This document shows, in pieces, positions 1 through 64,000 of a stretch of DNA of 64,000 bases; within the stretch, counting starts at the first letter, position 1, and each line of letters opens with the position of its first letter. Under the pieces are notes generated by a model that ran no database searches, was not told where the DNA came from, and worked only from the letters and a program-made list of their open reading frames with translations. This stretch comes from Bacteroidetes bacterium HGW-Bacteroidetes-1 (GTDB lineage Bacteria > Bacteroidota > Bacteroidia > Bacteroidales > F082): contig PHDU01000002.1 of NCBI GenBank assembly GCA_002842755.1, forward strand, positions 62,001-126,000, in the 5' to 3' direction. Position numbers and translations under genes: made by a program.

Positions 1-409
1 AGGCATCAACATCCTGATTTGTATTTTTACTTTTATTGTTGATTACTTTTTTTAGTAGAATATCTGCCGGGTTTTCGCCTGCAACAATTACTACTTCTTC
101 AAGGTTAATATTATCGGATGCCAATACGAAGTTTATTTCCTGAAAACGAAACAATTTAATGGCTTGTGTTTGTCTTTTATAGCCAATAAAAGTTGCAGCT
201 ACCGAATCTGATTTTATTTTAGTTTCAAAATAATAGACCCCTTCAAAATCAGTGGTGGTGCCCACATTGGTTCCAACAAGGAAAACATTCACAAAAGGTA
301 ATGGTTCACCAGTAGTTTCATCTGTTACTTTTCCCCTTATTTTGGTAATCTGACCAAACACAACAAGATTGGTAACAAAAAATATGAGCATTAAAATCAA
401 CCTTTTCAT
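1..409 (-). CDS. DUF5686/carboxypeptidase-regulatory-like domain protein, N-terminal part (partial)
   Basis: The frame runs off the left edge of the window, so only about 136 N-terminal codons are visible and it is missing from the ORF track. It starts at the ATG ending at 409 with a signal peptide (MKRLILMLIFFVTNLVVFGQ). A carboxypeptidase-regulatory-like beta-sandwich follows (residues 22-105, GKVTDETTGEPLPFVNVFL). The next stretch, NPADILLKKVINNK, resembles the opening of the DUF5686 region, where related Bacteroidota proteins carry a similar Asn-Pro-Ala helix. Family members are usually long outer-membrane proteins of unknown function. The gene lies about 50 bp downstream of the AhpD-like gene on the same strand, so co-transcription from kdsD onwards is plausible. 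The assignment is good for the first domain and moderate for DUF5686. Confidence 0.7.
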   Translation of the reverse strand, partial: MKRLILMLIFFVTNLVVFGQITKIRGKVTDETTGEPLPFVNVFLVGTNVGTTTDFEGVYYFETKIKSDSVAATFIGYKRQTQAIKLFRFQEINFVLASDNINLEEVVIVAGENPADILLKKVINNKSKNTNQDVDA

Positions 410-460
410 ACTACAAAAAAGATCGCTATTACAAAAATTGCATTCAAAACATAGGAAGTA

Positions 461-808
461 TTAATTATCCGAGACGAGTTCGTCCCAAAACTCCAATGCT
501 CTGCGCGTGTGAGGTATAACAATCGTTCCCCCAACAAGATTTGCCACACCAAATATTTCCATAATTTCATCGGTTGTAACATCCAATTCATAGCATTTTT
601 GGAGATGATAATAAATACAGTCATCACATTTCAGAACCATCGAAGCTACCAAACCAAGCATTTCCTTGGTTCGCGCATCCAAAACTCCCGGTTCATATGT
701 CAGGGTATCAAGACTATATATGCGTTTCATTATTTTATTATTCGGCGCAGCCATCATTCTGTCGTTCATTCGCTTGCGAAAACTATTGAAAGCCTCTATT
801 TTACTCAT
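461..808 (-). CDS. Carboxymuconolactone decarboxylase family (AhpD-like) protein
   Basis: This 115-residue, all-helical protein matches the AhpD/CMD fold in length and in its core motif. Residues 61-72 read CDDCIYYHLQKC, the CxxC-x3-H arrangement that forms the redox site in AhpD-like proteins, preceded by the helix RTKEMLGLVASMVLKC. The absence of a signal peptide suggests a cytoplasmic protein. Family members include alkylhydroperoxidase partners and gamma-carboxymuconolactone decarboxylases; with the CxxC present a disulfide or peroxide role is more likely than ring-cleavage chemistry, but the substrate cannot be read from sequence. It sits 49 bp downstream of kdsD on the same strand and is probably co-transcribed with it. 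Confidence 0.85.
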   Translation of the reverse strand: MSKIEAFNSFRKRMNDRMMAAPNNKIMKRIYSLDTLTYEPGVLDARTKEMLGLVASMVLKCDDCIYYHLQKCYELDVTTDEIMEIFGVANLVGGTIVIPHTRRALEFWDELVSDN

Positions 809-857
809 TGTAATTTGTTGTTCTGTTAAGTAATTAGTTTTTGGATTTTCATGGTTT

Positions 858-1823
858 TTAAAGAATCCCCTCTCTTAAAATGTCATGTAAATGGATAACA
901 CCTTTATAAAACCCTTCTTGCATTACAGGAAGCTGCGTAATATTATGCTGCCTCATAATGCTTAGTGCATCAACTACAAGTTCAGTGGATTCAATACATT
1001 TTGGTGTTTTTGTCATGATATCCATCGCTTTCACAAGATCGATACGTGTATTCTCCATCAACATTCTCCGTAAGTCACCGTCAGTAATAATACCGATTAG
1101 TTTTGTGCCATCCAGTACTGCTGTAGCTCCAAGGCGCTTTGTTGAAATTTCGACAATCACCTTTCTCAAATCGTCAAAAGGCTGAACAGCAGGTTTGTCA
1201 TTTTTTTGATAAACATCATCCACGCGCAAGTACAATTGCTTTCCAAGCGCTCCACCAGGATGAAATCGTGCAAAATCAGCAGCCGAAAAACCTCTGCATT
1301 CTAAAAGGCTTACGGCCAGTGCATCACCCATTACCAGCTGTGCAGTTGTACTAGCTGTAGGCGCAAGATTATTTGGACAAGCCTCTTTTGGAACTGATAC
1401 ATCCAATACAAAATCGGTTTGTTGGGCAAGATAAGAATTAACATTACCCACAATTGCAATCATTCTATTACCCCTGGATTTCAAAAGTGGCATGAGCAAC
1501 TTTATTTCCGGCGTTTCACCACTTTTCGACAATAATATAATGATGTCCTCCGGGCGAATTATTCCAAGATCACCATGAATGGCATCAGCGGCATGCATAA
1601 AAACGGCCGTAGTACCTGTAGAATTGAGCGTTGCAACAATCTTTTGAGCAATTATGGCGCTCTTACCAATCCCACTTACTATTACGCTTCCTTTCCCTAG
1701 GTAGATTAACTGTACAACCTGCGCAAATGTCTCGTTGATAGAATTCCCAAGACCAGCAATTGCATCACGTTCGTTTTCAACTACTTGTTTGCCAATATGT
1801 TTTATTTCTTCGTTGGTTTTCAA
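858..1823 (-). CDS. kdsD: Arabinose-5-phosphate isomerase (KpsF/GutQ family)
   Basis: The enzyme interconverts D-ribulose 5-phosphate and D-arabinose 5-phosphate, the first step towards KDO for lipopolysaccharide. The 321 residues have the family architecture: a SIS sugar-isomerase domain (about 40-175) with GIGKSA, the SKSGETPE phosphosugar-binding loop and HGDLG, then two CBS domains (about 205-320). The active-site region CPNNLAPTASTT and the FHPGGALG segment are intact. Length is normal for KdsD/KpsF. The ATG at 1823 is supported by the immediate start of the family N-terminal helix (MKTNEEIKHIGKQVV). It is the first gene of a likely minus-strand unit with the AhpD-like and DUF5686 genes and is divergent from recQ. 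A GutQ-type paralogue cannot be distinguished. Confidence 0.93.
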   Translation of the reverse strand: MKTNEEIKHIGKQVVENERDAIAGLGNSINETFAQVVQLIYLGKGSVIVSGIGKSAIIAQKIVATLNSTGTTAVFMHAADAIHGDLGIIRPEDIIILLSKSGETPEIKLLMPLLKSRGNRMIAIVGNVNSYLAQQTDFVLDVSVPKEACPNNLAPTASTTAQLVMGDALAVSLLECRGFSAADFARFHPGGALGKQLYLRVDDVYQKNDKPAVQPFDDLRKVIVEISTKRLGATAVLDGTKLIGIITDGDLRRMLMENTRIDLVKAMDIMTKTPKCIESTELVVDALSIMRQHNITQLPVMQEGFYKGVIHLHDILREGIL

Positions 1824-2272
1824 TCCGTCTATTAAAGTTAATCCGATTTAATTTTTAGATACCATCCATTACCATGCAAAAACAAAAGTAATAAAATATA
1901 CACTCAGGAAAAGTTGACATGAAGGTATTGAAAGCAAACAATTCTGAAAACATGCTTGAAGCAGAGAAAATTTTTGAGCTCACATTCATATCATCTAACC
2001 TGAATCATTTTTAAACAGTTTAATTTTATCAATGTTTATGATTGAAGAAAAATGTTTAACGAAAAATTTTTAAAGAAATTTTACGCATTTTATCAGTTTC
2101 AACCAATCACAACCGTTCCCATTCTCGCATTAATAGCATTGCAAAACGGAACATAAGATATATTTAAGGTCAATTAAGATATATATTTTTCATATACCAT
2201 TAATAACCAGTTATATAAAAACATTTTTACATAATTTATTCCCAACTCATTAATTTTTTTTAAATAAAAATG
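1824..2272. other. Divergent intergenic region kdsD/recQ
   Basis: This very AT-rich region separates the divergent kdsD and recQ genes. A CAAAAGTA at 1883-1890 reads TACTTTTG on the minus strand and could be the -7 element of kdsD, but no matching -33 TTG was found at the usual distance. A 31-codon ATG frame (1919-2014) has no family features and was not called. Nothing else recognisable is present. Confidence 0.4.
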
Positions 2273-2305
2273 TTGAGTGTAAGAATCTTTTATTGCTTAT
2301 ATTTG
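2273..2305 (+). promoter_or_regulatory. Putative Bacteroidota-type promoter of recQ
   Basis: TTG at 2273-2275 and TATATTTG at 2298-2305 fit the Bacteroidota -33/-7 pattern (TTG, about 19-22 nt, TAnnTTTG) with a 22-nt spacer. The -7 box lies about 100 bp upstream of the recQ ATG, so the transcript would have a moderate leader. The match was made by eye. Confidence 0.45.
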
Positions 2306-2407
2306 TGTTATATGTCGGGGGCGGATGTAATGATTGTTGAAAGATTGCGTTACACGAGCAAAGGAATCCGGCAATTAATATAGTTACACTAATTTTAGAA
2401 AAAGAGA

Positions 2408-4612
2408 ATGCCCAGGAAGGATGATTATGGTCTGCACGAGTTGCTGAAGAAAATATTTGGTTTTGATCAGTTCAAAGGAAATCAAGAATCTATTATAAAA
2501 AGTGTTCTGGATAATAATGATACTTTTGTTGTGATGCCAACAGGTGGTGGCAAATCATTATGTTATCAATTACCGGCTCTGATGAATGAGGGTACTGCTA
2601 TTGTAGTTTCGCCCTTGATCGCATTAATGAAGAATCAGGTTGATGCTATACGTAATTTTGGAACCGACTTTGGTATAGCACATGTAATGAACTCTTCTTT
2701 ATCACGCGCAGAATTGACACAAGTGCGTGAAGATCTTATTGCAAAGAAAACAAAACTACTTTATGTAGCACCTGAATCGCTCACAAAAGATGAAACTGTT
2801 GAATTCCTTAAATCCTTAAAGATTTCATTTTTCGCCATTGATGAAGCACATTGTATTTCGGAATGGGGTCATGATTTCAGACCTGAATACAGGCGATTAC
2901 GCCCAATAATGGATGCTATCGATAAAAAGCTTCCCGTGATTGCGCTTACTGCAACTGCTACAGTTAAAGTTCAGCAGGATATTCTTAAGAACCTTGAAAT
3001 CCCCAATGCAAAAATCTTTAAATCCTCGTTTGACAGACCAAACCTATATTATGAGGTAAGGCCAAAAACAAGCGATGTGAGTAAAGACATTATTAAATAC
3101 ATCAAGAATAACCCGGGAAAATCGGGTATTGTTTACTGCCTTAGCCGTAAAAAGGTTGAAGAAATTGCAGAGACTCTGGTCGTAAACGGAATCCGTGCAC
3201 TACCTTATCATGCTGGCCTTGACGGTGCAACCCGTAGAATGAATCAGGATAAGTTTCTGATGGAAGAAGTTGAGGTAATTGTTGCTACCATAGCATTTGG
3301 CATGGGAATAGACAAACCTGATATCCGCTTCGTCATTCACCATGATATGCCCAAAAGTCTGGAAGGTTATTATCAGGAAACCGGAAGATCAGGCCGTGAT
3401 GACGGTGAGGGAAATTGCATTGCTTTCTACAATTATGAGGATATTCAGAAGTTGGAAAAGTTCATGAAAGACAAGCACGTTGCTGAACAGGAAATAGCCA
3501 AAGAGCTACTCAACGAAACGGTTACTTATGCTGAATCCTCAATTTGCAGACACAAGCTTTTGTTACATTATTTTGGAGAAGTATATGAAAAAGACAATTG
3601 TGGAGCCTGCGACAACTGTCTAAATCCTAAAGTGAAATTCGATGGTCAGGAGGAAGTGAAACTTGTTCTTGAATCCATATTGAGTGTAAAACAACTTTTT
3701 AAAGCAAAGCATATCAGCGAATTGCTTGCAGGTAAAAAAACCGGCGATATCAAGAATGCCAAGCACGATACCAATGAATTTTTTGGAGCAGGCGAAGATG
3801 AGGATGAAAAATTCTGGAATGCCGTTATTCGACAGGCCTTGATTCAAAGACTTATAGCAAAAGACATCGAAAACTATGGTATTTTAAAGGTAACCAAGGA
3901 AGGCAAAGATTTCATCAAAAACCCACACTCAATCATGCTCGCTAAAGATCATGATTATGAGAATCCTGACGATGATGATTTCGAAAACGCAAAAGCAACA
4001 GGCCCAAAAGGTAGCGGAACTGACACCCAACTTTTTAGCATGTTGAAAGATTTGCGTAAAGCACTCTCTAAAAAAGAAAACCTTCCCCCCTTTGTCATCT
4101 TCCAGGACCCCTCTCTCGAAGATATGGCCATTCAATATCCCATTAAACAGGAGGAACTAACCCAGATTGTTGGTGTTGGAACAGGTAAAGCTTTGAAATA
4201 TGGGGAACCTTTTCTGAAGTTGATTCGGCAATATGTTGAAGAAAACGATATCATTCGTCCCAATGATATGGTTGTAAAATCAGTTGTGAATAAATCAGGA
4301 TTAAAAGTTTACATTATTCAAAATATCGACAGGAAAATACCACTCGAAGATCTTGCAAATGCAAAAAATCTTTCGTTTGATGAACTTCTGACTGAAATTG
4401 AAAGTATTGTAGCAAGCGGAACTCGTATTGATATTGGATACTATATTGAAGAGTTTGTTGATGAATATCATCAGGAAGACATTTATGAATATTTCAACGA
4501 AGCAGATAGCGACTCCGTTGAAGACGCACTTAAAACTTTAGGAGAGTCAGAATATACTGAAGAAGAAATAAGGTTGATGCGTATCAAATTTATGTCGGAG
4601 ATTGGAAACTAG
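2408..4612 (+). CDS. recQ: ATP-dependent DNA helicase RecQ
   Basis: This is a 3'-5' DNA helicase acting in recombination and repair. The domains occur in standard order. The SF2 helicase core has Walker A TGGGKS (residues 45-50), DEAH (145-148), a TATATVKVQQD motif III region and motif VI QETGRSGRDD. The RQC zinc site uses CRHK with CGACDNC (about 380-412), and a winged-helix region follows. An HRDC domain lies at about 540-620 (LFSMLKDLRKALSKK). A further acidic helical tail of about 100 residues follows HRDC; this makes the protein (734 aa) longer than E. coli RecQ and is common in Bacteroidota. The start MPRKDDYGLHELLKKIFG begins directly with the family N-terminus. All catalytic motifs are intact. 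Confidence 0.97.
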   Translation: MPRKDDYGLHELLKKIFGFDQFKGNQESIIKSVLDNNDTFVVMPTGGGKSLCYQLPALMNEGTAIVVSPLIALMKNQVDAIRNFGTDFGIAHVMNSSLSRAELTQVREDLIAKKTKLLYVAPESLTKDETVEFLKSLKISFFAIDEAHCISEWGHDFRPEYRRLRPIMDAIDKKLPVIALTATATVKVQQDILKNLEIPNAKIFKSSFDRPNLYYEVRPKTSDVSKDIIKYIKNNPGKSGIVYCLSRKKVEEIAETLVVNGIRALPYHAGLDGATRRMNQDKFLMEEVEVIVATIAFGMGIDKPDIRFVIHHDMPKSLEGYYQETGRSGRDDGEGNCIAFYNYEDIQKLEKFMKDKHVAEQEIAKELLNETVTYAESSICRHKLLLHYFGEVYEKDNCGACDNCLNPKVKFDGQEEVKLVLESILSVKQLFKAKHISELLAGKKTGDIKNAKHDTNEFFGAGEDEDEKFWNAVIRQALIQRLIAKDIENYGILKVTKEGKDFIKNPHSIMLAKDHDYENPDDDDFENAKATGPKGSGTDTQLFSMLKDLRKALSKKENLPPFVIFQDPSLEDMAIQYPIKQEELTQIVGVGTGKALKYGEPFLKLIRQYVEENDIIRPNDMVVKSVVNKSGLKVYIIQNIDRKIPLEDLANAKNLSFDELLTEIESIVASGTRIDIGYYIEEFVDEYHQEDIYEYFNEADSDSVEDALKTLGESEYTEEEIRLMRIKFMSEIGN

Positions 4613-4700
4613 AACCCTCTGCCGGTGATAGAATTATCTCTATGCTTAATTTTTATCAAATAATTTGAAAGTTCAATTAGCATTTGAAGATGTAAAAACC

Positions 4701-5111
4701 ATGAATAAGCATTTTAAAAGTACTGTTTTATTTTTTTCTAGAATAGGTTTTAGAATGCTAATTGTTCTGTTTTTTACAGCAGCGGCGAGTACGATTTTTT
4801 CATGTGCCAGAAACAAAACAGAATTTCCAGAACCTGATCTATTGCTTTCGGAAGAGCAAATGATTGATGTTATTCAGGACGTACACCTTGCAGAGGCTAC
4901 CTTGAATTTCAAGCGAAATATCGGTCAGGTTTTTGACAGGAATAAAACCATTTACTTCGACAGAATTTTTGTTGAACACGGCTTAACACCAGAAATCTTT
5001 GAGAAAAACCTGCTTTATTATAACCAGAAACCTGAGGTGATGGAAAAAATTTACGAAGAAGTAATTGCCAGACTTTTAGTTCAACAAGGGGAGATAACTG
5101 TTGAAAATTAA
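4701..5111 (+). CDS. DUF4296 domain-containing lipoprotein
   Basis: The ORF track begins at a TTG (4665), but the ATG at 4701 gives the more natural N-terminus: a basic stretch, a hydrophobic segment and a lipobox ending at the Cys of TIFSCARNK. The mature part contains EEQMIDVIQDVHLAEATL, the characteristic start of the DUF4296 family of small Bacteroidota envelope lipoproteins of unknown function, and continues with a helical segment ending at VQQGEITVEN. The protein is about 136 aa, a normal size. It follows recQ by about 90 bp. From memory of Bacteroidales genomes, DUF4296 genes often sit beside dihydroorotase and polyprenol-phosphate mannose synthase genes; here those genes are about 11 kb away. 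Confidence 0.8.
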   Translation: MNKHFKSTVLFFSRIGFRMLIVLFFTAAASTIFSCARNKTEFPEPDLLLSEEQMIDVIQDVHLAEATLNFKRNIGQVFDRNKTIYFDRIFVEHGLTPEIFEKNLLYYNQKPEVMEKIYEEVIARLLVQQGEITVEN

Positions 5112-5116
5112 ATGGA

Positions 5117-5524
5117 CTAGCGCGTGTATATAGCAAATCTTTTTTCTGTCGATCCTCCAACAATCAGAGAATAGTCAAAATCGATTCTTGAAGAGTTTTT
5201 ATAAATGCCAGTACCTGAGACCGTCCAATTACTTCCAATTATCTGAGAAGTTACATTCAGGGTTTTGCCTACAACTAGCGCAGTTGCTGAAGAACCTGAA
5301 CCAGCAAAATTTTTTAATAAAACTTCGGTTGAATTTGAAGGGTTCCTTTGAATTACTACCTCATAATTCAGTTTCGTTTCATTATCACTTACTGACCAAG
5401 TGCCAAGGAATATAGCTGAGGGATCATTTTCATCAGGTATAATATCATCATCTAAAGCACAACTATTAAAAGATAATGAAATAATAACTAATAAGATAAC
5501 GACAAAATACTTTTTTCTTTTCAT
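5117..5524 (-). CDS. Small hypothetical lipoprotein
   Basis: No family was recognised for this 135-residue protein. It has an N-terminal basic and hydrophobic segment (MKRKKYFVVILLVIISLSF) and a lipobox at NSCALDDD, followed by acidic residues, so it is predicted to be a lipoprotein. The mature part is predicted to be mostly beta (FLGTWSVSDNETKLNYEVVIQ, then short strands), resembling the small lipocalin-like or META-like lipoproteins of Bacteroidota; that resemblance is inference. Its stop is 6 bp from the stop of the convergent DUF4296 gene. Upstream, 20 bp separate it from the end of the thioredoxin-like gene on the same strand, so the two are probably co-transcribed. Confidence 0.7.
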   Translation of the reverse strand: MKRKKYFVVILLVIISLSFNSCALDDDIIPDENDPSAIFLGTWSVSDNETKLNYEVVIQRNPSNSTEVLLKNFAGSGSSATALVVGKTLNVTSQIIGSNWTVSGTGIYKNSSRIDFDYSLIVGGSTEKRFAIYTR

Positions 5525-5544
5525 TAAAACATTTGTTAAACCAA

Positions 5545-6339
5545 CTAATTGTTCCGAACTGCCAACTTTCTGATGACCATGCTCGAACCAATTGTTAATT
5601 CAACAAAATACATGCCATTCGGTAAAAACCCGGTTTCTATTTCAGGATTATTGATCCCTTTTTCCAAAATAACATTTTCAAACGGAATTGCTATTAATCG
5701 GCCACTCATTTCTTTCAGTTTGATTGTAATCAACTCTTGCTGGTCGAGTTCAAGGGACAATGTTATTCTGCTCGTTGCAGGATTAGGATAGATTTGAATA
5801 TCGTTATTTGAAAATGAGTTTTCTTTTTGACCAACAAGTAAGCCTCCTGCATTTATCACAGCTTCAATAATATTTTCTGCGGAAGGTTCCCAAATAAACT
5901 GTTCAGCGATGGCATGGTCAGGTTTAATGACAATTACAGTTGGGTAGGCTGCTACCAAATAAGAATCAAAAACTTTATTTCCACCCCCATCAAGTCCACT
6001 TGCACTTGGTAAGCTGATGTTGAACAACGAGTCAAAAAACCTCACATCTTCATTTGTTCCATTGTAATTAACACCCAGAAAAAAAACATTGCCTTGATTG
6101 AATCCAAAGTTTTCATAAGCTATCTGGAAATCATAAGCAAAGGTCTGACAAGGCCCACAAGAAGTTGAAAAGAAATCAACCACAACGATTTTATTTTGAT
6201 CAAGTATAGGAAATAAGTCAATTACTTCCCCATCAAGTGTCTTTACATTAAAATCAATAGCTGATGTCAAGGGAGTTTGAGCACCTGCATTGGTAAAAAA
6301 CAGAATAGTAAACAGGAAAGAGTATAGATAGTTTTTCAT
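5545..6339 (-). CDS. T9SS-sorted thioredoxin-like (TlpA/AhpC-type) protein
   Basis: A signal peptide (MKNYLYSFLFTILFFTNAGAQ) is followed by a thioredoxin-fold domain (about 25-160) with the active site VVDFFSTSCGPCQTF, i.e. an intact CxxC, and the cis-Pro region AAYPTVIVIKP. The C-terminal 80 residues form a Por-type sorting domain: IQIYPNPATSRITLSLEL, a middle MSGRLI segment and a final MYFVELTIGSSMVIRKLAV. The protein should therefore cross the outer membrane by the type IX system and be surface-anchored or released, unusual for TlpA-like proteins that normally work in the periplasm. A substrate cannot be assigned. A good Bacteroidota-type promoter lies upstream (6371-6400), and the small lipoprotein gene follows 20 bp downstream. 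Confidence 0.85.
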   Translation of the reverse strand: MKNYLYSFLFTILFFTNAGAQTPLTSAIDFNVKTLDGEVIDLFPILDQNKIVVVDFFSTSCGPCQTFAYDFQIAYENFGFNQGNVFFLGVNYNGTNEDVRFFDSLFNISLPSASGLDGGGNKVFDSYLVAAYPTVIVIKPDHAIAEQFIWEPSAENIIEAVINAGGLLVGQKENSFSNNDIQIYPNPATSRITLSLELDQQELITIKLKEMSGRLIAIPFENVILEKGINNPEIETGFLPNGMYFVELTIGSSMVIRKLAVRNN

Positions 6340-6370
6340 TTGAAGGTCAATTTTGATTGTGAATTTTTCA

Positions 6371-6400
6371 CAAAAGTAACCAAGATCATCAAAAAGTCAA
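6371..6400 (-). promoter_or_regulatory. Putative promoter of the thioredoxin-like gene
   Basis: On the minus strand TTGAC is followed after 19 nt by TACTTTTG, a good match to the Bacteroidota -33/-7 consensus. The -7 box ends 32 bp from the ATG at 6339. Confidence 0.55.
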
Positions 6401-6415
6401 GTTTTTTGTAAAAAA

Positions 6416-7255
6416 TCAATTGGATATTAAAGCTTTCACCTTATCAGCCAAACGACTGGCGCCAATTCTGAACAAACGATTATTAAGCCATTCGTCACCA
6501 ACAATATTTTTTACCAGTTTATAGTACAAGAGTGCTGATTCAGGGTCTGCAATTCCTCCGGCAGGTTTCAGACCTGCTTTTTTACCTGTTTTTTGATAAA
6601 ACTCATGAATTGTATCCAGCATTACCACAACTGCATCAGGAGTAGCAGCAGGATTAATCTTTCCGGTAGAAGTTTTCAGAAAATCTGCTCCGGCTAAAAG
6701 TGCGATTTCAGAAGCTTTGCGAATCAATTCTACCGATTTGAGTTCTCCTGTTTCAAGAATCACTTTTAAATGCGCATTACCACAAACCTCTTTAACTGCC
6801 TTTATCTCATTAAAAACTAAATCAAAATCACGCGCTATCATGCTGCCTCTCGATATCACCATATCAATTTCATCAGCGCCTTCAGATACTGCCCAACGAA
6901 CTTCAGCTAACTTAAGCTCTAACGGAATTTGCCCTGAAGGAAATGAACATGCAACAGTAGCAACCTGCAAAACTGAACCATTCAAGTGAGTTTTGGATTG
7001 CCTTACAAAAGGCATGTAAACACAAACTGCGGCAACTGCTGTACCATCTCCAACATTCTTGTAATCCAATGCCTTTTGGCATAATAATTCTATACTTTCA
7101 TTATTATCCGTAGCCTCAAGGGATGTGAGATCGATACAGTTGAAAATGGTTCGATAAGCATCCAGCACCTCTGTTTCATTTAGGATGACATTATCAATCC
7201 ATTGAATTTGATGACGTAAGTCATCTGCTGTTTTTGTATAGGATGAAAAATTCAT
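6416..7255 (-). CDS. deoC: Deoxyribose-phosphate aldolase
   Basis: DeoC cleaves 2-deoxy-D-ribose 5-phosphate to glyceraldehyde 3-phosphate and acetaldehyde in deoxynucleoside catabolism. The 279-residue TIM-barrel shows the family motifs: IDLTSLEATD near the N-terminus, VAAVCVYMPFV, EIDMVISRG, LKVILETGEL, the Schiff-base lysine region DFLKTSTGK and the phosphate-binding GLKPAGGI. It is somewhat longer than the 220-260-residue short form because of an N-terminal helical extension. All catalytic residues appear present. A well-spaced promoter lies immediately upstream, with the -7 box only 14 bp from the ATG, so the leader is predicted to be very short. Confidence 0.95.
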   Translation of the reverse strand: MNFSSYTKTADDLRHQIQWIDNVILNETEVLDAYRTIFNCIDLTSLEATDNNESIELLCQKALDYKNVGDGTAVAAVCVYMPFVRQSKTHLNGSVLQVATVACSFPSGQIPLELKLAEVRWAVSEGADEIDMVISRGSMIARDFDLVFNEIKAVKEVCGNAHLKVILETGELKSVELIRKASEIALLAGADFLKTSTGKINPAATPDAVVVMLDTIHEFYQKTGKKAGLKPAGGIADPESALLYYKLVKNIVGDEWLNNRLFRIGASRLADKVKALISN

Positions 7256-7268
7256 TGTTCGTTTTTTA

Positions 7269-7298
7269 CAAAGGTATCAAATTACAAAACGAATTCAA
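7269..7298 (-). promoter_or_regulatory. Putative promoter of deoC
   Basis: The minus strand reads TTGAATTC, then TACCTTTG, with 19 nt between TTG and the -7 box. The -7 box is 14 bp from the deoC ATG, predicting a leader of only a few nucleotides. Confidence 0.55.
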
Positions 7299-7489
7299 TT
7301 ATTTTACAACTCTACATAAATGTAATCCAATCTCCATATACGGAGAGTGTTTTCAAACATACGAAACAAAAAATGTTAGCCCGGGTTTTATAAAATATTT
7401 TATATTATTAATTATCAAAGATTTATAAAATAATTTATTTGGTTTTATTGATTTGGCATAAAGATTGACTTACAAAGGAGAAATAATAA

Positions 7490-7639
7490 ATGATGTTTTC
7501 CTTGAAACTAAAATCTTCTGAAAAAATTGAAAAGTATCACAAGTATTTTAAATGCTCCAGATGTGGTTACATATCTGTTGTAAAAGATGGTCTGTGTCCG
7601 ATTTGTTCAAAAGATGGTTTTAAATTAAAGTTGAAATAG
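7490..7639 (+). CDS. 49-residue zinc-ribbon microprotein
   Basis: This gene is below the length cut-off of the ORF track. The frame begins ATGATG at 7490 and ends at TAG 7637-7639. The protein is basic, with a helical N-terminus (MMFSLKLKSSEKIEKYHKY) and then a two-knuckle ribbon: FKCSRCGY, a 12-residue spacer and LCPICSKDG. Four cysteines in CxxC-CxxC spacing strongly suggest a rubredoxin- or zinc-ribbon-type metal site. An AAAGGAG purine run 9 nt before the ATG supports translation. The stop is 8 bp before the next small frame, so the two probably form a micro-operon. Function is unknown; a nucleic-acid-binding or metal-binding adaptor is possible but unproven. Confidence 0.65.
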   Translation: MMFSLKLKSSEKIEKYHKYFKCSRCGYISVVKDGLCPICSKDGFKLKLK

Positions 7640-7647
7640 ATTCTTCT

Positions 7648-7833
7648 ATGAAAATTAATGAACTCTACAATCAAAAAGACATCAACAATGAAGGCCTTGT
7701 TGAGTATCCCGTGAGAGATATTAAAGCCAAGGTTTATATAAATGGAACTAAGGTATTTTTTTTCGAGCTTGTTAACAACCAACAATGCTATCGTTTGTAT
7801 TCCATCATCAACAAACGATCCCTTTTTCTTTAA
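7648..7833 (+). CDS. Small hypothetical protein downstream of the zinc ribbon
   Basis: This 61-residue frame starts 8 bp after the stop of the zinc-ribbon gene on the same strand and ends before a strong hairpin terminator. The sequence (MKINELYNQKDINNEGLVEY, then two strands and SIINKRSLFL) has no signal peptide or membrane segment and matches no family I know. Coding is inferred from spacing, an ATG start and the shared downstream terminator, not from homology. An overlapping frame (7742-7963) in another phase is regarded as a shadow because it reads through the terminator. Confidence 0.45.
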   Translation: MKINELYNQKDINNEGLVEYPVRDIKAKVYINGTKVFFFELVNNQQCYRLYSIINKRSLFL

Positions 7834-7878
7834 CTTCCCTTCCCCCCGCCCCGGGGAAATTATGCAGCAGCCCGCAAA

Positions 7879-7912
7879 AAAAACCTCGCAACAGCCCTGT
7901 TGCGAGGTTTTT
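7879..7912. terminator. Bidirectional hairpin terminator
   Basis: A near-perfect inverted repeat, CCTCGCAACAG with CTGTTGCGAGG, is flanked by an A-run on the left and a T-run on the right, so it can end transcription from both the plus-strand micro-operon and, less likely, minus-strand malQ. It lies between converging genes. Confidence 0.85.
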
Positions 7913-8027
7913 GTTTTAATAAACTGTTCCAGCAAATTTCAAATTGAACCTACTAAACATTAAAAATCTTTTAAAGTCTTTTAGTAGTTCTCGAAACAAA
8001 ATAAAACAACCTTAGAAAAAATTTGAT

Positions 8028-10739
8028 CTAATAAACCGAATCTCTTCCTGCGATATGCAACATGCCTTTAATCAGCGTATTAAAATCTTCAGCTTCCAGC
8101 AACTCTTCCAAAAAAAGAATCATTCGGTATTGCCATTTATTTTCAGGATCACTTGGCACGTTGATTCTTTCTTTATCAGTTTGATCCCATCTCAAATTAC
8201 CATCCATAGCAATAAGATCCTGTAAAGGAAAGATAGTCCACATTGCCGGAGAATGCAGGTGTTGGTGAATAACTTCCTGACAAATCCAGGGCTCAGCGAA
8301 ATAAGGTGTCTGGTCGTTGTGACCAAGAATATGGTTATAAAATCGCTGTGTCTTTGTACGGTCTTCTTCCCACCATCCTCTTATGGTTGACATATCATGG
8401 GTTGAGGTTGTACAAACACTCAGGTAAGGCGCATCAGCAGGATGACCAAATTCCACACGGGGGTTTTTTGGCATCCTTTGGATTTCAAGACTCAGAATAT
8501 TAAGTAACCTCATCACCTCAGGTACATTATCTGGAACCATCCCAAGATCCTCTCCACAAACCAGCATTTTTGATGCACCAACTATTGCCGGCAGCTTAGC
8601 GAGCGCATGCTGCTTCCAGAACTCTTCATGTCTTTTATAGAAATATTGCACATACAAATCATTTAAAATTTCCTTTTTATAGTCTTCCAATTCCCGATAA
8701 GAGTATGTAAAATGAAAAGCAATTCGTGGATGATAGGAAGGGTTCTTTGCATATGGATCTTTTACAAACAAAACTTCATTTATAAGACTCATCAAACCAT
8801 CACGGATCACAATTTCCTTGTCAGAAACTTCTTTTGTTACTCCCAAAGGCGAAAAATAGTCATAAATTTTTCTCTGAGTATCAAACTCCGACTTTAGTTC
8901 GTACTGCTCGTAATCAACCTCATTCAGATATTTTCTTCTTACCTCTTCGGTATATTTCCCAAAGAAATCACTCAGGAAATGTTGCCTTATGTATGGTTTT
9001 ACAAGGCGGTCATAATCAAAATAAAGACCTGAATCCTCAATTTCAGTAGTTGTCATGGGTAAGCCAGGCTTAAAGTACCCCAACAACCCATGCAAAGAAT
9101 CTTTAGGAATTTCCCATATTCTAAAAAAGCCCAGGATATGATCAATTCGGTAAGCATCAAAATATTTCTCCATCATAAACAGACGCTTCTTCCACCATGC
9201 AAAGTCATCACCGGCCATCACATCCCAGTTATAAGTAGGGAAACCCCAGTTTTGGCCCATCATTGCAAAATCATCTGGTGGCGCACCGGCCTGACCGTTC
9301 AGGTTGAATAACTGAGGTTCTGTCCAGGCCTCAATACTGTTTGGGCTAATTCCTATTGGAATATCACCTTTGAGTGCAATCCCTTTTGAATGTGCATATT
9401 CTACGACTTCTCTCAATTGTTTATCAAGATGATATTGCTGGAAATAATGAACCGCAATATGTTCATGAAAAGGCTGAGAAGGGTCGGTTAATGCATTTAT
9501 CTGATCCGGAACATACGTTGCATAATCACCCCATTGTCTGAAATCGCTTGTTTTATATTGGTCGCGTAAATAGCAGAAAGCGGCATAAGGTAAAAGCCAA
9601 TCCCTGTTTTCTTCAAAGAAATTTTTATAGTCTTTCTGCCTTGAAACTTCTTTCCAGTTCTGATCAAAAATTAGCTTGAAATAACGCGCTTTAGTTTTTG
9701 TAACTCCAACATAATCAACATGAGGCTTGTCATTAAGGGTGAGCCCCATCTGATAAAATTCTTTCATGAGTTTTTTATCCTTAAGTTCGCCCATGGCAGG
9801 TAAATGCAAATACATTGGATGCAATGCCATTACAGTAATTGATTTATAAGGATAAGAATCGAGCCATGAGTGGGTCGCTACCGTCTCATTGATTGGTAAA
9901 ACCTGAATCATACGCAACCCTGTTTTTGCACACCAATCAACCAACTTTTTAATATCGTTGAATTCACCAACGCCAAAACTCTCTTCAGTTCGCAATGAAA
10001 AAACCGGAATGGCAACACCTGCACCTTTCCAGTTTCCAACGGGATATTTAAAATGTTCATCGTTAACAACCACTACTTGGTCGGATTCATTTGGAACAAT
10101 AGCTGATAACTTTCGGTTTTCACCCTCTTCCCAGGTTGCAATTTTACTGTCTGCGAGGTTAACAATGGCATATTTATAGGATACAGGATAGTTAAAATCA
10201 CGGCTATCCAACTCAATCTCCCATTTTGGAAAGTTTCGGTTACTCATTAGTATAGGATTTTCCCATGCACCGAGTGAAGAAGCACCTCCAACAATAGCCA
10301 TTCCAAATCCTACACCAACGCGTGGCGCAGTGATAGTTATGCGGATTGTCTGGTTTGTTTCACAGGGTATTTTCTGATCAAAAATATTGGAAGGCTTCAT
10401 AATAACTTCAGTGAAAACTTTCGATAGCAAAACTCTTTCAGGATCGACAACAGCATGAAATATATCCCTAATAAGAATTTTCTTATAATCAGAAGTAAGG
10501 ATTGAACGGTTAGGCCCGCCTTCCCAAATCAAAAATCCATTTGCCTCCTGAACAATATATTTATATTCGTAAATACTTGCTTCATGGGCTTCCATCTCTA
10601 CCGACCATTCATTATTGCCCATATAATTCATCTCAAGAGCCGTATGAGGATTCCAATTCCCAAGCAATTCATCAGATCCAACAACATAAACAACTTGTCC
10701 CCAGTTGCTTTTGTATAAAACATTAAATAATATTTTCAT
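8028..10739 (-). CDS. malQ: 4-alpha-glucanotransferase (amylomaltase, GH77) with two starch-binding modules
   Basis: The enzyme transfers alpha-1,4-glucan segments in maltodextrin and glycogen metabolism. Two CBM20-type starch-binding modules occupy the N-terminus: about residues 1-100 (VVGSDELLGNWNPHTALEM) and about 115-240 (GVGFGMAIVGGASSLGAWEN). The GH77 catalytic barrel follows, with the nucleophile region DAYRIDHILGFFRIWEI, the acid/base region LVCGEDLGMVP and the third carboxylate in TSTHDMSTIRGWWEED. The ORF-track start adds nine residues (MCNLSNFAA); the ATG at 10739 is preferred because MKILFNVLYKSNWGQVV is already the first strand of the CBM20 module. The 903-residue length is typical of the CBM20-containing Bacteroidota form, and no signal peptide is present, so it is cytoplasmic. 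Confidence 0.95.
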   Translation of the reverse strand: MKILFNVLYKSNWGQVVYVVGSDELLGNWNPHTALEMNYMGNNEWSVEMEAHEASIYEYKYIVQEANGFLIWEGGPNRSILTSDYKKILIRDIFHAVVDPERVLLSKVFTEVIMKPSNIFDQKIPCETNQTIRITITAPRVGVGFGMAIVGGASSLGAWENPILMSNRNFPKWEIELDSRDFNYPVSYKYAIVNLADSKIATWEEGENRKLSAIVPNESDQVVVVNDEHFKYPVGNWKGAGVAIPVFSLRTEESFGVGEFNDIKKLVDWCAKTGLRMIQVLPINETVATHSWLDSYPYKSITVMALHPMYLHLPAMGELKDKKLMKEFYQMGLTLNDKPHVDYVGVTKTKARYFKLIFDQNWKEVSRQKDYKNFFEENRDWLLPYAAFCYLRDQYKTSDFRQWGDYATYVPDQINALTDPSQPFHEHIAVHYFQQYHLDKQLREVVEYAHSKGIALKGDIPIGISPNSIEAWTEPQLFNLNGQAGAPPDDFAMMGQNWGFPTYNWDVMAGDDFAWWKKRLFMMEKYFDAYRIDHILGFFRIWEIPKDSLHGLLGYFKPGLPMTTTEIEDSGLYFDYDRLVKPYIRQHFLSDFFGKYTEEVRRKYLNEVDYEQYELKSEFDTQRKIYDYFSPLGVTKEVSDKEIVIRDGLMSLINEVLFVKDPYAKNPSYHPRIAFHFTYSYRELEDYKKEILNDLYVQYFYKRHEEFWKQHALAKLPAIVGASKMLVCGEDLGMVPDNVPEVMRLLNILSLEIQRMPKNPRVEFGHPADAPYLSVCTTSTHDMSTIRGWWEEDRTKTQRFYNHILGHNDQTPYFAEPWICQEVIHQHLHSPAMWTIFPLQDLIAMDGNLRWDQTDKERINVPSDPENKWQYRMILFLEELLEAEDFNTLIKGMLHIAGRDSVY

Positions 10740-11195
10740 AGCAGCAAAGTTTGAAAGGTTGCACACGAATTAATTTTCTTGATTATTATGTAAATTTCGT
10801 TCTTTTCTGAAATTAAGACAAGAAAAATTAAGCTTTTCTTAAGAAAAAAAAGTGTGAAACGATTGCATCAGAGAAAACGCTGGATACATATCGTATAACT
10901 TCTAACAAAACAAGGCATTTTTCATCTGCAAGCTAATAAGTTTCAGTCCAAAAGATCAGAATCCGGACTATAACGTTAACTAACGAAGTCATCAGATTCT
11001 AAAGACAAACTGCAATTATTAATAGTGAAAGATAACCCGCAAAACTCACAGGGAATGCTTATTTTGCATGATTAAAGATTCTATATTACCACAAAAAAAA
11101 TCGTTCTTATTTTTCAATCCGCGGGAATTGAATTTAGTAAGTGGAGGGAAATTTTCGATTTCATTTAACTGAGCCTGTCCAGCTTTTATAAAAAC
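10740..11195. other. Intergenic region between malQ and the initiator tRNA
   Basis: No convincing gene is seen in this stretch. It contains an AT-rich segment with the perfect 12-bp palindrome TTTCTTAAGAAA near 10832, which could be an operator, but nothing else supports that. A standard TTG/TAnnTTTG promoter for malQ was not found directly upstream of its start. Confidence 0.3.
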
Positions 11196-11224
11196 AAAAA
11201 AACCGAACAAAGTCCGGCTTTTTT
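11196..11224 (-). terminator. Terminator of the initiator tRNA gene
   Basis: Read on the minus strand, CCGGAC, a TTT loop and GTTCGG form a 6-bp stem (one G-U pair) followed by a run of seven T. It starts a few bases after the tRNA 3' end. Confidence 0.75.
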
Positions 11225-11228
11225 CTTG

Positions 11229-11300
11229 TAGCGGGGGCAGGATTCGAACCTACGACCTTTGGGTTATGAGCCCAACGAGCTGCCTCTGCTCCACCCCGCA
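11229..11300 (-). tRNA. Initiator tRNA-Met (anticodon CAT)
   Basis: The minus strand folds as a cloverleaf. The acceptor stem is GCGGGG with CCCCGC, and an unpaired T1-T72 position precedes it, as expected of initiator tRNAs, which lack a Watson-Crick 1-72 pair. The anticodon arm is TTGGGCTCATAACCCAA with anticodon CAT and the three consecutive G-C pairs (GGG/CCC) that mark initiators. The T arm reads GTAGGTTCGAATCCTGC. The gene is about 72 nt, with no encoded CCA (the next bases are CAA). The sequence closely tracks the E. coli initiator outside the D loop. Confidence 0.95.
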
Positions 11301-11330
11301 GTATTTATTTCCCCTAAGTAAATGGGAGTG

Positions 11331-11361
11331 CAAAGATAATTTTTGTTTCTTTGCAAAACAA
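11331..11361 (-). promoter_or_regulatory. Putative promoter of the initiator tRNA
   Basis: On the minus strand TTG is followed after 20 nt by TATCTTTG, matching the Bacteroidota consensus. The -7 box lies about 30 bp before the tRNA 5' end. The start of era on the opposite strand is nearby, so the region is a compact divergent promoter. Confidence 0.55.
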
Positions 11362-11386
11362 GAATTTTTTCTAATATTTTTTATTC

Positions 11387-12271
11387 ATGACGCATAAAGC
11401 AGGCTATGTCAACATCATAGGCAATCCAAACGTTGGCAAATCCACCCTGATGAATGTACTTGTCGGTGAAAAGCTCTCGATTATTACCTCTAAAGCTCAA
11501 ACTACACGACATCGTATCCTTGGAATTGTTAACAGCGATGACTATCAAATCATTTTCTCTGATACTCCGGGTATCATCAACAAGCCTGCATATAAAATGC
11601 ACGAAGTGATGAACAGTTATGTAAATTTGGCATTGATTGATGCTGATCTAATCATGTTTGTAGTTGATGTGACAGAAAAATCAGAATATGAGGAAACGAT
11701 CAGTAAAATAAGAAATGCTGATGTGCCCATTTTTGTAATATTGAATAAAATTGATTTGTCGTCTCAGACTGAAGTCGCAGCGATGATTTTAAACTGGGAG
11801 CAAACTTTGCCAGGCGCAAAAGTATTTCCGGTTTCGGCCTCACTATCATTCAACACTGCTGGATTATTAGACCGGATTCTTGAGATACTGCCTGAATCGC
11901 CTCCCTATTTTCCAAAAGATGAACTCACGGATAAATCGACGCGATTTTTTGTGACAGAAATAATCAGGGAAAAAATCCTTATCAACTATAAGCAGGAAAT
12001 TCCATATTCGGTTGAGGTAGCGGTTGAAGCATATGAAGAAAGTGAAAAATTAGTGCGTATTCAGGCAACAATTTATGCCTCCCGTGATTCACAGAAAGCA
12101 ATTATTATTGGTAAATTTGGAAGTGCCATTAAAAGGGTTGGAACAACAGCAAGAATTGATATAGAGGCATTTATCGGGAAAAAAGTATTTCTGGAACTCA
12201 ACGTAAAAGTAAACAAAGACTGGCGCGATAATGATAATTCACTCAAACGCTTCGGTTATGAAGCTTATTAA
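11387..12271 (+). CDS. era: GTPase Era
   Basis: Era is an essential GTPase that binds 16S rRNA during 30S subunit maturation. The GTPase domain (about 1-175) has all motifs: G1 GNPNVGKST, the Thr of TTRHR, G3 DTPG, G4 NKID and G5 SAS. The KH domain (about 200-290) contains the loop IIGKFGSAIKRVGTTARIDI. The length of 294 aa is normal. The ATG at 11387 directly begins the family sequence MTHKAGYVNIIGNPN. It lies about 110 bp upstream of der on the same strand, with a strong intercistronic hairpin between them. Confidence 0.97.
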   Translation: MTHKAGYVNIIGNPNVGKSTLMNVLVGEKLSIITSKAQTTRHRILGIVNSDDYQIIFSDTPGIINKPAYKMHEVMNSYVNLALIDADLIMFVVDVTEKSEYEETISKIRNADVPIFVILNKIDLSSQTEVAAMILNWEQTLPGAKVFPVSASLSFNTAGLLDRILEILPESPPYFPKDELTDKSTRFFVTEIIREKILINYKQEIPYSVEVAVEAYEESEKLVRIQATIYASRDSQKAIIIGKFGSAIKRVGTTARIDIEAFIGKKVFLELNVKVNKDWRDNDNSLKRFGYEAY

Positions 12272-12322
12272 AGCTACAGAAATCATTAAAGAAATTTTAT
12301 AGGTTATTTATTCATTAGATGG

Positions 12323-12357
12323 TAGTTATTGGAGTATTAAAAAATACTCAATAACTA
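12323..12357 (+). promoter_or_regulatory. Intercistronic stem-loop between era and der
   Basis: TAGTTATTGGAGTATT, AAAA and AATACTCAATAACTA form a 15-bp stem with one bulged G and a four-A loop. No U-run follows, so it is not a canonical terminator. It ends 27 bp before the der ATG and may affect mRNA processing, stability or der translation. Confidence 0.6.
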
Positions 12358-12384
12358 AGATACATTACGAAAGATTTAGATGAA

Positions 12385-13692
12385 ATGGGAAATATTGTTG
12401 CAATTGTAGGAAGACCTAATGTAGGCAAATCAACACTTTTCAACCGTCTGGTTCAAACGCGACAGGCCATTGTTGAAGAAACCGCTGGTGTCACCCGTGA
12501 CAGACATTATGGAAAAAGCGACTGGAACGGAAAAAGTTTTTCGTTGATTGATACCGGTGGATATGTTGTTGGATCGGATGATCAGTTCGAGAAGGAAATT
12601 CGTAAACAAGCCCAATTAGCCATTGAGGAAGCAGATTTAATCATGTTTGTTGTTGATGCCCATGAAGGGATGCACGTGCTTGATCAGGAAGTATCGAACA
12701 TTTTAAGGCAATCGAAACGTACTATTTTACTTGTTGCAAATAAAGTAGATAACAACGAGAGAATTGCTCAGGCTCAGGAGTTTTATGCATTGGGTTTGGG
12801 TGAGGTTTATCCTATTTCTGCTGTAAGCGGAAGTGGAACAGGCGATTTACTGGACGAGCTTGTTAAGCTTTTACCCGAGGAGCACACCGAGGAAGACCTT
12901 GGAATACCCAGATTTACAGTTGTTGGCAGGCCCAATGTTGGAAAATCCTCTCTTGTAAATGCTTTTCTCGGTGTTGATCGTAATATTGTAACTGATGTTG
13001 CCGGCACAACCCGTGATGCAGTTCATACAAGATTCAATGCATTTAATATGGACTTTATCCTTGTTGATACTGCTGGCATACGTAAAAAAGCAAAGGTTTC
13101 CGAAAATATTGAATTCTATTCTGTGATGCGCGCTATCAGAGCCATTGAAGAGAGTGATGTGGTTATGATGCTCATCGATGCGTCAACTGGATTAGAGTCG
13201 CAGGATATCAATATTTTACGGCTGGCCCTTAAAAACCGTAAAGGACTTGTGATTGTTGTCAACAAATGGGACCTTATCGAGAAAGATGCCAACACACATC
13301 TTCGTTTTGAACAGCAAATCAAGGAAAAAATGGCGCCATTTAGTGATGTGCCGATTGTATTTACCTCAGTGATTCAAAAACAGAGAATATATAAAGCGCT
13401 TGAGTTAGCCCATGAGGTTTATGAAAATCGAAAACGACAAATTTCAACTTCAGTTTTGAATGAAGTTTTACTTCCAATTATTCAGGCATCGCCACCACCT
13501 ACAGCACCCAGAGGTCAATATATTAAAATCAAATACATCACCCAGTTAAGAACTTCGACACCTCAATTTGTTTTTTTCTGTAATTTTCCAAATGATGTTA
13601 AAGATAGTTACAGTCGTTTTCTTGAAAATAAAATCAGAGAAAAATTTAACTTTAGCGGAGTTCCGGTTCAAATTTATTTCAGGCAAAAATGA
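12385..13692 (+). CDS. der: Ribosome biogenesis GTPase Der (EngA)
   Basis: Der is a double-GTPase factor for 50S subunit assembly. The first G domain starts at residue 3 ([14 protein letters not shown], then DTGG, NKVD) and the second near 173 ([13 protein letters not shown], then DTAG, NKWD). The C-terminal KH-like domain reads [20 protein letters not shown] and ends [13 protein letters not shown]. The 435-residue length is standard and all G motifs are intact. Its last codon overlaps the ATG of the S4-domain gene (ATGA overlap), which implies translational coupling. Confidence 0.97.
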
Positions 13693-14069
13693 GTGAAACT
13701 GTTCGAATTGATAAATGGCTTTGGGTTGTAAGACTTTATAAAACCCGAACGCTTGCAGGAGAAGCATGTCGCGGTGGAAAAGTGAAAATGGATGGACATG
13801 CGATTAAAGCATCTAAAGAAATTAAAGTTGGCGACATAATTGAAGTACATTTGCCCCTTGTTAATAAAACCATCGAGGTAAAAAACCTTGGAACAAACAG
13901 GGTTTCAGCCAAATTGGTTGAAAACTTACTTTTGGACCATACCCCTGCTGAAGAATACGAAAGAGTTCAGTTGATGAAAGAGTTTAATGTTGAGAGAAGA
14001 CAGCGCGGATTGGGACGCCCGACGAAAAAAGACAGACGCGAAATTGATCATCTTAAGGAAAACAATTAA
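13689..14069 (+). CDS. S4-domain RNA-binding protein (Hsp15/HslR-like)
   Basis: This 126-residue basic protein opens with a canonical S4 RNA-binding domain ([20 protein letters not shown], then [17 protein letters not shown]) like that of Hsp15, which recycles aberrant 50S subunits carrying nascent peptidyl-tRNA. The C-terminal tail ([22 protein letters not shown]) is strongly positive, as in Hsp15. The ATG overlaps the der stop by 4 bp, so translation is probably coupled and a ribosome-related role fits the neighbourhood. Assignment to hslR rather than another short S4 protein is likely but not certain. Confidence 0.88.
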
Positions 14070-14128
14070 CAAGTATTCCGGAACAATTTTCCGTGAGCCA
14101 GACAACATTTTTAAACCAAAAGAATAAC

Positions 14129-15163
14129 ATGAAAAAAAATATTTTACTATTCATTAGCAGCATGATATTGGCTGTTTTAGCAAGCAGTTGCCAAAATGGT
14201 TTACAAAATTTAAAACAGCCCAACAACGGTATCACCATTGCATATTACAATATCGAGAACCTCTTCGACACCATTAACGATCCAAAAATTAATGATGAAG
14301 ATTTTCTTCCAAACGCTAAGGTCAAATGGAATAGTGAGCGCTATTACGCTAAACTCGATAATATTGCAAAAGTTATAGCTGCAATGGATACGCTCGATTT
14401 CCCTCATATAGTTGGGCTTGAGGAGATTGAAAATTTAGCTGTATTAAAGGATTTGATTGCCAATAAACACATCAAGAAAGCAGCATATGAAATTATTCAC
14501 ATAGAAGACCATGATCCGCGTGGCATTGAAGTTGCGATGCTATATCAACCAAAGTATTTCAGAATTGCACATACCCAGGCCATTCCGGTATTTCTGGAAG
14601 GATATGAACGAAGCAACCGACATATTCTATACGTCAAAGGCACAATTGCTACAGGCGATACGCTTCATTTATTTGTTAATCACTGGACCTCACGTTACGG
14701 TGGTAAAGAAGAGACAATTCCTGCAAGAACCGGTACTGCAAACGTTCTTCGTTATAGTATTGATTCGCTCTTTGCCATTAACCCATCAAGCAATATTATC
14801 ATTGGTGGTGATTTTAATGATAACCCTGATGATGCGAGCATTTTTTCTTTCCTAAAGGCTTATGCTCCAAGCGAGGAAACCGCTCAGGCAACTTTATATA
14901 ACCTTGCCATGAAAACCTATCTGGAGGGCAATGGCACGTTGTATTATGATGGCTGGGATTGTTTCGACCAGATCATTGTTTCTTCGGCATTGTTGCAAAA
15001 TGGAAAACTGAAGGCCGGTCCGCTTGAAATAATTAAAAAAGACTGGATGCTTTTTAAACCTCGTGATGGTGAGGCAAGACCAAACCGAACTGCTTCAGGA
15101 AGCAGATACTTTGGCGGATTCAGTGATCACCTTCCGGTAATGGTACGGCTGCAAAAACAGTAA
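14129..15163 (+). CDS. Endonuclease/exonuclease/phosphatase family lipoprotein
   Basis: The ORF track starts at a GTG (14093), but the ATG at 14129 begins a clear lipoprotein signal (MKKNILLFISSMILAVLASSC) and is preferred, giving 344 aa. The rest is the EEP fold: ITIAYYNIENLFDTINDP with the metal-binding Asn, GLEEIENL with the metal-binding Glu, the catalytic GGDFNDNPDD and the C-terminal FGGFSDHLPVMV His motif. Close relatives are annotated as endonuclease or metal-dependent hydrolase; the substrate may be DNA, RNA or a phospholipid headgroup. Being lipidated, it acts in the envelope or outside the cell. It follows the S4 gene by about 60 bp. Confidence 0.87.
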   Translation: MKKNILLFISSMILAVLASSCQNGLQNLKQPNNGITIAYYNIENLFDTINDPKINDEDFLPNAKVKWNSERYYAKLDNIAKVIAAMDTLDFPHIVGLEEIENLAVLKDLIANKHIKKAAYEIIHIEDHDPRGIEVAMLYQPKYFRIAHTQAIPVFLEGYERSNRHILYVKGTIATGDTLHLFVNHWTSRYGGKEETIPARTGTANVLRYSIDSLFAINPSSNIIIGGDFNDNPDDASIFSFLKAYAPSEETAQATLYNLAMKTYLEGNGTLYYDGWDCFDQIIVSSALLQNGKLKAGPLEIIKKDWMLFKPRDGEARPNRTASGSRYFGGFSDHLPVMVRLQKQ

Positions 15164-15214
15164 CGGGTCTTTTGAGTCGACAAATGAAATTGTCAGATTT
15201 TACAACCTCGGCAA

Positions 15215-15673
15215 TCATGGAATTGTGATCTTCATTGCTTCTGATTCACTGATGACAGAACCATTCTCGTCCCACCATGTCCATTTTCCGACTCTTTCAC
15301 CTAACATGTAAGTACCTTCGATGAATTTTCTGCCATTTGGGTGATACACGATTCCCTTACCGTGTCGCAAACCCTTCTGAAAAGCCCCTTCACTCCAAAG
15401 CGTTCCATCCTCAAAATAAGACTTCCACATGCCATGGCGCACCTCGTTTTCAAGTGGACCTTCCATGCTCTTTATTCCATTGGAGTGATACTGTATTTCT
15501 TTCACCGCAGTTTTTACACTATCAACAACCAGAAAAAGCCTGACGACACGCGGTTGTCCATTGTCCCAAATTTCAACGATTTCAGTATCAGAAGGGATAG
15601 GTTCAGTTACATTTCTAATACAACTCACTGCCAAAAAAACAATTAAAGAATAAAAAGCGATTGATTTAAGCAT
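15215..15673 (-). CDS. MORN/YwqK-like repeat lipoprotein
   Basis: The ORF track begins eight codons upstream, but the ATG at 15673 gives MLKSIAFYSLIVFLAVSC, a lipoprotein signal peptide with its Cys, and avoids overlapping pyrC. The mature protein consists of consecutive MORN-like repeats of the YwqK type: QYHSNGIKSMEGPLENEVRHG, YFEDGTLWSEGAFQKGLRHG, YHPNGRKFIEGTYMLGERVG and WWDENGSVISE. In other bacteria such repeats are annotated as toxin-antitoxin antitoxins, but in lipid-anchored Bacteroidota proteins the function is unknown, and no toxin gene is adjacent here. It follows dihydroorotase by 13 bp and is probably the last gene of that operon. Confidence 0.8.
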   Translation of the reverse strand: MLKSIAFYSLIVFLAVSCIRNVTEPIPSDTEIVEIWDNGQPRVVRLFLVVDSVKTAVKEIQYHSNGIKSMEGPLENEVRHGMWKSYFEDGTLWSEGAFQKGLRHGKGIVYHPNGRKFIEGTYMLGERVGKWTWWDENGSVISESEAMKITIP

Positions 15674-15686
15674 TTCCAACAATCCT

Positions 15687-17039
15687 TTACCTGACAAATT
15701 TTAGACGCATCCCTTTATGGTTGTCGTAAACAACGCCGTTTTCATAAACAAGATTTCCATTCACAAATGTATGTGTTACTGACGATCTTAAGTATTGCCC
15801 TTCGAGTGGTGACCAGCCACATTTGTACATAATGTTGTCACTGCTAACGATTGAAGGCTTGTCAAGGTCAAGTAATACAAGATCAGCATAATAACCTTCG
15901 CGAACAAACCCCCGGTTTTCAATATTAAATGCGATAGCCGGATTATGGCACATCTTTTCCACAATTTTCTCAAGACTAATTCTACCTTCATGGTAGAATT
16001 CAAGCATGGCTGGCAAAAGATGCTGAACCATTGGTCCACCTGAAGGACAAGAGAAATAAGGGGCTGACTTTTCATCAAATGAATGAGGAGCATGGTCAGT
16101 AGCAATTACATCAAGACGATCGTCGAGCAGGGCTTTCCAAAGTGCTTCTCTATCGGCAGCAGACTTTACTGCCGGATTCCATTTGATTAGATTTCCCTTT
16201 TTGTGATAATCTTCATCTGAGAACCAAAGGTGATGCAAACATACTTCTGCTGTAATTCTCTTCTCAGACAATGAACTGCTATTTGAAAACAGGTTCATTT
16301 CCAAAGCAGAAGAAAGATGTAAAACATGCAATCGTGTATTATAATGTTCTGCTAATTCAACAGCTTCAACAGAAGAGCGGTAACAAGCCTCTGTATTACG
16401 TATCAATGGGTGAATGGATGGATTGGCATCTTTGCCAAACTGTTTCATAAAAGCAGTAACATTTGCCTGCACTGTGGGTTCGTGTTCACAATGAACGGCT
16501 ACAAGGCAAGGAGCTTCTGCAAAAATTCGTTGCAAAGATTGCTTGTTATCAACAAGCATATTGCCCGTGCTGGAACCCATAAAGACTTTAATCCCGCAGA
16601 TCATAGCAGGATCAGCTTTAATTACCTCGCTAATATTATCGTTAGATGCACCAAGATAGAAAGAGTAGTTGGCAGGAGATTTTTCTGCTGCAATCTGATA
16701 TTTTTCTTCAAGTAAAATATTTGATAAAGCATTTGGAATAGTGTTTGGCATCTCCATGAAGCTTGTAATCCCACCTGCAATGGCAGCGCGGCTTTCGGTA
16801 TAGATATCGCCTTTATATGTTAATCCAGGCTCTCTGAAATGTACTTGATCGTCGATTACTCCCGGGATAAGCACCTTGCCTTTTGCATCAATCTGATACC
16901 AAGAGAAATATTCTTCAGGCAAAATACTTCCTTCTGATAAAATTGCTTTGATCAACCCATCAGCAATTGCAACATCGGCTTTGATGGTTTTACCTTCGTT
17001 TACTAAAGTGGCATGCCGAATAAGATATGGAGTGCTCAT
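15687..17039 (-). CDS. pyrC: Dihydroorotase
   Basis: This cytosolic amidohydrolase cyclises N-carbamoyl-aspartate to dihydroorotate in de novo pyrimidine synthesis. Family motifs are present in order: VIDDQVHFREPGLT (metal site), GGITSFMEMPNT, GIKVFMGSSTGNM with the lysine that is usually carboxylated, HCEHE, LHVLHLSS and the catalytic Asp in IATDHAPHS. The first metal motif is DxQVH rather than the usual HxH, so one histidine ligand is replaced by Gln; this variant is, as I recall, typical of Bacteroidota dihydroorotases. The length of 450 aa fits the class I form. It lies between the mannosyltransferase (20 bp upstream) and the MORN lipoprotein. Confidence 0.94.
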   Translation of the reverse strand: MSTPYLIRHATLVNEGKTIKADVAIADGLIKAILSEGSILPEEYFSWYQIDAKGKVLIPGVIDDQVHFREPGLTYKGDIYTESRAAIAGGITSFMEMPNTIPNALSNILLEEKYQIAAEKSPANYSFYLGASNDNISEVIKADPAMICGIKVFMGSSTGNMLVDNKQSLQRIFAEAPCLVAVHCEHEPTVQANVTAFMKQFGKDANPSIHPLIRNTEACYRSSVEAVELAEHYNTRLHVLHLSSALEMNLFSNSSSLSEKRITAEVCLHHLWFSDEDYHKKGNLIKWNPAVKSAADREALWKALLDDRLDVIATDHAPHSFDEKSAPYFSCPSGGPMVQHLLPAMLEFYHEGRISLEKIVEKMCHNPAIAFNIENRGFVREGYYADLVLLDLDKPSIVSSDNIMYKCGWSPLEGQYLRSSVTHTFVNGNLVYENGVVYDNHKGMRLKFVR

Positions 17040-17059
17040 GAAGGTTTCTTTTGAAAGTA

Positions 17060-17806
17060 TTAAAGTTCCTTTTTTGCGGGTTTTATTTGTCCTGTTATTC
17101 CACGGAAACGCAAATTTATTACCCCTAAAATAGCCTCTTTGAAAATTCTTTTATTCATTTTACTTGTTCCTTCGGTGCGGTCCGTAAAAATGATAGGGAC
17201 TTCCTTTACATTAAAACCCAAGCGCCAGGCAGAATACTTCATCTCAATCTGAAAAGCGTAACCAACAAATTTCACACGTTCTAGATTTATAGTTTCAAGC
17301 ACCTTACGGTGATAGCATACAAATCCGGCAGTTGTGTCGCGCACCTTCATTCGGGTTATGATGCGAACATAAGCAGAGGCATAATAAGACATCAGCACAC
17401 GACCCATCGGCCAATTGACAACATTTACACCAGTGATATAGCGAGAGCCTACTGCCATGTCAGCGCCTTCATTGGCACATGCGTGGTAAAGTTGTAACAG
17501 GTCGTGAGGGTTGTGAGAGAAGTCGGCATCCATCTCAAAAATATATTTATATTGCCTGCTTAGAGCCCATTTGAATCCATGAATATAGGCCGTCCCCAAA
17601 CCAAGCTTTCCTTTTCGTTCCTCAATAAATAACTTTTCAGGAAATTCTGCCATCAATTTCTTTACAATTGATGCAGTTCCATCAGGGCTATTGTCCTCTA
17701 CAATGAGAACATGAAACACTTTTTCGAGAGAGAAGACTGTACGTATAATGTTTTCAATGTTTTCTTTCTCATTGTAGGTAGGAATAATTACAAGGCTATC
17801 CGACAT
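17060..17806 (-). CDS. Polyprenol monophosphomannose synthase (GT2)
   Basis: This single-domain glycosyltransferase of 248 aa resembles dolichol-phosphate mannose synthase and would transfer mannose from GDP-mannose to a polyprenyl phosphate at the cytoplasmic face of the membrane. Motifs: VIIPTYNEKENIENII, VEDNSPDGTA, the divalent-metal FEMDADFSHNP, and the C-terminal acceptor region FQIEMKYSAWRLG with FTDRTEGTSKM. No C-terminal membrane helices follow, as in the short soluble class. In Bacteroidota this family supplies lipid-linked mannose for surface polysaccharide or protein O-mannosylation; the exact acceptor is inferred. It is the first gene of a unit with pyrC and the MORN lipoprotein. 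Confidence 0.9.
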   Translation of the reverse strand: MSDSLVIIPTYNEKENIENIIRTVFSLEKVFHVLIVEDNSPDGTASIVKKLMAEFPEKLFIEERKGKLGLGTAYIHGFKWALSRQYKYIFEMDADFSHNPHDLLQLYHACANEGADMAVGSRYITGVNVVNWPMGRVLMSYYASAYVRIITRMKVRDTTAGFVCYHRKVLETINLERVKFVGYAFQIEMKYSAWRLGFNVKEVPIIFTDRTEGTSKMNKRIFKEAILGVINLRFRGITGQIKPAKKEL

Positions 17807-18144
17807 AATGGTTCTCCCATATTAGTATTTACATGCGACCAAAAATATGTTACAAAGGTGCAAAAAATGTGACGACTGCAAAAGAAAAACAAAAGATATG
17901 AAAACCAAAAATACTCTTTTTAGTAATTTTTATGAATCAGACTGTACATGAGAATTGACTCATCTAATAATAAATGTAAAAGTAAACATTGGCGAACAAA
18001 TCCCTTTTTTCATTTTCTGACTGGGTTCGGTTGACTGATTAAAATTTCTGCTTTAAAGTCAAAAACAAAAAAGAAGCTGTCAAAACAGACAGCTTTTTTT
18101 TTTCAAAATAACAATAATTTTAATCGGTAATAAAAATTACCTCT
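17807..18144. other. Intergenic region upstream of the mannosyltransferase, holding one terminator
   Basis: No gene was found. CAAAAATA at 17840-17847 (minus-strand TATTTTTG) may be the -7 box for the mannosyltransferase operon, but the -33 match is poor. The right end contains the hairpin terminator of the phospholipase-D-like gene, listed separately. Confidence 0.35.
18068..18103 (-). terminator. Terminator of the phospholipase-D-like gene
   Basis: AAGCTGTC, a 6-nt loop and GACAGCTT form an 8-bp stem flanked by A-runs and T-runs on the two sides. In minus-strand orientation it follows the stop of the 18145-20676 gene by about 45 bp and ends in CTTTTTTG. Confidence 0.8.
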
Positions 18145-20676
18145 TTAATCGGTAATAATAAGTCTGCTTGTTGAAAGTTTATTATCTTCCTCTAAAACAA
18201 CCGTATATATACCTGACTCAATACCAACACCGGCTAAATTCAGGTAGAACTCTTTTTCGTTGCCTTGAAGATTTACAGTAAACCGTTGTTTCCCGAACAA
18301 GTCAAAAATAGTGATGGTAGCCTTTCCATCCATCATGGTTGAGAGAGGAATATGAATCACATTTTTGGCGGGATTGGGAATTATTTTTAATACTGAATGA
18401 CCATTTAATTCACTTATACTGCTATTATTGATTACAGTCACATAAATTTTTGCAGTTGAAAAAAGTGATGGATCAGCCTGATAAGCGATTTTGTAAATGA
18501 CGGAATCTGTACCAAAGAAGCCTTCATTGGGCATATAGCTTATTACATTTTGATTGGCAAACGGAATGTAGGAATTGCCTTGTGTTGCAGGTTGCTCAAT
18601 ACTCAGAGTCACGGGGGCTTCATTGATATCATTTAGCAGAACTTCAACTGTAATCAACTGATTTATATATGTTTCAACTATATCATTTACTGCAGTTGGT
18701 GGTGTTGTAAGATCGAAAAGAACACCCTGATTATCAACAAAACGTTTTACAAAATGCTGGTAATAAATATTGGCGAGGGTATCATCATGAAAAATCAATG
18801 TGTTTTCATCATTGTCATTATTTGCGGCCGCACTCCAATTATGAGAACCAGTAAAGACCATTGGATCTGAAGACGCGTCACCTTGATCAACAATCATAAA
18901 TTTATGGTGCATCAATCCATTTGAAACATTATCAAAAGTAAAATGTGTCGATAAGGCCTCCGTTAAAACTGTATTTACAGCAGCTGTGTTGCCGCTTTCA
19001 GCATTGGTTATAACGTTCACGGCAACTCCTTCTGATTTGCGTTCTGCAATGGCATTTGCCATTTCAATACGCGTCATGAGCATGGTTGCAATGCTGAGAT
19101 CATTATCAGAAGTGTTGATTACTTCAACTATTCTATTATTCACTCCATCAGAGGGGCTAAAATAACATTCAACACGTTTCCCGTTAATCATAAATTCATG
19201 GGGAGTATTGTTCTTTTTTGTAAAGCCAAATTTTGCATTGGCAGAATTAGGCTCATCGTTATAAGAACCCCACATTTCTTCAAATTCTATTTGATAGGCG
19301 CGTGCAAGACTCTGATCTTGAACGATAATTACATTGTTTGCATCGAGATTGATCTGACCATCGGTAAAGTTTGTTGATCCTGTCCAAACCAGAGGGTCAT
19401 TGGGATCGTTGGATTGGGCATCAAAAACAATGAATTTATTGTGCATAATGCCATTTCGTTCGGAACTACCAGGAGCTATCAACACATGGACATTAGATCC
19501 AATTAGCTCATTAATCCCCAAGTTTGCCGTTGTTCCACACCCTATCACACGAACTCTTACTCCTCTGTTTGTTGCATTTTTTAAAGCATCGCTAATATTG
19601 CTGATTCCGGAATTATTAAAATTATAAATGGTAAAATCAATGGTATATTTAGCGCGATCAATGTAATTTATGAGTGTATCATCCATGGTGCTTGGAAGAT
19701 AAATTGCATCAACGCCATGGGAATATGACACATCCACAGGACTATTGAAGTATGCTTTTATATCGCCTGAAGAATTTGAAATTGTTGCGAATGGGATCAC
19801 AGACGAAAAAGCTGTATCAGATCCACTTACGGAGAATGCCTTTACCCAAGTAATTTCACCTGCGTTCAATCCCGACAAATTAATTTCGTGTGTGGTACTT
19901 CCACCAGTCGATGATGTATAATTTGCCTCAACCAACTCGGATGTAGGACCAAAAAACATCTCAGTTGAACCCGAAATGTTGGTGCTCCAATTGAAATCAA
20001 GTGATGTTTTTGTGAAATTCGCATTGTTTAATGCACCTTCAAGATAAATTGAACTAGGAATAAAAATATCATTCAAATCGCGAGGCAACAACTGATAACC
20101 GCCATTGGGATTGCTATAATCAAATTGAGAGCAGATTGCAGTTAAATTTACCGGAGAACTTGGGATGGGTGTTCCAACAAAATCCTGCCCATTCTTTATG
20201 TAAATTGATCCGGTTTCATTGTTTGCAGTGAAAGTATAGAGTTTATTTCCAGTAAAGTTTTGACCTGCATCATTAAACAACACACCATTTACCTTGACCA
20301 GCATTCCCTCGTAAGGTTCAGAAATCTGAGCGGGAGTCAATACTATAGGATCTGGCAAAGGGTTTCCGGTTGACCTGACAATAACACTTGTAACCGGATC
20401 AATTTCAAGAAGTTGGTTATAGATTTTCAGTGTGCCGGTCACGGTTATTGAGTCGCCACGGTTCACAACACTTACCATTGAGCCATAGGCCGCAATTCCT
20501 GCAGTTTCGTCTTGCAAATATCTGATGATGCCTAATTCAGAACCGTTGGTTGCGATACCTTTTACGGTTACTACTGAACCAACAGGCATTGCTCTGGCTT
20601 CGAGAATACTATTTTGAGCATAACCCAACGAGGTCAGGCTTAATAATAGCGCTAAAATTATGTTTATTTTCTTCAT
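18145..20676 (-). CDS. Secreted phospholipase-D-fold (HKD) nuclease-like T9SS protein
   Basis: An 843-residue exported protein. Order of parts: signal peptide (MKKINIILALLLSLTSLGYAQ); an OB-fold-like domain (about 25-210, VGSVVTVKGIATNGSELGIIR) of the type found in secreted nucleases; an Fn3-like segment; and two phospholipase D half-domains with complete HxKx4D motifs (HNKFIVFD with TGSTNFT, and HHKFMIVD with TGSHNWS). A cadherin-like DxNDIxE segment (PPTAVNDIVETYI) and a T9SS sorting domain (LKIIPNPAKNVIHI to STSRLIITD) follow. HKD proteins include phospholipases and metal-independent nucleases; the OB-fold partner favours a nuclease, but phospholipid cannot be excluded. It starts 10 bp after the TonB-dependent receptor gene, so the two are almost certainly co-transcribed. 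Confidence 0.88.
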   Translation of the reverse strand: MKKINIILALLLSLTSLGYAQNSILEARAMPVGSVVTVKGIATNGSELGIIRYLQDETAGIAAYGSMVSVVNRGDSITVTGTLKIYNQLLEIDPVTSVIVRSTGNPLPDPIVLTPAQISEPYEGMLVKVNGVLFNDAGQNFTGNKLYTFTANNETGSIYIKNGQDFVGTPIPSSPVNLTAICSQFDYSNPNGGYQLLPRDLNDIFIPSSIYLEGALNNANFTKTSLDFNWSTNISGSTEMFFGPTSELVEANYTSSTGGSTTHEINLSGLNAGEITWVKAFSVSGSDTAFSSVIPFATISNSSGDIKAYFNSPVDVSYSHGVDAIYLPSTMDDTLINYIDRAKYTIDFTIYNFNNSGISNISDALKNATNRGVRVRVIGCGTTANLGINELIGSNVHVLIAPGSSERNGIMHNKFIVFDAQSNDPNDPLVWTGSTNFTDGQINLDANNVIIVQDQSLARAYQIEFEEMWGSYNDEPNSANAKFGFTKKNNTPHEFMINGKRVECYFSPSDGVNNRIVEVINTSDNDLSIATMLMTRIEMANAIAERKSEGVAVNVITNAESGNTAAVNTVLTEALSTHFTFDNVSNGLMHHKFMIVDQGDASSDPMVFTGSHNWSAAANNDNDENTLIFHDDTLANIYYQHFVKRFVDNQGVLFDLTTPPTAVNDIVETYINQLITVEVLLNDINEAPVTLSIEQPATQGNSYIPFANQNVISYMPNEGFFGTDSVIYKIAYQADPSLFSTAKIYVTVINNSSISELNGHSVLKIIPNPAKNVIHIPLSTMMDGKATITIFDLFGKQRFTVNLQGNEKEFYLNLAGVGIESGIYTVVLEEDNKLSTSRLIITD

Positions 20677-20686
20677 TTTAAAAGAG

Positions 20687-23473
20687 TTAATTAATGACGA
20701 TTTTTAGGGAGGCAGTAATTTGTCGGCTTGTGCCCATAAATACTGCTGCAGAGCGTGCATCGAAAGTTCCGAATGTTTTTTGTAAATAAGTGTCGTTATT
20801 TCTGGCATCAGAAATATAAACAGTATTCAAAAGGTTTAAAACATTGAATCGAATGGTAAAACCAAGTTTATCGAGGGATTGAATTTTAAAACGATATCCG
20901 GTATGAAAATCGAAGAGGGCATAAGAAGGAATTCTCCATGAGTCAAGCGGGTTTCCCAATTCATCTGTTGATTCTTCGGGATTAAAATCAGCATAATAGC
21001 GATCAAAAAATGTTCCTCCACCTTCAATATACCATCCTTTTATTGGTTCATATCTCAGACTTGCGCCCAGCTGCGTTTGTGCGGCATCTCCAACATGAAT
21101 CCCGGTTGCATCAAAACTAATAATATTCGCAGGCATGTTATTGTCGGTAAAATACATTTGAAGATTTTCAATTTTTTTGTCCCATTCCCAGTTACCAAGT
21201 GATAACAATCCCTGAAATTCAAGATTCCTCTGAATTTTGTATACAAAATCTAACTCCACACCAGTATGCAAAGCATTCATTCCTGGAATATCCCCATATG
21301 TGTAACCTTCAGAGCCAGTAACCGGATCTTCATATTTACTTCTTACCTGATTGGTTGGTTTATTTTGCCAGGCAGTATAATAGGCATTAAGATTAGCCGA
21401 GAAAGATTTACTTGTAAAGGAATAGCCAAGTTCCAATGCTTTTACAATTTCATTTTTCGAAATTGAATCATGCTTGAATTCAGCTGTAAAACCCTTATAG
21501 TAGGATCTGAACTCTCTGGCTTTTGACAAATAGCCAAGATTAACAAAAACGTTGCTTTTTTCGCTAAGATTGTAGTTGGCTCCAGTTTTAAAGGTGAAAC
21601 CAGGCGTATATTTCCAATCTGATTCTCTATTTCCAAAATAGTCCTTCTTTTTGATTCCACTTACAGAGGTAGTAAGGTTAACAAAAGAACTCACTTTACC
21701 AACTTTATATTCTGCTTGTGCAAAGAGCCCCCCCCAGTTTACAAGTCCATCATCATAATAATAAATTTTATCACCTACTTTTTTTACAGCTGCCAAAGGG
21801 TTTGCTTCATAATCAATGCGTTTATCAAACCTGTCTATCACATAGTCGCCACCCAAAAGATCAACAACTTCGCTGTAATGTTCCGCTTTATATGATCTAA
21901 GATCAACCCCTCCGGACAAGTCTATATTATTATTTAGATGATAGCTTAATGATGAAAGTAATCCGTACCAACGGTGGTTATTATTATTCTGCACCAAATA
22001 ATTGGTTGAATAATAAAGATGGTCGCTATAGGTTGGATTGATTGGATATGACAATCCAAATCCAGTATTTGTCGGCTTAGAATTTTGGTTGTAAATACTT
22101 TGCCAGTTAATCTGGCCAATTTCGTCTTCATTGAATCTTTCAGGATTGTTGAGAACGTCTGACGGAGTAATAAGGTTTGGATTCTTGAGACTGTTTCTGG
22201 GCTGCATACCTCCCCCTGTTCCCAGCGAAAGATAAAGTGTGTTAGAAATAACGAGTTTGCTATTTACATTCCATGAGTCACGAAGACTGAACTGAGGTTT
22301 AAAATAGGTATTAACTTGCTCATTGAGGACTTCTCGTTTTGCTTCAGGATTAATGATTCGGGCTGAAAAATCGTTGTTCCATTGCTCAGCATCGCGAATC
22401 AGATAACCCCAATGCTGGTTATAGCTTGTCCCCTGATCTAATATCTCTGGAAAATCAGATGGGTTGACTCCATGCTCTTTTGCATAGGCGGTATCGTAAT
22501 CTGCAATGGAACGTTTGTAACTTCTTTGCTTATGTGTTTGGGGAGCGCCAAAACCAGTAAGGCTTGTGATATGATTTCCCCAACGCTTGTCGATTTTAGC
22601 AAAGAAAAACCAGGCATTTACATTCGTTTGATCTACCCAACCGTCACCAGCTTTATATGCACCCGCAAGCGTTATTCCCCATCCATTGTTTAATTTGCCT
22701 GAATTATATCCAAGGCTGGTTGTCAGTTTTCCATTGATGTCAACACCTTGCTCTATACTTACAGATTGTCTGCTTTCAATACCTTTTGTCAGGATGTTCA
22801 TTGTGCCTCCAACTGAAGGAAGTGCCAGCCTTGATGCTCCAAGTCCACGCTGAACCTGAATGCTTCGTGTAACAGCATCCAAACCAAACCAGTTTGACCA
22901 ATAAACCCAACCATTTTCCATGTCGTTAACAGGAATACCATCAAGCATTACAGCGACATTTCTTTGACTGAATCCACGAATGGTGATGCGTGCATCTCCA
23001 TCCCCACCACCTTGTTGTGTTGCATAAACACCAGGGGTTTTATTTAACAACATTGGAATATCCTGACCTGCGAGACGCTCTTCAATTTTTGCAGGAAGCA
23101 AAGTGGTAAAAGCGACCGGTGTTTCTCTTGAGCGGGCTACGTCACCCACAACAGAGATTTCATCCAACACAATTGTCTCCAGATTAAAAACTATATTCAG
23201 TGGCTTATCAGTCACTGTTATATCCTGCGAAACGGAATTATAACCCACGTATGTCACCTGAAGCGTATAATTACCTTTATCAAGAAGGAGTTTAAACTCA
23301 CCATTGATATCGGTAGAGGTTCCTGTTAAGGTACCTTTTATCGCGACATTGGCTCCAACGACTGTCTCTCCCAGAAAGGAATCCTTTACAACACCGCTTA
23401 CTGTTTGTTTTTGAGCAAAAGAAGCAAAAGAGCAAGCCAAAATTATAGCAAGAAAAAGAATCTTATGTTTCAT
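20687..23473 (-). CDS. TonB-dependent outer-membrane receptor
   Basis: The ATG at 23473 is preferred over the track start because MKHKILFLAIILACSFASFAQ is a complete signal peptide. A carboxypeptidase-regulatory-like domain follows (VSGVVKDSFLGETVVGANV), as in many Bacteroidota receptors, then the plug (about 115-240: RETPVAFTTLLPAKIEERL, ITIRGFSQRNVAVMLDGIPV, VGGTMNILTKG) and a large beta-barrel ending in an aromatic-rich last strand. At about 928 aa it is in the usual range. No SusD-type lipoprotein is adjacent, so it is not a classical SusC/SusD pair. Coupling to an HKD protein (10 bp downstream) and a lamin-tail protein suggests uptake of products of extracellular nucleic acid or phosphodiester breakdown. 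The ligand is inferred. Confidence 0.92.
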   Translation of the reverse strand: MKHKILFLAIILACSFASFAQKQTVSGVVKDSFLGETVVGANVAIKGTLTGTSTDINGEFKLLLDKGNYTLQVTYVGYNSVSQDITVTDKPLNIVFNLETIVLDEISVVGDVARSRETPVAFTTLLPAKIEERLAGQDIPMLLNKTPGVYATQQGGGDGDARITIRGFSQRNVAVMLDGIPVNDMENGWVYWSNWFGLDAVTRSIQVQRGLGASRLALPSVGGTMNILTKGIESRQSVSIEQGVDINGKLTTSLGYNSGKLNNGWGITLAGAYKAGDGWVDQTNVNAWFFFAKIDKRWGNHITSLTGFGAPQTHKQRSYKRSIADYDTAYAKEHGVNPSDFPEILDQGTSYNQHWGYLIRDAEQWNNDFSARIINPEAKREVLNEQVNTYFKPQFSLRDSWNVNSKLVISNTLYLSLGTGGGMQPRNSLKNPNLITPSDVLNNPERFNEDEIGQINWQSIYNQNSKPTNTGFGLSYPINPTYSDHLYYSTNYLVQNNNNHRWYGLLSSLSYHLNNNIDLSGGVDLRSYKAEHYSEVVDLLGGDYVIDRFDKRIDYEANPLAAVKKVGDKIYYYDDGLVNWGGLFAQAEYKVGKVSSFVNLTTSVSGIKKKDYFGNRESDWKYTPGFTFKTGANYNLSEKSNVFVNLGYLSKAREFRSYYKGFTAEFKHDSISKNEIVKALELGYSFTSKSFSANLNAYYTAWQNKPTNQVRSKYEDPVTGSEGYTYGDIPGMNALHTGVELDFVYKIQRNLEFQGLLSLGNWEWDKKIENLQMYFTDNNMPANIISFDATGIHVGDAAQTQLGASLRYEPIKGWYIEGGGTFFDRYYADFNPEESTDELGNPLDSWRIPSYALFDFHTGYRFKIQSLDKLGFTIRFNVLNLLNTVYISDARNNDTYLQKTFGTFDARSAAVFMGTSRQITASLKIVIN

Positions 23474-23504
23474 GGAGGATAATTGTATTAAAATCAAAAC
23501 CTAA

Positions 23505-23545
23505 CAGGTAACTGAAATAAAACAAATTTCTATTTCAATTACCTG
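23505..23545 (-). promoter_or_regulatory. Long stem-loop upstream of the TonB-dependent receptor gene
   Basis: In the minus-strand RNA, CAGGTAATTGAAATA and TATTTCAGTTACCTG form a 15-bp stem with one G-U pair and an 11-nt loop. On the plus strand the same position is a C-A mismatch, so the pairing is better in the minus-strand transcript. It lies 32 nt upstream of the receptor ATG and has no U-run. An intercistronic regulatory or processing hairpin is likely. Confidence 0.6.
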
Positions 23546-23575
23546 CACATATTTCTACTTGATGTATAAGGATAA

Positions 23576-24664
23576 TTATTTAATTAGCACTTTTTGTGTT
23601 GTCGAGCTATTATCATTAAACACAACTTTCACCAGATAAAGACCTTTGCTGTTTGTTCCTGTCAGAATTTTCTGTGTTTTCACAGGCAAAATAAATGCCT
23701 CCTTATAAATTTCTTCACCAACGATATTGAACATCTGAATTGTCTTTATCATTTTATTTGAAACAACAGTAAAATGATCTGAAACAACGGGGTTAGGATA
23801 GATTTTCAAAGATCCTTTTAACACATTTTCACCCAAGGAAGTATAATTTGGATCAGCTACACAACCATGTGTACCAAGATTATCCCAGATATCTTTATAA
23901 ACAAGAAATCCAGTGATGCTATCAATTTTTGCAGGAACAGTATCCCATTCCATGGTTACGTTAAATGGATTAGGGTTTGATACTACCCCCTTAACAACCG
24001 TTGGTTTTCTGATAAGCGTATGATCAGAAGTCCATGACATCCAGTATGGGCCATAAGTCACTCCATCGGTAGCTTTCGATTGAACGATGTAATTGATAAC
24101 TTTTCCTGTGACAGGAGTTCCTGTTGAATTATTATAAGTCAGCGTCGAATCCTGAACAAAAGACCAGCCCGTTTCGCCAGAAATGAGATTTCCCAACCCA
24201 ATCTGGCCAATAAGGTCAACGGGGGTTGCATTTGACATATCAGCATTAGGAACAACACCATTTACTGTTTTTAGAAGCGCAATTGCATCATTTCCATTCA
24301 TATAGGTTGGGGCAGGATAATCACCATCAAGCTGATCGGCCATTGCCTGCAAAACAGGACTGCAAGCAGGTGAACTTGAAGTACTTGTAGTTTGTCCATT
24401 GATCAGAACAAATGTTTTATATGGTTCAATTGTTCCAGACAATTGCGTTACTCCGCCTTCAGTAAATACTGAACTTCCATTACTGAAACGTACAACAAAA
24501 TAATTATTAAGATTTATGGCCTGACTGGTAGGATTATAAATCTCAATGCCTTTATTGTTTCCACTGCCTTCTACATATTCAGAGAAGAACAAATCAGTTG
24601 GGGTTTGTGCAGAAGCATAAAAAGCGCTAAAGACAATACTGATAAATAGTAAAAGATTTTTCAT
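23576..24664 (-). CDS. Lamin-tail-domain T9SS protein
   Basis: A 362-residue exported protein with a signal peptide (MKNLLLFISIVFSAFYASAQ). A lamin-tail domain follows (about 24-160): LFFSEYVEGSGNNKGIEIYNP is its hallmark, then NLNNYFVVRFSNG and NGNDAIALLKTVNG. The middle part (VVKGVVSNPNPFNVTMEWD) lacks a recognised catalytic motif. The C-terminus is a T9SS sorting domain (LKIYPNPVVSDHFTVVSN, then MFNIVGEEIYKE and SKGLYLVKVVFNDNSSTTQKVLIK). Lamin-tail domains in bacteria are often fused to secreted nucleases; here no nuclease domain is visible in the protein itself. It is the first gene of the minus-strand cluster with the TonB receptor and HKD protein, about 100 bp from the receptor gene. 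Confidence 0.85.
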   Translation of the reverse strand: MKNLLLFISIVFSAFYASAQTPTDLFFSEYVEGSGNNKGIEIYNPTSQAINLNNYFVVRFSNGSSVFTEGGVTQLSGTIEPYKTFVLINGQTTSTSSSPACSPVLQAMADQLDGDYPAPTYMNGNDAIALLKTVNGVVPNADMSNATPVDLIGQIGLGNLISGETGWSFVQDSTLTYNNSTGTPVTGKVINYIVQSKATDGVTYGPYWMSWTSDHTLIRKPTVVKGVVSNPNPFNVTMEWDTVPAKIDSITGFLVYKDIWDNLGTHGCVADPNYTSLGENVLKGSLKIYPNPVVSDHFTVVSNKMIKTIQMFNIVGEEIYKEAFILPVKTQKILTGTNSKGLYLVKVVFNDNSSTTQKVLIK

Positions 24665-24874
24665 AAGCTTATTAGTTTTGAATATTAGATAAGTACATTG
24701 ATTTTTAAGCAGATTTTGTATGCAAAGTTACAATAAAATTACAGGGGAACCTTTCAATTGCTAAAGAAAATAATCTGCTTTTACATGGCAGGCATATTGG
24801 TTCAATTGAAAATTACCAACATCCCTTAAAACAGTCATTAACCTTTTGATTAAAAACAGCGAAGTATGAAAATT

Positions 24875-24912
24875 AAAAAACCTGCATTTGTCGTAAAAAG
24901 ACAAAACACAGG
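24875..24912 (-). terminator. Putative terminator of folE
   Basis: On the minus strand CCTG, TTTGTC, a 7-nt loop, GACAAA and CAGG form an interrupted stem followed by a T-run (TTTTTTAAT). It lies about 50 bp after the folE stop. Confidence 0.6.
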
Positions 24913-24960
24913 CCTTTGAGAATGTTAGTAAAAATAGTAAGTAAAGTAAAAATAGAAGTC

Positions 24961-25689
24961 CTACAGTTTCATACCTAAATAGGTTAAAAACTCTTCTTTT
25001 CTTTTTTCATTTTTGAATATACCGCTATATTCAGCAGTAACTGTGGAGCTACTTTCGTCCTGAATTCCGCGTGAAGAAACACACATGTGCTTTGCTTCGA
25101 TCACTATTGCAACGTCATCCGTTTTAAGGACTTGTTTAAGTTCTTCAAGAATTTGCACAGTAAGCCTTTCCTGAACCTGCGGTCTGCGGGCAAAATAGTC
25201 AACAATACGATTCATTTTTGACAGCCCAATCACCTTACCAGAAGGAATGTATGCGACATGAGCTTTTCCAAAAATTGGCAGAAAATGGTGCTCGCATGTG
25301 GTATTCAGATTAATGTTTTTTTCAACAAGCATTTGACCATACCGAAACTTATTATCGAAAACTGACATTGAGGGCTTGTTATCAGGGTTTAGTCCATAAA
25401 AAATTTCCTTAACAAACATTTTAGCCACACGATGTGGTGTTCCTTTAAGGCTATCATCCGTTAAATCAAGTCCAAGTGTATTCATAATTTGCTCGAAATG
25501 CTTTTCGATTATTTTCATTTTGTTTTCATCATCAATATCGAAAGCATCATCTCGCATAGGAGTATCAATATTTGTTGCAATATGTTCATCTCCCATGAAA
25601 TCAGCCTCTGTCCACAACTTGTTGTAGAGGCCATTGCCGTTTATAGGTTTTGTTTCGTTGAATTGTATTGTGTTTCCGTTCACTTTCAT
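24961..25689 (-). CDS. folE: GTP cyclohydrolase I
   Basis: This enzyme converts GTP to 7,8-dihydroneopterin triphosphate in folate (or queuosine-precursor) synthesis. The zinc ligands are intact: Cys132 and His135 in [13 protein letters not shown] and Cys203 in [10 protein letters not shown]. Other signatures include [31 protein letters not shown] and a final segment [14 protein letters not shown]. The 242-residue length includes a roughly 55-residue acidic, poorly conserved N-terminal extension, so the exact start is less certain; an internal Met at 32 or 59 is possible. No ribosome-binding site decides between them. Confidence 0.95.
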
Positions 25690-25915
25690 ATAATTAGTTA
25701 TTATGTTGTTGATTAATTTTACATCATAAACATCATTTGATTCATTTTGTTTAATCTATTGTCAAATATTTTAAACAAAAATGTCCTTTTAAAGTGGATA
25801 TCCATCAATACGCATTCATCCAGTCTATTACTTAATTGATTTTTTTGAATAAGAATTTTACAAAAATTCTAATATTAAAAAACTTGTCTATTTTTGAGGC
25901 ATTAATAATTACAAA

Positions 25916-26713
25916 ATGAGGAAGATTCTTAAAATGCGTTTGAAACAAGTAGTGGTCACTTTGGTTTTGACATTTCTTGTTCAAACAAGTATTGCTCAAA
26001 CAGCAACAAATTTTAATGTGCTCAACTGTGCTGGCGTTAACTACAATCTGTTTAATGAATTAGATGCAGGTAAAGTTGTTGTTATTGGATGGGCTATGCC
26101 ATGCGGATCGTGCGTACTTCCCTTAAAAACAACATACAATGTAGTTCAAAGTTATCAGAATTCATTTCCGGACCGAGTAGTGATGCTACTTGCTGACGAC
26201 TATGCAAATACACCTTGTTCGTCAATTGACCTTTGGGCAAACAGCAACGGCATGACTAACACAATCAGATTTTCAAATGAAGCCATTAAAATGATGGATT
26301 ATGGATCGACAGGAATGCCAAAAGTAGTTGTTGTTGGGGGAGCTGATCATCAGGTTTTTTATAATGCCAACAATGAAGTTGATCATGTTGCACTTCAAAA
26401 AGCCATTAATGATGCCATTTCAGTTATTACTGCACTGAATGAGTCTGATAATACCAGTGCCTTTTTAAAAATATTTCCGAATCCATCTCAAAATAAAACA
26501 ACTGTTTCATATTCCTTACCATTGTCTTCTAACATAACTATCAGCATCTTTAACGATTCAGGACAGGAAGTCTCGCAAATTTTTTCAGGTTTTGCAGAGC
26601 AGGGACTTAATCGTATTGACGTTCCAACCAGCCAATTACGAAATGGGGTCTATTACCTACAATTGAAACATAATAAAGGGTCGCTGGTCCATAAGTTTTC
26701 AGTTGTAAAATAA
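25916..26713 (+). CDS. T9SS-sorted redoxin-like protein (CGSC active site)
   Basis: A signal peptide (MRLKQVVVTLVLTFLVQTSIAQ, after six extra residues if the first ATG is used) leads to a thioredoxin-like domain (about 30-175). The redox motif is CGSC in VIGWAMPCGSCVLPLK, and TGMPKVVVVGG provides the cis-Pro loop. The C-terminal 75 residues are a T9SS sorting domain (LKIFPNPSQNKTTVSYSLPL to GSLVHKFSVVK). This is the second surface-sorted thioredoxin-fold protein of the window; the 5545-6339 protein has CGPC. Forty-four base pairs downstream lies an outer-membrane barrel protein gene on the same strand, so the two are probably co-transcribed and may work together. The substrate is unknown. Confidence 0.82.
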   Translation: MRKILKMRLKQVVVTLVLTFLVQTSIAQTATNFNVLNCAGVNYNLFNELDAGKVVVIGWAMPCGSCVLPLKTTYNVVQSYQNSFPDRVVMLLADDYANTPCSSIDLWANSNGMTNTIRFSNEAIKMMDYGSTGMPKVVVVGGADHQVFYNANNEVDHVALQKAINDAISVITALNESDNTSAFLKIFPNPSQNKTTVSYSLPLSSNITISIFNDSGQEVSQIFSGFAEQGLNRIDVPTSQLRNGVYYLQLKHNKGSLVHKFSVVK

Positions 26714-26757
26714 GTACTCATTTATTAAATGTTCATTTACCAACAGTACCCGATACT

Positions 26758-27783
26758 ATGAAATTATTTTTTACCATTATCTTTTTCCTTGCTTTTTTTA
26801 ACGAGAGTTTTGGGCAATGCTGTGCAATTGGTGGAGGGAGTCCTCTTGCTGGTGATGTATCGCAGGGAGTATTGAAAGACAAACAATTTGAAATTAGCTC
26901 TAATTATCAATTTACTCATTCAACCAATTTTCTTACCGAGCGTACCCGGGACACCAACTTTTTGGAAAAATTCAGCAGTCAATACCTTTATTCACGCATT
27001 GCATTTGGTCTATCAGAAAGGTTGACTATGTCAATTGAACTTGGCTATTGGCTTGAAAAAAATCAAGTTGGATTGGTCGGCAGAGACTCTTATCTTTCAA
27101 AGGGTATTAGTGATCTGATTCTGTTTCCACGGTATAATATTATCAAGTCAGGTGCACAAAATAAGTTCACGGAACTCACTTTCGGAATGGGTTTTAAAAT
27201 TCCACTTGGAAGCTTCAATGACTCAATTGGAATGATAGAGCCGTTCTCAGGAGAAACCCTTTACAGCACCAAACCACCTGCAGTACAAGCCACTTCCGGA
27301 GCACACGACCTTATCTTTCGACTTTTTTACTCCGGCGGCATTCCTTCTAGTCGCTTTAAGCTTTCTGCCAATGCTGTTTATATACTTAAAGGGTGGAATC
27401 CATTGGGTGAAAAACTAGGAAATTATGCCAGTTTTGGCATTTTTATTGGTCGCACTTTTTTTGAAAAAATGAACGCGGTAATTCAGATAAAAAGTGAATG
27501 GATCGATAAAATGAGAATTAATTCAGATCTAATGATGGTATCTTTCCCCAATTACGATCCTGAAGCAACTGGAAGTAAAAAAATCTTTATTGCCCCACAA
27601 CTGAGCTATCTGCTACAAAACAGGTTTACTTTCTTTTTGCAAAGTGAATTTCCAATTTATCAACAAGTCAATAAAACTCAGATTGCATCACAAACACAGT
27701 TCACGATTGGTTTAACCTATAGATTTATGGCTAAAAATTCAGGAATTATTAATCCCACCATTGTTATTCCACCGGGTAGCTGA
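26758..27783 (+). CDS. Putative outer-membrane beta-barrel protein
   Basis: The 341-residue sequence starts with a signal peptide (MKLFFTIIFFLAFFNESFGQ). The mature N-terminus begins with two adjacent cysteines in a Gly-rich segment (CCAIGGGSPLAGDVSQGVL). The remainder alternates short strands and turns (FEISSNYQFTH, SIELGYWL, ELTFGMGFKIPLG, LSANAVYIL) and ends in an aromatic-terminated strand FTIGLTYRF, all consistent with a transporter-type outer-membrane barrel. The conserved double cysteine at the mature end could bind metal or be a disulfide target for the upstream redoxin; this is inference. No specific family name is assigned. Confidence 0.65.
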   Translation: MKLFFTIIFFLAFFNESFGQCCAIGGGSPLAGDVSQGVLKDKQFEISSNYQFTHSTNFLTERTRDTNFLEKFSSQYLYSRIAFGLSERLTMSIELGYWLEKNQVGLVGRDSYLSKGISDLILFPRYNIIKSGAQNKFTELTFGMGFKIPLGSFNDSIGMIEPFSGETLYSTKPPAVQATSGAHDLIFRLFYSGGIPSSRFKLSANAVYILKGWNPLGEKLGNYASFGIFIGRTFFEKMNAVIQIKSEWIDKMRINSDLMMVSFPNYDPEATGSKKIFIAPQLSYLLQNRFTFFLQSEFPIYQQVNKTQIASQTQFTIGLTYRFMAKNSGIINPTIVIPPGS

Positions 27784-27817
27784 TGTCTTGACAAAAGAAA
27801 TCCTAACAATTATCTTT

Positions 27818-30800
27818 TTATGCTTCAAATTCAAGGAGATGGCGTAGAGCAAAAAGCGCTCCGTTTACTGTGGACACACCCATGAGATATAGCATGAGCT
27901 TTTCATTTGATTCTTTTATCCGGCAGGTTTTGGGGTTTGCCTGAAGAAATTTCAGAATTTTAGAAAAACGTTCTGTTTGAAAGTATGCCGACTGCTGATC
28001 GCTGATGAAATAGGCAATCAAAGTCTTGTTGCGCAAAACAACTTTTTCAAAACCAAGTTCACGAGCCATCCAACGCAATCGGATGGTATTAATCAAATCA
28101 GATGCTTCTCTCGGTACAGGTCCAAAACGATCAATAAGTCTCTCCGTAAAATATCCAAGATTCTCTTCGGAATGAATATTATCAAGCTCATTGTAAAGGC
28201 TAATACGCTCGGAAGAGGAGTCAATGTAATAAGGCGGCAATAATATTTCCATATCCGATTCAATGACGCAATCTTTCACAAAGTGTTTTGGCTTGTCCAT
28301 TTTAAACACATCAGAAAACTCACTTTCTTTAAGCTCCTGAATTGCCTCATCCAAAATTTTATGAAACATTTCAAACCCTATTTCGCTTATAAAACCACTT
28401 TGTTCGCCACCAAGCAAATTGCCTGCACCCCTGATATCAAGGTCCCGCATAGCGATATTAAAACCACTTCCCAATCCTGAAAAATCTTCTATCGCACGCA
28501 GTCTTTTCTGGGCTTCACTGCTTAGCGAAGCCATGGGTGGCGTTAAAAGATAACAGAAAGCCTTCTTGTTTGATCTACCAACCCTGCCGCGCAACTGATG
28601 CAGGTCGCTGAGACCATAGTTTTGGGCATCATTGATAAGGATGGTATTTGCATTTGAAATGTCAAGTCCCGATTCGATAATCGTAGTTGCCAAAAGCACG
28701 TCGTAATCACCTTCAATGAAACCGAGCATCACTCTTTCCAGTTTTTCTCCTTCCATCTGGCCATGCGCCACACCAATACGCACTCCGGGAACAAACCGCA
28801 GCAACATATCATAAACATCCAATATATTTTGAACGCGATTATGGACAAAAAAAACCTGACCATCTCTTGCCATTTCAAAATGTATGGCTTCACGAATAAG
28901 TTCTTCATTGAAGGATCTGATTTCAGTCTGTACAGGGAAACGATTTGGTGGTGGTGTATTGATAATACTCAAATCGCGTGCCCCCATCATTGAAAACTGA
29001 AGAGTTCGAGGAATAGGTGTGGCAGTAAGCGTGAGTGTATCCACATTGGCTTTTATCTGTTTCAGCTTCTCTTTTGCTGCTACACCGAATTTTTGTTCTT
29101 CGTCAATAATGAGTAGTCCCAAATCTTTAAACACTACGTCTTTGCTGATAATTCTGTGGGTACCAATAAGAATATCGACTTTGCCTCCATTGAGCCGGTC
29201 GAGCGTTTCCTTTTGCTTTGCAGCCGATTTGAAACGATTAATGTAATCCACTGTTACCGGAAAATCGGATAGTCTGTCGGAGAAAGTCTTATAATGCTGC
29301 AATGCCAGAATAGTTGTTGGCACAAGTATAGCAACCTGCTTGGAGTCATTAACGGCTTTAAAAGCTGCCCTTATAGCAATTTCAGTTTTACCAAAGCCCA
29401 CGTCTCCACAAATAAGCCGGTCCATAGGAGATTCCGACTCCATATCTGCTTTCACATCCATGGTTGACTTTAATTGGTCAGGAGTATCTTCATAAATAAA
29501 TGAGGCCTCAAGTTCATTTTGGAGATAGGTATCAGGCATAAACTGAAACCCTTTGCTGGCCTTACGTTTAGCATATAACTTAATCAGATCACGGGCAATA
29601 TCTTTAACCCTCCCTTTGGCTTTGTTTTTGAGTTTATTCCAGGCATTCGATCCTAATTTGTTAAGCGAAGGTTCAGTACCATCCTTACCGCTGTATTTTG
29701 CAATCCGATGCAATGAATGGATACTCACATAAAGGATATCATCATTTTTATAGATAAGTCGAATAGCTTCCTGCTTTTTGCCATTGTTGTCAATAATCTC
29801 CAGCCCATCATAACGTCCAATTCCATGATCAATATGACTCACAAAATCACCCTGTTTTAAATCATGGAGTTCACTGAGGGTAACCGCTTCTTTGCTTGCA
29901 AAGCCTTCACGAAGGTGAAACTTATGGTAACGCTCAAAGATTTGATGATCAGTATAAACAGCAATTTTAAGAACGTTATCGGTAAATCCTGCATAAAGGC
30001 TATGGTAAACGGGCTTAAATAGCGCTTTATCAATTTCTGATGTATTATGTTGAATATCGTCTAAAATAGCAATTAATCGTTCGATCTGCTTGCTGTTGTC
30101 TGAAAGAATATATGCCAAAAATCCTTCTTTTTGTTTCTTTTGAAGATCCTCAAGTAAAAGTTTGAAATTTTTATTAAAAGTGGGTTGAGGGATCGTTGAA
30201 AATTTTGTTTCATAGCTTGCATCCAAACTACTCCTGTTTCCTATTTCTACAGTTAAAAAAGTTTTCAGTGATGCAACAACCTCTTGGCCTTCAACAAATA
30301 GTCGCTCAGGATTTTGCAAAGGATTTATTTCATCAGTTTTGCTAAAAACAAGCTTTGCTTTTTGAAACTCGGCATCAATGCGAGCCTCAATTGAGCCTGC
30401 TTCTTCAACCCATATCATTGTACCTGTGGGCAAGTATTCAAGTATGGTTTCGCGCTTTGTTTCAATCATCCGATCCAAAATGTTTGGCAACAGGCTTATG
30501 CGCGTTAACGTTTGTAATGACAATTGGTTTACCGGATCAAAGGTTCGTATTGATTCCACCTCATCACCAAAAAACTCCAAACGGTAAGGATAATCATTAG
30601 AAAATGAGAATACATCCAATATTCCTCCGCGAATAGAAAACTGCCCTGGCTCAACCACAAAGTCAACGCGCTCAAAATTGTATTCCGAGAGTACATCAGA
30701 TACAAAATCAAGCGAAACCTTTTCAGATATTTTTATTTTAAGCGTATTATTAGAAAGGTAATTGCGAGTAACGACCTTTTCACTCAACGCCTCAGGGTAA

Positions 30801-31186
30801 GTGATAACAAAAGTCTTTCGCTCGCTACCCGACAAACGACTTAAAACCTCTGCACGAGAAAGGATGAAAGTATTATCAGATTTTTCAGGTTCGTATGGCT
30901 TTTTATATGAAGTTGGATAAAACAGAACTTGTTTCTTATTATAATCCTGGTTCCTTTCGTTAAAAAGACTCTCCAGGTCATTATAAAAATAAGCTGCCGC
31001 CTCGCGATCAGGACAAATAATAAAATGCTGCCCCCCCGTTATTTCTGCTATTGCTGAAAAGCACAGAGCCTTGGATGACCCTGTTAAACCGCTAATCAAT
31101 AAATGTTTATGCTGTTTCAAAGCTTCTGAAAGTGGCTTCAAAGCAGGATGTTCCCGAAATATTTCCAGAAGTGAAGAGCTGCTCAA
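27818..31186 (-). CDS. mfd: Transcription-repair coupling factor Mfd
   Basis: Mfd removes RNA polymerase stalled at DNA damage and recruits UvrA. The 1122-residue protein has a UvrB-like N-terminal module (about 1-330, LDVFSFSNDYPYRLEFFGDEVE), a CarD-like RNA-polymerase-interacting domain (about 435-510, DFVSHIDHGIGRYDGLE) and a RecG-like SF2 translocase. The translocase has Walker A CGDVGFGKTE, DEEQ (LLIIDEEQKFG), TATPIPRTLQ and the QLRGRVGRSN motif. The TRCF C-terminal D7 domain (about 980-1090) closes the protein. All parts are intact and the length is normal. The stop lies about 35 bp from the convergent barrel gene, with no hairpin between them. The promoter 31206-31234 is a good consensus match. 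Confidence 0.96.
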   Translation of the reverse strand: MSSSSLLEIFREHPALKPLSEALKQHKHLLISGLTGSSKALCFSAIAEITGGQHFIICPDREAAAYFYNDLESLFNERNQDYNKKQVLFYPTSYKKPYEPEKSDNTFILSRAEVLSRLSGSERKTFVITYPEALSEKVVTRNYLSNNTLKIKISEKVSLDFVSDVLSEYNFERVDFVVEPGQFSIRGGILDVFSFSNDYPYRLEFFGDEVESIRTFDPVNQLSLQTLTRISLLPNILDRMIETKRETILEYLPTGTMIWVEEAGSIEARIDAEFQKAKLVFSKTDEINPLQNPERLFVEGQEVVASLKTFLTVEIGNRSSLDASYETKFSTIPQPTFNKNFKLLLEDLQKKQKEGFLAYILSDNSKQIERLIAILDDIQHNTSEIDKALFKPVYHSLYAGFTDNVLKIAVYTDHQIFERYHKFHLREGFASKEAVTLSELHDLKQGDFVSHIDHGIGRYDGLEIIDNNGKKQEAIRLIYKNDDILYVSIHSLHRIAKYSGKDGTEPSLNKLGSNAWNKLKNKAKGRVKDIARDLIKLYAKRKASKGFQFMPDTYLQNELEASFIYEDTPDQLKSTMDVKADMESESPMDRLICGDVGFGKTEIAIRAAFKAVNDSKQVAILVPTTILALQHYKTFSDRLSDFPVTVDYINRFKSAAKQKETLDRLNGGKVDILIGTHRIISKDVVFKDLGLLIIDEEQKFGVAAKEKLKQIKANVDTLTLTATPIPRTLQFSMMGARDLSIINTPPPNRFPVQTEIRSFNEELIREAIHFEMARDGQVFFVHNRVQNILDVYDMLLRFVPGVRIGVAHGQMEGEKLERVMLGFIEGDYDVLLATTIIESGLDISNANTILINDAQNYGLSDLHQLRGRVGRSNKKAFCYLLTPPMASLSSEAQKRLRAIEDFSGLGSGFNIAMRDLDIRGAGNLLGGEQSGFISEIGFEMFHKILDEAIQELKESEFSDVFKMDKPKHFVKDCVIESDMEILLPPYYIDSSSERISLYNELDNIHSEENLGYFTERLIDRFGPVPREASDLINTIRLRWMARELGFEKVVLRNKTLIAYFISDQQSAYFQTERFSKILKFLQANPKTCRIKESNEKLMLYLMGVSTVNGALFALRHLLEFEA

Positions 31187-31205
31187 TACTATAAATTTTC
31201 GGCCC

Positions 31206-31234
31206 CAAAGATAGTTATTTCAACTGTGTCTCAA
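31206..31234 (-). promoter_or_regulatory. Putative promoter of mfd
   Basis: The minus strand reads TTGAGAC, then TATCTTTG with an 18-nt spacer. The -7 box ends about 20 bp from the mfd ATG. Confidence 0.5.
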
Positions 31235-31335
31235 TATTTCACCCCTTATTCAAATAGATATCAAACAAAGGCTTATTTGCAAATATTAAGAGAGATGACA
31301 GTGTTTTTACTACTTTTGACGAAATTTTATTTAGA

Positions 31336-32355
31336 ATGATTCTTCATAACAAGATTGACAAAGAAATATTAAAAAAGCGTTTGGCAGAAGAGCCCTTTAA
31401 ACGAAAAACACTTTCATTTTATAAATTTGTTGAGATACAAGATGTTGAGAAATTTCGCGACGAACTCTACATTCGATGGAATGAAATGCAGGTTTTTGGG
31501 CGAATTTATGTTGCTAAGGAGGGAATCAATGCACAGCTGAGTGTACCGGAGCATCAAATGGAGTCATTGAATGAGTTCGTTGAAAACCATTCTTATTTAA
31601 AAGGAGTCTTACTCAATTTTGCTATTGAAGATGATGGAAAATCTTTCTACAAACTCAGGATTTTGGTTAAGCATAAGATTCTATCCGATGGCCTTGTCAA
31701 CAGCGAGTTCAACATTTACGATGTAGCGAAACATCTTGACGCGCTTTCATACAATCAGAAACTTAGCGAACCTAATACAGTTGTTATCGACCTGCGCAAC
31801 CATTATGAACACGAAGTTGGTCATTTTGAAGGAGCGGTTCTGCCGGATGTAAATACCTACAAAGAGTCGATTCCGATCATTGTAGATATGCTGGAAAATA
31901 AACAACCCGACAATATTATGCTTTATTGCACCGGAGGTATCCGATGCGAAAAATTTTCGGCTTATCTTCGGCATAAAGGATTCAAAAATGTTTTTCAGCT
32001 CAAGGGAGGCGTTATCAATTATGCTCATCAGGTTAAAAAATCTGGCGTTGAAAGCAAATTTATTGGTAAGAATTTTGTTTTTGATGACCGCATGGGTGAG
32101 CGGGTAACCCATGATATTATCGCGCATTGTCATCAATGTGGCGAACCGGCCGATACCCATAAGAACTGTGCTAACGATGCCTGCCATTTGCTCTTCATCC
32201 AATGCGATAAATGCGCTTCTCAATTCAATAACTGTTGTTCGAATGATTGTTTGGAAGCAACCTTGCTCTCAACAGAGGTTCAAAAGCAACTCCGTAAAGG
32301 AAAAGTGCATGCCAATGCCCATCATAAAAGTAAATTCAAGGTTGTTGCAGTCTGA
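31336..32355 (+). CDS. trhO: tRNA uridine(34) hydroxylase (rhodanese-family TrhO)
   Basis: TrhO introduces the 5-hydroxyl group of cmo5U/mo5U at tRNA position 34 in an oxygen-dependent reaction. The 339-residue protein has the family layout: an N-terminal acylphosphatase-like domain (WNEMQVFGRIYVAKEGINAQL), a rhodanese domain with the active-site Cys loop LYCTGGIRCEKFSAYLRHKGF (about residues 195-215) and a Cys-rich C-terminal segment (CHQCGEPADTHKNC, CDKCASQFNNCC) likely to bind zinc. The start MILHNKIDKEILKKRLAEEP is the usual N-terminus. A possible -7 box (TACTTTTG) lies at 31311-31318 without a clear -33. It is convergent with the DUF454 gene. Confidence 0.93.
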   Translation: MILHNKIDKEILKKRLAEEPFKRKTLSFYKFVEIQDVEKFRDELYIRWNEMQVFGRIYVAKEGINAQLSVPEHQMESLNEFVENHSYLKGVLLNFAIEDDGKSFYKLRILVKHKILSDGLVNSEFNIYDVAKHLDALSYNQKLSEPNTVVIDLRNHYEHEVGHFEGAVLPDVNTYKESIPIIVDMLENKQPDNIMLYCTGGIRCEKFSAYLRHKGFKNVFQLKGGVINYAHQVKKSGVESKFIGKNFVFDDRMGERVTHDIIAHCHQCGEPADTHKNCANDACHLLFIQCDKCASQFNNCCSNDCLEATLLSTEVQKQLRKGKVHANAHHKSKFKVVAV

Positions 32356-32395
32356 TTGCTGCAAAAAAATCAGTAAAGCTTATAATTAAAAGGAA

Positions 32396-32758
32396 TTATT
32401 CTTCTTTCCGTCCGGGTGCTTTTGCCATCACGATTGTACCAACAATGCCAACAGCAATCAATATGAGTCTGACAAATAAAATCTCTATAAAAAAGTAAGC
32501 GGAGATAAAAATCATCGCCCACATCATACTAATCGCTCTAATTTTAGTCCTGACACTCATTCCCTTCTGGAAATCTTTGATGTAACCACCTAAAAACCTG
32601 TGATTAAGCAGAGCATTGTAAAGCCGATCTGAACTACGTGCATAAAGATATGCTGAAAGCAAAAGAAAAGAAGTGGTTGGTAAGCCTGGCACCACAATAC
32701 CGATGATGCCAAGTGCGAGCGACAGCGAACCCAAGAAAACAAAAAGTGCTTTTTTCAT
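32396..32758 (-). CDS. DUF454 (YbaN-like) inner-membrane protein
   Basis: A 120-residue integral membrane protein with hydrophobic segments at about 5-23, 28-42 and 75-112. The family signature is clear: LGIIGIVVPGLPTTSFLLL, followed by YARSSDRLYNALLNHRFLGGYI. YbaN/DUF454 proteins are small inner-membrane proteins of unknown function. The N-terminus (MKKALFVFLGSLSLALG) is the family start. Its stop is about 40 bp from the convergent trhO stop. No regulatory signal was seen upstream. Confidence 0.88.
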   Translation of the reverse strand: MKKALFVFLGSLSLALGIIGIVVPGLPTTSFLLLSAYLYARSSDRLYNALLNHRFLGGYIKDFQKGMSVRTKIRAISMMWAMIFISAYFFIEILFVRLILIAVGIVGTIVMAKAPGRKEE

Positions 32759-33093
32759 TGAATCAATTTAACGCAGGCATGATTGCATAATCGCCCGACT
32801 CCAAACATACCTTTTTTAGCCAATTCAAAATGAAAAACGGAATCATTTTTTAACTTTTTAACAATTGAGACTATAATTTTTGAAGACTGGAACATAACAG
32901 GTTTTATAAAAACATCCATCTAAAAACCAAAAACTGACTTTCCCTCAACAGCTTTTTCGGCCCAATATTTGTTTAGATCGATCGTTAATTTATCTTTTGT
33001 TTTAAGAAAAATATTTTTTTAAAACTCAATTAGTTGGAATGAATTGCAACCTAAAGTGAATGTAAAACATCTTAATGTCTTAAACCAAAAAAA
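32759..33093. other. Intergenic region upstream of the barrel-like gene
   Basis: No gene was seen. The region is AT-rich; AATATTTG near 32968 is one base from a -7 consensus for the downstream plus-strand gene, and a -33 element is not evident. Divergent promoters for the DUF454 gene and the 33094 gene must lie here. Confidence 0.3.
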
Positions 33094-33942
33094 ATGAAAA
33101 AATTTCAATTGTTTGCCTTGATGATGCTTTTGTTGATATCAGGCTTTGTTAGTGCTCAAGACATGATTCTCAAAAAAGATGATGAGATCATCAAATGTAA
33201 AATCAAAGAAATAGGGCTGGAAGAAATCAAATACATCCTTCCTGACCATCCCTCTGATTTACTGTTCTCCATCGACAAGGATAGAGTAACGAAAATCATT
33301 CTTGAAAACGGCATGGAGATGGAATTTCAAAAAGCCATGACTGATCCGGCAAACTATAAAGACAACAAGAAAAACGCTCTTAAAATAGAGTTTATGTCGC
33401 CCATTACAGGGAACACCACTTTTGGCTATGAAAGAAGCCTCAAACCTGGCAGAAGTATGGAAGGTGCCTTGGGTATTATTGGATTAGGCCTTGACCAAAA
33501 TGACAATAATGCAGGAGGAGTATTTGTGAAATTTGGATATAAATTCATTAAAGATCCTGACTTTTACCTGAGAGGGATGCGATATTCCCATATTTTAAAA
33601 GGCAGTTATATCAAGCCTGAGCTTGCATTTGGTGTTTTTGGAAGAGATTATTACGACTGGCGTTATGAATCGTCCTATTACGATCAATATGGAAACTGGA
33701 TTTATGTTGAACCTGCTAAAAAGCGCCAGTCGATAGTTTCCGGTACAATACAACTCGTTTTAGGAAAACAATGGGTTTTTGACAACGTTTTTCTGGTTGA
33801 TATGTACGGTGGTATTGGCTATGGATTCAGTGCAGGTGGTGATGATTATGAAATTGGCTATCATTACGGCTATACGATTGCACCATCCGAGTTCCCTGTT
33901 TCATTTTCGGCAGGTCTGAAAATAGGATACCTTTTTAAGTAA
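33094..33942 (+). CDS. Hypothetical exported, barrel-like envelope protein
   Basis: Signal peptide MKKFQLFALMMLLLISGFVSAQ, then a short domain of about 60 residues (DMILKKDDEIIKCKIKEIGLEEIKYI) found at the N-terminus of many Bacteroidota outer-membrane proteins. The last 180 residues have alternating strands with aromatic ends (FVKFGYKFIKD, VSGTIQLVLGKQWVFDN, VDMYGGIGYGFSAGG, FSAGLKIGYLFK), compatible with an 8-strand outer-membrane barrel. The tyrosine-rich loop RDYYDWRYESSYYDQYGNWIY is conspicuous. I do not recognise a named family. A hairpin terminator follows at 33985-34017. Confidence 0.7.
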   Translation: MKKFQLFALMMLLLISGFVSAQDMILKKDDEIIKCKIKEIGLEEIKYILPDHPSDLLFSIDKDRVTKIILENGMEMEFQKAMTDPANYKDNKKNALKIEFMSPITGNTTFGYERSLKPGRSMEGALGIIGLGLDQNDNNAGGVFVKFGYKFIKDPDFYLRGMRYSHILKGSYIKPELAFGVFGRDYYDWRYESSYYDQYGNWIYVEPAKKRQSIVSGTIQLVLGKQWVFDNVFLVDMYGGIGYGFSAGGDDYEIGYHYGYTIAPSEFPVSFSAGLKIGYLFK

Positions 33943-33984
33943 ATCTGTTCACTTTTTTTCTGACGATAAGCATTCTTATTTGAC

Positions 33985-34017
33985 AAAAAAGGCTTCAATA
34001 AAATCGAAGCCTTTTTT
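33985..34017. terminator. Bidirectional terminator between the barrel-like gene and fbp
   Basis: AAAAAAGGCTTC, a 9-nt loop and GAAGCCTTTTTT form a 6-bp GC-containing stem extended by A-T pairs. It lies between convergent genes and ends both. Confidence 0.88.
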
Positions 34018-34037
34018 AATATTACACGGTTATAGAA

Positions 34038-35069
34038 CTATTTATTGCCCAAAACAAACTCCTCATAGAAATCCATGCTGTAGCCGGCCATAAATTCCTC
34101 TGCCTTTTCGACCATACATTTTGAACCAATAATGATCGGTGTACGCTGGTGGATTTCAGTAAGTGGAATATCTAGGATGCGCCTGAAACCATCAGAAGCT
34201 TTGCCACCAGCCTGTTCTGCAAGAAAAGCTACTGGAATACATTCATACATCAACCTTAATTTTCCTTGCGGGTTTTTTCTTGTTCCGGGATATATATAGA
34301 TTCCACCTCGTAGCATATTACGGTGAAAATCGGAAATCAAAGAACCGATATACCGTGTGGTATATGGTCTGTTTGTATCTGGCTCATCTTCCTGACAATA
34401 CTTAATATAACGTTTTATACCTTCCGGAAAATAAAGGTAATTGGCCTCGTTGATCGAATATATGTTTCCTTGTTCACTGATGCGCATATTTTCATGCGAA
34501 AGAATAAAGATGCCGCAGGTGGGGTCGTAGGTGAAGCCATTAACACCATCGCCGGTAGTATAAACCATCATGGTTGAAGACCCATAAATAATATAACCCC
34601 CGCAAACAAGATCGATACCTCCATTCAGAATCTCATCCAGAGTTACCAATTTACCTATTTCTTTTCTCTTATAAATAGCGAAAATGGTACCGATGGGCAC
34701 ATTTACTTCAATATTAGAAGAACCGTCGAGTGGATCAATCGCTACAACATATTTTGCGTTTTTACCAATGTTGCCATCAAAAACTACGACATCTTCATTT
34801 TCTTCTGAAATAATGGCAGCACACTGTCTTCCGTTTCGAAGAGCCTTGATAAACTCATTGTTGGCAATGACATCGAGCTTTTTCTGGCTCTCTCCCTGCA
34901 CATTCACAGTGCCTTCATATCCAAGAATGTTTGCAAGGCCTGCGCGGTTTACATCGCGGTTTACTATTTTCCCAGCAATACCCATATCGTTCATCAAGCG
35001 CGAAAACTCGCCGGTTGCATTACCATATTTTTCCTGTTGTTCCCAGATAAATTCTACCAATGTTTTCAT
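34038..35069 (-). CDS. fbp: Class I fructose-1,6-bisphosphatase
   Basis: This gluconeogenic enzyme hydrolyses fructose 1,6-bisphosphate. The 343-residue protein carries the class I signatures: the metal site [35 protein letters not shown] for the first metal-binding acidic residues, and the substrate-binding [30 protein letters not shown]. Length and ends are normal. The minus-strand start at 35069 leaves about 100 bp to the divergent aspartokinase gene. Transcription ends at the 33985-34017 terminator. Confidence 0.95.
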
Positions 35070-35172
35070 TTATACTACTTTAGATAAGAAAGGATTTTAC
35101 TTTGTTCATCGGACTGAACGCTTCTATGCAAATGTATTACTTTTGCCTTGTAAAACAAAAAGATTCCGGCAG

Positions 35173-36453
35173 ATGGTAAAAGTTTTCAAATTCGGGGGCG
35201 CATCCGTCAAAAGCTCAGAGGCATTGCGGAATCTCAAAAGAATCCTTTCCACTGTTGAATATGATACGATTTTGATGGTAGTTTCCGCAATGGGGAAAAC
35301 TACCAATGCCCTCGAAAGAATTCTTTTTAGTGCACGTAACAAAACCGTTGAATTTGAATTTCTTTTCAGCCAGCTAAAAAACTTTCACCAAAATATTTGC
35401 ATTGACCTGTTCGATAAGGATCAACCGGAACTGAATTCGGAATTGGAGCACCTTTTCTCAAGCTTGCATCATCTTCTTGTTCATCAAGAAATATCATTGT
35501 CTTATGATGAGTATTACGACCAAACGGTGAGCTATGGGGAATTGCTTGCTACAACTATAGTAGGTTATTATTTGATTCATGAAGGATTTTCGTTAAAGGT
35601 TATAGACGCGCGACTGTATGTAAAAACAGACCAACAGTTCAGGTCAGCTACAATTGACTGGCAATCTACTGAAGAAAGAATAAAGACACTCCATCAAGAA
35701 TTCAAGCACCATACAATCCTTCTCACGCAAGGATTCATTGGGAGCTCCCAGGAAGGTTTAACCACTACGCTTGGCCGTGAAGGTTCTGATTTTACTGCTG
35801 CAATTTTTGCATATTGTCTCGAAGCAGAAGAAGTCGTCATTTGGAAAGATGTAGCAGGGTTGCTAAATGCTGACCCCAAACGCTTTAATGCAACTCAAAA
35901 ACTGGAACAGATTTCCTATGCAGAAGCCATAGAACTTGCCTATTATGGAGCAACGGTAATCCATCCCAAAACCATTAAACCACTTCAAAATAAATCAATT
36001 CCTTTAAAAGTGCAATCATTTCTGGAATCAAATAATGCACCATCGGTAATTGATAAGAATGCCGAATATGACACAGACATACCCTCATACATTATTAAAG
36101 AAAATCAATTGCTGATCAGTATTAGTCCGAGAGACTTTTCATTTATGGATGAAGCCAAACTTCATTTCATTTTCGGAGTCTTCAACGCTTCAAAAATTCA
36201 TACTAATCTGATTCAGACCTCCGCCATCAGTTTGTCTGTTTGTATCGATGATGATTCGATAAAGCTAAACGAGCTTCTTCAATCTCTCAATAAAGACTAC
36301 GCTGTGAAATATAACAACAATCTCAACTTGCTTACTATCAGACATTATTCGGAAGAGGACGCAAAAAGATCCGTTGAAAGCTATAAAATTCTTTTGGAGC
36401 AACGCAGCAGAGTAACATTGCAGTTGGTGGTGAAGCGATTGAGTCAGGAATAA
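35173..36453 (+). CDS. Aspartate kinase
   Basis: The ORF track extends this frame to 34684, deep into antisense fbp; the real start is the ATG at 35173 (MVKVFKFGGASVKSSEALRN), leaving 426 aa. The kinase domain (about 1-280) shows KFGGASV, SYGELLATTIV, TQGFIGSSQEG, TTLGREGSDFTAA and the AEVV-like VVIWKDVAGLLNADP. The C-terminal 130 residues are regulatory ACT-like sequence (LLISISPRDFSFMDEAKLHFIFG). It phosphorylates aspartate at the head of the lysine/threonine/methionine pathway. No homoserine dehydrogenase is fused. A -7-like TACTTTTG lies at 35138-35145. Which isozyme it is cannot be told. Confidence 0.92.
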   Translation: MVKVFKFGGASVKSSEALRNLKRILSTVEYDTILMVVSAMGKTTNALERILFSARNKTVEFEFLFSQLKNFHQNICIDLFDKDQPELNSELEHLFSSLHHLLVHQEISLSYDEYYDQTVSYGELLATTIVGYYLIHEGFSLKVIDARLYVKTDQQFRSATIDWQSTEERIKTLHQEFKHHTILLTQGFIGSSQEGLTTTLGREGSDFTAAIFAYCLEAEEVVIWKDVAGLLNADPKRFNATQKLEQISYAEAIELAYYGATVIHPKTIKPLQNKSIPLKVQSFLESNNAPSVIDKNAEYDTDIPSYIIKENQLLISISPRDFSFMDEAKLHFIFGVFNASKIHTNLIQTSAISLSVCIDDDSIKLNELLQSLNKDYAVKYNNNLNLLTIRHYSEEDAKRSVESYKILLEQRSRVTLQLVVKRLSQE

Positions 36454-36477
36454 TGAGTTCCCGATCACTTTATTAAA

Positions 36478-37740
36478 TCAAGGATTTGACGTTTGTTGCA
36501 TGAGTTTATTACAAGAATTACCGGCCAGCCATCCGGTCGAATAAGCGATTTGAAGGTTGTATCCTCCTGTTTCAGCATCAAGATCAATCATCTCACCAGC
36601 AAAATAAAGTCCTTTAATTAGTTTTGATTCCATTGTTTTAGGTGAAATTTCAAGGGTTGAAACACCGCCGGCTGTAATAATAGCTTCTTTAAACGATCGA
36701 TGTTTGGTTATGGTGAACCGAGAGTTCTTTAGAAGGTTTAAAATTTGTTTCCTTTCGGTGGCCGAAACCTGATTACAGGCTTTTTCAGGATCGATTCCAA
36801 GTTGATCAATAAAAACAGGAACCATGCTGGAGGGTAGCCAAAACTGAAAAATATTGACGACTTTCTTTTTCCCGTGTTCATTCAAATCACGAATCAAACG
36901 ACTATCGAGTTTTTGATCATCCAGTGCAGGTTTTAGATCAATCGATATCTCAACTTTTAGATTTTTTTGCAATGCATCAACAACGATTCTGCTAAGTGTA
37001 AGTATGATAGGCCCTGACAAGCCAAAATGCGTAAAAATCATTTCTCCAAAATCTTCCCCTGCTTTTTTGTTGTTTACCCAAACCGTGGCTTTTACATTTT
37101 TCAAATTTAAACCTTGAAGTCTTTGAGCCAAATCACCAGCTGTTTCCAAAGGCACAAGAGCTGGAATTGCATTAATTATTGTGTGCCCAACTGCTCTTGC
37201 AAGCTCATATCCTTCGCCATTGGATCCAGTTGCGGGATAGGATTTGCCTCCTGTTGCCAAAACAACCTGTGAAGCAAAGAGCTGCAATCCGTTTGTCTGA
37301 ACACCTTTTATAGCATCATTCTCAACAATCAAACGCTCAACACGATTTCCGCAGCGGATTTCAACCTTTTGCTCATTGACCCATCGTAGCAACGCCTTCA
37401 AAACATCAGATGACTGATTGCTTGCAGGGAAATACCGACCTCCCCTTTCGAGGGTTGATTCAACACCATACCGACTCAGCAGATCAATAATATCTTTTGA
37501 AAAAAAATGTGAAAATGCAGATCTTAAAAAACGACCATTGGGATAAACATGGGTGATAAAACTGCTCAAATCTGCATCATTGGTAATATTACACCTGCCT
37601 TTACCAGTTATCAATAACTTCCGCCCTTCCTGTCGCATCTTTTCGAGCAGCAGCACTTTACAGCCATTTTCTGCTGCACGTCCCGATGCCAGTAACCCCG
37701 CAGGACCAGCGCCAACAACTATGACGTCATAATTATTCAT
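36478..37740 (-). CDS. BaiN/HI0933-family FAD-dependent oxidoreductase
   Basis: The track start at 37815 is not used, because the terminator 37821-37848 abuts it and the family N-terminus MNNYDVIVVGAGPAGLLASGRAAENG begins at 37740. The 420-residue protein has the FAD-binding GxGxxG region, LLITGKGRCNITND (typical of the HI0933/YhiN family), VVLATGGKSYPATGSNGEGYELARAVGH and the C-terminal LYFAGEMIDLDAETGGYNLQIAYSTGWLAG. These are flavoproteins of uncertain physiological substrate; one relative in gut bacteria reduces bile-acid intermediates, but most remain uncharacterised. It is convergent with aspartokinase (24 bp between stops). Confidence 0.9.
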   Translation of the reverse strand: MNNYDVIVVGAGPAGLLASGRAAENGCKVLLLEKMRQEGRKLLITGKGRCNITNDADLSSFITHVYPNGRFLRSAFSHFFSKDIIDLLSRYGVESTLERGGRYFPASNQSSDVLKALLRWVNEQKVEIRCGNRVERLIVENDAIKGVQTNGLQLFASQVVLATGGKSYPATGSNGEGYELARAVGHTIINAIPALVPLETAGDLAQRLQGLNLKNVKATVWVNNKKAGEDFGEMIFTHFGLSGPIILTLSRIVVDALQKNLKVEISIDLKPALDDQKLDSRLIRDLNEHGKKKVVNIFQFWLPSSMVPVFIDQLGIDPEKACNQVSATERKQILNLLKNSRFTITKHRSFKEAIITAGGVSTLEISPKTMESKLIKGLYFAGEMIDLDAETGGYNLQIAYSTGWLAGNSCNKLMQQTSNP

Positions 37741-37820
37741 AATTGGCAAAGGTACCGTTTCGCTTTGATTTGTTATAAGATGATTTTTTAACGAATTGCT
37801 TATCCAAAAAAGCAATAAAA

Positions 37821-37848
37821 AAAAGCTCCAGAAATTCCTGGAGCTTTT
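37821..37848 (-). terminator. Terminator downstream of the S8 protease gene
   Basis: AAAAGCTCCAG, AAATTC and CTGGAGCTTTT make an 11-bp stem. It lies 22 bp after the protease stop and just before the flavoprotein gene, and also bars upstream extension of the flavoprotein frame. Confidence 0.88.
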
Positions 37849-37869
37849 CTACTTTCTATTCAAACAGTT

Positions 37870-40617
37870 TTACTTATGAACAAGCATTTTAATGCGCTCA
37901 CTCCAATCATTGCCTTCGATTGCAACCACGTAAATACCTGCAGGCAAATCGATTGCTTTAGAATAAAACTGCTCACCAGAAACTCGCCCGGTGAAAACAC
38001 TGCGACCATCTACTGAGTAAAGGGTCAGAACTGCATTACTGTATTCAGCTGGCAAGCGTAAAACGAACTGGCCATTTGTATAATGGGCATTAGCTTTTGA
38101 TGTATTTCTTTCACTCAGGTTAACAGTACCCCAATCCTCCACTGCAATCCGATCAATAAAAACACCATAACCGGCTATGGATTTAGCATGCCAGGCCAGA
38201 TAACCAAAAGTTGTTGTTTCTGGAATGAGCAAAATTTCGGCAAAAAGCCATTCTGAAGCGCCATCAAAACCGGATAGTTCAAGAAGCTGAACCGTAAAAG
38301 CACTGGAATCAACATTATTTCCCCAAAACAAGTTTAATTGTTCTGTAGTGCCTGGGAGGAAAGCGCGGTAATAGAAACTGATATTGTATTCTTTTCCTGC
38401 TTCGACCATAATAGGGGGCGAAATAAGCCAGTTGTCAAGGTCAGTTAGTATCATTCCTCCTGAATTAAAACATCCCATCCCTTTTGCACCTTCAAAACTG
38501 ATCAGATTGGTAGAGACCCATTTTGCACTGCTGTACTGCAACTGCTGCCATGATTCCGGCAAATCCGGAGTTGCAACATCTTCAACATCTACCAGATACG
38601 GAAATTCACTAATTGCAGCAACTGTGGAGAAACTCCAGATTATTTCACAAGTCTCGTTAGCTCCATAGGTATTTACGGGAACAACTTTTAAAAAAAATGT
38701 ACTATTGGGTTCAAGGTCTGCAACAAAAAAGTTGTTGGTCATTGTGACTCCGTCAAAAATATTCCCGGGTGTTTGTATTCCTTCACCATCAGTACCAAAA
38801 TAAACGAGATATTCCACAGCAAAGGCAGCTTGCTCCCAACGGATTTTAAGATTTAAAAGATTTTCAGCAGACCCGTTAACGGGTTCAGTCAGTTCTTCGG
38901 AGCAGAAAGGAACTCCCTGGTATTCATTCATGCCACTAACGATAAGCGAAAAAACCTGATCAGAGGTGAGCTCCCCATCATGATTTACCACAATAGTATA
39001 AGTGCCTGCCAATGGCTCAGCGATAAAAACCTGTTCGGTATTATCCACGAAATTTTTTCCATCCGTTGAAGGAGGCGCAGCAGGATTGTCAGGATCAAGA
39101 CGATAAGGGAAATACAATTCGCCATCAGGTCCAATAAGTTTCAAATCCAAATCATGTACCAAAGAAGGAGTGCGATCATTCGAGGCTGGCTCAAGCACAT
39201 TGCCTGCAGGATCGGTCCAGCAAACAGTTACCCGAAGAGGCGAATTGCCAGCAGCATTAATTTCACGGATAATTGAATCATTATTGGCAAGGATCATTTC
39301 ATCTATTGAATTCTGAAGCACATCATCTTCTGATATCAATCCGGCTGCTCTTTCTGCATTGATCAGGCCCCAGCCAAACATGTAATCAGGCCCGGCGGCT
39401 GGCCCTGCCTCATCTGCTGTATGAATCACCAGACCTTTGAGTGTACTTGAACGCATCGGGATGCCATTGTGTGTTTGCTGATAATGTTGTTGCAGAAGTG
39501 CCATAGTTCCGGCAGCATTGGGTGAAGCCATGCTGGTTCCACTCTTTGAAGAATAGCTTGTATTGTTGTTCGAACCGGCTGAATACGTTCCAACACCTTT
39601 GGCTACAACATCCGGTTTAATACGGCCATCATCGGCAGGTCCCCAGCCACTGAAACTACTCATGACGACCGAAGAAGGACCCGTATATTCTGACACCTGG
39701 TTTACAGCACCGATAGCCATCATGTTTTTTGCTGTTCCTCCATCACCAACACAGTCGAATCCATCAGGCCCGCCGTCAACAGGAGGCAACCCACCTTGCC
39801 CGGCGTTTGACGGTCCTTGACCACGATCATTTCCGGCCGATTTTACGATGAGGTAATTAGGCGCGTTGTAGGCAATCATGTCCCATTCCTGTGAACGATC
39901 TCCATAGAAACCAAAACGGTAATCTTCCTGATTGGTTATTGTACTGTCGCCATACCAGATCCAATTACCATTGTTATTGTACCATCCGGTGATGTAACCA
40001 TATGAATGGTTGGAGAGTTCCAAACCAACAGATGCTGCCAGTGCCATTTCCGATTCGGCATTATTCCAGTCGTGGGCTTTGAGCATGCCTTTATAATTCA
40101 TGCCTTTTGCATTGGCATTTACACCTCCTGCAATGAGTGTTCCGGCAACGTGAGTAGCATGGTCGCTTAGCGATGTAGCACCATCCACCTGAATCACTCT
40201 TGGACTACCCTCATTGTTAAATTCCTGATGGGTGAGCCTCACAGCACCCCCATCCCATTCACCCAAACGGTCGTAACCTTCACCGGTGATGTTCAATCCT
40301 GTACTTCCACCTTCCCACAATTCAAATGCGCGTGTTGTTATTGCTGCACCCACATTATCCGTTATTTGATAAACAGGTTTTCCGTTTACCACATCAATCA
40401 ACTGGATAATGGTTCCATCTTCCAATTTTTGCAACAAACTTAAATTATTAGCCCTGGCAAAATCGACAGCACGTTTGTTGCTTTCTTTCCAGGCTTGTTC
40501 CTTTTCCGCTGCAAATGATGTCAAAAAAGGCACATTTGTAATGGTTTGTGAAAAAAGAAAAGAAGTAGTGCATAAGAAGAAAAAGACTGTAAAAGAGTAT
40601 TTGTTGATTATACGCAT
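37870..40617 (-). CDS. Subtilisin-like (S8) serine protease with T9SS sorting domain
   Basis: The ATG at 40617 gives a clean signal peptide (MRIINKYSFTVFFFLCTTSFLFSQ); the track start adds ten residues. After a pro-region comes the peptidase S8 domain with triad motifs LGEWDGGAVRLTHQEF (Asp), DHATHVAGTLIAGG (His) and SGTSMASPNAAGTMALLQQ (Ser). A P-domain-like beta sandwich (about 460-575), an Fn3 domain (about 590-680) and a choice-of-anchor-type jelly roll (about 690-840, WLISPPIMVEAGKEYN) follow. The T9SS sorting domain ends AIEGNDWSERIKMLVHK. The 915-residue protein is predicted to be a surface-exposed or secreted protease. A promoter candidate lies at 40645-40672. Confidence 0.93.
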   Translation of the reverse strand: MRIINKYSFTVFFFLCTTSFLFSQTITNVPFLTSFAAEKEQAWKESNKRAVDFARANNLSLLQKLEDGTIIQLIDVVNGKPVYQITDNVGAAITTRAFELWEGGSTGLNITGEGYDRLGEWDGGAVRLTHQEFNNEGSPRVIQVDGATSLSDHATHVAGTLIAGGVNANAKGMNYKGMLKAHDWNNAESEMALAASVGLELSNHSYGYITGWYNNNGNWIWYGDSTITNQEDYRFGFYGDRSQEWDMIAYNAPNYLIVKSAGNDRGQGPSNAGQGGLPPVDGGPDGFDCVGDGGTAKNMMAIGAVNQVSEYTGPSSVVMSSFSGWGPADDGRIKPDVVAKGVGTYSAGSNNNTSYSSKSGTSMASPNAAGTMALLQQHYQQTHNGIPMRSSTLKGLVIHTADEAGPAAGPDYMFGWGLINAERAAGLISEDDVLQNSIDEMILANNDSIIREINAAGNSPLRVTVCWTDPAGNVLEPASNDRTPSLVHDLDLKLIGPDGELYFPYRLDPDNPAAPPSTDGKNFVDNTEQVFIAEPLAGTYTIVVNHDGELTSDQVFSLIVSGMNEYQGVPFCSEELTEPVNGSAENLLNLKIRWEQAAFAVEYLVYFGTDGEGIQTPGNIFDGVTMTNNFFVADLEPNSTFFLKVVPVNTYGANETCEIIWSFSTVAAISEFPYLVDVEDVATPDLPESWQQLQYSSAKWVSTNLISFEGAKGMGCFNSGGMILTDLDNWLISPPIMVEAGKEYNISFYYRAFLPGTTEQLNLFWGNNVDSSAFTVQLLELSGFDGASEWLFAEILLIPETTTFGYLAWHAKSIAGYGVFIDRIAVEDWGTVNLSERNTSKANAHYTNGQFVLRLPAEYSNAVLTLYSVDGRSVFTGRVSGEQFYSKAIDLPAGIYVVAIEGNDWSERIKMLVHK

Positions 40618-40644
40618 CGGTTTTAAATTATTAATGGTGAATGG

Positions 40645-40672
40645 CAAAAATAAAAAAATCTAACTAGCACAA
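40645..40672 (-). promoter_or_regulatory. Putative promoter of the S8 protease gene
   Basis: The minus strand reads TTGTGC, then TATTTTTG with a 17-nt spacer. The -7 box ends 28 bp from the ATG at 40617. Confidence 0.45.
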
Positions 40673-40817
40673 GGAATCAAACTCGTTTTTCTTGAAATCC
40701 TTTATTTGGCTCACCTATCATCAATCTTTCTACTTTTTGTTAAATCATAGATGTAATCAAACGGTTATTTTCAATATTAAACAAACAAAAACCATCACTA
40801 ATCATTGCCTTCCGAAA

Positions 40818-42404
40818 AACGAAGATCAGGTATATGTAGTATTGGCTTCTTCAGTCGAATGTGCTTCAGCATCAACTAACCAATCCAATGTAATCGAAAT
40901 GATCGTAAGTAATGGCATTCCTGTGGAATGTACCAATAATAATGCTGAAATGATGATTACAATGAATGCTAATGACATGGTTGCGCCCTCGGTCAACATT
41001 GAAGCCAGTGAAAACCCCGTATTTTTAGGTGATCCTGTTACCTTTACCCCTTCACCCGAAAATGGTGGCGTTACGCCTGCATACCAATGGTATGTAAATG
41101 GAAGCTTTGTTAGCAACGGGACTTTCTATACCTATGTGCCACAAAATGGTGATGAAGTTTATGCAATTATGACGGGTTCATTGGCATGCGTTACCTCATC
41201 AACAGCTACGTCCAACACCATCCAAATGGTGGTTAGTGATGGTTTTCCGGTCATTGTTACAAACACCTCAAGTCTGGTACAGACAATCAACCAGCCCAAC
41301 GGACAGGCCACTGATTACCTCTCCCTTCAAAATGGAGGTGAAGGAATACTGGTTTGGAGTGCTGCTGTGGAATACCTGAGACCTAATGCTCCGGTAGTTG
41401 TACCCGAAGGTCCGGCAACAGCTACTGTAAATCTTGATTTAATCGCAGCTGGCCTGGGATCAGGAACATCCCCTATGGATAAAGACCGCGAAACCGTGGC
41501 ACTTAATTACGATGTGGAAAATAATGATGCAATGGGCCTTGTAAACGGCGGAAGCTTTTCTGCAGCCGCACGACGCTATCCCTCCGATATGACTTCTCCC
41601 TATATTGGCTATATGCTCGAAACAGTGGATATTTACATTAATGATGCCCCAAGCTCAGCAAGCCTGAAAATCTGGGGAGCAGGAACAACCACAACTCTGG
41701 GAACCTTACTTTTAGAACAAACCTTTAATGGAACAGGCTGGGTAACCATTTCATTAACCGAGCCGATCGAAATTACCGGTACTGATATATGGGTTGGCTA
41801 TTCATTAACACATTTAGCTGGTGCCCATCCGGCAGGTTGTGATGTGGGCCCGGCCAATGCCAACGGCGACTGGATTTCTTCAGATGGAACAAGCTGGGGT
41901 CATTTGGCAGACCTGGGATATAGCGCTAACTGGAATATACGTGCTAACCTTACAGGAGAAAATTACAGTTGGCTGTCGCTTGACCAATATTCTGGCATGG
42001 TAGAAGCTAACGAATCGCAGGAATTATTGGTGTATTTTGACGCCACCGGTTTATCAGTCAACGACCTTTATACAGCCAATATATTGATCAATAGCAACGA
42101 TCCTGAAACACCGGTTGTTACAATACCTGTTACTTTGGCTTTAACAGTTGGTGTGGACGAAAACGAGCTCTCAGGCATTGAGGTTTATCCAAATCCTACC
42201 ATTGGATTGCTTAATATAAAAATCCCAACAGGAATAAATGAGATAAAAATGTATAATCAATTTGGTCAGGAAATGAAAAGGGAAAATGTCAATGGTCAAA
42301 CCAGCATCAACTGGAACCTAAGCTTGATGCCTGGCGGCACTTACCTTCTCAGGTTCGTCAATAACAAAGGGATAGTTTTGAATAAAAAAGTAGTCATAAT
42401 GTAA
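40818..42404 (+). pseudogene. 5'-truncated T9SS surface protein remnant
   Basis: The track frame (from a TTG at 40692) begins with about 40 residues of non-protein-like sequence and lacks a signal peptide or an early ATG. Protein-like sequence starts abruptly in the middle of an Ig/PKD-like module (NEDQVYVVLASSVECASAST), because the next, complete copy of that module reads NGDEVYAIMTGSLACVTSST only in its second half. A beta-sandwich module follows (about 285-430; HPAGCDVGPANANG, NWNIRANLTG), then a choice-of-anchor-D-like segment and a complete T9SS sorting domain (IEVYPNPTIGLLNIKIPTG). The downstream frame is uninterrupted for more than 500 codons, so the loss of the 5' end may be recent. 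Without a signal peptide it could not be exported as written. Confidence 0.7.
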
Positions 42405-42453
42405 TTTTTGGTTAACCCTTAGTGAAAACGGAGCATTGTTTTGGTTAAGTCTG

Positions 42454-42485
42454 AAGCCCGGCCACATAGCTGGGTTTCTTTTTTA
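42454..42485 (+). terminator. Terminator after the truncated T9SS gene
   Basis: AAGCCCGGC, CACATA and GCTGGGTTT form a 9-bp stem with two G-U pairs, followed by CTTTTTTA. It lies about 50 bp after the stop. Confidence 0.75.
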
Positions 42486-42581
42486 CGCATTATAGAAATT
42501 GAAGTCTTATCTTAAAAAGTTAATATCGGTTTCAATTCATCAACTCCTTTTTTAAACAATTATAAAAGTTCTTTGGATGCA

Positions 42582-42869
42582 ATGAAATACTCTTTCTGCT
42601 CACCTTGCTTCCGAAACATGAAGGGTAGTGCCCCGAAAAAGCACTTGGTGCTATATTTGAGTGGCTCAGACCCACAACCCCTTTTAAGTTATGAATATGA
42701 CAACGGAAAGCTCAAAACTTATGTATGGGGATAAAAGGATTACAGAGTCTTACCGGAAGATTATATTTATGTTGCCATAGCAAAACTGTGCTTGGAGGGA
42801 GTGTGGAGCGAAAAAGACCTTTCAACTGGCATACAAGGGAAATATATGGATTACCTTTATGATTTGTGA
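42582..42869 (+). pseudogene. Possible decayed small gene with an in-frame stop
   Basis: From ATG 42582 (or 42618) the frame reads MKGSAPKKHLVLYLSGSDP, then YEYDNGKLKTYVWG, an in-frame TAA at 42732-42734, and continues as KDYRVLPEDYIYVAIAKLC to a TGA at 42867-42869. The composition on both sides of the TAA is protein-like and hydrophilic, so it may be a broken small gene. No family is recognised and no neighbour explains it; chance remains possible. Confidence 0.25.
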
Positions 42870-42962
42870 TTTGCATACTTTGTAGTATATGTTTGTCGGA
42901 GTTCTGATTGATCGGAATACTTGGAGTTCAGGATAAATTTTCACTTTTCTTTTGCTTTGGGG

Positions 42963-42992
42963 AAAAAAAAGGCTGCCCAACTGAGCAGCCTT
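42963..42992 (-). terminator. Terminator of the giant surface protein gene
   Basis: On the minus strand AAGGCTGC, an 8-nt loop and GCAGCCTT form an 8-bp stem followed by TTTTTTTT. It lies about 70 bp after the stop of the 9-kb gene. Confidence 0.88.
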
Positions 42993-43064
42993 CCAACCAA
43001 ACAATTTATTTTATTTTAAGAATAACAATAAATTTCAATACTAAGATTACCATTGAATCAAAAA

Positions 43065-46000
43065 TTATTCAATAACAATTCTTTTTGTTTCAACCCTGTC
43101 ATCAATTCTGACAATAAACAGATATAATCCGGATGCATATTTACTGATGTCTAGATTAACTTTATTTGAAGTGATGTTTGACATATCCATAACTTTATGA
43201 CCTTTAGCATCAACGATTATCATGCTGTTCATTTTTTGTCCTTCGACAGTAATAAACTTCCTTGCAGGATTGGGGTAAATTTGGATAAGTTCAACCTCTT
43301 CATTTTCCATCTCACCAACCAGAACAGGAACACATTCTTCATCAGAGAATTCAGATTCACCACAATCACTATATACTGCGCTTACTTTGTAGCAATGCGA
43401 ACTGATTTGCATTTCAGTATAAGAATAGGAAGTTTCCTGCCAGAGCGATTCCATGAGAACGCCTTGATGATAAATATTGTATCCTAATAAGTTTCTTTCA
43501 TCAGAGAGTTTCCACAATGGTTCTGAAAGAGGAAGAGCATCATCGTTTTTGTAATATACAAAGGATTCGTCAATCATTCCAGAAAGTGCATTTACTTCTG
43601 TCGCGATTTTTGCCCCTGCTACTCCCAAAGCCCTAATCATACCATTAACACTAAAGCCAGACGTTTCCCATGCAGTCCATGCACCAGCCGTGTAGTTGCC
43701 GGAGTAAAAATGTGTATTAGGTTGATAAACATAAGGTTCACCAATACCATCATCGGTACCTAAACCGACAAATCCATCATAGGCTACACCCATAAAGAAA
43801 CCATTTGGAGCAATGATTGATTCAGGGAATGAGAATGTGTTCCATTGCCCATCGACATTAGTAACAACTGAATTAAACAGGAGATCATTGCTATTAGGAG
43901 TACCTGTTGCTAATAGCCCAAAGACATAGATGCTCACAGTTTCATGAGGGCCTCCTCCGTCAGGTGCATCACTAAGCAACCAGCTCATCTGAGAAAGTGT
44001 AGCAGGGTATGGATGCGCTGCACCAACAACGCCATTTGATGTTCCAGTTTGAAAACCTAGCTGGCCTGTTCTGACACCATCATCAAATCTGAATTCAGCT
44101 TCATCTTCCTCGTTCCATACCAAATGAATCAAGTTTGGATTTTCTTCATCAACCCAAACCTGCAGGTTGGAAGGTATGGGACAATCCATTTCCTCGACCA
44201 CTACATTTACGATATTTGAAGGCTCTGATTCGCAACCGTTACTCCAGACTGAAGTAACAAAGTAATCATAATTTCCAATATCCAAATTATTGTCGTTATA
44301 GCTCATACCCGAGATAACTTGTGTATTGATTTTTTGGCCATTTCGATAAACATTGTATCCATTGAGGATTCTTGGCTCGGTCAAAACATTGCGATCGTCA
44401 CTCATTGCAGAGGTTAAGCTACCATTCAGACTACCTCTGTCAGGTTCATCCAATGGCATTAAAAGTTCCGTAAAGCGAAGATCTGTACTTTCAACAAGGC
44501 CTCTGATGCTCCAATTATAATTTAGTGTTGGGGCTACCTGCAACAAGGTCTGCCAACCATTTCCGGCAAGGTTAATCATATTTCCCTTTCCATCGACTGC
44601 TGGACCGGCATCAGTACCGGCAGGGTGTCCTGTTGTAGTGTTGTTACGGAATCCAATCCATAATTCCTGACTACTATCAATTAAGACGGGGATATCAAGG
44701 AATATTTCGTTCCAACTTCCAATAACAGGATTTGTCACCAACTGATCAACCACCAGATTTTCGGGACCACTTATAGCACCACCAGTCCAGACTCTTACGC
44801 TATACGTACAAGCAGCTTCACGCGGAACGAATAAAACTCTTGTTAAGAATTTATCATTATACGAAATAAGATCTGAAGGCAGGAATCTTTGTGCAACATC
44901 AAAATCTACCGGGCCTCCGGTGCCCACGCTATTGTTATTGTGTACGCCATCCCAGTGGATCCAGGTTCCATCTTCACCGATAACAGGAGCTTGCCAATTA
45001 AGGGTCACATTGTTTTGGGTTTGGGTATAGCTGAGATTATTAGCAGGCTCGCAATACAATACAGGCATGACTACGGTGATGTTAGCATTCGTATTTACGG
45101 TAATTGTTGAAAGAACGCGCTGATAATCAGGATGAGTTACTGCATAAGGATATTCACCAGGTTGCAATGCGAAAACAGCTGTTCCATCCGAGCCTGTTGT
45201 TTGAGACAAGCCACCGATTACAATATTTGCACCTGATACAGGTTGTTCAGATTCATTTTCTACATTAAATGTAATTTCAAAATTATCCTGAAGTACAACA
45301 TCAATGGTGAGAGGATTAGCTGAAAGATTGAATGAGCCGGTAACATCAGCATAATCAGGTTTTGACACGATATATTGATAATTACCAGGATAAAGTTGTG
45401 TTTGAATTGACCCATCCAATGTATAACCGGAGAAAATGGTTTCATTTTCAAAGGAAATCTCGACAAGAGCGTTACTAACCGGAACACCATTTCCGTCGTT
45501 CACATTAAATTGAACAGGAGTTCCCTCGGGCAAAACAAAATCAACAGAAATGATTTCAGACTCACCGGTATAGTAAACTGCTTTAACACCAGCAGTATAT
45601 TCACCTGGAATTAAATTACTAAAGTCGTATGCTTTTGTCTCAATACCTGAAATAACTTCATCCTGATTCAGAAAAATACTAAAACCATTACCGGGTATTG
45701 CACCATCTGATTCAATTCCAATCGTTATATCATCAACGAGCAAAGCAAAGCCTGTGTAATTATGGCGAATTGTGACATATTTGGCTTCGGCAGGAATATT
45801 ATATGAAAACTTAGTCCAATAAGTCAATGCTATTTCATTTCCAGTAATAAATATAAAATCAGAGATATTATCTGTTTGAGTTGAGTAACCAATTCTAAAA
45901 GTTTCGAGCCCATAGTTATCAGTTACAGATTTTGCATAAAATGAAAAGGTATATGGCAAAGTATGATTTTGCTGTTCACTTATCAACCAATTGTTAGTTG

Positions 46001-49000
46001 AGCCCGAGGTAGAACCAAAACCAGCAAAATACTGATTACCTGAATGAGCACCCCAATATGCCTCAGACAGTGGCGGTGTCGTCTGGGCACGGTTCATTAC
46101 CATGAAAGCCATAGGCTCACCCATGTTAGGGTATGAAACGCCTGCAGGATAGACTGTTAGCTGAGCATCCTGATCGACAACTTTCCATTTTCCAATATTT
46201 GAGGTAATGAAGGCTGAATAACTGTCAACATTATCAAAATCAGGTTCTTGATTCCATAAAAACATAGCTGTACCTAAAGGCTGACCGGCAGTGATTATTT
46301 CAACATCGTAAGGATTGTCCAATCTTTCGATTATCTCAACAGACATAGCATAAACAACGCCTTCCACTTCAAGGTTGACGGAGGGATCAGTGTAATTTTC
46401 AAAGCCTGTATGAACCACTGATAAGCTGTACATACCTTTCAAGATATCAGGGATATTTACTATTCCATCAGGACCTACAATGCCACTATATATATGGCTT
46501 GGATTTCCATCGAGATTGGTCAGGCTAACTATCGCACCATTCGAAACAGATTGAATACCAGTGTTATTATTTACGGTAAGATTGAGCATAAGACGCATAT
46601 CTTTCTCCAGTTCATTAGATACTGCCATTTCAGACAAGACATTATTGGAATAAACTGCCTGCACACCATATTCATAAATTCCATAAGGCAGACTGCTAAA
46701 ACTGGCATCAACAAAACTGGTATCTGAAACAGGAGCGACATTAAGCAAGAGCCAGTCATCAGATTCCACAGATTTCCTAAATACATTGTAGTGCATGAAG
46801 GCTTTGGATGATTCTGTAGCATCCACTTTTATAAGGACAGCAGGTTCATCCGTTGTGAAAGATTGTACGGCATCAGTAATCAAGATAGTCTTATTACTGT
46901 TTAAATCCACTATAAAATCATTTGAGGCAGACATTTGTTCGAGAGGTCCGTTGGTAAGTCCGGCTGCTCTCATAAAGATATTTGCTCTTAGCGGAGGCGA
47001 TGTTGCATTTTCGAGAGGATTGAAGGATCCAAGACCATTGCTCCATTGCGTTCTTGGGTTCCATTCCCAAGGCTCCCCTACTCCATCATCATAAGCAAGC
47101 AGCGTATAATTATTATAGCCTGAAATACCAACGAAGAATCCAGAAGGAGCATGAACAGGTTCAGGCAGTGTAAAGCTGTTCCATCCATAGCTATTCACAT
47201 AATTTTCATGCGTAAAAATAACATCCGCCGGATTAGGAGAGTTGTCAGGATTTAATCCGAGAATAGTAATTTTGACTTCTGAGGACGAAGGATAGTTAGG
47301 AGATTGGTAAGTGTACCACTGGACGCTTTGAATAATTGCATCGTATTTCCAGGCAGAACCACCAATGATGTCAGGGCTGCCGGGAGTAATAAGCACACCC
47401 ATAACAGTACCATCATCATAGCGGAATAATTTTGGATATGGCTGGCCAGCAGCGAACCAGTTAACAATTGCATTGCCAGCTTCTTCTATTGCAGACACAA
47501 CATTGGGAGAAGGTGCGTTTTCCAACAAAGTGATTGTAGGCAAAATATAGTTTTGATCCGGCACTGAAACAGATTCAGTGTATAATTGATAACCTTGGAG
47601 GGCAACTTCAATCTGATAAGAGGTTGAACCCCAAACAGCATTAAAGCTAAAGTTGCCATCGGTGTCTGTGGTTGTCTCATAATTATCGAGGCCAGAAATC
47701 TTCACAGTAGCCTGCTGAGCAGGAGATTGGGAATCACTTTTAATGACGTTTCCAGATAGGGTTATCTGTGGACGAACCACTAATAAAGCATTTCCAAGAT
47801 TGATGTTGCCACCAGGCAGAAGATTAACATTTTGATAGACAACATCGCTGTAGCCATATTTTGATACAACCACTGTAAGATTTTCACCTGCCATAATATA
47901 AGGTGCATTATAATACCCTTGTTCCGTGCTCATCACTTGTGCGTTAGCCTCAGGGAAGGCTGGGTTAATAAACTCAATCAATGCACCTTCAACAGGCATA
48001 TTGTCAGCCTGATAGAGAACACGTCCATTAATATTTCCAAGACCATTGCCCGTATTAAAAAGCAGTGTTGTATTTGGATAATTGATTGTGGTGCCGACAT
48101 AAACCGGATTTTCAGGATTTATGGAAGTCCAACCACTTTCAAAAATGGTTCTATTTGGCCCATAATCAGGCGCTTTATAAGCAAATTTTGCGTTATTGCT
48201 GTACGTAGGACCATCAAAGTAATAGACAGAAACCACCAGGTTTCCGCTACCGCTATATACAAAAGGTTCAGAAAGTGGTATATTGACTCTACCTATACCC
48301 TCATTGAAATCAATTTTTCCATCGAAAACCAGCTGAAGCTGAGAAGGAGGGATATATGCATCTAAAGAACCCACAGCAGTTTCACCCATCCAAACTTTAA
48401 CTTTTCTCTGGGCCATATTATCAGACATATTTCTGTAGTAAGCAATCCTCTCGATAATACCACCAGTATTCAATTCATTGACGGGATACAATGATTGAGA
48501 AAGACTGGCACCTCTGTTATCTTCAAGATTAACAGGGTAATAATTATAATATGAAGTTTGAGCTGAGATTGGGAAATCTCCAATATGTTTGATTATGATA
48601 CTATTTTCGAAAACCTCAACCTCTATGACGTCACTGATGTTATTAACAAGATTCAAGTCTTCAGCCCAAACAATTTTAGCATAAACACCATATACACCTA
48701 GCTCTGTAAAAGTAGTTTGAAGATTCACAGTAATCAACTCACCCGGATTCAAAGCAGGACCATCAACCTGGGATAGAATTGTTTCAATACCATTGATATA
48801 AGTTGCCAACTGCAAAATATATTGACCCTCCTGAAGCGGATTCATACCAAAATTGGCAATTTCGAGCTGGTAATTAGTTGGTGTGTTCAGATAGAGAAAC
48901 TCATTCTCGGACTGAAAATCAATAACCATCAAGTCATTTTCGAATCTATTAAGCACAGAACCCATTACATCATCTATCACACCAGGCCAGCACCATAAGC

Positions 49001-52000
49001 TATTGAACTGAAAAGCCATATAGTAAGTTTCGCCATCAATTAAGCCCAAATCGCTCATGTTATAAGATTTCTCTGTATAAGACAATGATGGATCAATAAT
49101 TTCATCTATTATGATAAAATCAGACGGGTCGCTTCCAGATGTGCTATAGCCAATTTTCCAATTCTGTCCGTTCTGATTAGCGACTCTTTTGATCCAGAAG
49201 GAGAAGAAATCACCCTCTTGCCAGATCATTTCAGGAGTAATCAACCAATCATCGTAGCTTATTTGGCTTGGATTTCCGGCATACACATCAAGGGAAGCGC
49301 AAGCGATTCCTGTTCTTGGTGCAGTTTGGCCAGTCGGGACAAACCCAGTATTTCTCAGCCAACCTTTAGAGTCACCATTCACATCGACTACTTTCCAACC
49401 TAAAGGAGGAAACAGTTCACCCTCAAAGCTTTCTCTTAAAATTCCAAATCTTAATCCAATGCCAGTCAGGTCGACTACTTTACTGCCGGGAATATTTTCA
49501 TCCATAAGGAAAGATAGAGTTCCTTGCTCCAGACCAGGTTCGGATGCAATAAACTGAACATTAAAAATATGTTTTTCGCCCATTCCGAGAGAAACAGGGA
49601 AAACTGCATCAATCAGGGTGTAACGATTATTAGTAATATCGGCGCCTGTTATTATCAGTGTTCCACCACCAATATTCATTACTTCGGCCTGTAATACTTT
49701 TGGAACAGACGCCTCCATTGCTCCAAAATTGAGCTCAGAAGGTGTGGTTCTGGCGGCAGGATCAGTTGGCATATCGCCCATCCATAATTTGATATTTGCT
49801 CTTGACGAAACTAAATTCCCTGCAGGCAAGTTGTTAGGATCGTAGGGTGTCTGATCGTTCCAAGCACCAATGCATAAATTCTGGGGAAGTGTGTTAGGAG
49901 TACTGTAAAACTGATCTGATGGCGAACTCCAGCCAGGTTTCTTTTCAATAATTGTTACGATAAGATTTTCAGTATTATTATAAAAAAATCCATCAATATC
50001 AACTGTAGAAAACGATTCTCCTGTACTAACAACATATGGGCCGTCATAAACTTTTGTGAAACCAGAAAGCGGAACAGAAGCTGTAATTTCTGACTGGGTT
50101 GTGTGTGCCAGCCACACCTCAATATCAAACTCTAGATTTTCGGATGGTCCACCATACTGATATCCGATGCGGAAGATTCTTTTGTTTGCAACATTTAATT
50201 CTGATTGCAGGTAAAGAGTTTGAGAGAAAGAGTAACCAAAATAAGGATATATCGGAATATTGGAACTAAGCTCTGTACCCGTTCCCACAACAATATCCTG
50301 TTGACCGGTTGGCATTACCGAAATATTGAATGCAGGTGTTTGGTTGTTATTTGAATTTTCATCACCTGTCAGTTGCACTTTGCCATAAAGATGAGTTGAA
50401 CCAACAATCTGCGGAGTCCAGGCAAAAACAAATGATTTAGATTCACCAACTGCAATGTCAGTTCCAACGACAGTACCAATCTCAACATGATTTGCATCGA
50501 ACAATGAAACAGTATAATTTGAGCCTGATTCAGAATAAAGGCCAGCATTCGTTACGATTACGTTAAAGTTTTCAGTAGAACCAACCTCTAAAGCTGTTGG
50601 TCCGGTCACCGCATTACCCATCAAATCGTGATCCATTGGTGCGATGCAACTAATTTCGGCCATCCAGCCAGTTCCTTGGACAGATCCATCCGACGTAAAC
50701 AGGAAAGTGAGAGCACCTGAGTTGTTATCATCTGAGGCAATAATTTCAGGAGGCATTGTAGTTCCATGAAAGTTGCCCAATAATGGATCAGAGACATTCA
50801 GACCATCATAAATTTTGAGGAAATCAAAATTATTTTCAGTGTTAAATTCAGTAAAAATCAATTTCAATTTAGCACCTGAGGTGGATGGAGTGATAGTTAA
50901 GGTCAGATTTTCATTTGGCTGATAGCCATCATTGGCACCACCAGTATCAAGAAAAATACCATTACAAGTATTGATGGTACCATTTTGCATTAAGATTTGA
51001 CTTCCAAGATTCTCGACAATTTTAGACAGGGAATTGTTATCGGGAGCTTCATCGGCAGCAAGAACGACTGTAGCCGAAATTTCATAGCTTTGAACCTGTG
51101 AAAGATCTGCAGTGGCAGTAAAAGTATAATCAATAGATTCAGAAGTATTAAGTGTTGTACTAATTATCTCCTCTACAGCAGAACCGCCATTGATTGAGTA
51201 GCTAACTGATATGTCAGACTGAGGAGTGCTTCCGAAATTGATAACTTTTACTGTAACAAGCTCATTGCTGCTAAGATTTGGACCTGTTGAAGGAGAAATG
51301 ACTGCTTGTATTGCAAGGTCATTTTCAATAGTTTGAGCTTCCTGAAAAACTACATCATCGATAAAGTATTTTGGTATTTCAGACCCAGAGGCACCAGCAT
51401 AAAAATCTACTGAGCCCAATTGCTTAGTACCGGGAGTAATGCTATTAGACACTGCACTTAGCGGCCAGGAATGAATGACGTTATTATTGATAGTCAGGGC
51501 AATTAAGTCGGTATCAATATTTATCATATGCTTCACCTGAAACCATGTTGCTTTAGGATAATTGAAAATGATCGCAGGCTGAGCCATTGTGGTGAATTCA
51601 GCGGTACCATTTTGCAAGAAATATATCTCGAAAGCAAATTCCTGTCCGGGTGCTTCAAAATGCTGTATATTATAGTAACCTGCATTATTGTTTTCGATGT
51701 ACATCCACCAAGACAGTTCATAGTTGCCTGAGGTTTTATCCCCCAGAAGCAACAACATATCGGTCAAGTTTTCAATTTTGGCTGATTTGGCACCACTATA
51801 GGCAAAATCACCACTAATATATCCATCCTCGGATGTACAAGGAGTATTACTCCAGGTAGACCAGTTTACCGGATCCTGACAAGCAACCTGACCACCTATT
51901 GTAAAAGATTCAAAATCTGTTGAATAAACAACAGATCTTTTCAGGTTGAGTTCCATTGAATTGATTTCATTTCTCCCTGGTAATTCAGAAAGGGAAGAAT

Positions 52001-52118
52001 TCTTAAGATCGGGGACTGAACCAGGAATTTCAGAAGCCAAGACATGCAGTGATATTGTTGCGATAAACAAAATCATGCCAATCAAAGACATTTTAATTTT
52101 GGTAAAATTACTATTCAT
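43065..52118 (-). CDS. Giant (3017-aa) mosaic T9SS surface protein
   Basis: One uninterrupted frame with a signal peptide (MSLIGMILFIATISLHVLA). Approximate order: LamG-like domain (60-265, YSTDFESFTIGGQ); CARDB-type repeat (270-370); CUB-like domain (385-495); CARDB (500-600); a beta module (615-755); choice-of-anchor D (783-893); cleaved-adhesin/choice-of-anchor J (896-1053, RESFEGELFPPLGWKVVD); CARDB; a second copy of the module (1193-1353); carboxypeptidase-regulatory domains (1360-1523); a third copy (1556-1720); Fn3 and carboxypeptidase-like domains; another anchor-J domain (1970-2135); regulatory-like repeats (2200-2356); copies four and five (2406-2546, 2672-2836) separated by Fn3; and a T9SS sorting domain (2943-3017, IQIYPNPARKFITVEGQKMN). 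No catalytic motif was seen. A large adhesin or matrix-binding protein is most likely. Confidence 0.9.
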   Translation of the reverse strand: MNSNFTKIKMSLIGMILFIATISLHVLASEIPGSVPDLKNSSLSELPGRNEINSMELNLKRSVVYSTDFESFTIGGQVACQDPVNWSTWSNTPCTSEDGYISGDFAYSGAKSAKIENLTDMLLLLGDKTSGNYELSWWMYIENNNAGYYNIQHFEAPGQEFAFEIYFLQNGTAEFTTMAQPAIIFNYPKATWFQVKHMINIDTDLIALTINNNVIHSWPLSAVSNSITPGTKQLGSVDFYAGASGSEIPKYFIDDVVFQEAQTIENDLAIQAVISPSTGPNLSSNELVTVKVINFGSTPQSDISVSYSINGGSAVEEIISTTLNTSESIDYTFTATADLSQVQSYEISATVVLAADEAPDNNSLSKIVENLGSQILMQNGTINTCNGIFLDTGGANDGYQPNENLTLTITPSTSGAKLKLIFTEFNTENNFDFLKIYDGLNVSDPLLGNFHGTTMPPEIIASDDNNSGALTFLFTSDGSVQGTGWMAEISCIAPMDHDLMGNAVTGPTALEVGSTENFNVIVTNAGLYSESGSNYTVSLFDANHVEIGTVVGTDIAVGESKSFVFAWTPQIVGSTHLYGKVQLTGDENSNNNQTPAFNISVMPTGQQDIVVGTGTELSSNIPIYPYFGYSFSQTLYLQSELNVANKRIFRIGYQYGGPSENLEFDIEVWLAHTTQSEITASVPLSGFTKVYDGPYVVSTGESFSTVDIDGFFYNNTENLIVTIIEKKPGWSSPSDQFYSTPNTLPQNLCIGAWNDQTPYDPNNLPAGNLVSSRANIKLWMGDMPTDPAARTTPSELNFGAMEASVPKVLQAEVMNIGGGTLIITGADITNNRYTLIDAVFPVSLGMGEKHIFNVQFIASEPGLEQGTLSFLMDENIPGSKVVDLTGIGLRFGILRESFEGELFPPLGWKVVDVNGDSKGWLRNTGFVPTGQTAPRTGIACASLDVYAGNPSQISYDDWLITPEMIWQEGDFFSFWIKRVANQNGQNWKIGYSTSGSDPSDFIIIDEIIDPSLSYTEKSYNMSDLGLIDGETYYMAFQFNSLWCWPGVIDDVMGSVLNRFENDLMVIDFQSENEFLYLNTPTNYQLEIANFGMNPLQEGQYILQLATYINGIETILSQVDGPALNPGELITVNLQTTFTELGVYGVYAKIVWAEDLNLVNNISDVIEVEVFENSIIIKHIGDFPISAQTSYYNYYPVNLEDNRGASLSQSLYPVNELNTGGIIERIAYYRNMSDNMAQRKVKVWMGETAVGSLDAYIPPSQLQLVFDGKIDFNEGIGRVNIPLSEPFVYSGSGNLVVSVYYFDGPTYSNNAKFAYKAPDYGPNRTIFESGWTSINPENPVYVGTTINYPNTTLLFNTGNGLGNINGRVLYQADNMPVEGALIEFINPAFPEANAQVMSTEQGYYNAPYIMAGENLTVVVSKYGYSDVVYQNVNLLPGGNINLGNALLVVRPQITLSGNVIKSDSQSPAQQATVKISGLDNYETTTDTDGNFSFNAVWGSTSYQIEVALQGYQLYTESVSVPDQNYILPTITLLENAPSPNVVSAIEEAGNAIVNWFAAGQPYPKLFRYDDGTVMGVLITPGSPDIIGGSAWKYDAIIQSVQWYTYQSPNYPSSSEVKITILGLNPDNSPNPADVIFTHENYVNSYGWNSFTLPEPVHAPSGFFVGISGYNNYTLLAYDDGVGEPWEWNPRTQWSNGLGSFNPLENATSPPLRANIFMRAAGLTNGPLEQMSASNDFIVDLNSNKTILITDAVQSFTTDEPAVLIKVDATESSKAFMHYNVFRKSVESDDWLLLNVAPVSDTSFVDASFSSLPYGIYEYGVQAVYSNNVLSEMAVSNELEKDMRLMLNLTVNNNTGIQSVSNGAIVSLTNLDGNPSHIYSGIVGPDGIVNIPDILKGMYSLSVVHTGFENYTDPSVNLEVEGVVYAMSVEIIERLDNPYDVEIITAGQPLGTAMFLWNQEPDFDNVDSYSAFITSNIGKWKVVDQDAQLTVYPAGVSYPNMGEPMAFMVMNRAQTTPPLSEAYWGAHSGNQYFAGFGSTSGSTNNWLISEQQNHTLPYTFSFYAKSVTDNYGLETFRIGYSTQTDNISDFIFITGNEIALTYWTKFSYNIPAEAKYVTIRHNYTGFALLVDDITIGIESDGAIPGNGFSIFLNQDEVISGIETKAYDFSNLIPGEYTAGVKAVYYTGESEIISVDFVLPEGTPVQFNVNDGNGVPVSNALVEISFENETIFSGYTLDGSIQTQLYPGNYQYIVSKPDYADVTGSFNLSANPLTIDVVLQDNFEITFNVENESEQPVSGANIVIGGLSQTTGSDGTAVFALQPGEYPYAVTHPDYQRVLSTITVNTNANITVVMPVLYCEPANNLSYTQTQNNVTLNWQAPVIGEDGTWIHWDGVHNNNSVGTGGPVDFDVAQRFLPSDLISYNDKFLTRVLFVPREAACTYSVRVWTGGAISGPENLVVDQLVTNPVIGSWNEIFLDIPVLIDSSQELWIGFRNNTTTGHPAGTDAGPAVDGKGNMINLAGNGWQTLLQVAPTLNYNWSIRGLVESTDLRFTELLMPLDEPDRGSLNGSLTSAMSDDRNVLTEPRILNGYNVYRNGQKINTQVISGMSYNDNNLDIGNYDYFVTSVWSNGCESEPSNIVNVVVEEMDCPIPSNLQVWVDEENPNLIHLVWNEEDEAEFRFDDGVRTGQLGFQTGTSNGVVGAAHPYPATLSQMSWLLSDAPDGGGPHETVSIYVFGLLATGTPNSNDLLFNSVVTNVDGQWNTFSFPESIIAPNGFFMGVAYDGFVGLGTDDGIGEPYVYQPNTHFYSGNYTAGAWTAWETSGFSVNGMIRALGVAGAKIATEVNALSGMIDESFVYYKNDDALPLSEPLWKLSDERNLLGYNIYHQGVLMESLWQETSYSYTEMQISSHCYKVSAVYSDCGESEFSDEECVPVLVGEMENEEVELIQIYPNPARKFITVEGQKMNSMIIVDAKGHKVMDMSNITSNKVNLDISKYASGLYLFIVRIDDRVETKRIVIE

Positions 52119-52565
52119 GTTAATTAAATTTATGTTGAGAAAATTAAAAATCGTCAGATAAATTGATACATATCATCCATATAGCCAATTGACTGATTGA
52201 CACGATAAATGAGCAGTATATGATGAAAGAAAGAAAATATCAAACATAATATTGTTCCCATTTTTCGAATCATACATAGCTACCGAATATTCTTTAAGAT
52301 TTGCAAATCCAATGCATTAGGGCATCCAAATACTGAAATCACTGTAACCAAAAAATGTATTGTTTTTCATTGTATAAAAGTTTTCCACACAAGCATTACA
52401 AGAGACACAAAGATATTATGGTAAGTTAAGATATACTGTCAGTGCTGGCTGGTATATTTCACTTAAATTATTCTCAGTGCCACCACGTATTTTTAACAAA
52501 AGGTGCAAGATTTAATTCAGACTACCCATTTGATAAACTATTTTTGTTGTCAGAAATACCAAAAG
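52119..52565. other. Divergent intergenic region between the giant protein gene and the sensor kinase
   Basis: This stretch must hold two promoters. CAAAGATA at 52408-52415 (minus-strand TATCTTTG) is a -7 candidate about 290 bp before the giant gene, without a clear -33. TATTTTTG at 52539-52546 is a -7 candidate for the kinase and lies 20 bp before the ATG at 52566. No gene was seen. Confidence 0.35.
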
Positions 52566-54617
52566 ATGAGAGTTTTTTACATTTATCCTTATAGAGCTAA
52601 AAGATTTTACACCAAAAAGCCAGAGACTGATTTAATATTTTTTTTCAGGACCGGTAAAAAAACAATGTTATCGGTTTTATTCTTTGTTAGTCTTATCACA
52701 TTTATACAATCAGGAACTTTTCTGGCAGCACAAGGAACATATATAAGAAATTCCGAATCAAAGAAAGGCAGGCAAGAAATATACTGTGACAGCGTTGTAA
52801 AATCAGCAATGGTAGTTTTGTACTCAAATCCGGATAGCGCACGAGTTATTGTTGAGAATGCACTTAAACATATTGAAGACGAAGAAAATTCAGGTATATC
52901 ACGCTTATACAATACTATTGGAGCAACCTATCATTTGCAGGCAAACTATGGACAGGCACTTGACAATTATTATCTTGCAGTATCTTATGCTTTGAAGATG
53001 AATGACACTATACGACTCGCAGATGTATACAATAATATTGGTATTGTAAATCTCAAAACCGGGAATTATAAAGATGCTCTGGAATTTTTTCTCAAAGCAG
53101 TTCAACAATATGAGCGCTCAGGATTACAGCGCAATGCTGCAAGTGCCTATAATAACATCGGGCTCTTGTACAATGATATTAACAACTCAGATAAAGCCAA
53201 ACAAAACTTTCAGATCGCATTGAAGGGATTTAAGTCACTTGGGGACAGCATTGGTATTTCGGCTGCTTTAAGTAACATTGGATTGATGTATTCTAACACT
53301 CTAGAGGACGATTCTACACTAAGCTATTTCAATAAAGCGGCAGAAATTGCAAGAATAAACAACAATCTTTATGGATTATTAATTTCATATCAGGGGATGG
53401 CAAACTTCCATCTCGCCAAAGAAAGTTATAAGATAGCATATTACTATTATGAAAATAGCAGAGATTATTCAAGGACTATTAACCAGCCCTATCAGGAAGC
53501 CTTTGCTATTCTTGGACTTTCAAATGTTCTGCTTGCAGAAGACAAGCTGGACGAAGCACTTAAATTCGCTAAAGAAGCATCAGTAAAAGCAGATTTGCTT
53601 GACAATACTGTTCTTCGGTATCAATGCCACGAAGTTCTTTCAAATATATATGAGAAGAAGCAAGATTTAGAGAAAAGCCTTGAGAACTACAAAATTTATT
53701 CAAAACTAAAAGATGAGTTGGTTAATCAGACAATACTTCATCAGATTTACAACCTTGAAATCAGCACATTAAATGAAACGAATGCACTGCAACAACTTCA
53801 AATAGAACGTCAAAGATTGAGTATCAGCAAAAAGAACAACTTATTGTTTTTTATCATCATAGCATTTGCACTTTTAATTATCGGGCTCTACCTTTTGTAT
53901 TTGAATTACAAGCATATTCAACAATCAAAGTTGCAGAAAACAATCATAGGTCTCAATGAAAAGAAATCAAGGGCAGCGATAGAGGCTGAAATACAAGAGC
54001 GACAAAGAATAGGCAAAGAGCTGCATGACGGGCTTGGACAGATGCTTTCCGTTGCAAGATTACATATTAGTGTAGTTCAACAAAAGAAACATCTGCCTGA
54101 ATCAAGAAAAGAAGAATTACTGGAAGCTGCGATACATAGCGTAGATGAAGCATTTAATGAGCTTCGTAATATCTCTCATAATTTGGCTCCATCATTATTA
54201 TCTGAGAAAGGACTAGAAGAAGCGATACGGTCACTTTCAAATCACATCAACAAAAGCAGTCAGTTGAAAATGGAGTTTGAGGCATTTGGTATTACAGAAG
54301 GTTTTGACAGTCTCATAGAACATACCTTATTCAGAGCAATTCAAGAGCTGCTGAATAATGCCATTACACATTCAAAAGCAACAATATTTACGGTTCAACT
54401 AATAAAAAGCAAATCGGAAATAACTCTGATGGTTGAGGACAATGGTAGTGGCTTTAATGTTAATGCCATTAGCAATTTGACTAACAGAGGAATCAATAAT
54501 ATAAGATCCAGAATTGAGAACCTGAATGGTACAATCTTTATTGATTCAATGACTAATCGTGGAACCATAATAAGTATAGTATTGCCGACAAATAAATTAG
54601 ATGAAAAAACTAAATAA
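52566..54617 (+). CDS. TPR-containing sensor histidine kinase (HisKA_3 / NarL-type partner)
   Basis: The track begins at a GTG (52503); the ATG at 52566 is preferred because a -7-like TATTTTTG lies just upstream. The N-terminus contains a hydrophobic signal or anchor (SVLFFVSLITFIQSGTFLAAQG), followed by about eight tetratricopeptide repeats (LYNTIGATYHLQANYGQALD, VYNNIGIVNLKTGNYKDALE, and so on) predicted to lie outside the inner membrane. A coiled segment, a transmembrane helix (LLFFIIIAFALLIIGLYLLYL), a HisKA_3 dimerisation domain with phosphoacceptor His in IGKELHDGLGQML and a HATPase domain with ELLNNAITHSKA and VEDNGSGFN complete it. The signal is unknown. The stop overlaps the response-regulator start by 17 bp, so the pair is translationally coupled. 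Confidence 0.93.
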   Translation: MRVFYIYPYRAKRFYTKKPETDLIFFFRTGKKTMLSVLFFVSLITFIQSGTFLAAQGTYIRNSESKKGRQEIYCDSVVKSAMVVLYSNPDSARVIVENALKHIEDEENSGISRLYNTIGATYHLQANYGQALDNYYLAVSYALKMNDTIRLADVYNNIGIVNLKTGNYKDALEFFLKAVQQYERSGLQRNAASAYNNIGLLYNDINNSDKAKQNFQIALKGFKSLGDSIGISAALSNIGLMYSNTLEDDSTLSYFNKAAEIARINNNLYGLLISYQGMANFHLAKESYKIAYYYYENSRDYSRTINQPYQEAFAILGLSNVLLAEDKLDEALKFAKEASVKADLLDNTVLRYQCHEVLSNIYEKKQDLEKSLENYKIYSKLKDELVNQTILHQIYNLEISTLNETNALQQLQIERQRLSISKKNNLLFFIIIAFALLIIGLYLLYLNYKHIQQSKLQKTIIGLNEKKSRAAIEAEIQERQRIGKELHDGLGQMLSVARLHISVVQQKKHLPESRKEELLEAAIHSVDEAFNELRNISHNLAPSLLSEKGLEEAIRSLSNHINKSSQLKMEFEAFGITEGFDSLIEHTLFRAIQELLNNAITHSKATIFTVQLIKSKSEITLMVEDNGSGFNVNAISNLTNRGINNIRSRIENLNGTIFIDSMTNRGTIISIVLPTNKLDEKTK

Positions 54618-55269
54618 TATAAAGGTTATGGTTGTTGATGACCATCAGCTCATTATTGATGGGATGAAATCACTGCTTCAAGATGAAGAAGACATAGTAT
54701 TTGTTGGAAGTGCGAATACAATGGAAGAAGCAATCAATCAAATCGATGGCCTTCAAGTTGATGTTGTATTGGCAGACATCAGTATGCCTGACGGCTCGGG
54801 TATTGATATGACGCGAAAGCTGAAGGAACTCAATCCAAAAATCCAGGTACTAGCCCTAACCATGCATGAGGATATATCAATGATCAGAAAAATGATAGAT
54901 GTAGGTGCTTCAGGTTATATTTTAAAAAGAACCAATATGAATGAAATACTGGAAGCAATACGCGTAGTTGCAGAAGGCGGCAAATATCTGGGGCGAGATG
55001 TTCAGGCAATATTGTTCAACAATTTATCAGAAAAATCATTAAACGAGACACTAGGTCATTCTTCAGTAGTTCTTACAACAAGAGAAAATGAGATACTTAA
55101 CCTGATTTCAAAAGAACTTAGCAATGAACAAATTGCTTCAAAGCTTTTTATAAGTGAAAGAACTGTTGAAACACATCGTAGAAATATATTTACCAAGACG
55201 AATACAAAAAGTTTGGTTGGATTGATAAAGTTTGCTATAAAAAACGGATTGATTGACGAAAGTAAGTAA
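54601..55269 (+). CDS. NarL/FixJ-family response regulator
   Basis: A 222-residue regulator. The receiver domain (about 5-120) shows VMVVDDHQLIIDGMKSLL, the phosphorylatable Asp in VDVVLADISMPDGSG, the Thr of LALTMHED and the Lys region GYILKRTNMNE. The output domain (about 150-215) is a LuxR-type helix-turn-helix: LTTRENEILNLISKELSNEQ, SERTVETHRRNIFTKTNTKS. It overlaps the kinase gene by 17 bp and is its cognate partner. Targets are unknown; the divergent giant surface protein gene is an obvious candidate, but this is positional inference only. Confidence 0.93.
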   Translation: MKKLNNIKVMVVDDHQLIIDGMKSLLQDEEDIVFVGSANTMEEAINQIDGLQVDVVLADISMPDGSGIDMTRKLKELNPKIQVLALTMHEDISMIRKMIDVGASGYILKRTNMNEILEAIRVVAEGGKYLGRDVQAILFNNLSEKSLNETLGHSSVVLTTRENEILNLISKELSNEQIASKLFISERTVETHRRNIFTKTNTKSLVGLIKFAIKNGLIDESK

Positions 55270-55690
55270 AAGGCGGATCGCACAAAAAAGGGATGAATAT
55301 AGTCAACATCGCACCATACAAAGTTAACCTAACTTCCTCCAATTTTCATTTTACTCATATTTTACCCTGCTAAATTAGCAAATACTTCCGTTGTAACGAA
55401 GACGAATTTTCAAGCCAATTTTGAGATTGATTTTTTTGCGTGCGCCAAAAGAGCGCCATATGCTGCCCAAAAAGCCCGACTGCATGGTAATTGACTGTCC
55501 GAAAAAACGCATCAGCCGAAAAGCAGAAAAATTTGAAAACCAGATTGGTATTGCGCCCCGATCACAAAATCTTTTTGCAGATTTCTTTCATTTCTTCAAA
55601 GAACGTCTTGCAAAATCTTCGTAACCCTTCCCCTAAAGGCATCTTGTAAGCTTTTCTGAAAGCCATCAACTTTGCAGAAAAATAGAGATA
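55270..55690. other. Gap before the IS66 remnant, possible IS end
   Basis: No recognised gene. The track frame 55421-55624 (68 codons, TTG-type start) is basic and Cys-containing but matches nothing known. A GTAAGC sequence near 55646 might be the outer end of the IS66-like element whose tnpA remnant begins at 55691; no matching right end was found. Confidence 0.25.
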
Positions 55691-55899
55691 ATGAACAAAG
55701 TTGAAGAACATCGCCAGAAGATGCTTGGGCTGGTGGCGCAATGGCAAAACAGCAAGCAGTCGCAGAAAGCTTTTGCAGAGGCACAAAACATTAAACTATG
55801 CTTCGATATTGGATTCAAAAACAGCATGAGGCTCAGAAACAGGACGACAACCACTCAATTGTTCAGCTTAGTGCTGTTGCAAATCGGTATTATGAATAG
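55691..55899 (+). pseudogene. IS66-type TnpA remnant (frameshifted)
   Basis: From ATG 55691 the frame reads MNKVEEHRQKMLGLVAQWQN, then SKQSQKAFAEAQNIKL, the HTH segment of the IS66-family accessory protein TnpA (a QWxxSxxSQKAFxxxxxI pattern). The expected continuation, an aromatic RYW segment followed by basic residues, is found only in another phase: LRYWIQKQHEAQKQDDNHSI, ending VANRYYE and TAG at 55897-55899. A single small indel near 55796-55800 therefore breaks the gene. No tnpB or tnpC (transposase) follows, so this is a dead remnant between the two-component pair and the HTCS gene. The family call is by pattern memory. Confidence 0.6.
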
Positions 55900-55978
55900 T
55901 TTCGTGCCCATTAAAAATTCATCTTTAAAAAAAACATAATTTTACAACAGCAAATAGATTTCAAATTTAGTATTCCTT

Positions 55979-58900
55979 ATGCTGAAGTTTTTATTGGTTG
56001 TTTTTTGTTTTCTGGCTCTAAACTTATCTGTGATTGGCTTCTATAGAACAAATGTTCATTCTATTTCAAGACGTGAAGGGTTGTCTAATGGGGCGGTAAA
56101 CACCATAGCAAAAGATTCAGAAGGATATATATGGTTTGGAACATGGAATGGGCTGAACCGTTATGATGGAAGCAGCATCGAACGATTTTTACCAGGAGGC
56201 AACCCAAATTCTATACATAATCATGTGATTCGAGAGCTTTACCCTACCAGCTCTGGTGCAATGTGGATGCTCACCAATAAAGGCATCAGTCTCTACGACA
56301 ACGAAAAGAACGTATTTTATTCCTTTTTTTCTCAGGAATCGGAACAGATCAATTATGAGAATGATATTTCACTGTGTCATTCTGAAGAATACGGAACACT
56401 TGTTGCCGTTTCCGGGAGCGGTATTTACCGCTATGATAGCCTTTCAACTCAGTTTGAAAAGATCCGGTTTTCGCAACCTTCCTATCAGGCCTCATTGGAA
56501 GTAAAGCGGCTGTATTCGATAGGGTCAGCTTTCTATTGTATTACCGGAGACAACCTGTTGTATAAAATCTCAGATACTCATCTTGTGGAAATAACTCAAC
56601 TGCCATTGAATGCAGTTATTTCTTCCTCTTTAGGCCTTTTAATGCAAAATCAGCCTTTTTTATTTATAACACAACGTGGAGATCACGCACTTCTGGTTGA
56701 AATAGAGAAAAAAACGGTCAGTAAGCTGAGAATCACAGATGATATCATTACTTCTTTTGCTTCTTCAGCTCAATCTGGAAGAATATGGACTGGTACTGAA
56801 AAAGGTCGTGTTTTTACCTTTGACCTAACCAAGAGGAAATTTGAGGTAATGAATATGCTGTCTGACATTTTTTTTGATAACCTGATTGCGACAAGAGTTC
56901 TGAGTATATTCGAAACGGCACCTGATATACTCTGGATAGGAACAGACGGTAATGGGGTGTATAATTTGAAACTTTCCGAATTTTCTAACAAAAGTCTTTC
57001 GTCGAAACAGCTTTCTTATCCGATTGTGCGAAGTATTCTTTTAACAAGAAACAAAAAACTGCTTATTGGCACAAAAGGTGGAGGAATAGATATTTTTGAT
57101 TCGGCAGGTAATCATATTCAGCAAATTTCTCTTAAAAACGGCTTAAGCAACAACTCTGTGCTATCGTTTCATGAGCGTTTGGATGGCAGCATTTGGGTGG
57201 GCACTGATGGATCAGGCATCGACATTATCTCCCCGGACTTTAAAACCATCAAAAACTTTCCTAAAGATTTTATTAGCGAAAATAATCTCGATTTTGAATC
57301 TGTTTATCGCATCATCGAAGAAGACAATCATCGTTTATATCTTGGCACGAGCGGTTATGGGGTAATCATGATTGAATTTGATAAAAATAATTTTTCGACT
57401 CCGTTGTATTACGAGCAGCTTATCCTCGATCCAAATATCAACAAAAGAGGGCATCAAAAACAAATTGTGTATGCCCTCACACAGGAAAGACCTGGTATTA
57501 TTTACATTGGCACCAGAGGATTTGGTGTTTATATGTATAATACTTTCACAAAACGGGTGATGATGCAATTTAACACCAACACCTATCCCGCTTACATAAA
57601 AAACGACGATATACTTTCCCTTTTTACAGACAATAAAAGACAAATCTGGGTTGGAAGTAGTGCAGGTCTTTTTTCTTTTTCAACTGAAGCCAATGGTGAA
57701 GTGAAGATTGAAGGAATAAACCTGCATGAGGACCTGTCAAACGCTTCCATTCATGGCATTCAAATGGATGGTCAGGGAAATATCTGGGCAACAACAAATC
57801 AGGGTCTTTCATGTATTGATCTTCAAAATAAGACGGTAAAAACTTTCAATACCAAGGATGGTCTTATCAATGTAGAATACAGTGATGGGGCTTCTTATTT
57901 CGACATTGAAACCAGTCAGTTATATGTTGGTGGCACTATGGGGGTCGATATTATTAAAACGAATGAAATAAAATACGCTTCCTTCTTCCCACCCATCGCC
58001 ATCAACGAACTGTACATCAGGAACCAGCTTGTCGATATCTCCGAAAACAGCGTCCTTAAAAGCCGTATCAATCTCCAGGACAATCTCAATTTAAAATATA
58101 ACCAGAATGCTGTGACTTTTTTCGTCTCAATTCTTGCATTCTGGGGAAAGGAAAGACATAAGATTTCTTACCGTCTTATCAATTTTGATAACGACTGGGT
58201 AGTAAGCAGACCCAATCAAGCCATTGGTTTCACAAATCTTGAGGCTGGGAATTATCGCCTGCAATTGCGCGTGAGCGATGAAAACGGCAACTGGTCAGAC
58301 CAGATCAAGGAAATTAAGATCGTTATCAATCCACCTTTCTGGAGAAGTTCATGGGCAATTGCATTCTATTTCATACTGATCATTGGCATTCAATTGTTGA
58401 TTATCTGGTGGTACCGCAAAAAAGAATTTCGCAAGAAAGAATTAGCACTTGTTGAATACAAACAGAAGAAAGAAAAAGAGCTTCAAAACTACAAGATCGA
58501 GTTCTTCACCAATGTTGCACATGAATTCCGTACTCCACTAACCTTAATTTCTTCACATATTCATGCATTGATAGAAGAAACGAAAACACTGAGCCCAAAT
58601 TCACGCTTATTGAAAGTTTATAACAACAGCCTGAAATTGCAAAAACTGGTGCTTGAAATCATTCAATTCCGTAAGCTTGAGAAAGGCAAAGAACCACTCA
58701 ATATCAGTAGTGTAAGTCCCAAACTACTCGCATTGGAGGTAATATCAGACATGGAAACGTTGGCCCAGAAAAATGACATTCAATGTGAGGTCATTTGCGA
58801 AGAAAAAGAAATGATGGTAAATACCGATGCAGACAAATACCAGCGAGTTCTTACTAACCTTATTTCCAATGCAATAAAATATAATAACCCTGGAGGTTAT

Positions 58901-60040
58901 GTAAAAGTGAAAATCATCTGCGGCGAAAATGAATTTTCAACTGAAGTTGAGGATAACGGTATTGGCATTAAACCTGAGTTAGAAAGTAAAGTTTTTGAAC
59001 CCTTCGGTATTTCTTCTGCTCAGAAGATAGGAAGTTTTCCGGGATACAGATCTACGGGACTTGGGCTTGCCGTGACGAAAGGAATTGTAGAACTGCTGCA
59101 AGGAACAATTACCTTCGAAAGCATTCCCAAATCCGGAACCCGCTTTATTTGCAAATTTCCTAAGATGCACCTGGTGAATTCCTCAGTCACAATGGATGAG
59201 TCAGCATATGATAGGCAAGAGCTCTCTTTCATAGAAGTGACACACAAAGAAGAGCTAATAACCAGTCCGATGTCCCCTGCAGAGCAACCCACCATACTGT
59301 TGGTTGACGATGACCCCGAAATATTAGGCGTTTTGAGTGATATGCTAAAACCTTATTATCTTCTGCGTTTCGCTGAAAATGGTAAAGTAGCACTGCAAAT
59401 GCTCGAAAAACAGAAAATTGATTTGGTTGTCTCCGACATTATGATGCCTGAGATGGACGGTATCGAATTATGCAATAAAATGAGAGAGAATATTGACATC
59501 AGCCATATTCCGCTCATTTTACTTACAGCCAAAGCAGAGATTGAGGATCGTATTATTGGTCTGCAAGCGGGTGCTGATTCCTATATCCCCAAACCATTTC
59601 ACCCCGATCATTTAAAGATAAGGATTGAGAAACTGCTTGAAATACGTCAGCACATTAGGAAAAAGTTTGGTGAACCTCAGGAAAGTCATTCTCTGATGTC
59701 GAAGATTCCCGACCCTTTCTTCCAGAAAATGCTGGATTACATCGATGAAAATATCGACGATGATACCCTCTCAGCTGACAAATTGAGTGAAAGACTAGGG
59801 ATTAGCAAATCATCACTATACAACAAAACTAAATCTGTATTAGGAACCACACCGCATGGATTACTCAACCAGCGCAGAGTAAAAAAAGCCTCGGTTCTAC
59901 TGGGTTCAACATCACTTACTGTAAGCGAAATTATCGACCAGACAGGCTTTAAAAGTCGCGCTCACTTCTATGAACTCTTCAATCAGGCTTTTGGTTGCTC
60001 ACCTTCTGAGTACAGACAGAAGAGAAAAATGGAGGGATAG
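55979..60040 (+). CDS. Hybrid two-component system (HTCS) regulator
   Basis: A 1353-residue one-protein sensor-regulator of the polysaccharide-utilisation type. After a signal anchor (MLKFLLVVFCFLALNLSVIG) come two Reg_prop beta-propellers (about 30-690; repeated motifs such as DSEGYIWFGTWNGLNRYDG and DGSIWVGTDGSGIDI), a Y_Y_Y domain (about 700-785) and a transmembrane helix (about 790-812). The kinase part has the His in NVAHEFRTPLTLIS (about 847), NLISNAIKYNNPGG and GLGLAVTKGIVEL. A receiver (about 1104-1220) has its Asp in VVSDIMMPEMDG (about 1154), and an AraC-type HTH (about 1250-1350, DKLSERLGISKSSLYNKTKS) is the output. It likely senses oligosaccharide in the periplasm and activates the downstream GH130/MFS/lipoprotein genes. 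Confidence 0.95.
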   Translation: MLKFLLVVFCFLALNLSVIGFYRTNVHSISRREGLSNGAVNTIAKDSEGYIWFGTWNGLNRYDGSSIERFLPGGNPNSIHNHVIRELYPTSSGAMWMLTNKGISLYDNEKNVFYSFFSQESEQINYENDISLCHSEEYGTLVAVSGSGIYRYDSLSTQFEKIRFSQPSYQASLEVKRLYSIGSAFYCITGDNLLYKISDTHLVEITQLPLNAVISSSLGLLMQNQPFLFITQRGDHALLVEIEKKTVSKLRITDDIITSFASSAQSGRIWTGTEKGRVFTFDLTKRKFEVMNMLSDIFFDNLIATRVLSIFETAPDILWIGTDGNGVYNLKLSEFSNKSLSSKQLSYPIVRSILLTRNKKLLIGTKGGGIDIFDSAGNHIQQISLKNGLSNNSVLSFHERLDGSIWVGTDGSGIDIISPDFKTIKNFPKDFISENNLDFESVYRIIEEDNHRLYLGTSGYGVIMIEFDKNNFSTPLYYEQLILDPNINKRGHQKQIVYALTQERPGIIYIGTRGFGVYMYNTFTKRVMMQFNTNTYPAYIKNDDILSLFTDNKRQIWVGSSAGLFSFSTEANGEVKIEGINLHEDLSNASIHGIQMDGQGNIWATTNQGLSCIDLQNKTVKTFNTKDGLINVEYSDGASYFDIETSQLYVGGTMGVDIIKTNEIKYASFFPPIAINELYIRNQLVDISENSVLKSRINLQDNLNLKYNQNAVTFFVSILAFWGKERHKISYRLINFDNDWVVSRPNQAIGFTNLEAGNYRLQLRVSDENGNWSDQIKEIKIVINPPFWRSSWAIAFYFILIIGIQLLIIWWYRKKEFRKKELALVEYKQKKEKELQNYKIEFFTNVAHEFRTPLTLISSHIHALIEETKTLSPNSRLLKVYNNSLKLQKLVLEIIQFRKLEKGKEPLNISSVSPKLLALEVISDMETLAQKNDIQCEVICEEKEMMVNTDADKYQRVLTNLISNAIKYNNPGGYVKVKIICGENEFSTEVEDNGIGIKPELESKVFEPFGISSAQKIGSFPGYRSTGLGLAVTKGIVELLQGTITFESIPKSGTRFICKFPKMHLVNSSVTMDESAYDRQELSFIEVTHKEELITSPMSPAEQPTILLVDDDPEILGVLSDMLKPYYLLRFAENGKVALQMLEKQKIDLVVSDIMMPEMDGIELCNKMRENIDISHIPLILLTAKAEIEDRIIGLQAGADSYIPKPFHPDHLKIRIEKLLEIRQHIRKKFGEPQESHSLMSKIPDPFFQKMLDYIDENIDDDTLSADKLSERLGISKSSLYNKTKSVLGTTPHGLLNQRRVKKASVLLGSTSLTVSEIIDQTGFKSRAHFYELFNQAFGCSPSEYRQKRKMEG

Positions 60041-60662
60041 GCTTATGCCATTGCTAAGCTAAGAGGCCTTGCTAAACTAAATATGAAAGCATGCAGCCTT
60101 TGACTGCAGGTATATCAAAAAATCTTCTAAAATTCTGATCAGTCATTAATACAAAAAATGGTTTTCAAACGATGCAACCAGACTTAATATACTTATCCTT
60201 AAACTCAGAGAGGGTTTATACCAAAGTGAATTATAGATGAATCAAAAAGCATTAATGGTATAATGCCGATGGATAGAAACGTTAGGCCAATTGAGTGAGC
60301 GATAATTGGACTATTACATTTCTCCTTTCGGTATTAAACGTTGTATTAAGCACATTTTCCTTCGATCAATAGCTTAAGCATAACAAAATTGAAATTAGCA
60401 GAGACACTGTAAGAAATTCGAATGCATTTATGCACTAAAAAAGCGCCAGCATGATAGGGGAGTTTTGACATTACTATAAAAACACTTCTAAAATTCTTCT
60501 AATTTTTATTATCGCTATCGATTGTTGTAGGTAAAAATATTTATCATGATTTAACCAATATGAGCTATATAAACCTTGCAAAACAACGAAAAAGGCAATT
60601 TTTGTAACCTGGTGGACAAGTTAAGGAAAGGAGCGGACACGCTTTTCTGCAATCGATTGTAA
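60041..60662. other. Intergenic region between HTCS and GH130 genes
   Basis: No gene was found in this 620-bp AT-rich stretch. It is the place to expect the HTCS-bound operator for the downstream operon, but no clear direct repeat could be identified by eye. Confidence 0.3.
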
Positions 60663-60694
60663 TTTTGTTAATGTCATAGAGAATGATAATTTTT
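60663..60694 (+). promoter_or_regulatory. Putative promoter of the GH130 operon
   Basis: TTTTG at 60663-60667 and TAATTTTT at 60687-60694 (one mismatch to TAnnTTTG) are 19 nt apart. The -7 box ends about 29 bp before the GH130 ATG. Confidence 0.4.
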
Positions 60695-60722
60695 ACTTTC
60701 TATCTAAATCTTAAACTTTGAT

Positions 60723-61766
60723 ATGGATATTGCAAAACGCTTTTCTCAAAACCCAATCCTACGTCCGGCTGACTTGAAATCCGGCATCAAAGGAATGGAG
60801 ATTGTTTGTCTTCTCAATCCAGGTGTGTTTAGATATGACGGGAAAATTTGGCTGTTACTTCGCGTTGCCGAAAGGCCAAAACAGATCGAAGGGAAAATAA
60901 GTTTTCCAGTCTATAATAATATAGGTGAGATTGAAATTTTGAGTTTCGATAAAAATGACCCCGATCTGGATGCATCCGACCCACGGGTGATAAATTACAA
61001 AAAGAAAGACTACCTCACTACCCTTTCTTACCTGCGACCTGTTTGCAGCGATGATGGCATTCACTTTTATGAACCAGAAGGTTATGCCCCTATTTTTGGG
61101 AAAGGAGAGCTGGAAACCTTTGGCATTGAAGACTGTAGAGTAGCTTCAATGGATGACGGTTTTTGTTTGTCATTTACCGAAGTATCGGAATTTGGTGTTG
61201 GTGTTGGTTTAATACGCACAAAAGACTGGAAAAATTTTAAGCGTGAGGGGATGATCTTCCCACCACATAATAAAGATTGTGCAATTTTTGAAGAAAAGAT
61301 TGATGAAAAATATTTTGCACTGCACCGCCCAAGCAGTCCCGAACTGGGCGGAAATTACATTTGGCTATCCGAATCACCTGACTTGCTGCATTGGGGTAAT
61401 CATAAATGCATTGCAGTTGTAAGGCCAGGCATGTGGGATTCAGTCCGTGTTGGAGCAGGGGGAGCACCAATCCGAACTGAAAAAGGATGGCTCGAAATAT
61501 ACCATGGAGCCAATGAAAACAACCGCTATTGCCTTGGAGCCCTTCTTCTCGATCTCAACAAACCATCAAAAGTACTTGCTCGAAGCATCGATCCCATCAT
61601 GGAACCAACGCAACCTTATGAGCAAACCGGATTCTTCGGAAATGTTGTTTTTACTAATGGTCATTATGTTGACGGAGATAACATTACTATTTACTATGGA
61701 GCCAGCGATGAAGTTATTTGTGGTGCTACACTTTCTATAACCAAAATCCTATCAACCCTGTCTTAG
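60723..61766 (+). CDS. GH130 family mannoside phosphorylase or beta-mannosidase
   Basis: A 347-residue five-bladed beta-propeller enzyme. GH130 signatures include NPGVFRYDGKIWLLLRVAER, the catalytic acid region GIEDCRV (Asp about 137), SESPDLLHWGNHKCI and GAGGAPIRTEKGWLEIYHGA. The family contains beta-1,4-mannosylglucose and beta-1,2-mannan phosphorylases as well as beta-1,2-mannosidases; which this is depends on the phosphate-binding residues, which cannot be judged without an alignment. No signal peptide is present, so it acts in the cytoplasm. It is followed 15 bp downstream by an MFS transporter gene and preceded by the HTCS gene, so it likely processes imported mannosides. Confidence 0.9.
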   Translation: MDIAKRFSQNPILRPADLKSGIKGMEIVCLLNPGVFRYDGKIWLLLRVAERPKQIEGKISFPVYNNIGEIEILSFDKNDPDLDASDPRVINYKKKDYLTTLSYLRPVCSDDGIHFYEPEGYAPIFGKGELETFGIEDCRVASMDDGFCLSFTEVSEFGVGVGLIRTKDWKNFKREGMIFPPHNKDCAIFEEKIDEKYFALHRPSSPELGGNYIWLSESPDLLHWGNHKCIAVVRPGMWDSVRVGAGGAPIRTEKGWLEIYHGANENNRYCLGALLLDLNKPSKVLARSIDPIMEPTQPYEQTGFFGNVVFTNGHYVDGDNITIYYGASDEVICGATLSITKILSTLS

Positions 61767-61781
61767 CTGCATTTCAACGCA

Positions 61782-63035
61782 ATGATATCAAAACTAACAA
61801 CTGAATTTCGGTTTTTCCTTTCGATGCCGCACAATATGCGGACACTTCTTATTACCAATATGTTGTATTCTTTAGTGCTTCCTGTAGTAGAAATATTTAT
61901 GGCAGCCTATATTATGCGCTATTTTTCTGACACAAGCTATGTAGCTATTTTTCAGGTAGCTATGTACACAGGTATTATTATCACTTCTCTTACAAATGGC
62001 TTCCTGCTAAAAAGTTTTAAGGTAGCTCATCTTTACAGTTTTGGTATTTTATTGAGTGGTATGGCAATGGTAGGTATGATGCTTGTAAAAGACATTTCTC
62101 TCTTTGGCTTGATTATCTCAGGCACCCTTATTGGCGCTGCCTCTGGATTTTTTTGGACCAATCGTTACCTGATGGCCTTAAACACCACAACAGACGACAA
62201 CCGAAACTATTTTTTCGGACTGGAATCCTTCTTTTTTACACTTTCTAATATATCTGTTCCATTAGTAATTGGTGCTTTATTAGCATCAATAGATGGCTTA
62301 TTAATTTTTGGCATCACTTTCGATATTCTTATCGGTTACCGTATCGTAACAATCATTGTATTTGCAATTACAATTCTGGCCTGTTTTTCACTTGCAAGAG
62401 GACAATTTGAGAATCCAATTCAAAAAGATTTTCTATTCTTCCGTTTTGACAGGCTCTGGAACAAACAAATACTTCTTGCTGCTCTTAAAGGCCTTGTTCA
62501 GGGGTTTCTAGTAACAGCACCCGCAATGCTGATCATGAGATATGTTGGCAAAGAAGGTTCGCTAGGTTTGATCCAGGGAATAAGTGGTGGGTTAACAGCT
62601 GTACTCATTTACCTGTTAGGACGGTTTGCAAAACCTAATCACCGCATCCTGATTTTCGGAATTGGTATCACAATCTTTCTTATTGGTACCATCATCAATG
62701 GTATTGAACTTTCCATGATTGGAGTAATTGTTTTTGTACTGTGCAAAGTGTTTTTTCAACCGCTTCACGACCTTGCTTACTACCCAATTATGATGAAGGT
62801 AATAGATGTAGTATCGAAACGCGAAAACAGAAATAGCTATGCATATATCCTGAATCACGAGTTTGGCTTGTTTGCTGGAAGAGTCTTAGGATTGGGGTTA
62901 TTTATCTTTCTTGCATTTTATGTCTCAGAAACGTTTGCCTTGCGTTACTCCTTAATTATCGTTGCTTTGCTGCAGATGATCTCTATTCCTCTTGCAAAAA
63001 ATATTATGAAACAATCCTATTTAGAAGAAAAATGA
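61782..63035 (+). CDS. Major facilitator superfamily transporter
   Basis: A 417-residue polytopic membrane protein with about 12 hydrophobic segments, beginning NMLYSLVLPVVEIFMAAYIM and ending LIIVALLQMISIPLA. The cytoplasmic central loop is short (FENPIQKDFLFFRFDRLWNKQ). The start is 15 bp after the GH130 stop and its stop overlaps the lipoprotein ATG by 4 bp (ATGA), so the three genes form one operon. Adjacent GH130 suggests import of mannose-containing disaccharides or oligosaccharides, as with the MFS transporter of the described Bacteroides beta-1,4-mannan operon; the substrate is inferred. Confidence 0.9.
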   Translation: MISKLTTEFRFFLSMPHNMRTLLITNMLYSLVLPVVEIFMAAYIMRYFSDTSYVAIFQVAMYTGIIITSLTNGFLLKSFKVAHLYSFGILLSGMAMVGMMLVKDISLFGLIISGTLIGAASGFFWTNRYLMALNTTTDDNRNYFFGLESFFFTLSNISVPLVIGALLASIDGLLIFGITFDILIGYRIVTIIVFAITILACFSLARGQFENPIQKDFLFFRFDRLWNKQILLAALKGLVQGFLVTAPAMLIMRYVGKEGSLGLIQGISGGLTAVLIYLLGRFAKPNHRILIFGIGITIFLIGTIINGIELSMIGVIVFVLCKVFFQPLHDLAYYPIMMKVIDVVSKRENRNSYAYILNHEFGLFAGRVLGLGLFIFLAFYVSETFALRYSLIIVALLQMISIPLAKNIMKQSYLEEK

Positions 63036-64000
63036 AAAAGGAAATCTTATTTATTATAGCACAAATTTTATTGACCGGATTAGTTTCATGCGACCCACAA
63101 ATGGGTGAGCCTGTTGCTCAAACTGCCATTGCACGAATTGATCAAATGCCCAATTTACCCCAGCCGTTGAAAATCATCGACTGGAAGCACAAAGCACTCC
63201 AGTTCGACAGTATCGCTTTTAATTTCGACAGCACTACTACTTATGGATCACTCATTTGGCTCGATAGCGCAAAACGCAACTTCGATCAGGTAACGTTTGG
63301 TCTTTTTACCGTTATTGGAGATGTACGTCAGGGACCAGAGAACTACAATGGCGAATTTCACGAAGCACTTACCTCGTTCAATGCATTGATCAGTGCTGGT
63401 TTACTTGGTATTGACAAAACAGATCAAAACGGATATAATTTTGTCAAAATGGCACAAAACTATTTCAATTCTGATACAAAGTGGAACATCATGATGAATA
63501 ATACCAACCCCGAAGTTGCAATGGCAGGTGGAGGTTATGGTCGCGACTGGTGGTATGATGTTTATCCAAATGTTTTGTACTATGGAGTAGCCGATTTATT
63601 TCCAGATGTTGAAAACACCACAACCATTCAACGCTCCATAGCAGAACAATTCTATAAAGCTGATTCAACATTGAATGGAAATTACGACTTCTCCTACTTC
63701 GATTATGCCCAAATGAAAGGCATGCGCAATACTATTCCATGGCAGCAGGATGCAGCCGGTGGTCATGCCTGGGTGATGCTCTCGGCCTATCATCAGTTCG
63801 GTGATGCACGTTACCTTGAAGGAGCCAAAAGGGCTACTGAAGCACTCGTCAACCAGAAAGAAAGTCGTTTTTATGAAATTTTGCTCCCATTTGGAGCTTA
63901 TACAGCTGCCCGACTGAATGCCGAACACGGGACCAGCTATGACGTAACAAAACTGTTAAATCACACCTTTGATGGATGCCAGGCCAAAGATGGTCGCTAT
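63032..64000 (+). CDS. Putative alpha/alpha-barrel lipoprotein, 5' part (partial)
   Basis: The frame runs off the right edge after 323 codons and is absent from the ORF track. The ATG overlaps the MFS stop. It starts with a lipoprotein signal (MKKEILFIIAQILLTGLVSC). The mature protein is helical with repeated Trp/Tyr-rich segments: GGGYGRDWWYDVYPNVLYYG, NTIPWQQDAAGGHAWVMLSA, YLEGAKRATEALVNQKESRF. This pattern suggests an (alpha/alpha)-toroid like those of several glycoside hydrolases, lyases and epimerases, but no specific family is recognised. Given its operon with GH130 and MFS genes, it may be a surface or periplasmic enzyme acting on mannosides before import. No catalytic residue can be assigned. 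Confidence 0.6.
   Translation, partial: MKKEILFIIAQILLTGLVSCDPQMGEPVAQTAIARIDQMPNLPQPLKIIDWKHKALQFDSIAFNFDSTTTYGSLIWLDSAKRNFDQVTFGLFTVIGDVRQGPENYNGEFHEALTSFNALISAGLLGIDKTDQNGYNFVKMAQNYFNSDTKWNIMMNNTNPEVAMAGGGYGRDWWYDVYPNVLYYGVADLFPDVENTTTIQRSIAEQFYKADSTLNGNYDFSYFDYAQMKGMRNTIPWQQDAAGGHAWVMLSAYHQFGDARYLEGAKRATEALVNQKESRFYEILLPFGAYTAARLNAEHGTSYDVTKLLNHTFDGCQAKDGRY

Follow-up and report, generated by a model that had tools for sequence, protein, structure and literature searches.

What is the function of a gene cluster in which a TonB-dependent receptor is accompanied by a lamin tail domain protein and a protein with two HKD motifs, with no SusD at its side? The question is raised by a locus of Bacteroidetes bacterium HGW-Bacteroidetes-1 located within a stretch of 64,000 nucleotides, referred to as the window. 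The initial annotation of this locus had proposed a surface system that degrades extracellular DNA, or phospholipid, and imports the products through the receptor. The three genes were all intact and lay on the minus strand. In order of transcription they were:

23576–24664, minus strand: gene of a T9SS protein with a lamin tail domain (LTD), 362 aa; PF00932 (60 bits) and Por_Secre_tail (34 bits), both above the cut-off
20687–23470, minus strand: gene of a TonB-dependent receptor, 927 aa; CarbopepD_reg_2, Plug and TonB barrel, all above the Pfam cut-off
18145–20676, minus strand: gene of a T9SS protein with HKD motifs, 843 aa, starting 10 bp past the receptor stop

According to Pfam, the LTD protein consisted of a signal peptide, the lamin tail domain (residues 19–136) and a T9SS type A sorting tail (residues 288–361). 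The N-terminus of the receptor bore a CarboxypepD_reg-like extension (PF13715, 65 bits), and its start codon is likely the ATG at 23470, which gives a signal peptide, and not the TTG at 23497. The HKD protein was composed of DUF5689 (residues 90–204), an Fn3-like domain, two PLD-like domains (about residues 329–650), Big_9 and a T9SS tail. PLDc_2 matched it twice (132 bits) and both HxKx4D motifs were intact (HNKFIVFD...GSTN from residue 412 and HHKFMIVD...GSHNW from residue 590), with H, K and D invariant in the 15 sequences first aligned and likewise in a 26-sequence set. The ORFs and the Pfam matches agreed with the initial annotation in the order of the genes, that is, a T9SS lamin-tail protein before the receptor and, 10 bp after it, a T9SS protein with two intact HKD motifs. 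The absence of SusD was also confirmed, the ORFs flanking the receptor being those of the LTD and HKD proteins. The part of the HKD protein described there as OB-fold-like does correspond to a domain, DUF5689, for which the OB fold itself is only putative. In addition, the T9SS is available to the host because its own genome encodes SprA.

To judge from the sequence, the LTD, receptor and HKD genes are likely co-transcribed. Several elements and one further gene were located within and around them:

24723–24730, minus strand: candidate Bacteroidota −7 element TAACTTTG upstream of the LTD gene, weak and read by eye
23504–23546, minus strand: hairpin of 19 pairs in the LTD-receptor gap, MFE −25.4 kcal/mol, z −3.8
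18074–18095, minus strand: terminator-like hairpin 3′ of the HKD gene, 8 pairs plus a T-run
14129–15163, plus strand: gene of a secreted lipoprotein of the endonuclease/exonuclease/phosphatase (EEP) family, PF19580, 309 bits in Pfam

The −7 element was named on the basis of TAnnTTTG, which we take to be the Bacteroidota consensus. The gap between the LTD and receptor genes is 105 bp and holds a strong hairpin. In 10 of 12 family members, including the window, this gap surpassed nearly all shuffles in folding (z from −2.6 to −7.3), and the hairpin sequences differed among members. As a guess, the hairpin could be an attenuator or an RNA stabilizer setting the ratio of LTD protein to receptor. 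A dispersed repeat was ruled out, there being no second copy in the window. The EEP lipoprotein gene, at approximately 3 kb from the cluster, is possibly linked to it but outside the core unit; an EEP gene was also found nearby in loci L039, L041 and L046, and adjoined the HKD gene in L067. Beside the cluster, positions 25916–27783 (plus strand) hold the gene of a thioredoxin-like protein with a T9SS tail and, after it, that of an outer-membrane-like protein for which Pfam gave no match.

The conservation of the gene order was addressed at three levels. The family survey searched 119 relatives for homologues of the HKD protein, whose neighbourhoods were then read. The LTD-receptor-HKD order was present in 13 family genomes (L037–L041 and L043–L050), while in L042 receptor and HKD genes were seen and the rest was cut by the contig end; the HKD protein occurred alone in genus g3 (L051, L053) and in more distant families. 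The phylum set comprised 80 named loci chosen by receptor similarity only (37–78% identity), spanning Bacteroidales, Flavobacteriales (Crocinitomicaceae, Brumimicrobium and Fluviicola) and Saprospiraceae. Four of them were cut by a contig end, and in 74 of the 76 testable loci the LTD gene was directly upstream of the receptor, the exceptions being L079 and L094. Both the LTD and the T9SS tail were matched in all 40 LTD proteins scanned with Pfam. Downstream of the receptor, two classes of gene were found. The first encodes double-HKD proteins (PLDc_2 in 24/24 scanned, a T9SS tail in 22 and DUF5689 in 16) and the second Endonuclease I (PF04231 in 35/35 scanned, a T9SS tail in 32 and DUF5689 in 20). 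Most of the other downstream genes were truncated at contig ends, and that of L079 encodes a DUF5689-only protein.

The result was checked independently on 20 high-scoring receptors from other genomes, taken in an even draw of the class. The LTD gene was upstream in 18 of them and a nuclease gene was in the neighbourhood in 17 (4 HKD and 13 Endonuclease I); in L239 the HKD gene precedes the LTD gene. The receptor type was detected in 64 of the 247 sampled genomes of the class, about one quarter (E < 1e-200). The three-gene arrangement is far beyond chance, and the order described in the initial annotation holds across Bacteroidota, with either an HKD or an Endonuclease I gene in third place. 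It must be noted that one record of the set (L126), titled as the chromosome of Glaciecola amylolytica, a gammaproteobacterium (CP034120.1), contains the locus, T9SS tails included, and its receptor is nested within those of Flavobacteriales; the record is probably mislabelled.

With respect to its identity, the receptor scored far below the models of known families: 95.4 bits with the SusC/RagA model TIGR04056 (cut-off 368), 39.3 bits with the BtuB vitamin B12 model (cut-off 599.7) and 21.7 bits with MxcH (cut-off 925), the siderophore family tested. A place among the siderophore or cobalamin receptors, which would have spoken against the initial annotation, is disfavoured by the last two scores. 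In the FastTree phylogeny, 84 LTD-linked receptors formed one fully supported clade, outside which fell 9 receptors of DUF5689 operons and 10 orphan receptors. One of the orphans is the paralogue encoded in the window's own genome (G000 C6, L216), which has no LTD or nuclease neighbour. When the type of nuclease was placed on the tree, 8 changes between HKD and Endonuclease I were obtained with FastTree and 7 with IQ-TREE (63 labelled receptors), at least 4 of the latter forced by well-supported branches; L077 (HKD) and L083 (Endonuclease I) are sister receptors with different partners. Therefore, one receptor lineage has been repeatedly paired with either of two non-homologous enzymes. Among the remaining receptors, L211, L219, L220, L221, L223 and L224 constitute a related group of orphans without LTD or nuclease neighbours, those of L219 and L224 adjoining an apparent glucose-6-phosphate isomerase gene. 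A further receptor that falls outside the LTD-linked clade (L217:4932-14962) shares its unit with Endonuclease I, a DUF5689 protein and a protein resembling metallophosphoesterases, and could represent a third design of this kind.

The chemistry that the HKD enzyme and Endonuclease I have in common is the cleavage of nucleic-acid phosphodiesters. The swapping of the two is the strongest argument in favour of a nucleic-acid substrate over a phospholipid. The HKD protein is the putative surface nuclease of the locus. Moreover, in 18 of the 80 loci, all of the Endonuclease I type and placed in two distinct regions of the receptor tree, the nuclease gene is directly followed by two others. They encode a 5_nucleotid_C protein and a metallophosphoesterase which match UshA 5′-nucleotidase models (one of the genes is cut in L125), and together they look like a split UshA-like 5′-nucleotidase, which suits feeding on nucleotides. 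However, no nucleotidase genes were found beside the HKD-type loci, including that of the window, and this counts against the utilization reading, as does a minority of receptors in the set with neither LTD nor nuclease neighbours (L246, L247) or with no LTD (L079, L094).

In attention to these data, we consider it likely that the locus serves nucleic-acid utilization, with the LTD protein in place of SusD. In the mechanism that we propose, the T9SS would put two proteins on the cell surface, the LTD protein and a nuclease, here the double-HKD protein with DUF5689, and the latter would cut extracellular DNA, RNA or both. The LTD protein, as a stand-in for the SusD of polysaccharide loci, would act as surface partner of the receptor and bind the fragments or pass them on; the receptor would take the oligonucleotides into the periplasm on TonB energy. 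There, phosphate and nucleosides would be freed by phosphatases and nucleotidases whose genes belong to the same unit in many relatives. As regards the initial annotation, comparative genomics strengthened its idea of a surface nuclease combined with TonB-dependent import (gene order, Endonuclease I swap, nucleotidase pair and receptor scores), and weakened its phospholipid option. The hypervariable LTD-receptor pair and the link to a transformation-type operon, both treated below, are additions to it. We know of no TonB-dependent receptor for which nucleic acid is an established substrate.

Among the other explanations, the one that best survives, although we regard it as unlikely, is natural transformation, in which the receptor would draw DNA through the outer membrane while the surface nuclease trims it or generates ends, the role proposed for the DUF5689/beta-barrel operon of Riemerella anatipestifer. 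In that species, natural transformation requires both a beta-barrel protein with CarboxypepD_reg (RA0C_RS04915) and the neighbouring DUF5689+DUF5017 protein (RA0C_RS04920) (PMC8459023), and it is poor in tonB mutants (PMC8383284); the nuclease of the window also bears DUF5689. Operons resembling that of Riemerella by domain architecture only (plug receptor and DUF5689 protein, frequently accompanied by a divergent EEP gene) were present in several sampled genomes. In L067:4366-16273 the LTD, receptor and HKD genes are directly beside an EEP gene and a plug receptor gene, followed by that of a DUF5689+DUF5017 protein, and in L209, L210 and L212 such operons are combined with HKD- or DUF5689-T9SS proteins. 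Nevertheless, the LTD-linked receptors and those of the DUF5689 operons belong to separate clades, and no close match to the latter type was found in the window's genome, where DUF5689 occurs only on the HKD nuclease. Likewise, a secreted endonuclease and neighbouring nucleotidase genes are better suited to feeding than to keeping long DNA intact. ComEC is present in the window's genome, which is not diagnostic of transformation. We take the Riemerella-like operon to be a related DNA-handling system, which is no proof that the window's locus serves transformation. A broader proposal, in which the LTD-receptor pair would be a TonB-driven outer-membrane channel for long DNA, used throughout Bacteroidota for pilus-free uptake in both feeding and transformation, with the nucleases as interchangeable processing subunits, appears rather doubtful to us.

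The variability of the LTD-receptor pair also speaks in favour of the utilization reading. In the three species of genus g15 (L038, L043 and L044) the locus occupies the same site beside Mfd. The flanking proteins (gal and Mfd) are 97–98% identical, 97–99% for one of them, versus 42–48% for the LTD protein, 55% for the receptor and 79–82% for the HKD protein. At the DNA level, an identity of about 93% extends to the first LTD codons, collapses through the LTD and receptor genes and is back at 76% in the HKD gene. The same contrast between flanks and pair was observed in genus g6 (L047 versus L050). Such a pattern would be compatible with same-site replacement or with extreme divergence between the g15 species. 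The paired divergence suggests a joint function and diversifying selection, with phages, bacteriocins or the substrate perhaps providing the pressure. By itself, however, it is no proof of contact between the two proteins, because in the mirror-tree analysis the distances of LTD protein, receptor and HKD protein all correlated about equally, the LTD-receptor pair no better than either of them with the HKD protein. The AlphaFold2 model of the LTD protein (pLDDT 84.5) matched only the T9SS tail (RemA CTD) and generic Ig-like folds. Extracellular nucleases serve defence and biofilm roles in other bacteria, and a hypervariable pair is what would be expected of phage or bacteriocin targets. A nuclease that frees the cell from extracellular DNA, in surface defence or biofilm remodelling, beside a receptor that imports something unrelated is nonetheless improbable, given how tightly a single receptor clade is linked to a nucleotidase and to nucleases of two unrelated types.

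The model of the HKD protein (pLDDT 86.4) matched phospholipase D, the exonuclease PLD3 and Zucchini, by which the fold search did not decide between nuclease and lipase substrates, and the top match, a bacterial phospholipase D (7e0m), counts against a nuclease. By sequence profile the nearest solved structures were Zucchini/MitoPLD, Nuc and NucT. All scores with family models were below the cut-off: 60 bits with NucT (cut-off 297) and 15 with cardiolipin synthase (cut-off 290) for the HKD protein, and, with the ExeM/NucH models, 53 for the LTD protein (cut-off 1300) and 16 for the HKD protein (cut-off 300). Phospholipid scavenging, that is, a phospholipase D whose freed head groups are imported by the receptor, is very improbable even though the PLD family includes phospholipases and one of them is the top fold match, and it was rejected as main reading on the Endonuclease I swap, this enzyme, for which to our knowledge no lipid activity or role exists, being present in all 35 non-HKD loci scanned. 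The profile matches, which favour Zucchini, Nuc and NucT, and the low cardiolipin synthase score also speak against it.

If nucleic-acid utilization is the true function, a nucleic-acid substrate would be assigned to receptors that roughly one in four sampled genomes of the class encodes, and lamin-tail proteins would be added as possible substitutes of SusD. It would also help to explain how Bacteroidota, in which extracellular nucleases are common (PMC8289736, PMC11495043), take up the released products. In addition, the locus offers a concrete case in which to test whether transformation and the uptake of DNA as a nutrient use common machinery. In the open-access literature covered by the search, no description of a conserved LTD-receptor-nuclease locus was found; the system is apparently both widespread in Bacteroidota and undescribed.

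Some of its traits are nevertheless found in known systems. The SusCD polysaccharide loci and the Pus loci of Flavobacterium, which are low-phosphate (phosphate utilization) SusCD loci (PMC8115612), likewise cluster a CarboxypepD_reg TonB-dependent receptor with a degradative enzyme and a surface partner, but in the window the partner is an LTD protein and not SusD, the receptor is far below the SusC cut-off and the enzyme is a T9SS nuclease. The Riemerella operon shares a TonB-receptor-like barrel beside a DUF5689 protein and probably handles DNA, whereas the window's receptor is of a clade unlike that of the look-alike operons, DUF5689 is carried by the nuclease, the DUF5017 protein is lacking and an LTD protein is added. 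ExeM/NucH and the F. johnsoniae proteins EndA1 and EndA2, the latter two with LTD and Endonuclease I and induced by phosphate depletion (PMC8115612), also unite an LTD with a secreted nuclease domain; in them both are part of one polypeptide, while in the window they are encoded by separate genes flanking that of the receptor. The induction of EndA1 and EndA2 is a further point in favour of nucleic-acid utilization. Finally, Nuc/NucT and Zucchini nucleases have the HKD fold and motifs and are the closest in sequence profile, and the window's protein differs from them in having two HKD halves in a single chain, together with DUF5689 and a T9SS tail.

Follow-up and report, generated by a model that had tools for sequence, protein, structure and literature searches.

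Five uncatalogued modules in a 3017-residue T9SS mosaic protein of a Bacteroidales bacterium and their probable superfamily

The window analyzed here, a stretch of 64,000 nucleotides from the genome of Bacteroidetes bacterium HGW-Bacteroidetes-1, carries an intact open reading frame (ORF) for a secreted mosaic protein of 3017 residues (Table 1). An earlier note, made from the letters of the DNA, had described the product as a T9SS mosaic of this length, and this description is borne out by a C-terminal Por_Secre_tail/TIGR04183 domain that scores above both curated cut-offs, which identifies the protein as T9SS type A cargo. Most of the familiar parts listed in that note were also recovered, namely, the CUB, CARDB, choice-of-anchor J, carboxypeptidase-regulatory, and Fn3-like domains and the tail, but anchor-D appears in Pfam and NCBIfam at a sub-threshold score only, and LamG, looked for at the N terminus, gives no Pfam match even at an E value of ≤1. 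The Pfam scan revealed no protease domain in the protein, and a PHROGs search returned one weak match only, located outside the modules described below.

Table 1. Features of the 3017-residue mosaic protein and of the neighboring module-bearing ORF (positions in the window; residues refer to the 3017-residue protein)
Feature	Position	Strand	Basis or remark
ORF, secreted T9SS mosaic, modules A-A-B-C-B	43065..52118	(-)	ATG start, 3017 aa
Signal-peptide-like N terminus, about residues 1-29	52032..52118	(-)	By eye from sequence
CARDB, best stretch residues 266-351	51066..51323	(-)	Pfam
CUB, residues 398-487	50658..50927	(-)	Pfam
Module A1, residues 611-782	49773..50288	(-)	Shuffle-tested alignment; AlphaFold2 model of 611-781
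Choice-of-anchor J/Cleaved_Adhesin, best stretch residues 894-1038	49005..49439	(-)	Pfam, NCBIfam
Module A2, residues 1185-1357	48048..48566	(-)	Shuffle-tested alignment, A tree
CarboxypepD_reg, best of five stretches, residues 1453-1522	47553..47762	(-)	Pfam
Module B3, residues 1562-1722	46953..47435	(-)	Shuffle-tested alignment, profiles
Module C4, residues 2388-2546	44481..44957	(-)	Profiles, AlphaFold2 model; candidate metal pair Asp2503, Asn2535
Fn3-like sheet, PF18370 match, residues 2580-2638	44205..44381	(-)	Pfam
Module B5, residues 2674-2836	43611..44099	(-)	Alignment, profiles; Asp2789, Asn2825 at equivalent positions
Por_Secre_tail/TIGR04183 T9SS type A sorting domain, residues 2947-3016	43071..43280	(-)	Pfam, NCBIfam
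Sixth module, type C, in neighboring 570-aa T9SS ORF 40692-42404	41508..41954	(+)	

Five further stretches lie near the residues at which the note had seen copies of an unassigned module, and unassigned they are: none of the five matches Pfam, NCBIfam, PHROGs, or the PDB sequences. A search of the PDB sequences with the whole protein and with family profiles likewise gave nothing beyond chance for the modules, and literature searches turned up no description of the families, a weak negative given that coverage was open access only. With refined bounds, the modules measure approximately 160 to 170 residues, longer than the 110 to 160 originally proposed. When local alignment scores were compared with those of 300 shuffles, high scores linked A1 to A2 (z = 13), B3 to B5 (z = 31), and C4 to a C-type copy in the neighboring T9SS ORF (z = 18), a sixth module that had been missed in the note's tally. 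Pairs across these groups scored mostly within shuffle noise. Since pairwise similarity is clear only within the groups, the five stretches are, judged by their sequences, members of three mutually remote families (two of A, two of B, and one of C); they are real, but the claim of a single module repeated five times does not hold. Searches of the source genome detected six C copies in six ORFs together with two A and two B copies, and its ORFs with module copies also carry Por_Secre_tail matches.

Relatives were collected from 80 loci on genome contigs and from sampled genomes, and the families were grown by iterated HMM search. Profile-profile comparison with hhalign connects B with C over the whole length (95% probability, E = 2.4e-8) and A with C over 87 columns (92%, E = 7e-7). 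Controls in which one side was reversed reached at most 2%, and profiles of CARDB, CUB, Fn3, and carboxypeptidase-regulatory domains at most 2.5%. An HMM search seeded with B also runs into C. The B-C probability drops to 49% over 84 columns when a smaller, 10-row B alignment is used. A and B show no direct match (1 to 2%), and A therefore joins the superfamily only through C. The choice-of-anchor J profile is the exception, scoring 52% against C and 35% against B, which suggests either a distant kinship or a generic jelly-roll likeness; because C reaches 52% in this comparison, part of its signal may be of the generic kind. In two near-orthologues of the mosaic protein (L074 and L075), a C-type module occupies the place of B5, indicating that B and C are architecturally interchangeable.

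The C family is widespread: a profile built on 85 rows finds it in 104 of 257 sampled genomes of the order (about 40%), and named module loci come from Bacteroidales, Cloacimonadota, and Marinimicrobia. Small seeds of five or two rows badly undercount this spread, detecting C in 7/297 genomes of the phylum and B in 1/297 genomes of the phylum and 17/295 of the order. In view of the 104 genomes found with the larger C profile, absence from a small-seed search is weak evidence. The modules are strongly associated with T9SS export. Using an HMM built from the source genome's own tails, and counting on the contig loci of relatives those module ORFs that include their 3′ end, we found a T9SS tail in 69 of 77 module ORFs and in 23 of 373 other ORFs of at least 250 residues (odds ratio, 131). 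By eye, at least four of the eight tail-less module ORFs end in a tail-like stretch. T9SS genes have been reported outside Bacteroidota, Cloacimonadota included (PMC11285876). Besides Cleaved_Adhesin mosaics, carriers of the modules include a C10 peptidase, BNR propellers (BNR_2), and an Omp28 protein. A tree built on 101 A modules places A1 and A2 apart, each among copies from the same position in related genera, while L072 and L073 possess a second A1-like copy. By this pattern, the module array is old, with some local duplication. The note had proposed a spread by domain duplication; a recent duplication within this protein was rejected for A, as A1 and A2 cluster by position across genera.

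The AlphaFold2 models of both module types that were predicted are of high confidence, with a pLDDT of 95.4 and a pTM of 0.90 for C4 (85 sequences) and a pLDDT of 95.7 and a pTM of 0.91 for A1 (66 sequences). The two models share one order of elements, in which a short strand, a long strand, and a short helix directly after this second strand are followed by alternating long strands. Searching the PDB with Foldseek, we found that C4 resembles the lectin-like domain of Cwp84 (4d59, TM 0.65; 4ci7, TM 0.62; rmsd, 3.4 to 3.8 Å), the second-ranked solved match, as well as PHR domains and phage tail proteins. A1 matches 4ci7 (TM 0.46), a PHR domain, and the carbohydrate-binding module (CBM) of the Flavobacterium esterase FjoAcXE (7tok), and one and the same phage baseplate chain is matched by both models. 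The E values of these matches lie at about 1e-3 to 1e-2, none being better than 1e-3. A comparison with BFVD likens C to tail and virion proteins of phages. Given the Cwp84, PHR, phage, and CBM matches, the fold predicted for A and C is a known beta-sandwich or jelly-roll, in agreement with the jelly-roll suggested in the note; a new fold was rejected, as both models match solved structures. In PHR domains and phage structural proteins, this fold mediates contacts between proteins.

Sequence links to named families run from C to three of them. Of the 85 C members, 38 touch PF13313 DUF4082 (best E value, 3.4e-6), and the two profiles align at 87% in hhalign, compared with 0.1% when reversed. 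Six C members touch PF18560 Lectin_like, the family of the Cwp84 domain (best, 0.0023; hhalign, 25%), and four touch NF041539 choice-of-anchor R (best, 2.6e-7; hhalign, 46%; reversed, 0.2%); reversed controls for all three families stay at or below 0.6%. The same comparisons reveal no profile link from A or B to any of the three. The central strands of DUF4082 are in register with those of C, and both occur in secreted multidomain proteins. However, the matched columns exclude the PAGxDxGPA and NW regions at the C-terminal end of the C module, no module in the window matches DUF4082 at an E value of ≤1, and the source genome contains no DUF4082 match. The Lectin_like domain of Cwp84 (4ci7 and 4d59) has the same beta-sandwich fold as the C and A models, but it belongs to a Gram-positive cysteine protease, whereas the C modules belong to T9SS mosaics; its sequence link to C is weak, and no copy in the window reaches the curated Lectin_like cut-off. 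Choice-of-anchor R differs in that no window copy reaches NF041539. Choice-of-anchor J/Cleaved_Adhesin co-occurs with the modules and may be a distant jelly-roll cousin, yet it is a separate family with its own recognizing models: PF07675 and NF038128 match none of the A or C alignment members scanned alone, and a Pfam scan finds PF07675 in none of the B members. PF07675 corresponds to the K domains of gingipains. The CBM beta-sandwiches (7tok, CBM6, CBM22, and CBM27) are Foldseek neighbors of A and C, but at TM scores of mostly 0.2 to 0.5, and no conserved ligand platform was identified in the modules.

A, B, and C most likely belong to one beta-sandwich superfamily with DUF4082, choice-of-anchor R, and the Cwp84 lectin-like domain, with B presumably sharing the fold. 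The note had reasoned that a consistent fold without a Pfam entry would point to a new domain family and that matches to known Pfam domains, or different folds, would speak against it. None of the five segments matches a Pfam domain, and the modelled types, A and C, have one fold; given the kin named above, what is new lies at the level of neither the superfamily nor the fold.

The Cwp84 structure offers a clue to a possible metal site. Its lectin-like domain (residues 335 to 497) binds calcium through Leu339, Glu448, Lys460, and Asn487; carbohydrate binding by the domain has been called putative, and it lacks the customary sugar face (PMC4089489). In our alignments, all three modes place the Glu/Asp of two Lectin_like members on the Asp of the C motif PAGxD. 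As for the Asn in the last strand, that of one member coincides with the Asn of the C motif YNW; in the second member (L159), the C terminus shifts between alignment modes and the placement of the Asn is unstable. Within C, the PAGxD Asp is invariant (85/85), and the YNW position holds Asn in 82 and Asp in 3 of the 85 rows. In the B alignment, the Asp is present in 10/10 rows and the Asn in 8/10. Asp2503 and Asn2535 of C4 are regarded as a candidate pair of metal-site residues, the putative metal being calcium.

We consider it probable (roughly 0.65) that the three families, although uncatalogued, belong to a known superfamily and act as calcium-stabilized, noncatalytic binding modules, with both calcium and ligand deduced indirectly. 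Each module would be a small binding unit holding one calcium close to its invariant Asp, which in C4 is Asp2503, and to the Asn/Asp at the start of the last strand, which in C4 is Asn2535. Through avidity, several copies per chain could then favor attachment to a polymeric target (for example, polysaccharide, glycoprotein, or particulate matter). Carbohydrate or protein binding is suggested by the fold and the architecture; avidity and a surface location of the modules are putative.

Alternatively, the modules may bind no ligand and have a structural role, as spacers or as rigid links of a long surface fiber. Between them stand Fn3-like, CARDB, and carboxypeptidase-regulatory domains, which are commonly spacers; virion and tail proteins of phages make up many of their structural matches; and no familiar set of ligand-binding residues was recognized in them. 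We nevertheless regard this as doubtful, as the loop residues PAGxDxGPA and GxGxM are conserved beyond the needs of a spacer, and single modules stand beside enzymes and propellers (C10 peptidase, BNR_2, and Omp28), an arrangement typical of accessory binding modules. Within T9SS cargo, the modules might instead dock pro-segments or partner domains, rather than outside ligands, much as the Cwp84 lectin-like domain packs on its protease and propeptide (PMC4089489 and PMC4356305). Since most scanned carriers are devoid of a protease domain, as is the 3017-residue protein, such a role seems unlikely.

Even the relatedness of the three families could be questioned, as neither a pairwise similarity across the groups nor a profile match between A and B exists, and unrelated beta-sandwiches might have converged on a similar look. 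This would have to account for B-C and A-C profile matches that lie well above the reversed and unrelated-domain controls, for A and C models with the same order of elements, and for the exchange of B and C types at one architectural position in near-orthologues, and we judge it very improbable. Binding by related modules thus remains our preferred reading. Given that the modules are common in relatives and have a fold familiar from sugar- or protein-binding modules, the 3017-residue protein has the look of a surface protein for adhesion or substrate binding and of nothing new in kind, and the modules leave views on the T9SS or on the mechanism of adhesion unchanged.

The practical consequence is one of annotation. 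C is common in the order yet lacks its own Pfam or NCBIfam model, so many long T9SS proteins contain unlabelled gaps of 160 residues. Three HMMs made from the present alignments would fill these gaps and provide well-bounded constructs for binding assays. It is tempting to speculate further, although we hold this to be possible rather than probable, that A, B, and C form a large unnamed clan of calcium-stabilized binding modules on T9SS-exported proteins that sets what these proteins stick to. If so, the target of a surface protein in Bacteroidales, Cloacimonadota, and Marinimicrobia would be predictable from its A/B/C composition.

In the near-orthologues L074 and L075, a C-type module occupies the position that the type-B module B5 holds in the 3017-residue mosaic protein, and module types have therefore been swapped at one architectural place. 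A single C module also occurs in a recurring protein of 850-860 residues (L108, L109, L110, L116 and L125), which in L109 carries a BNR propeller, a carboxypeptidase-regulatory domain, the C module and a T9SS tail. The sampled Bacteroidota ORF L155 combines a clear A module (E 3e-26) with a sub-threshold match, in the same frame, to DUF4082, a known family with profile kinship to C.

Within the window, the mosaic protein has a subtilase (S8) as a neighbour, and an additional C module close by had been overlooked in the earlier note. The regulator of a further group of genes comprises propeller, kinase, receiver and AraC HTH parts, and the group is likely to be a mannoside-utilisation cluster.

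Features in the window, with strand where assigned
Feature	Position	Strand	Remarks
Subtilase (S8) + choice-of-anchor J domain + T9SS tail	37870-40647	-	Pfam/NCBIfam matches
Additional C module	41508-41954	+	Within ORF 40692-42404, a 570-aa T9SS protein adjoining the 3017-aa ORF
Hybrid two-component regulator, then GH130 phosphorylase + MFS transporter	55979-63035		

Across the whole source genome, a single genome of 4.2 Mb, the profile search returned 135 matches to the sorting domain Por_Secre_tail (E <= 0.001); its repertoire of T9SS cargo is rich.
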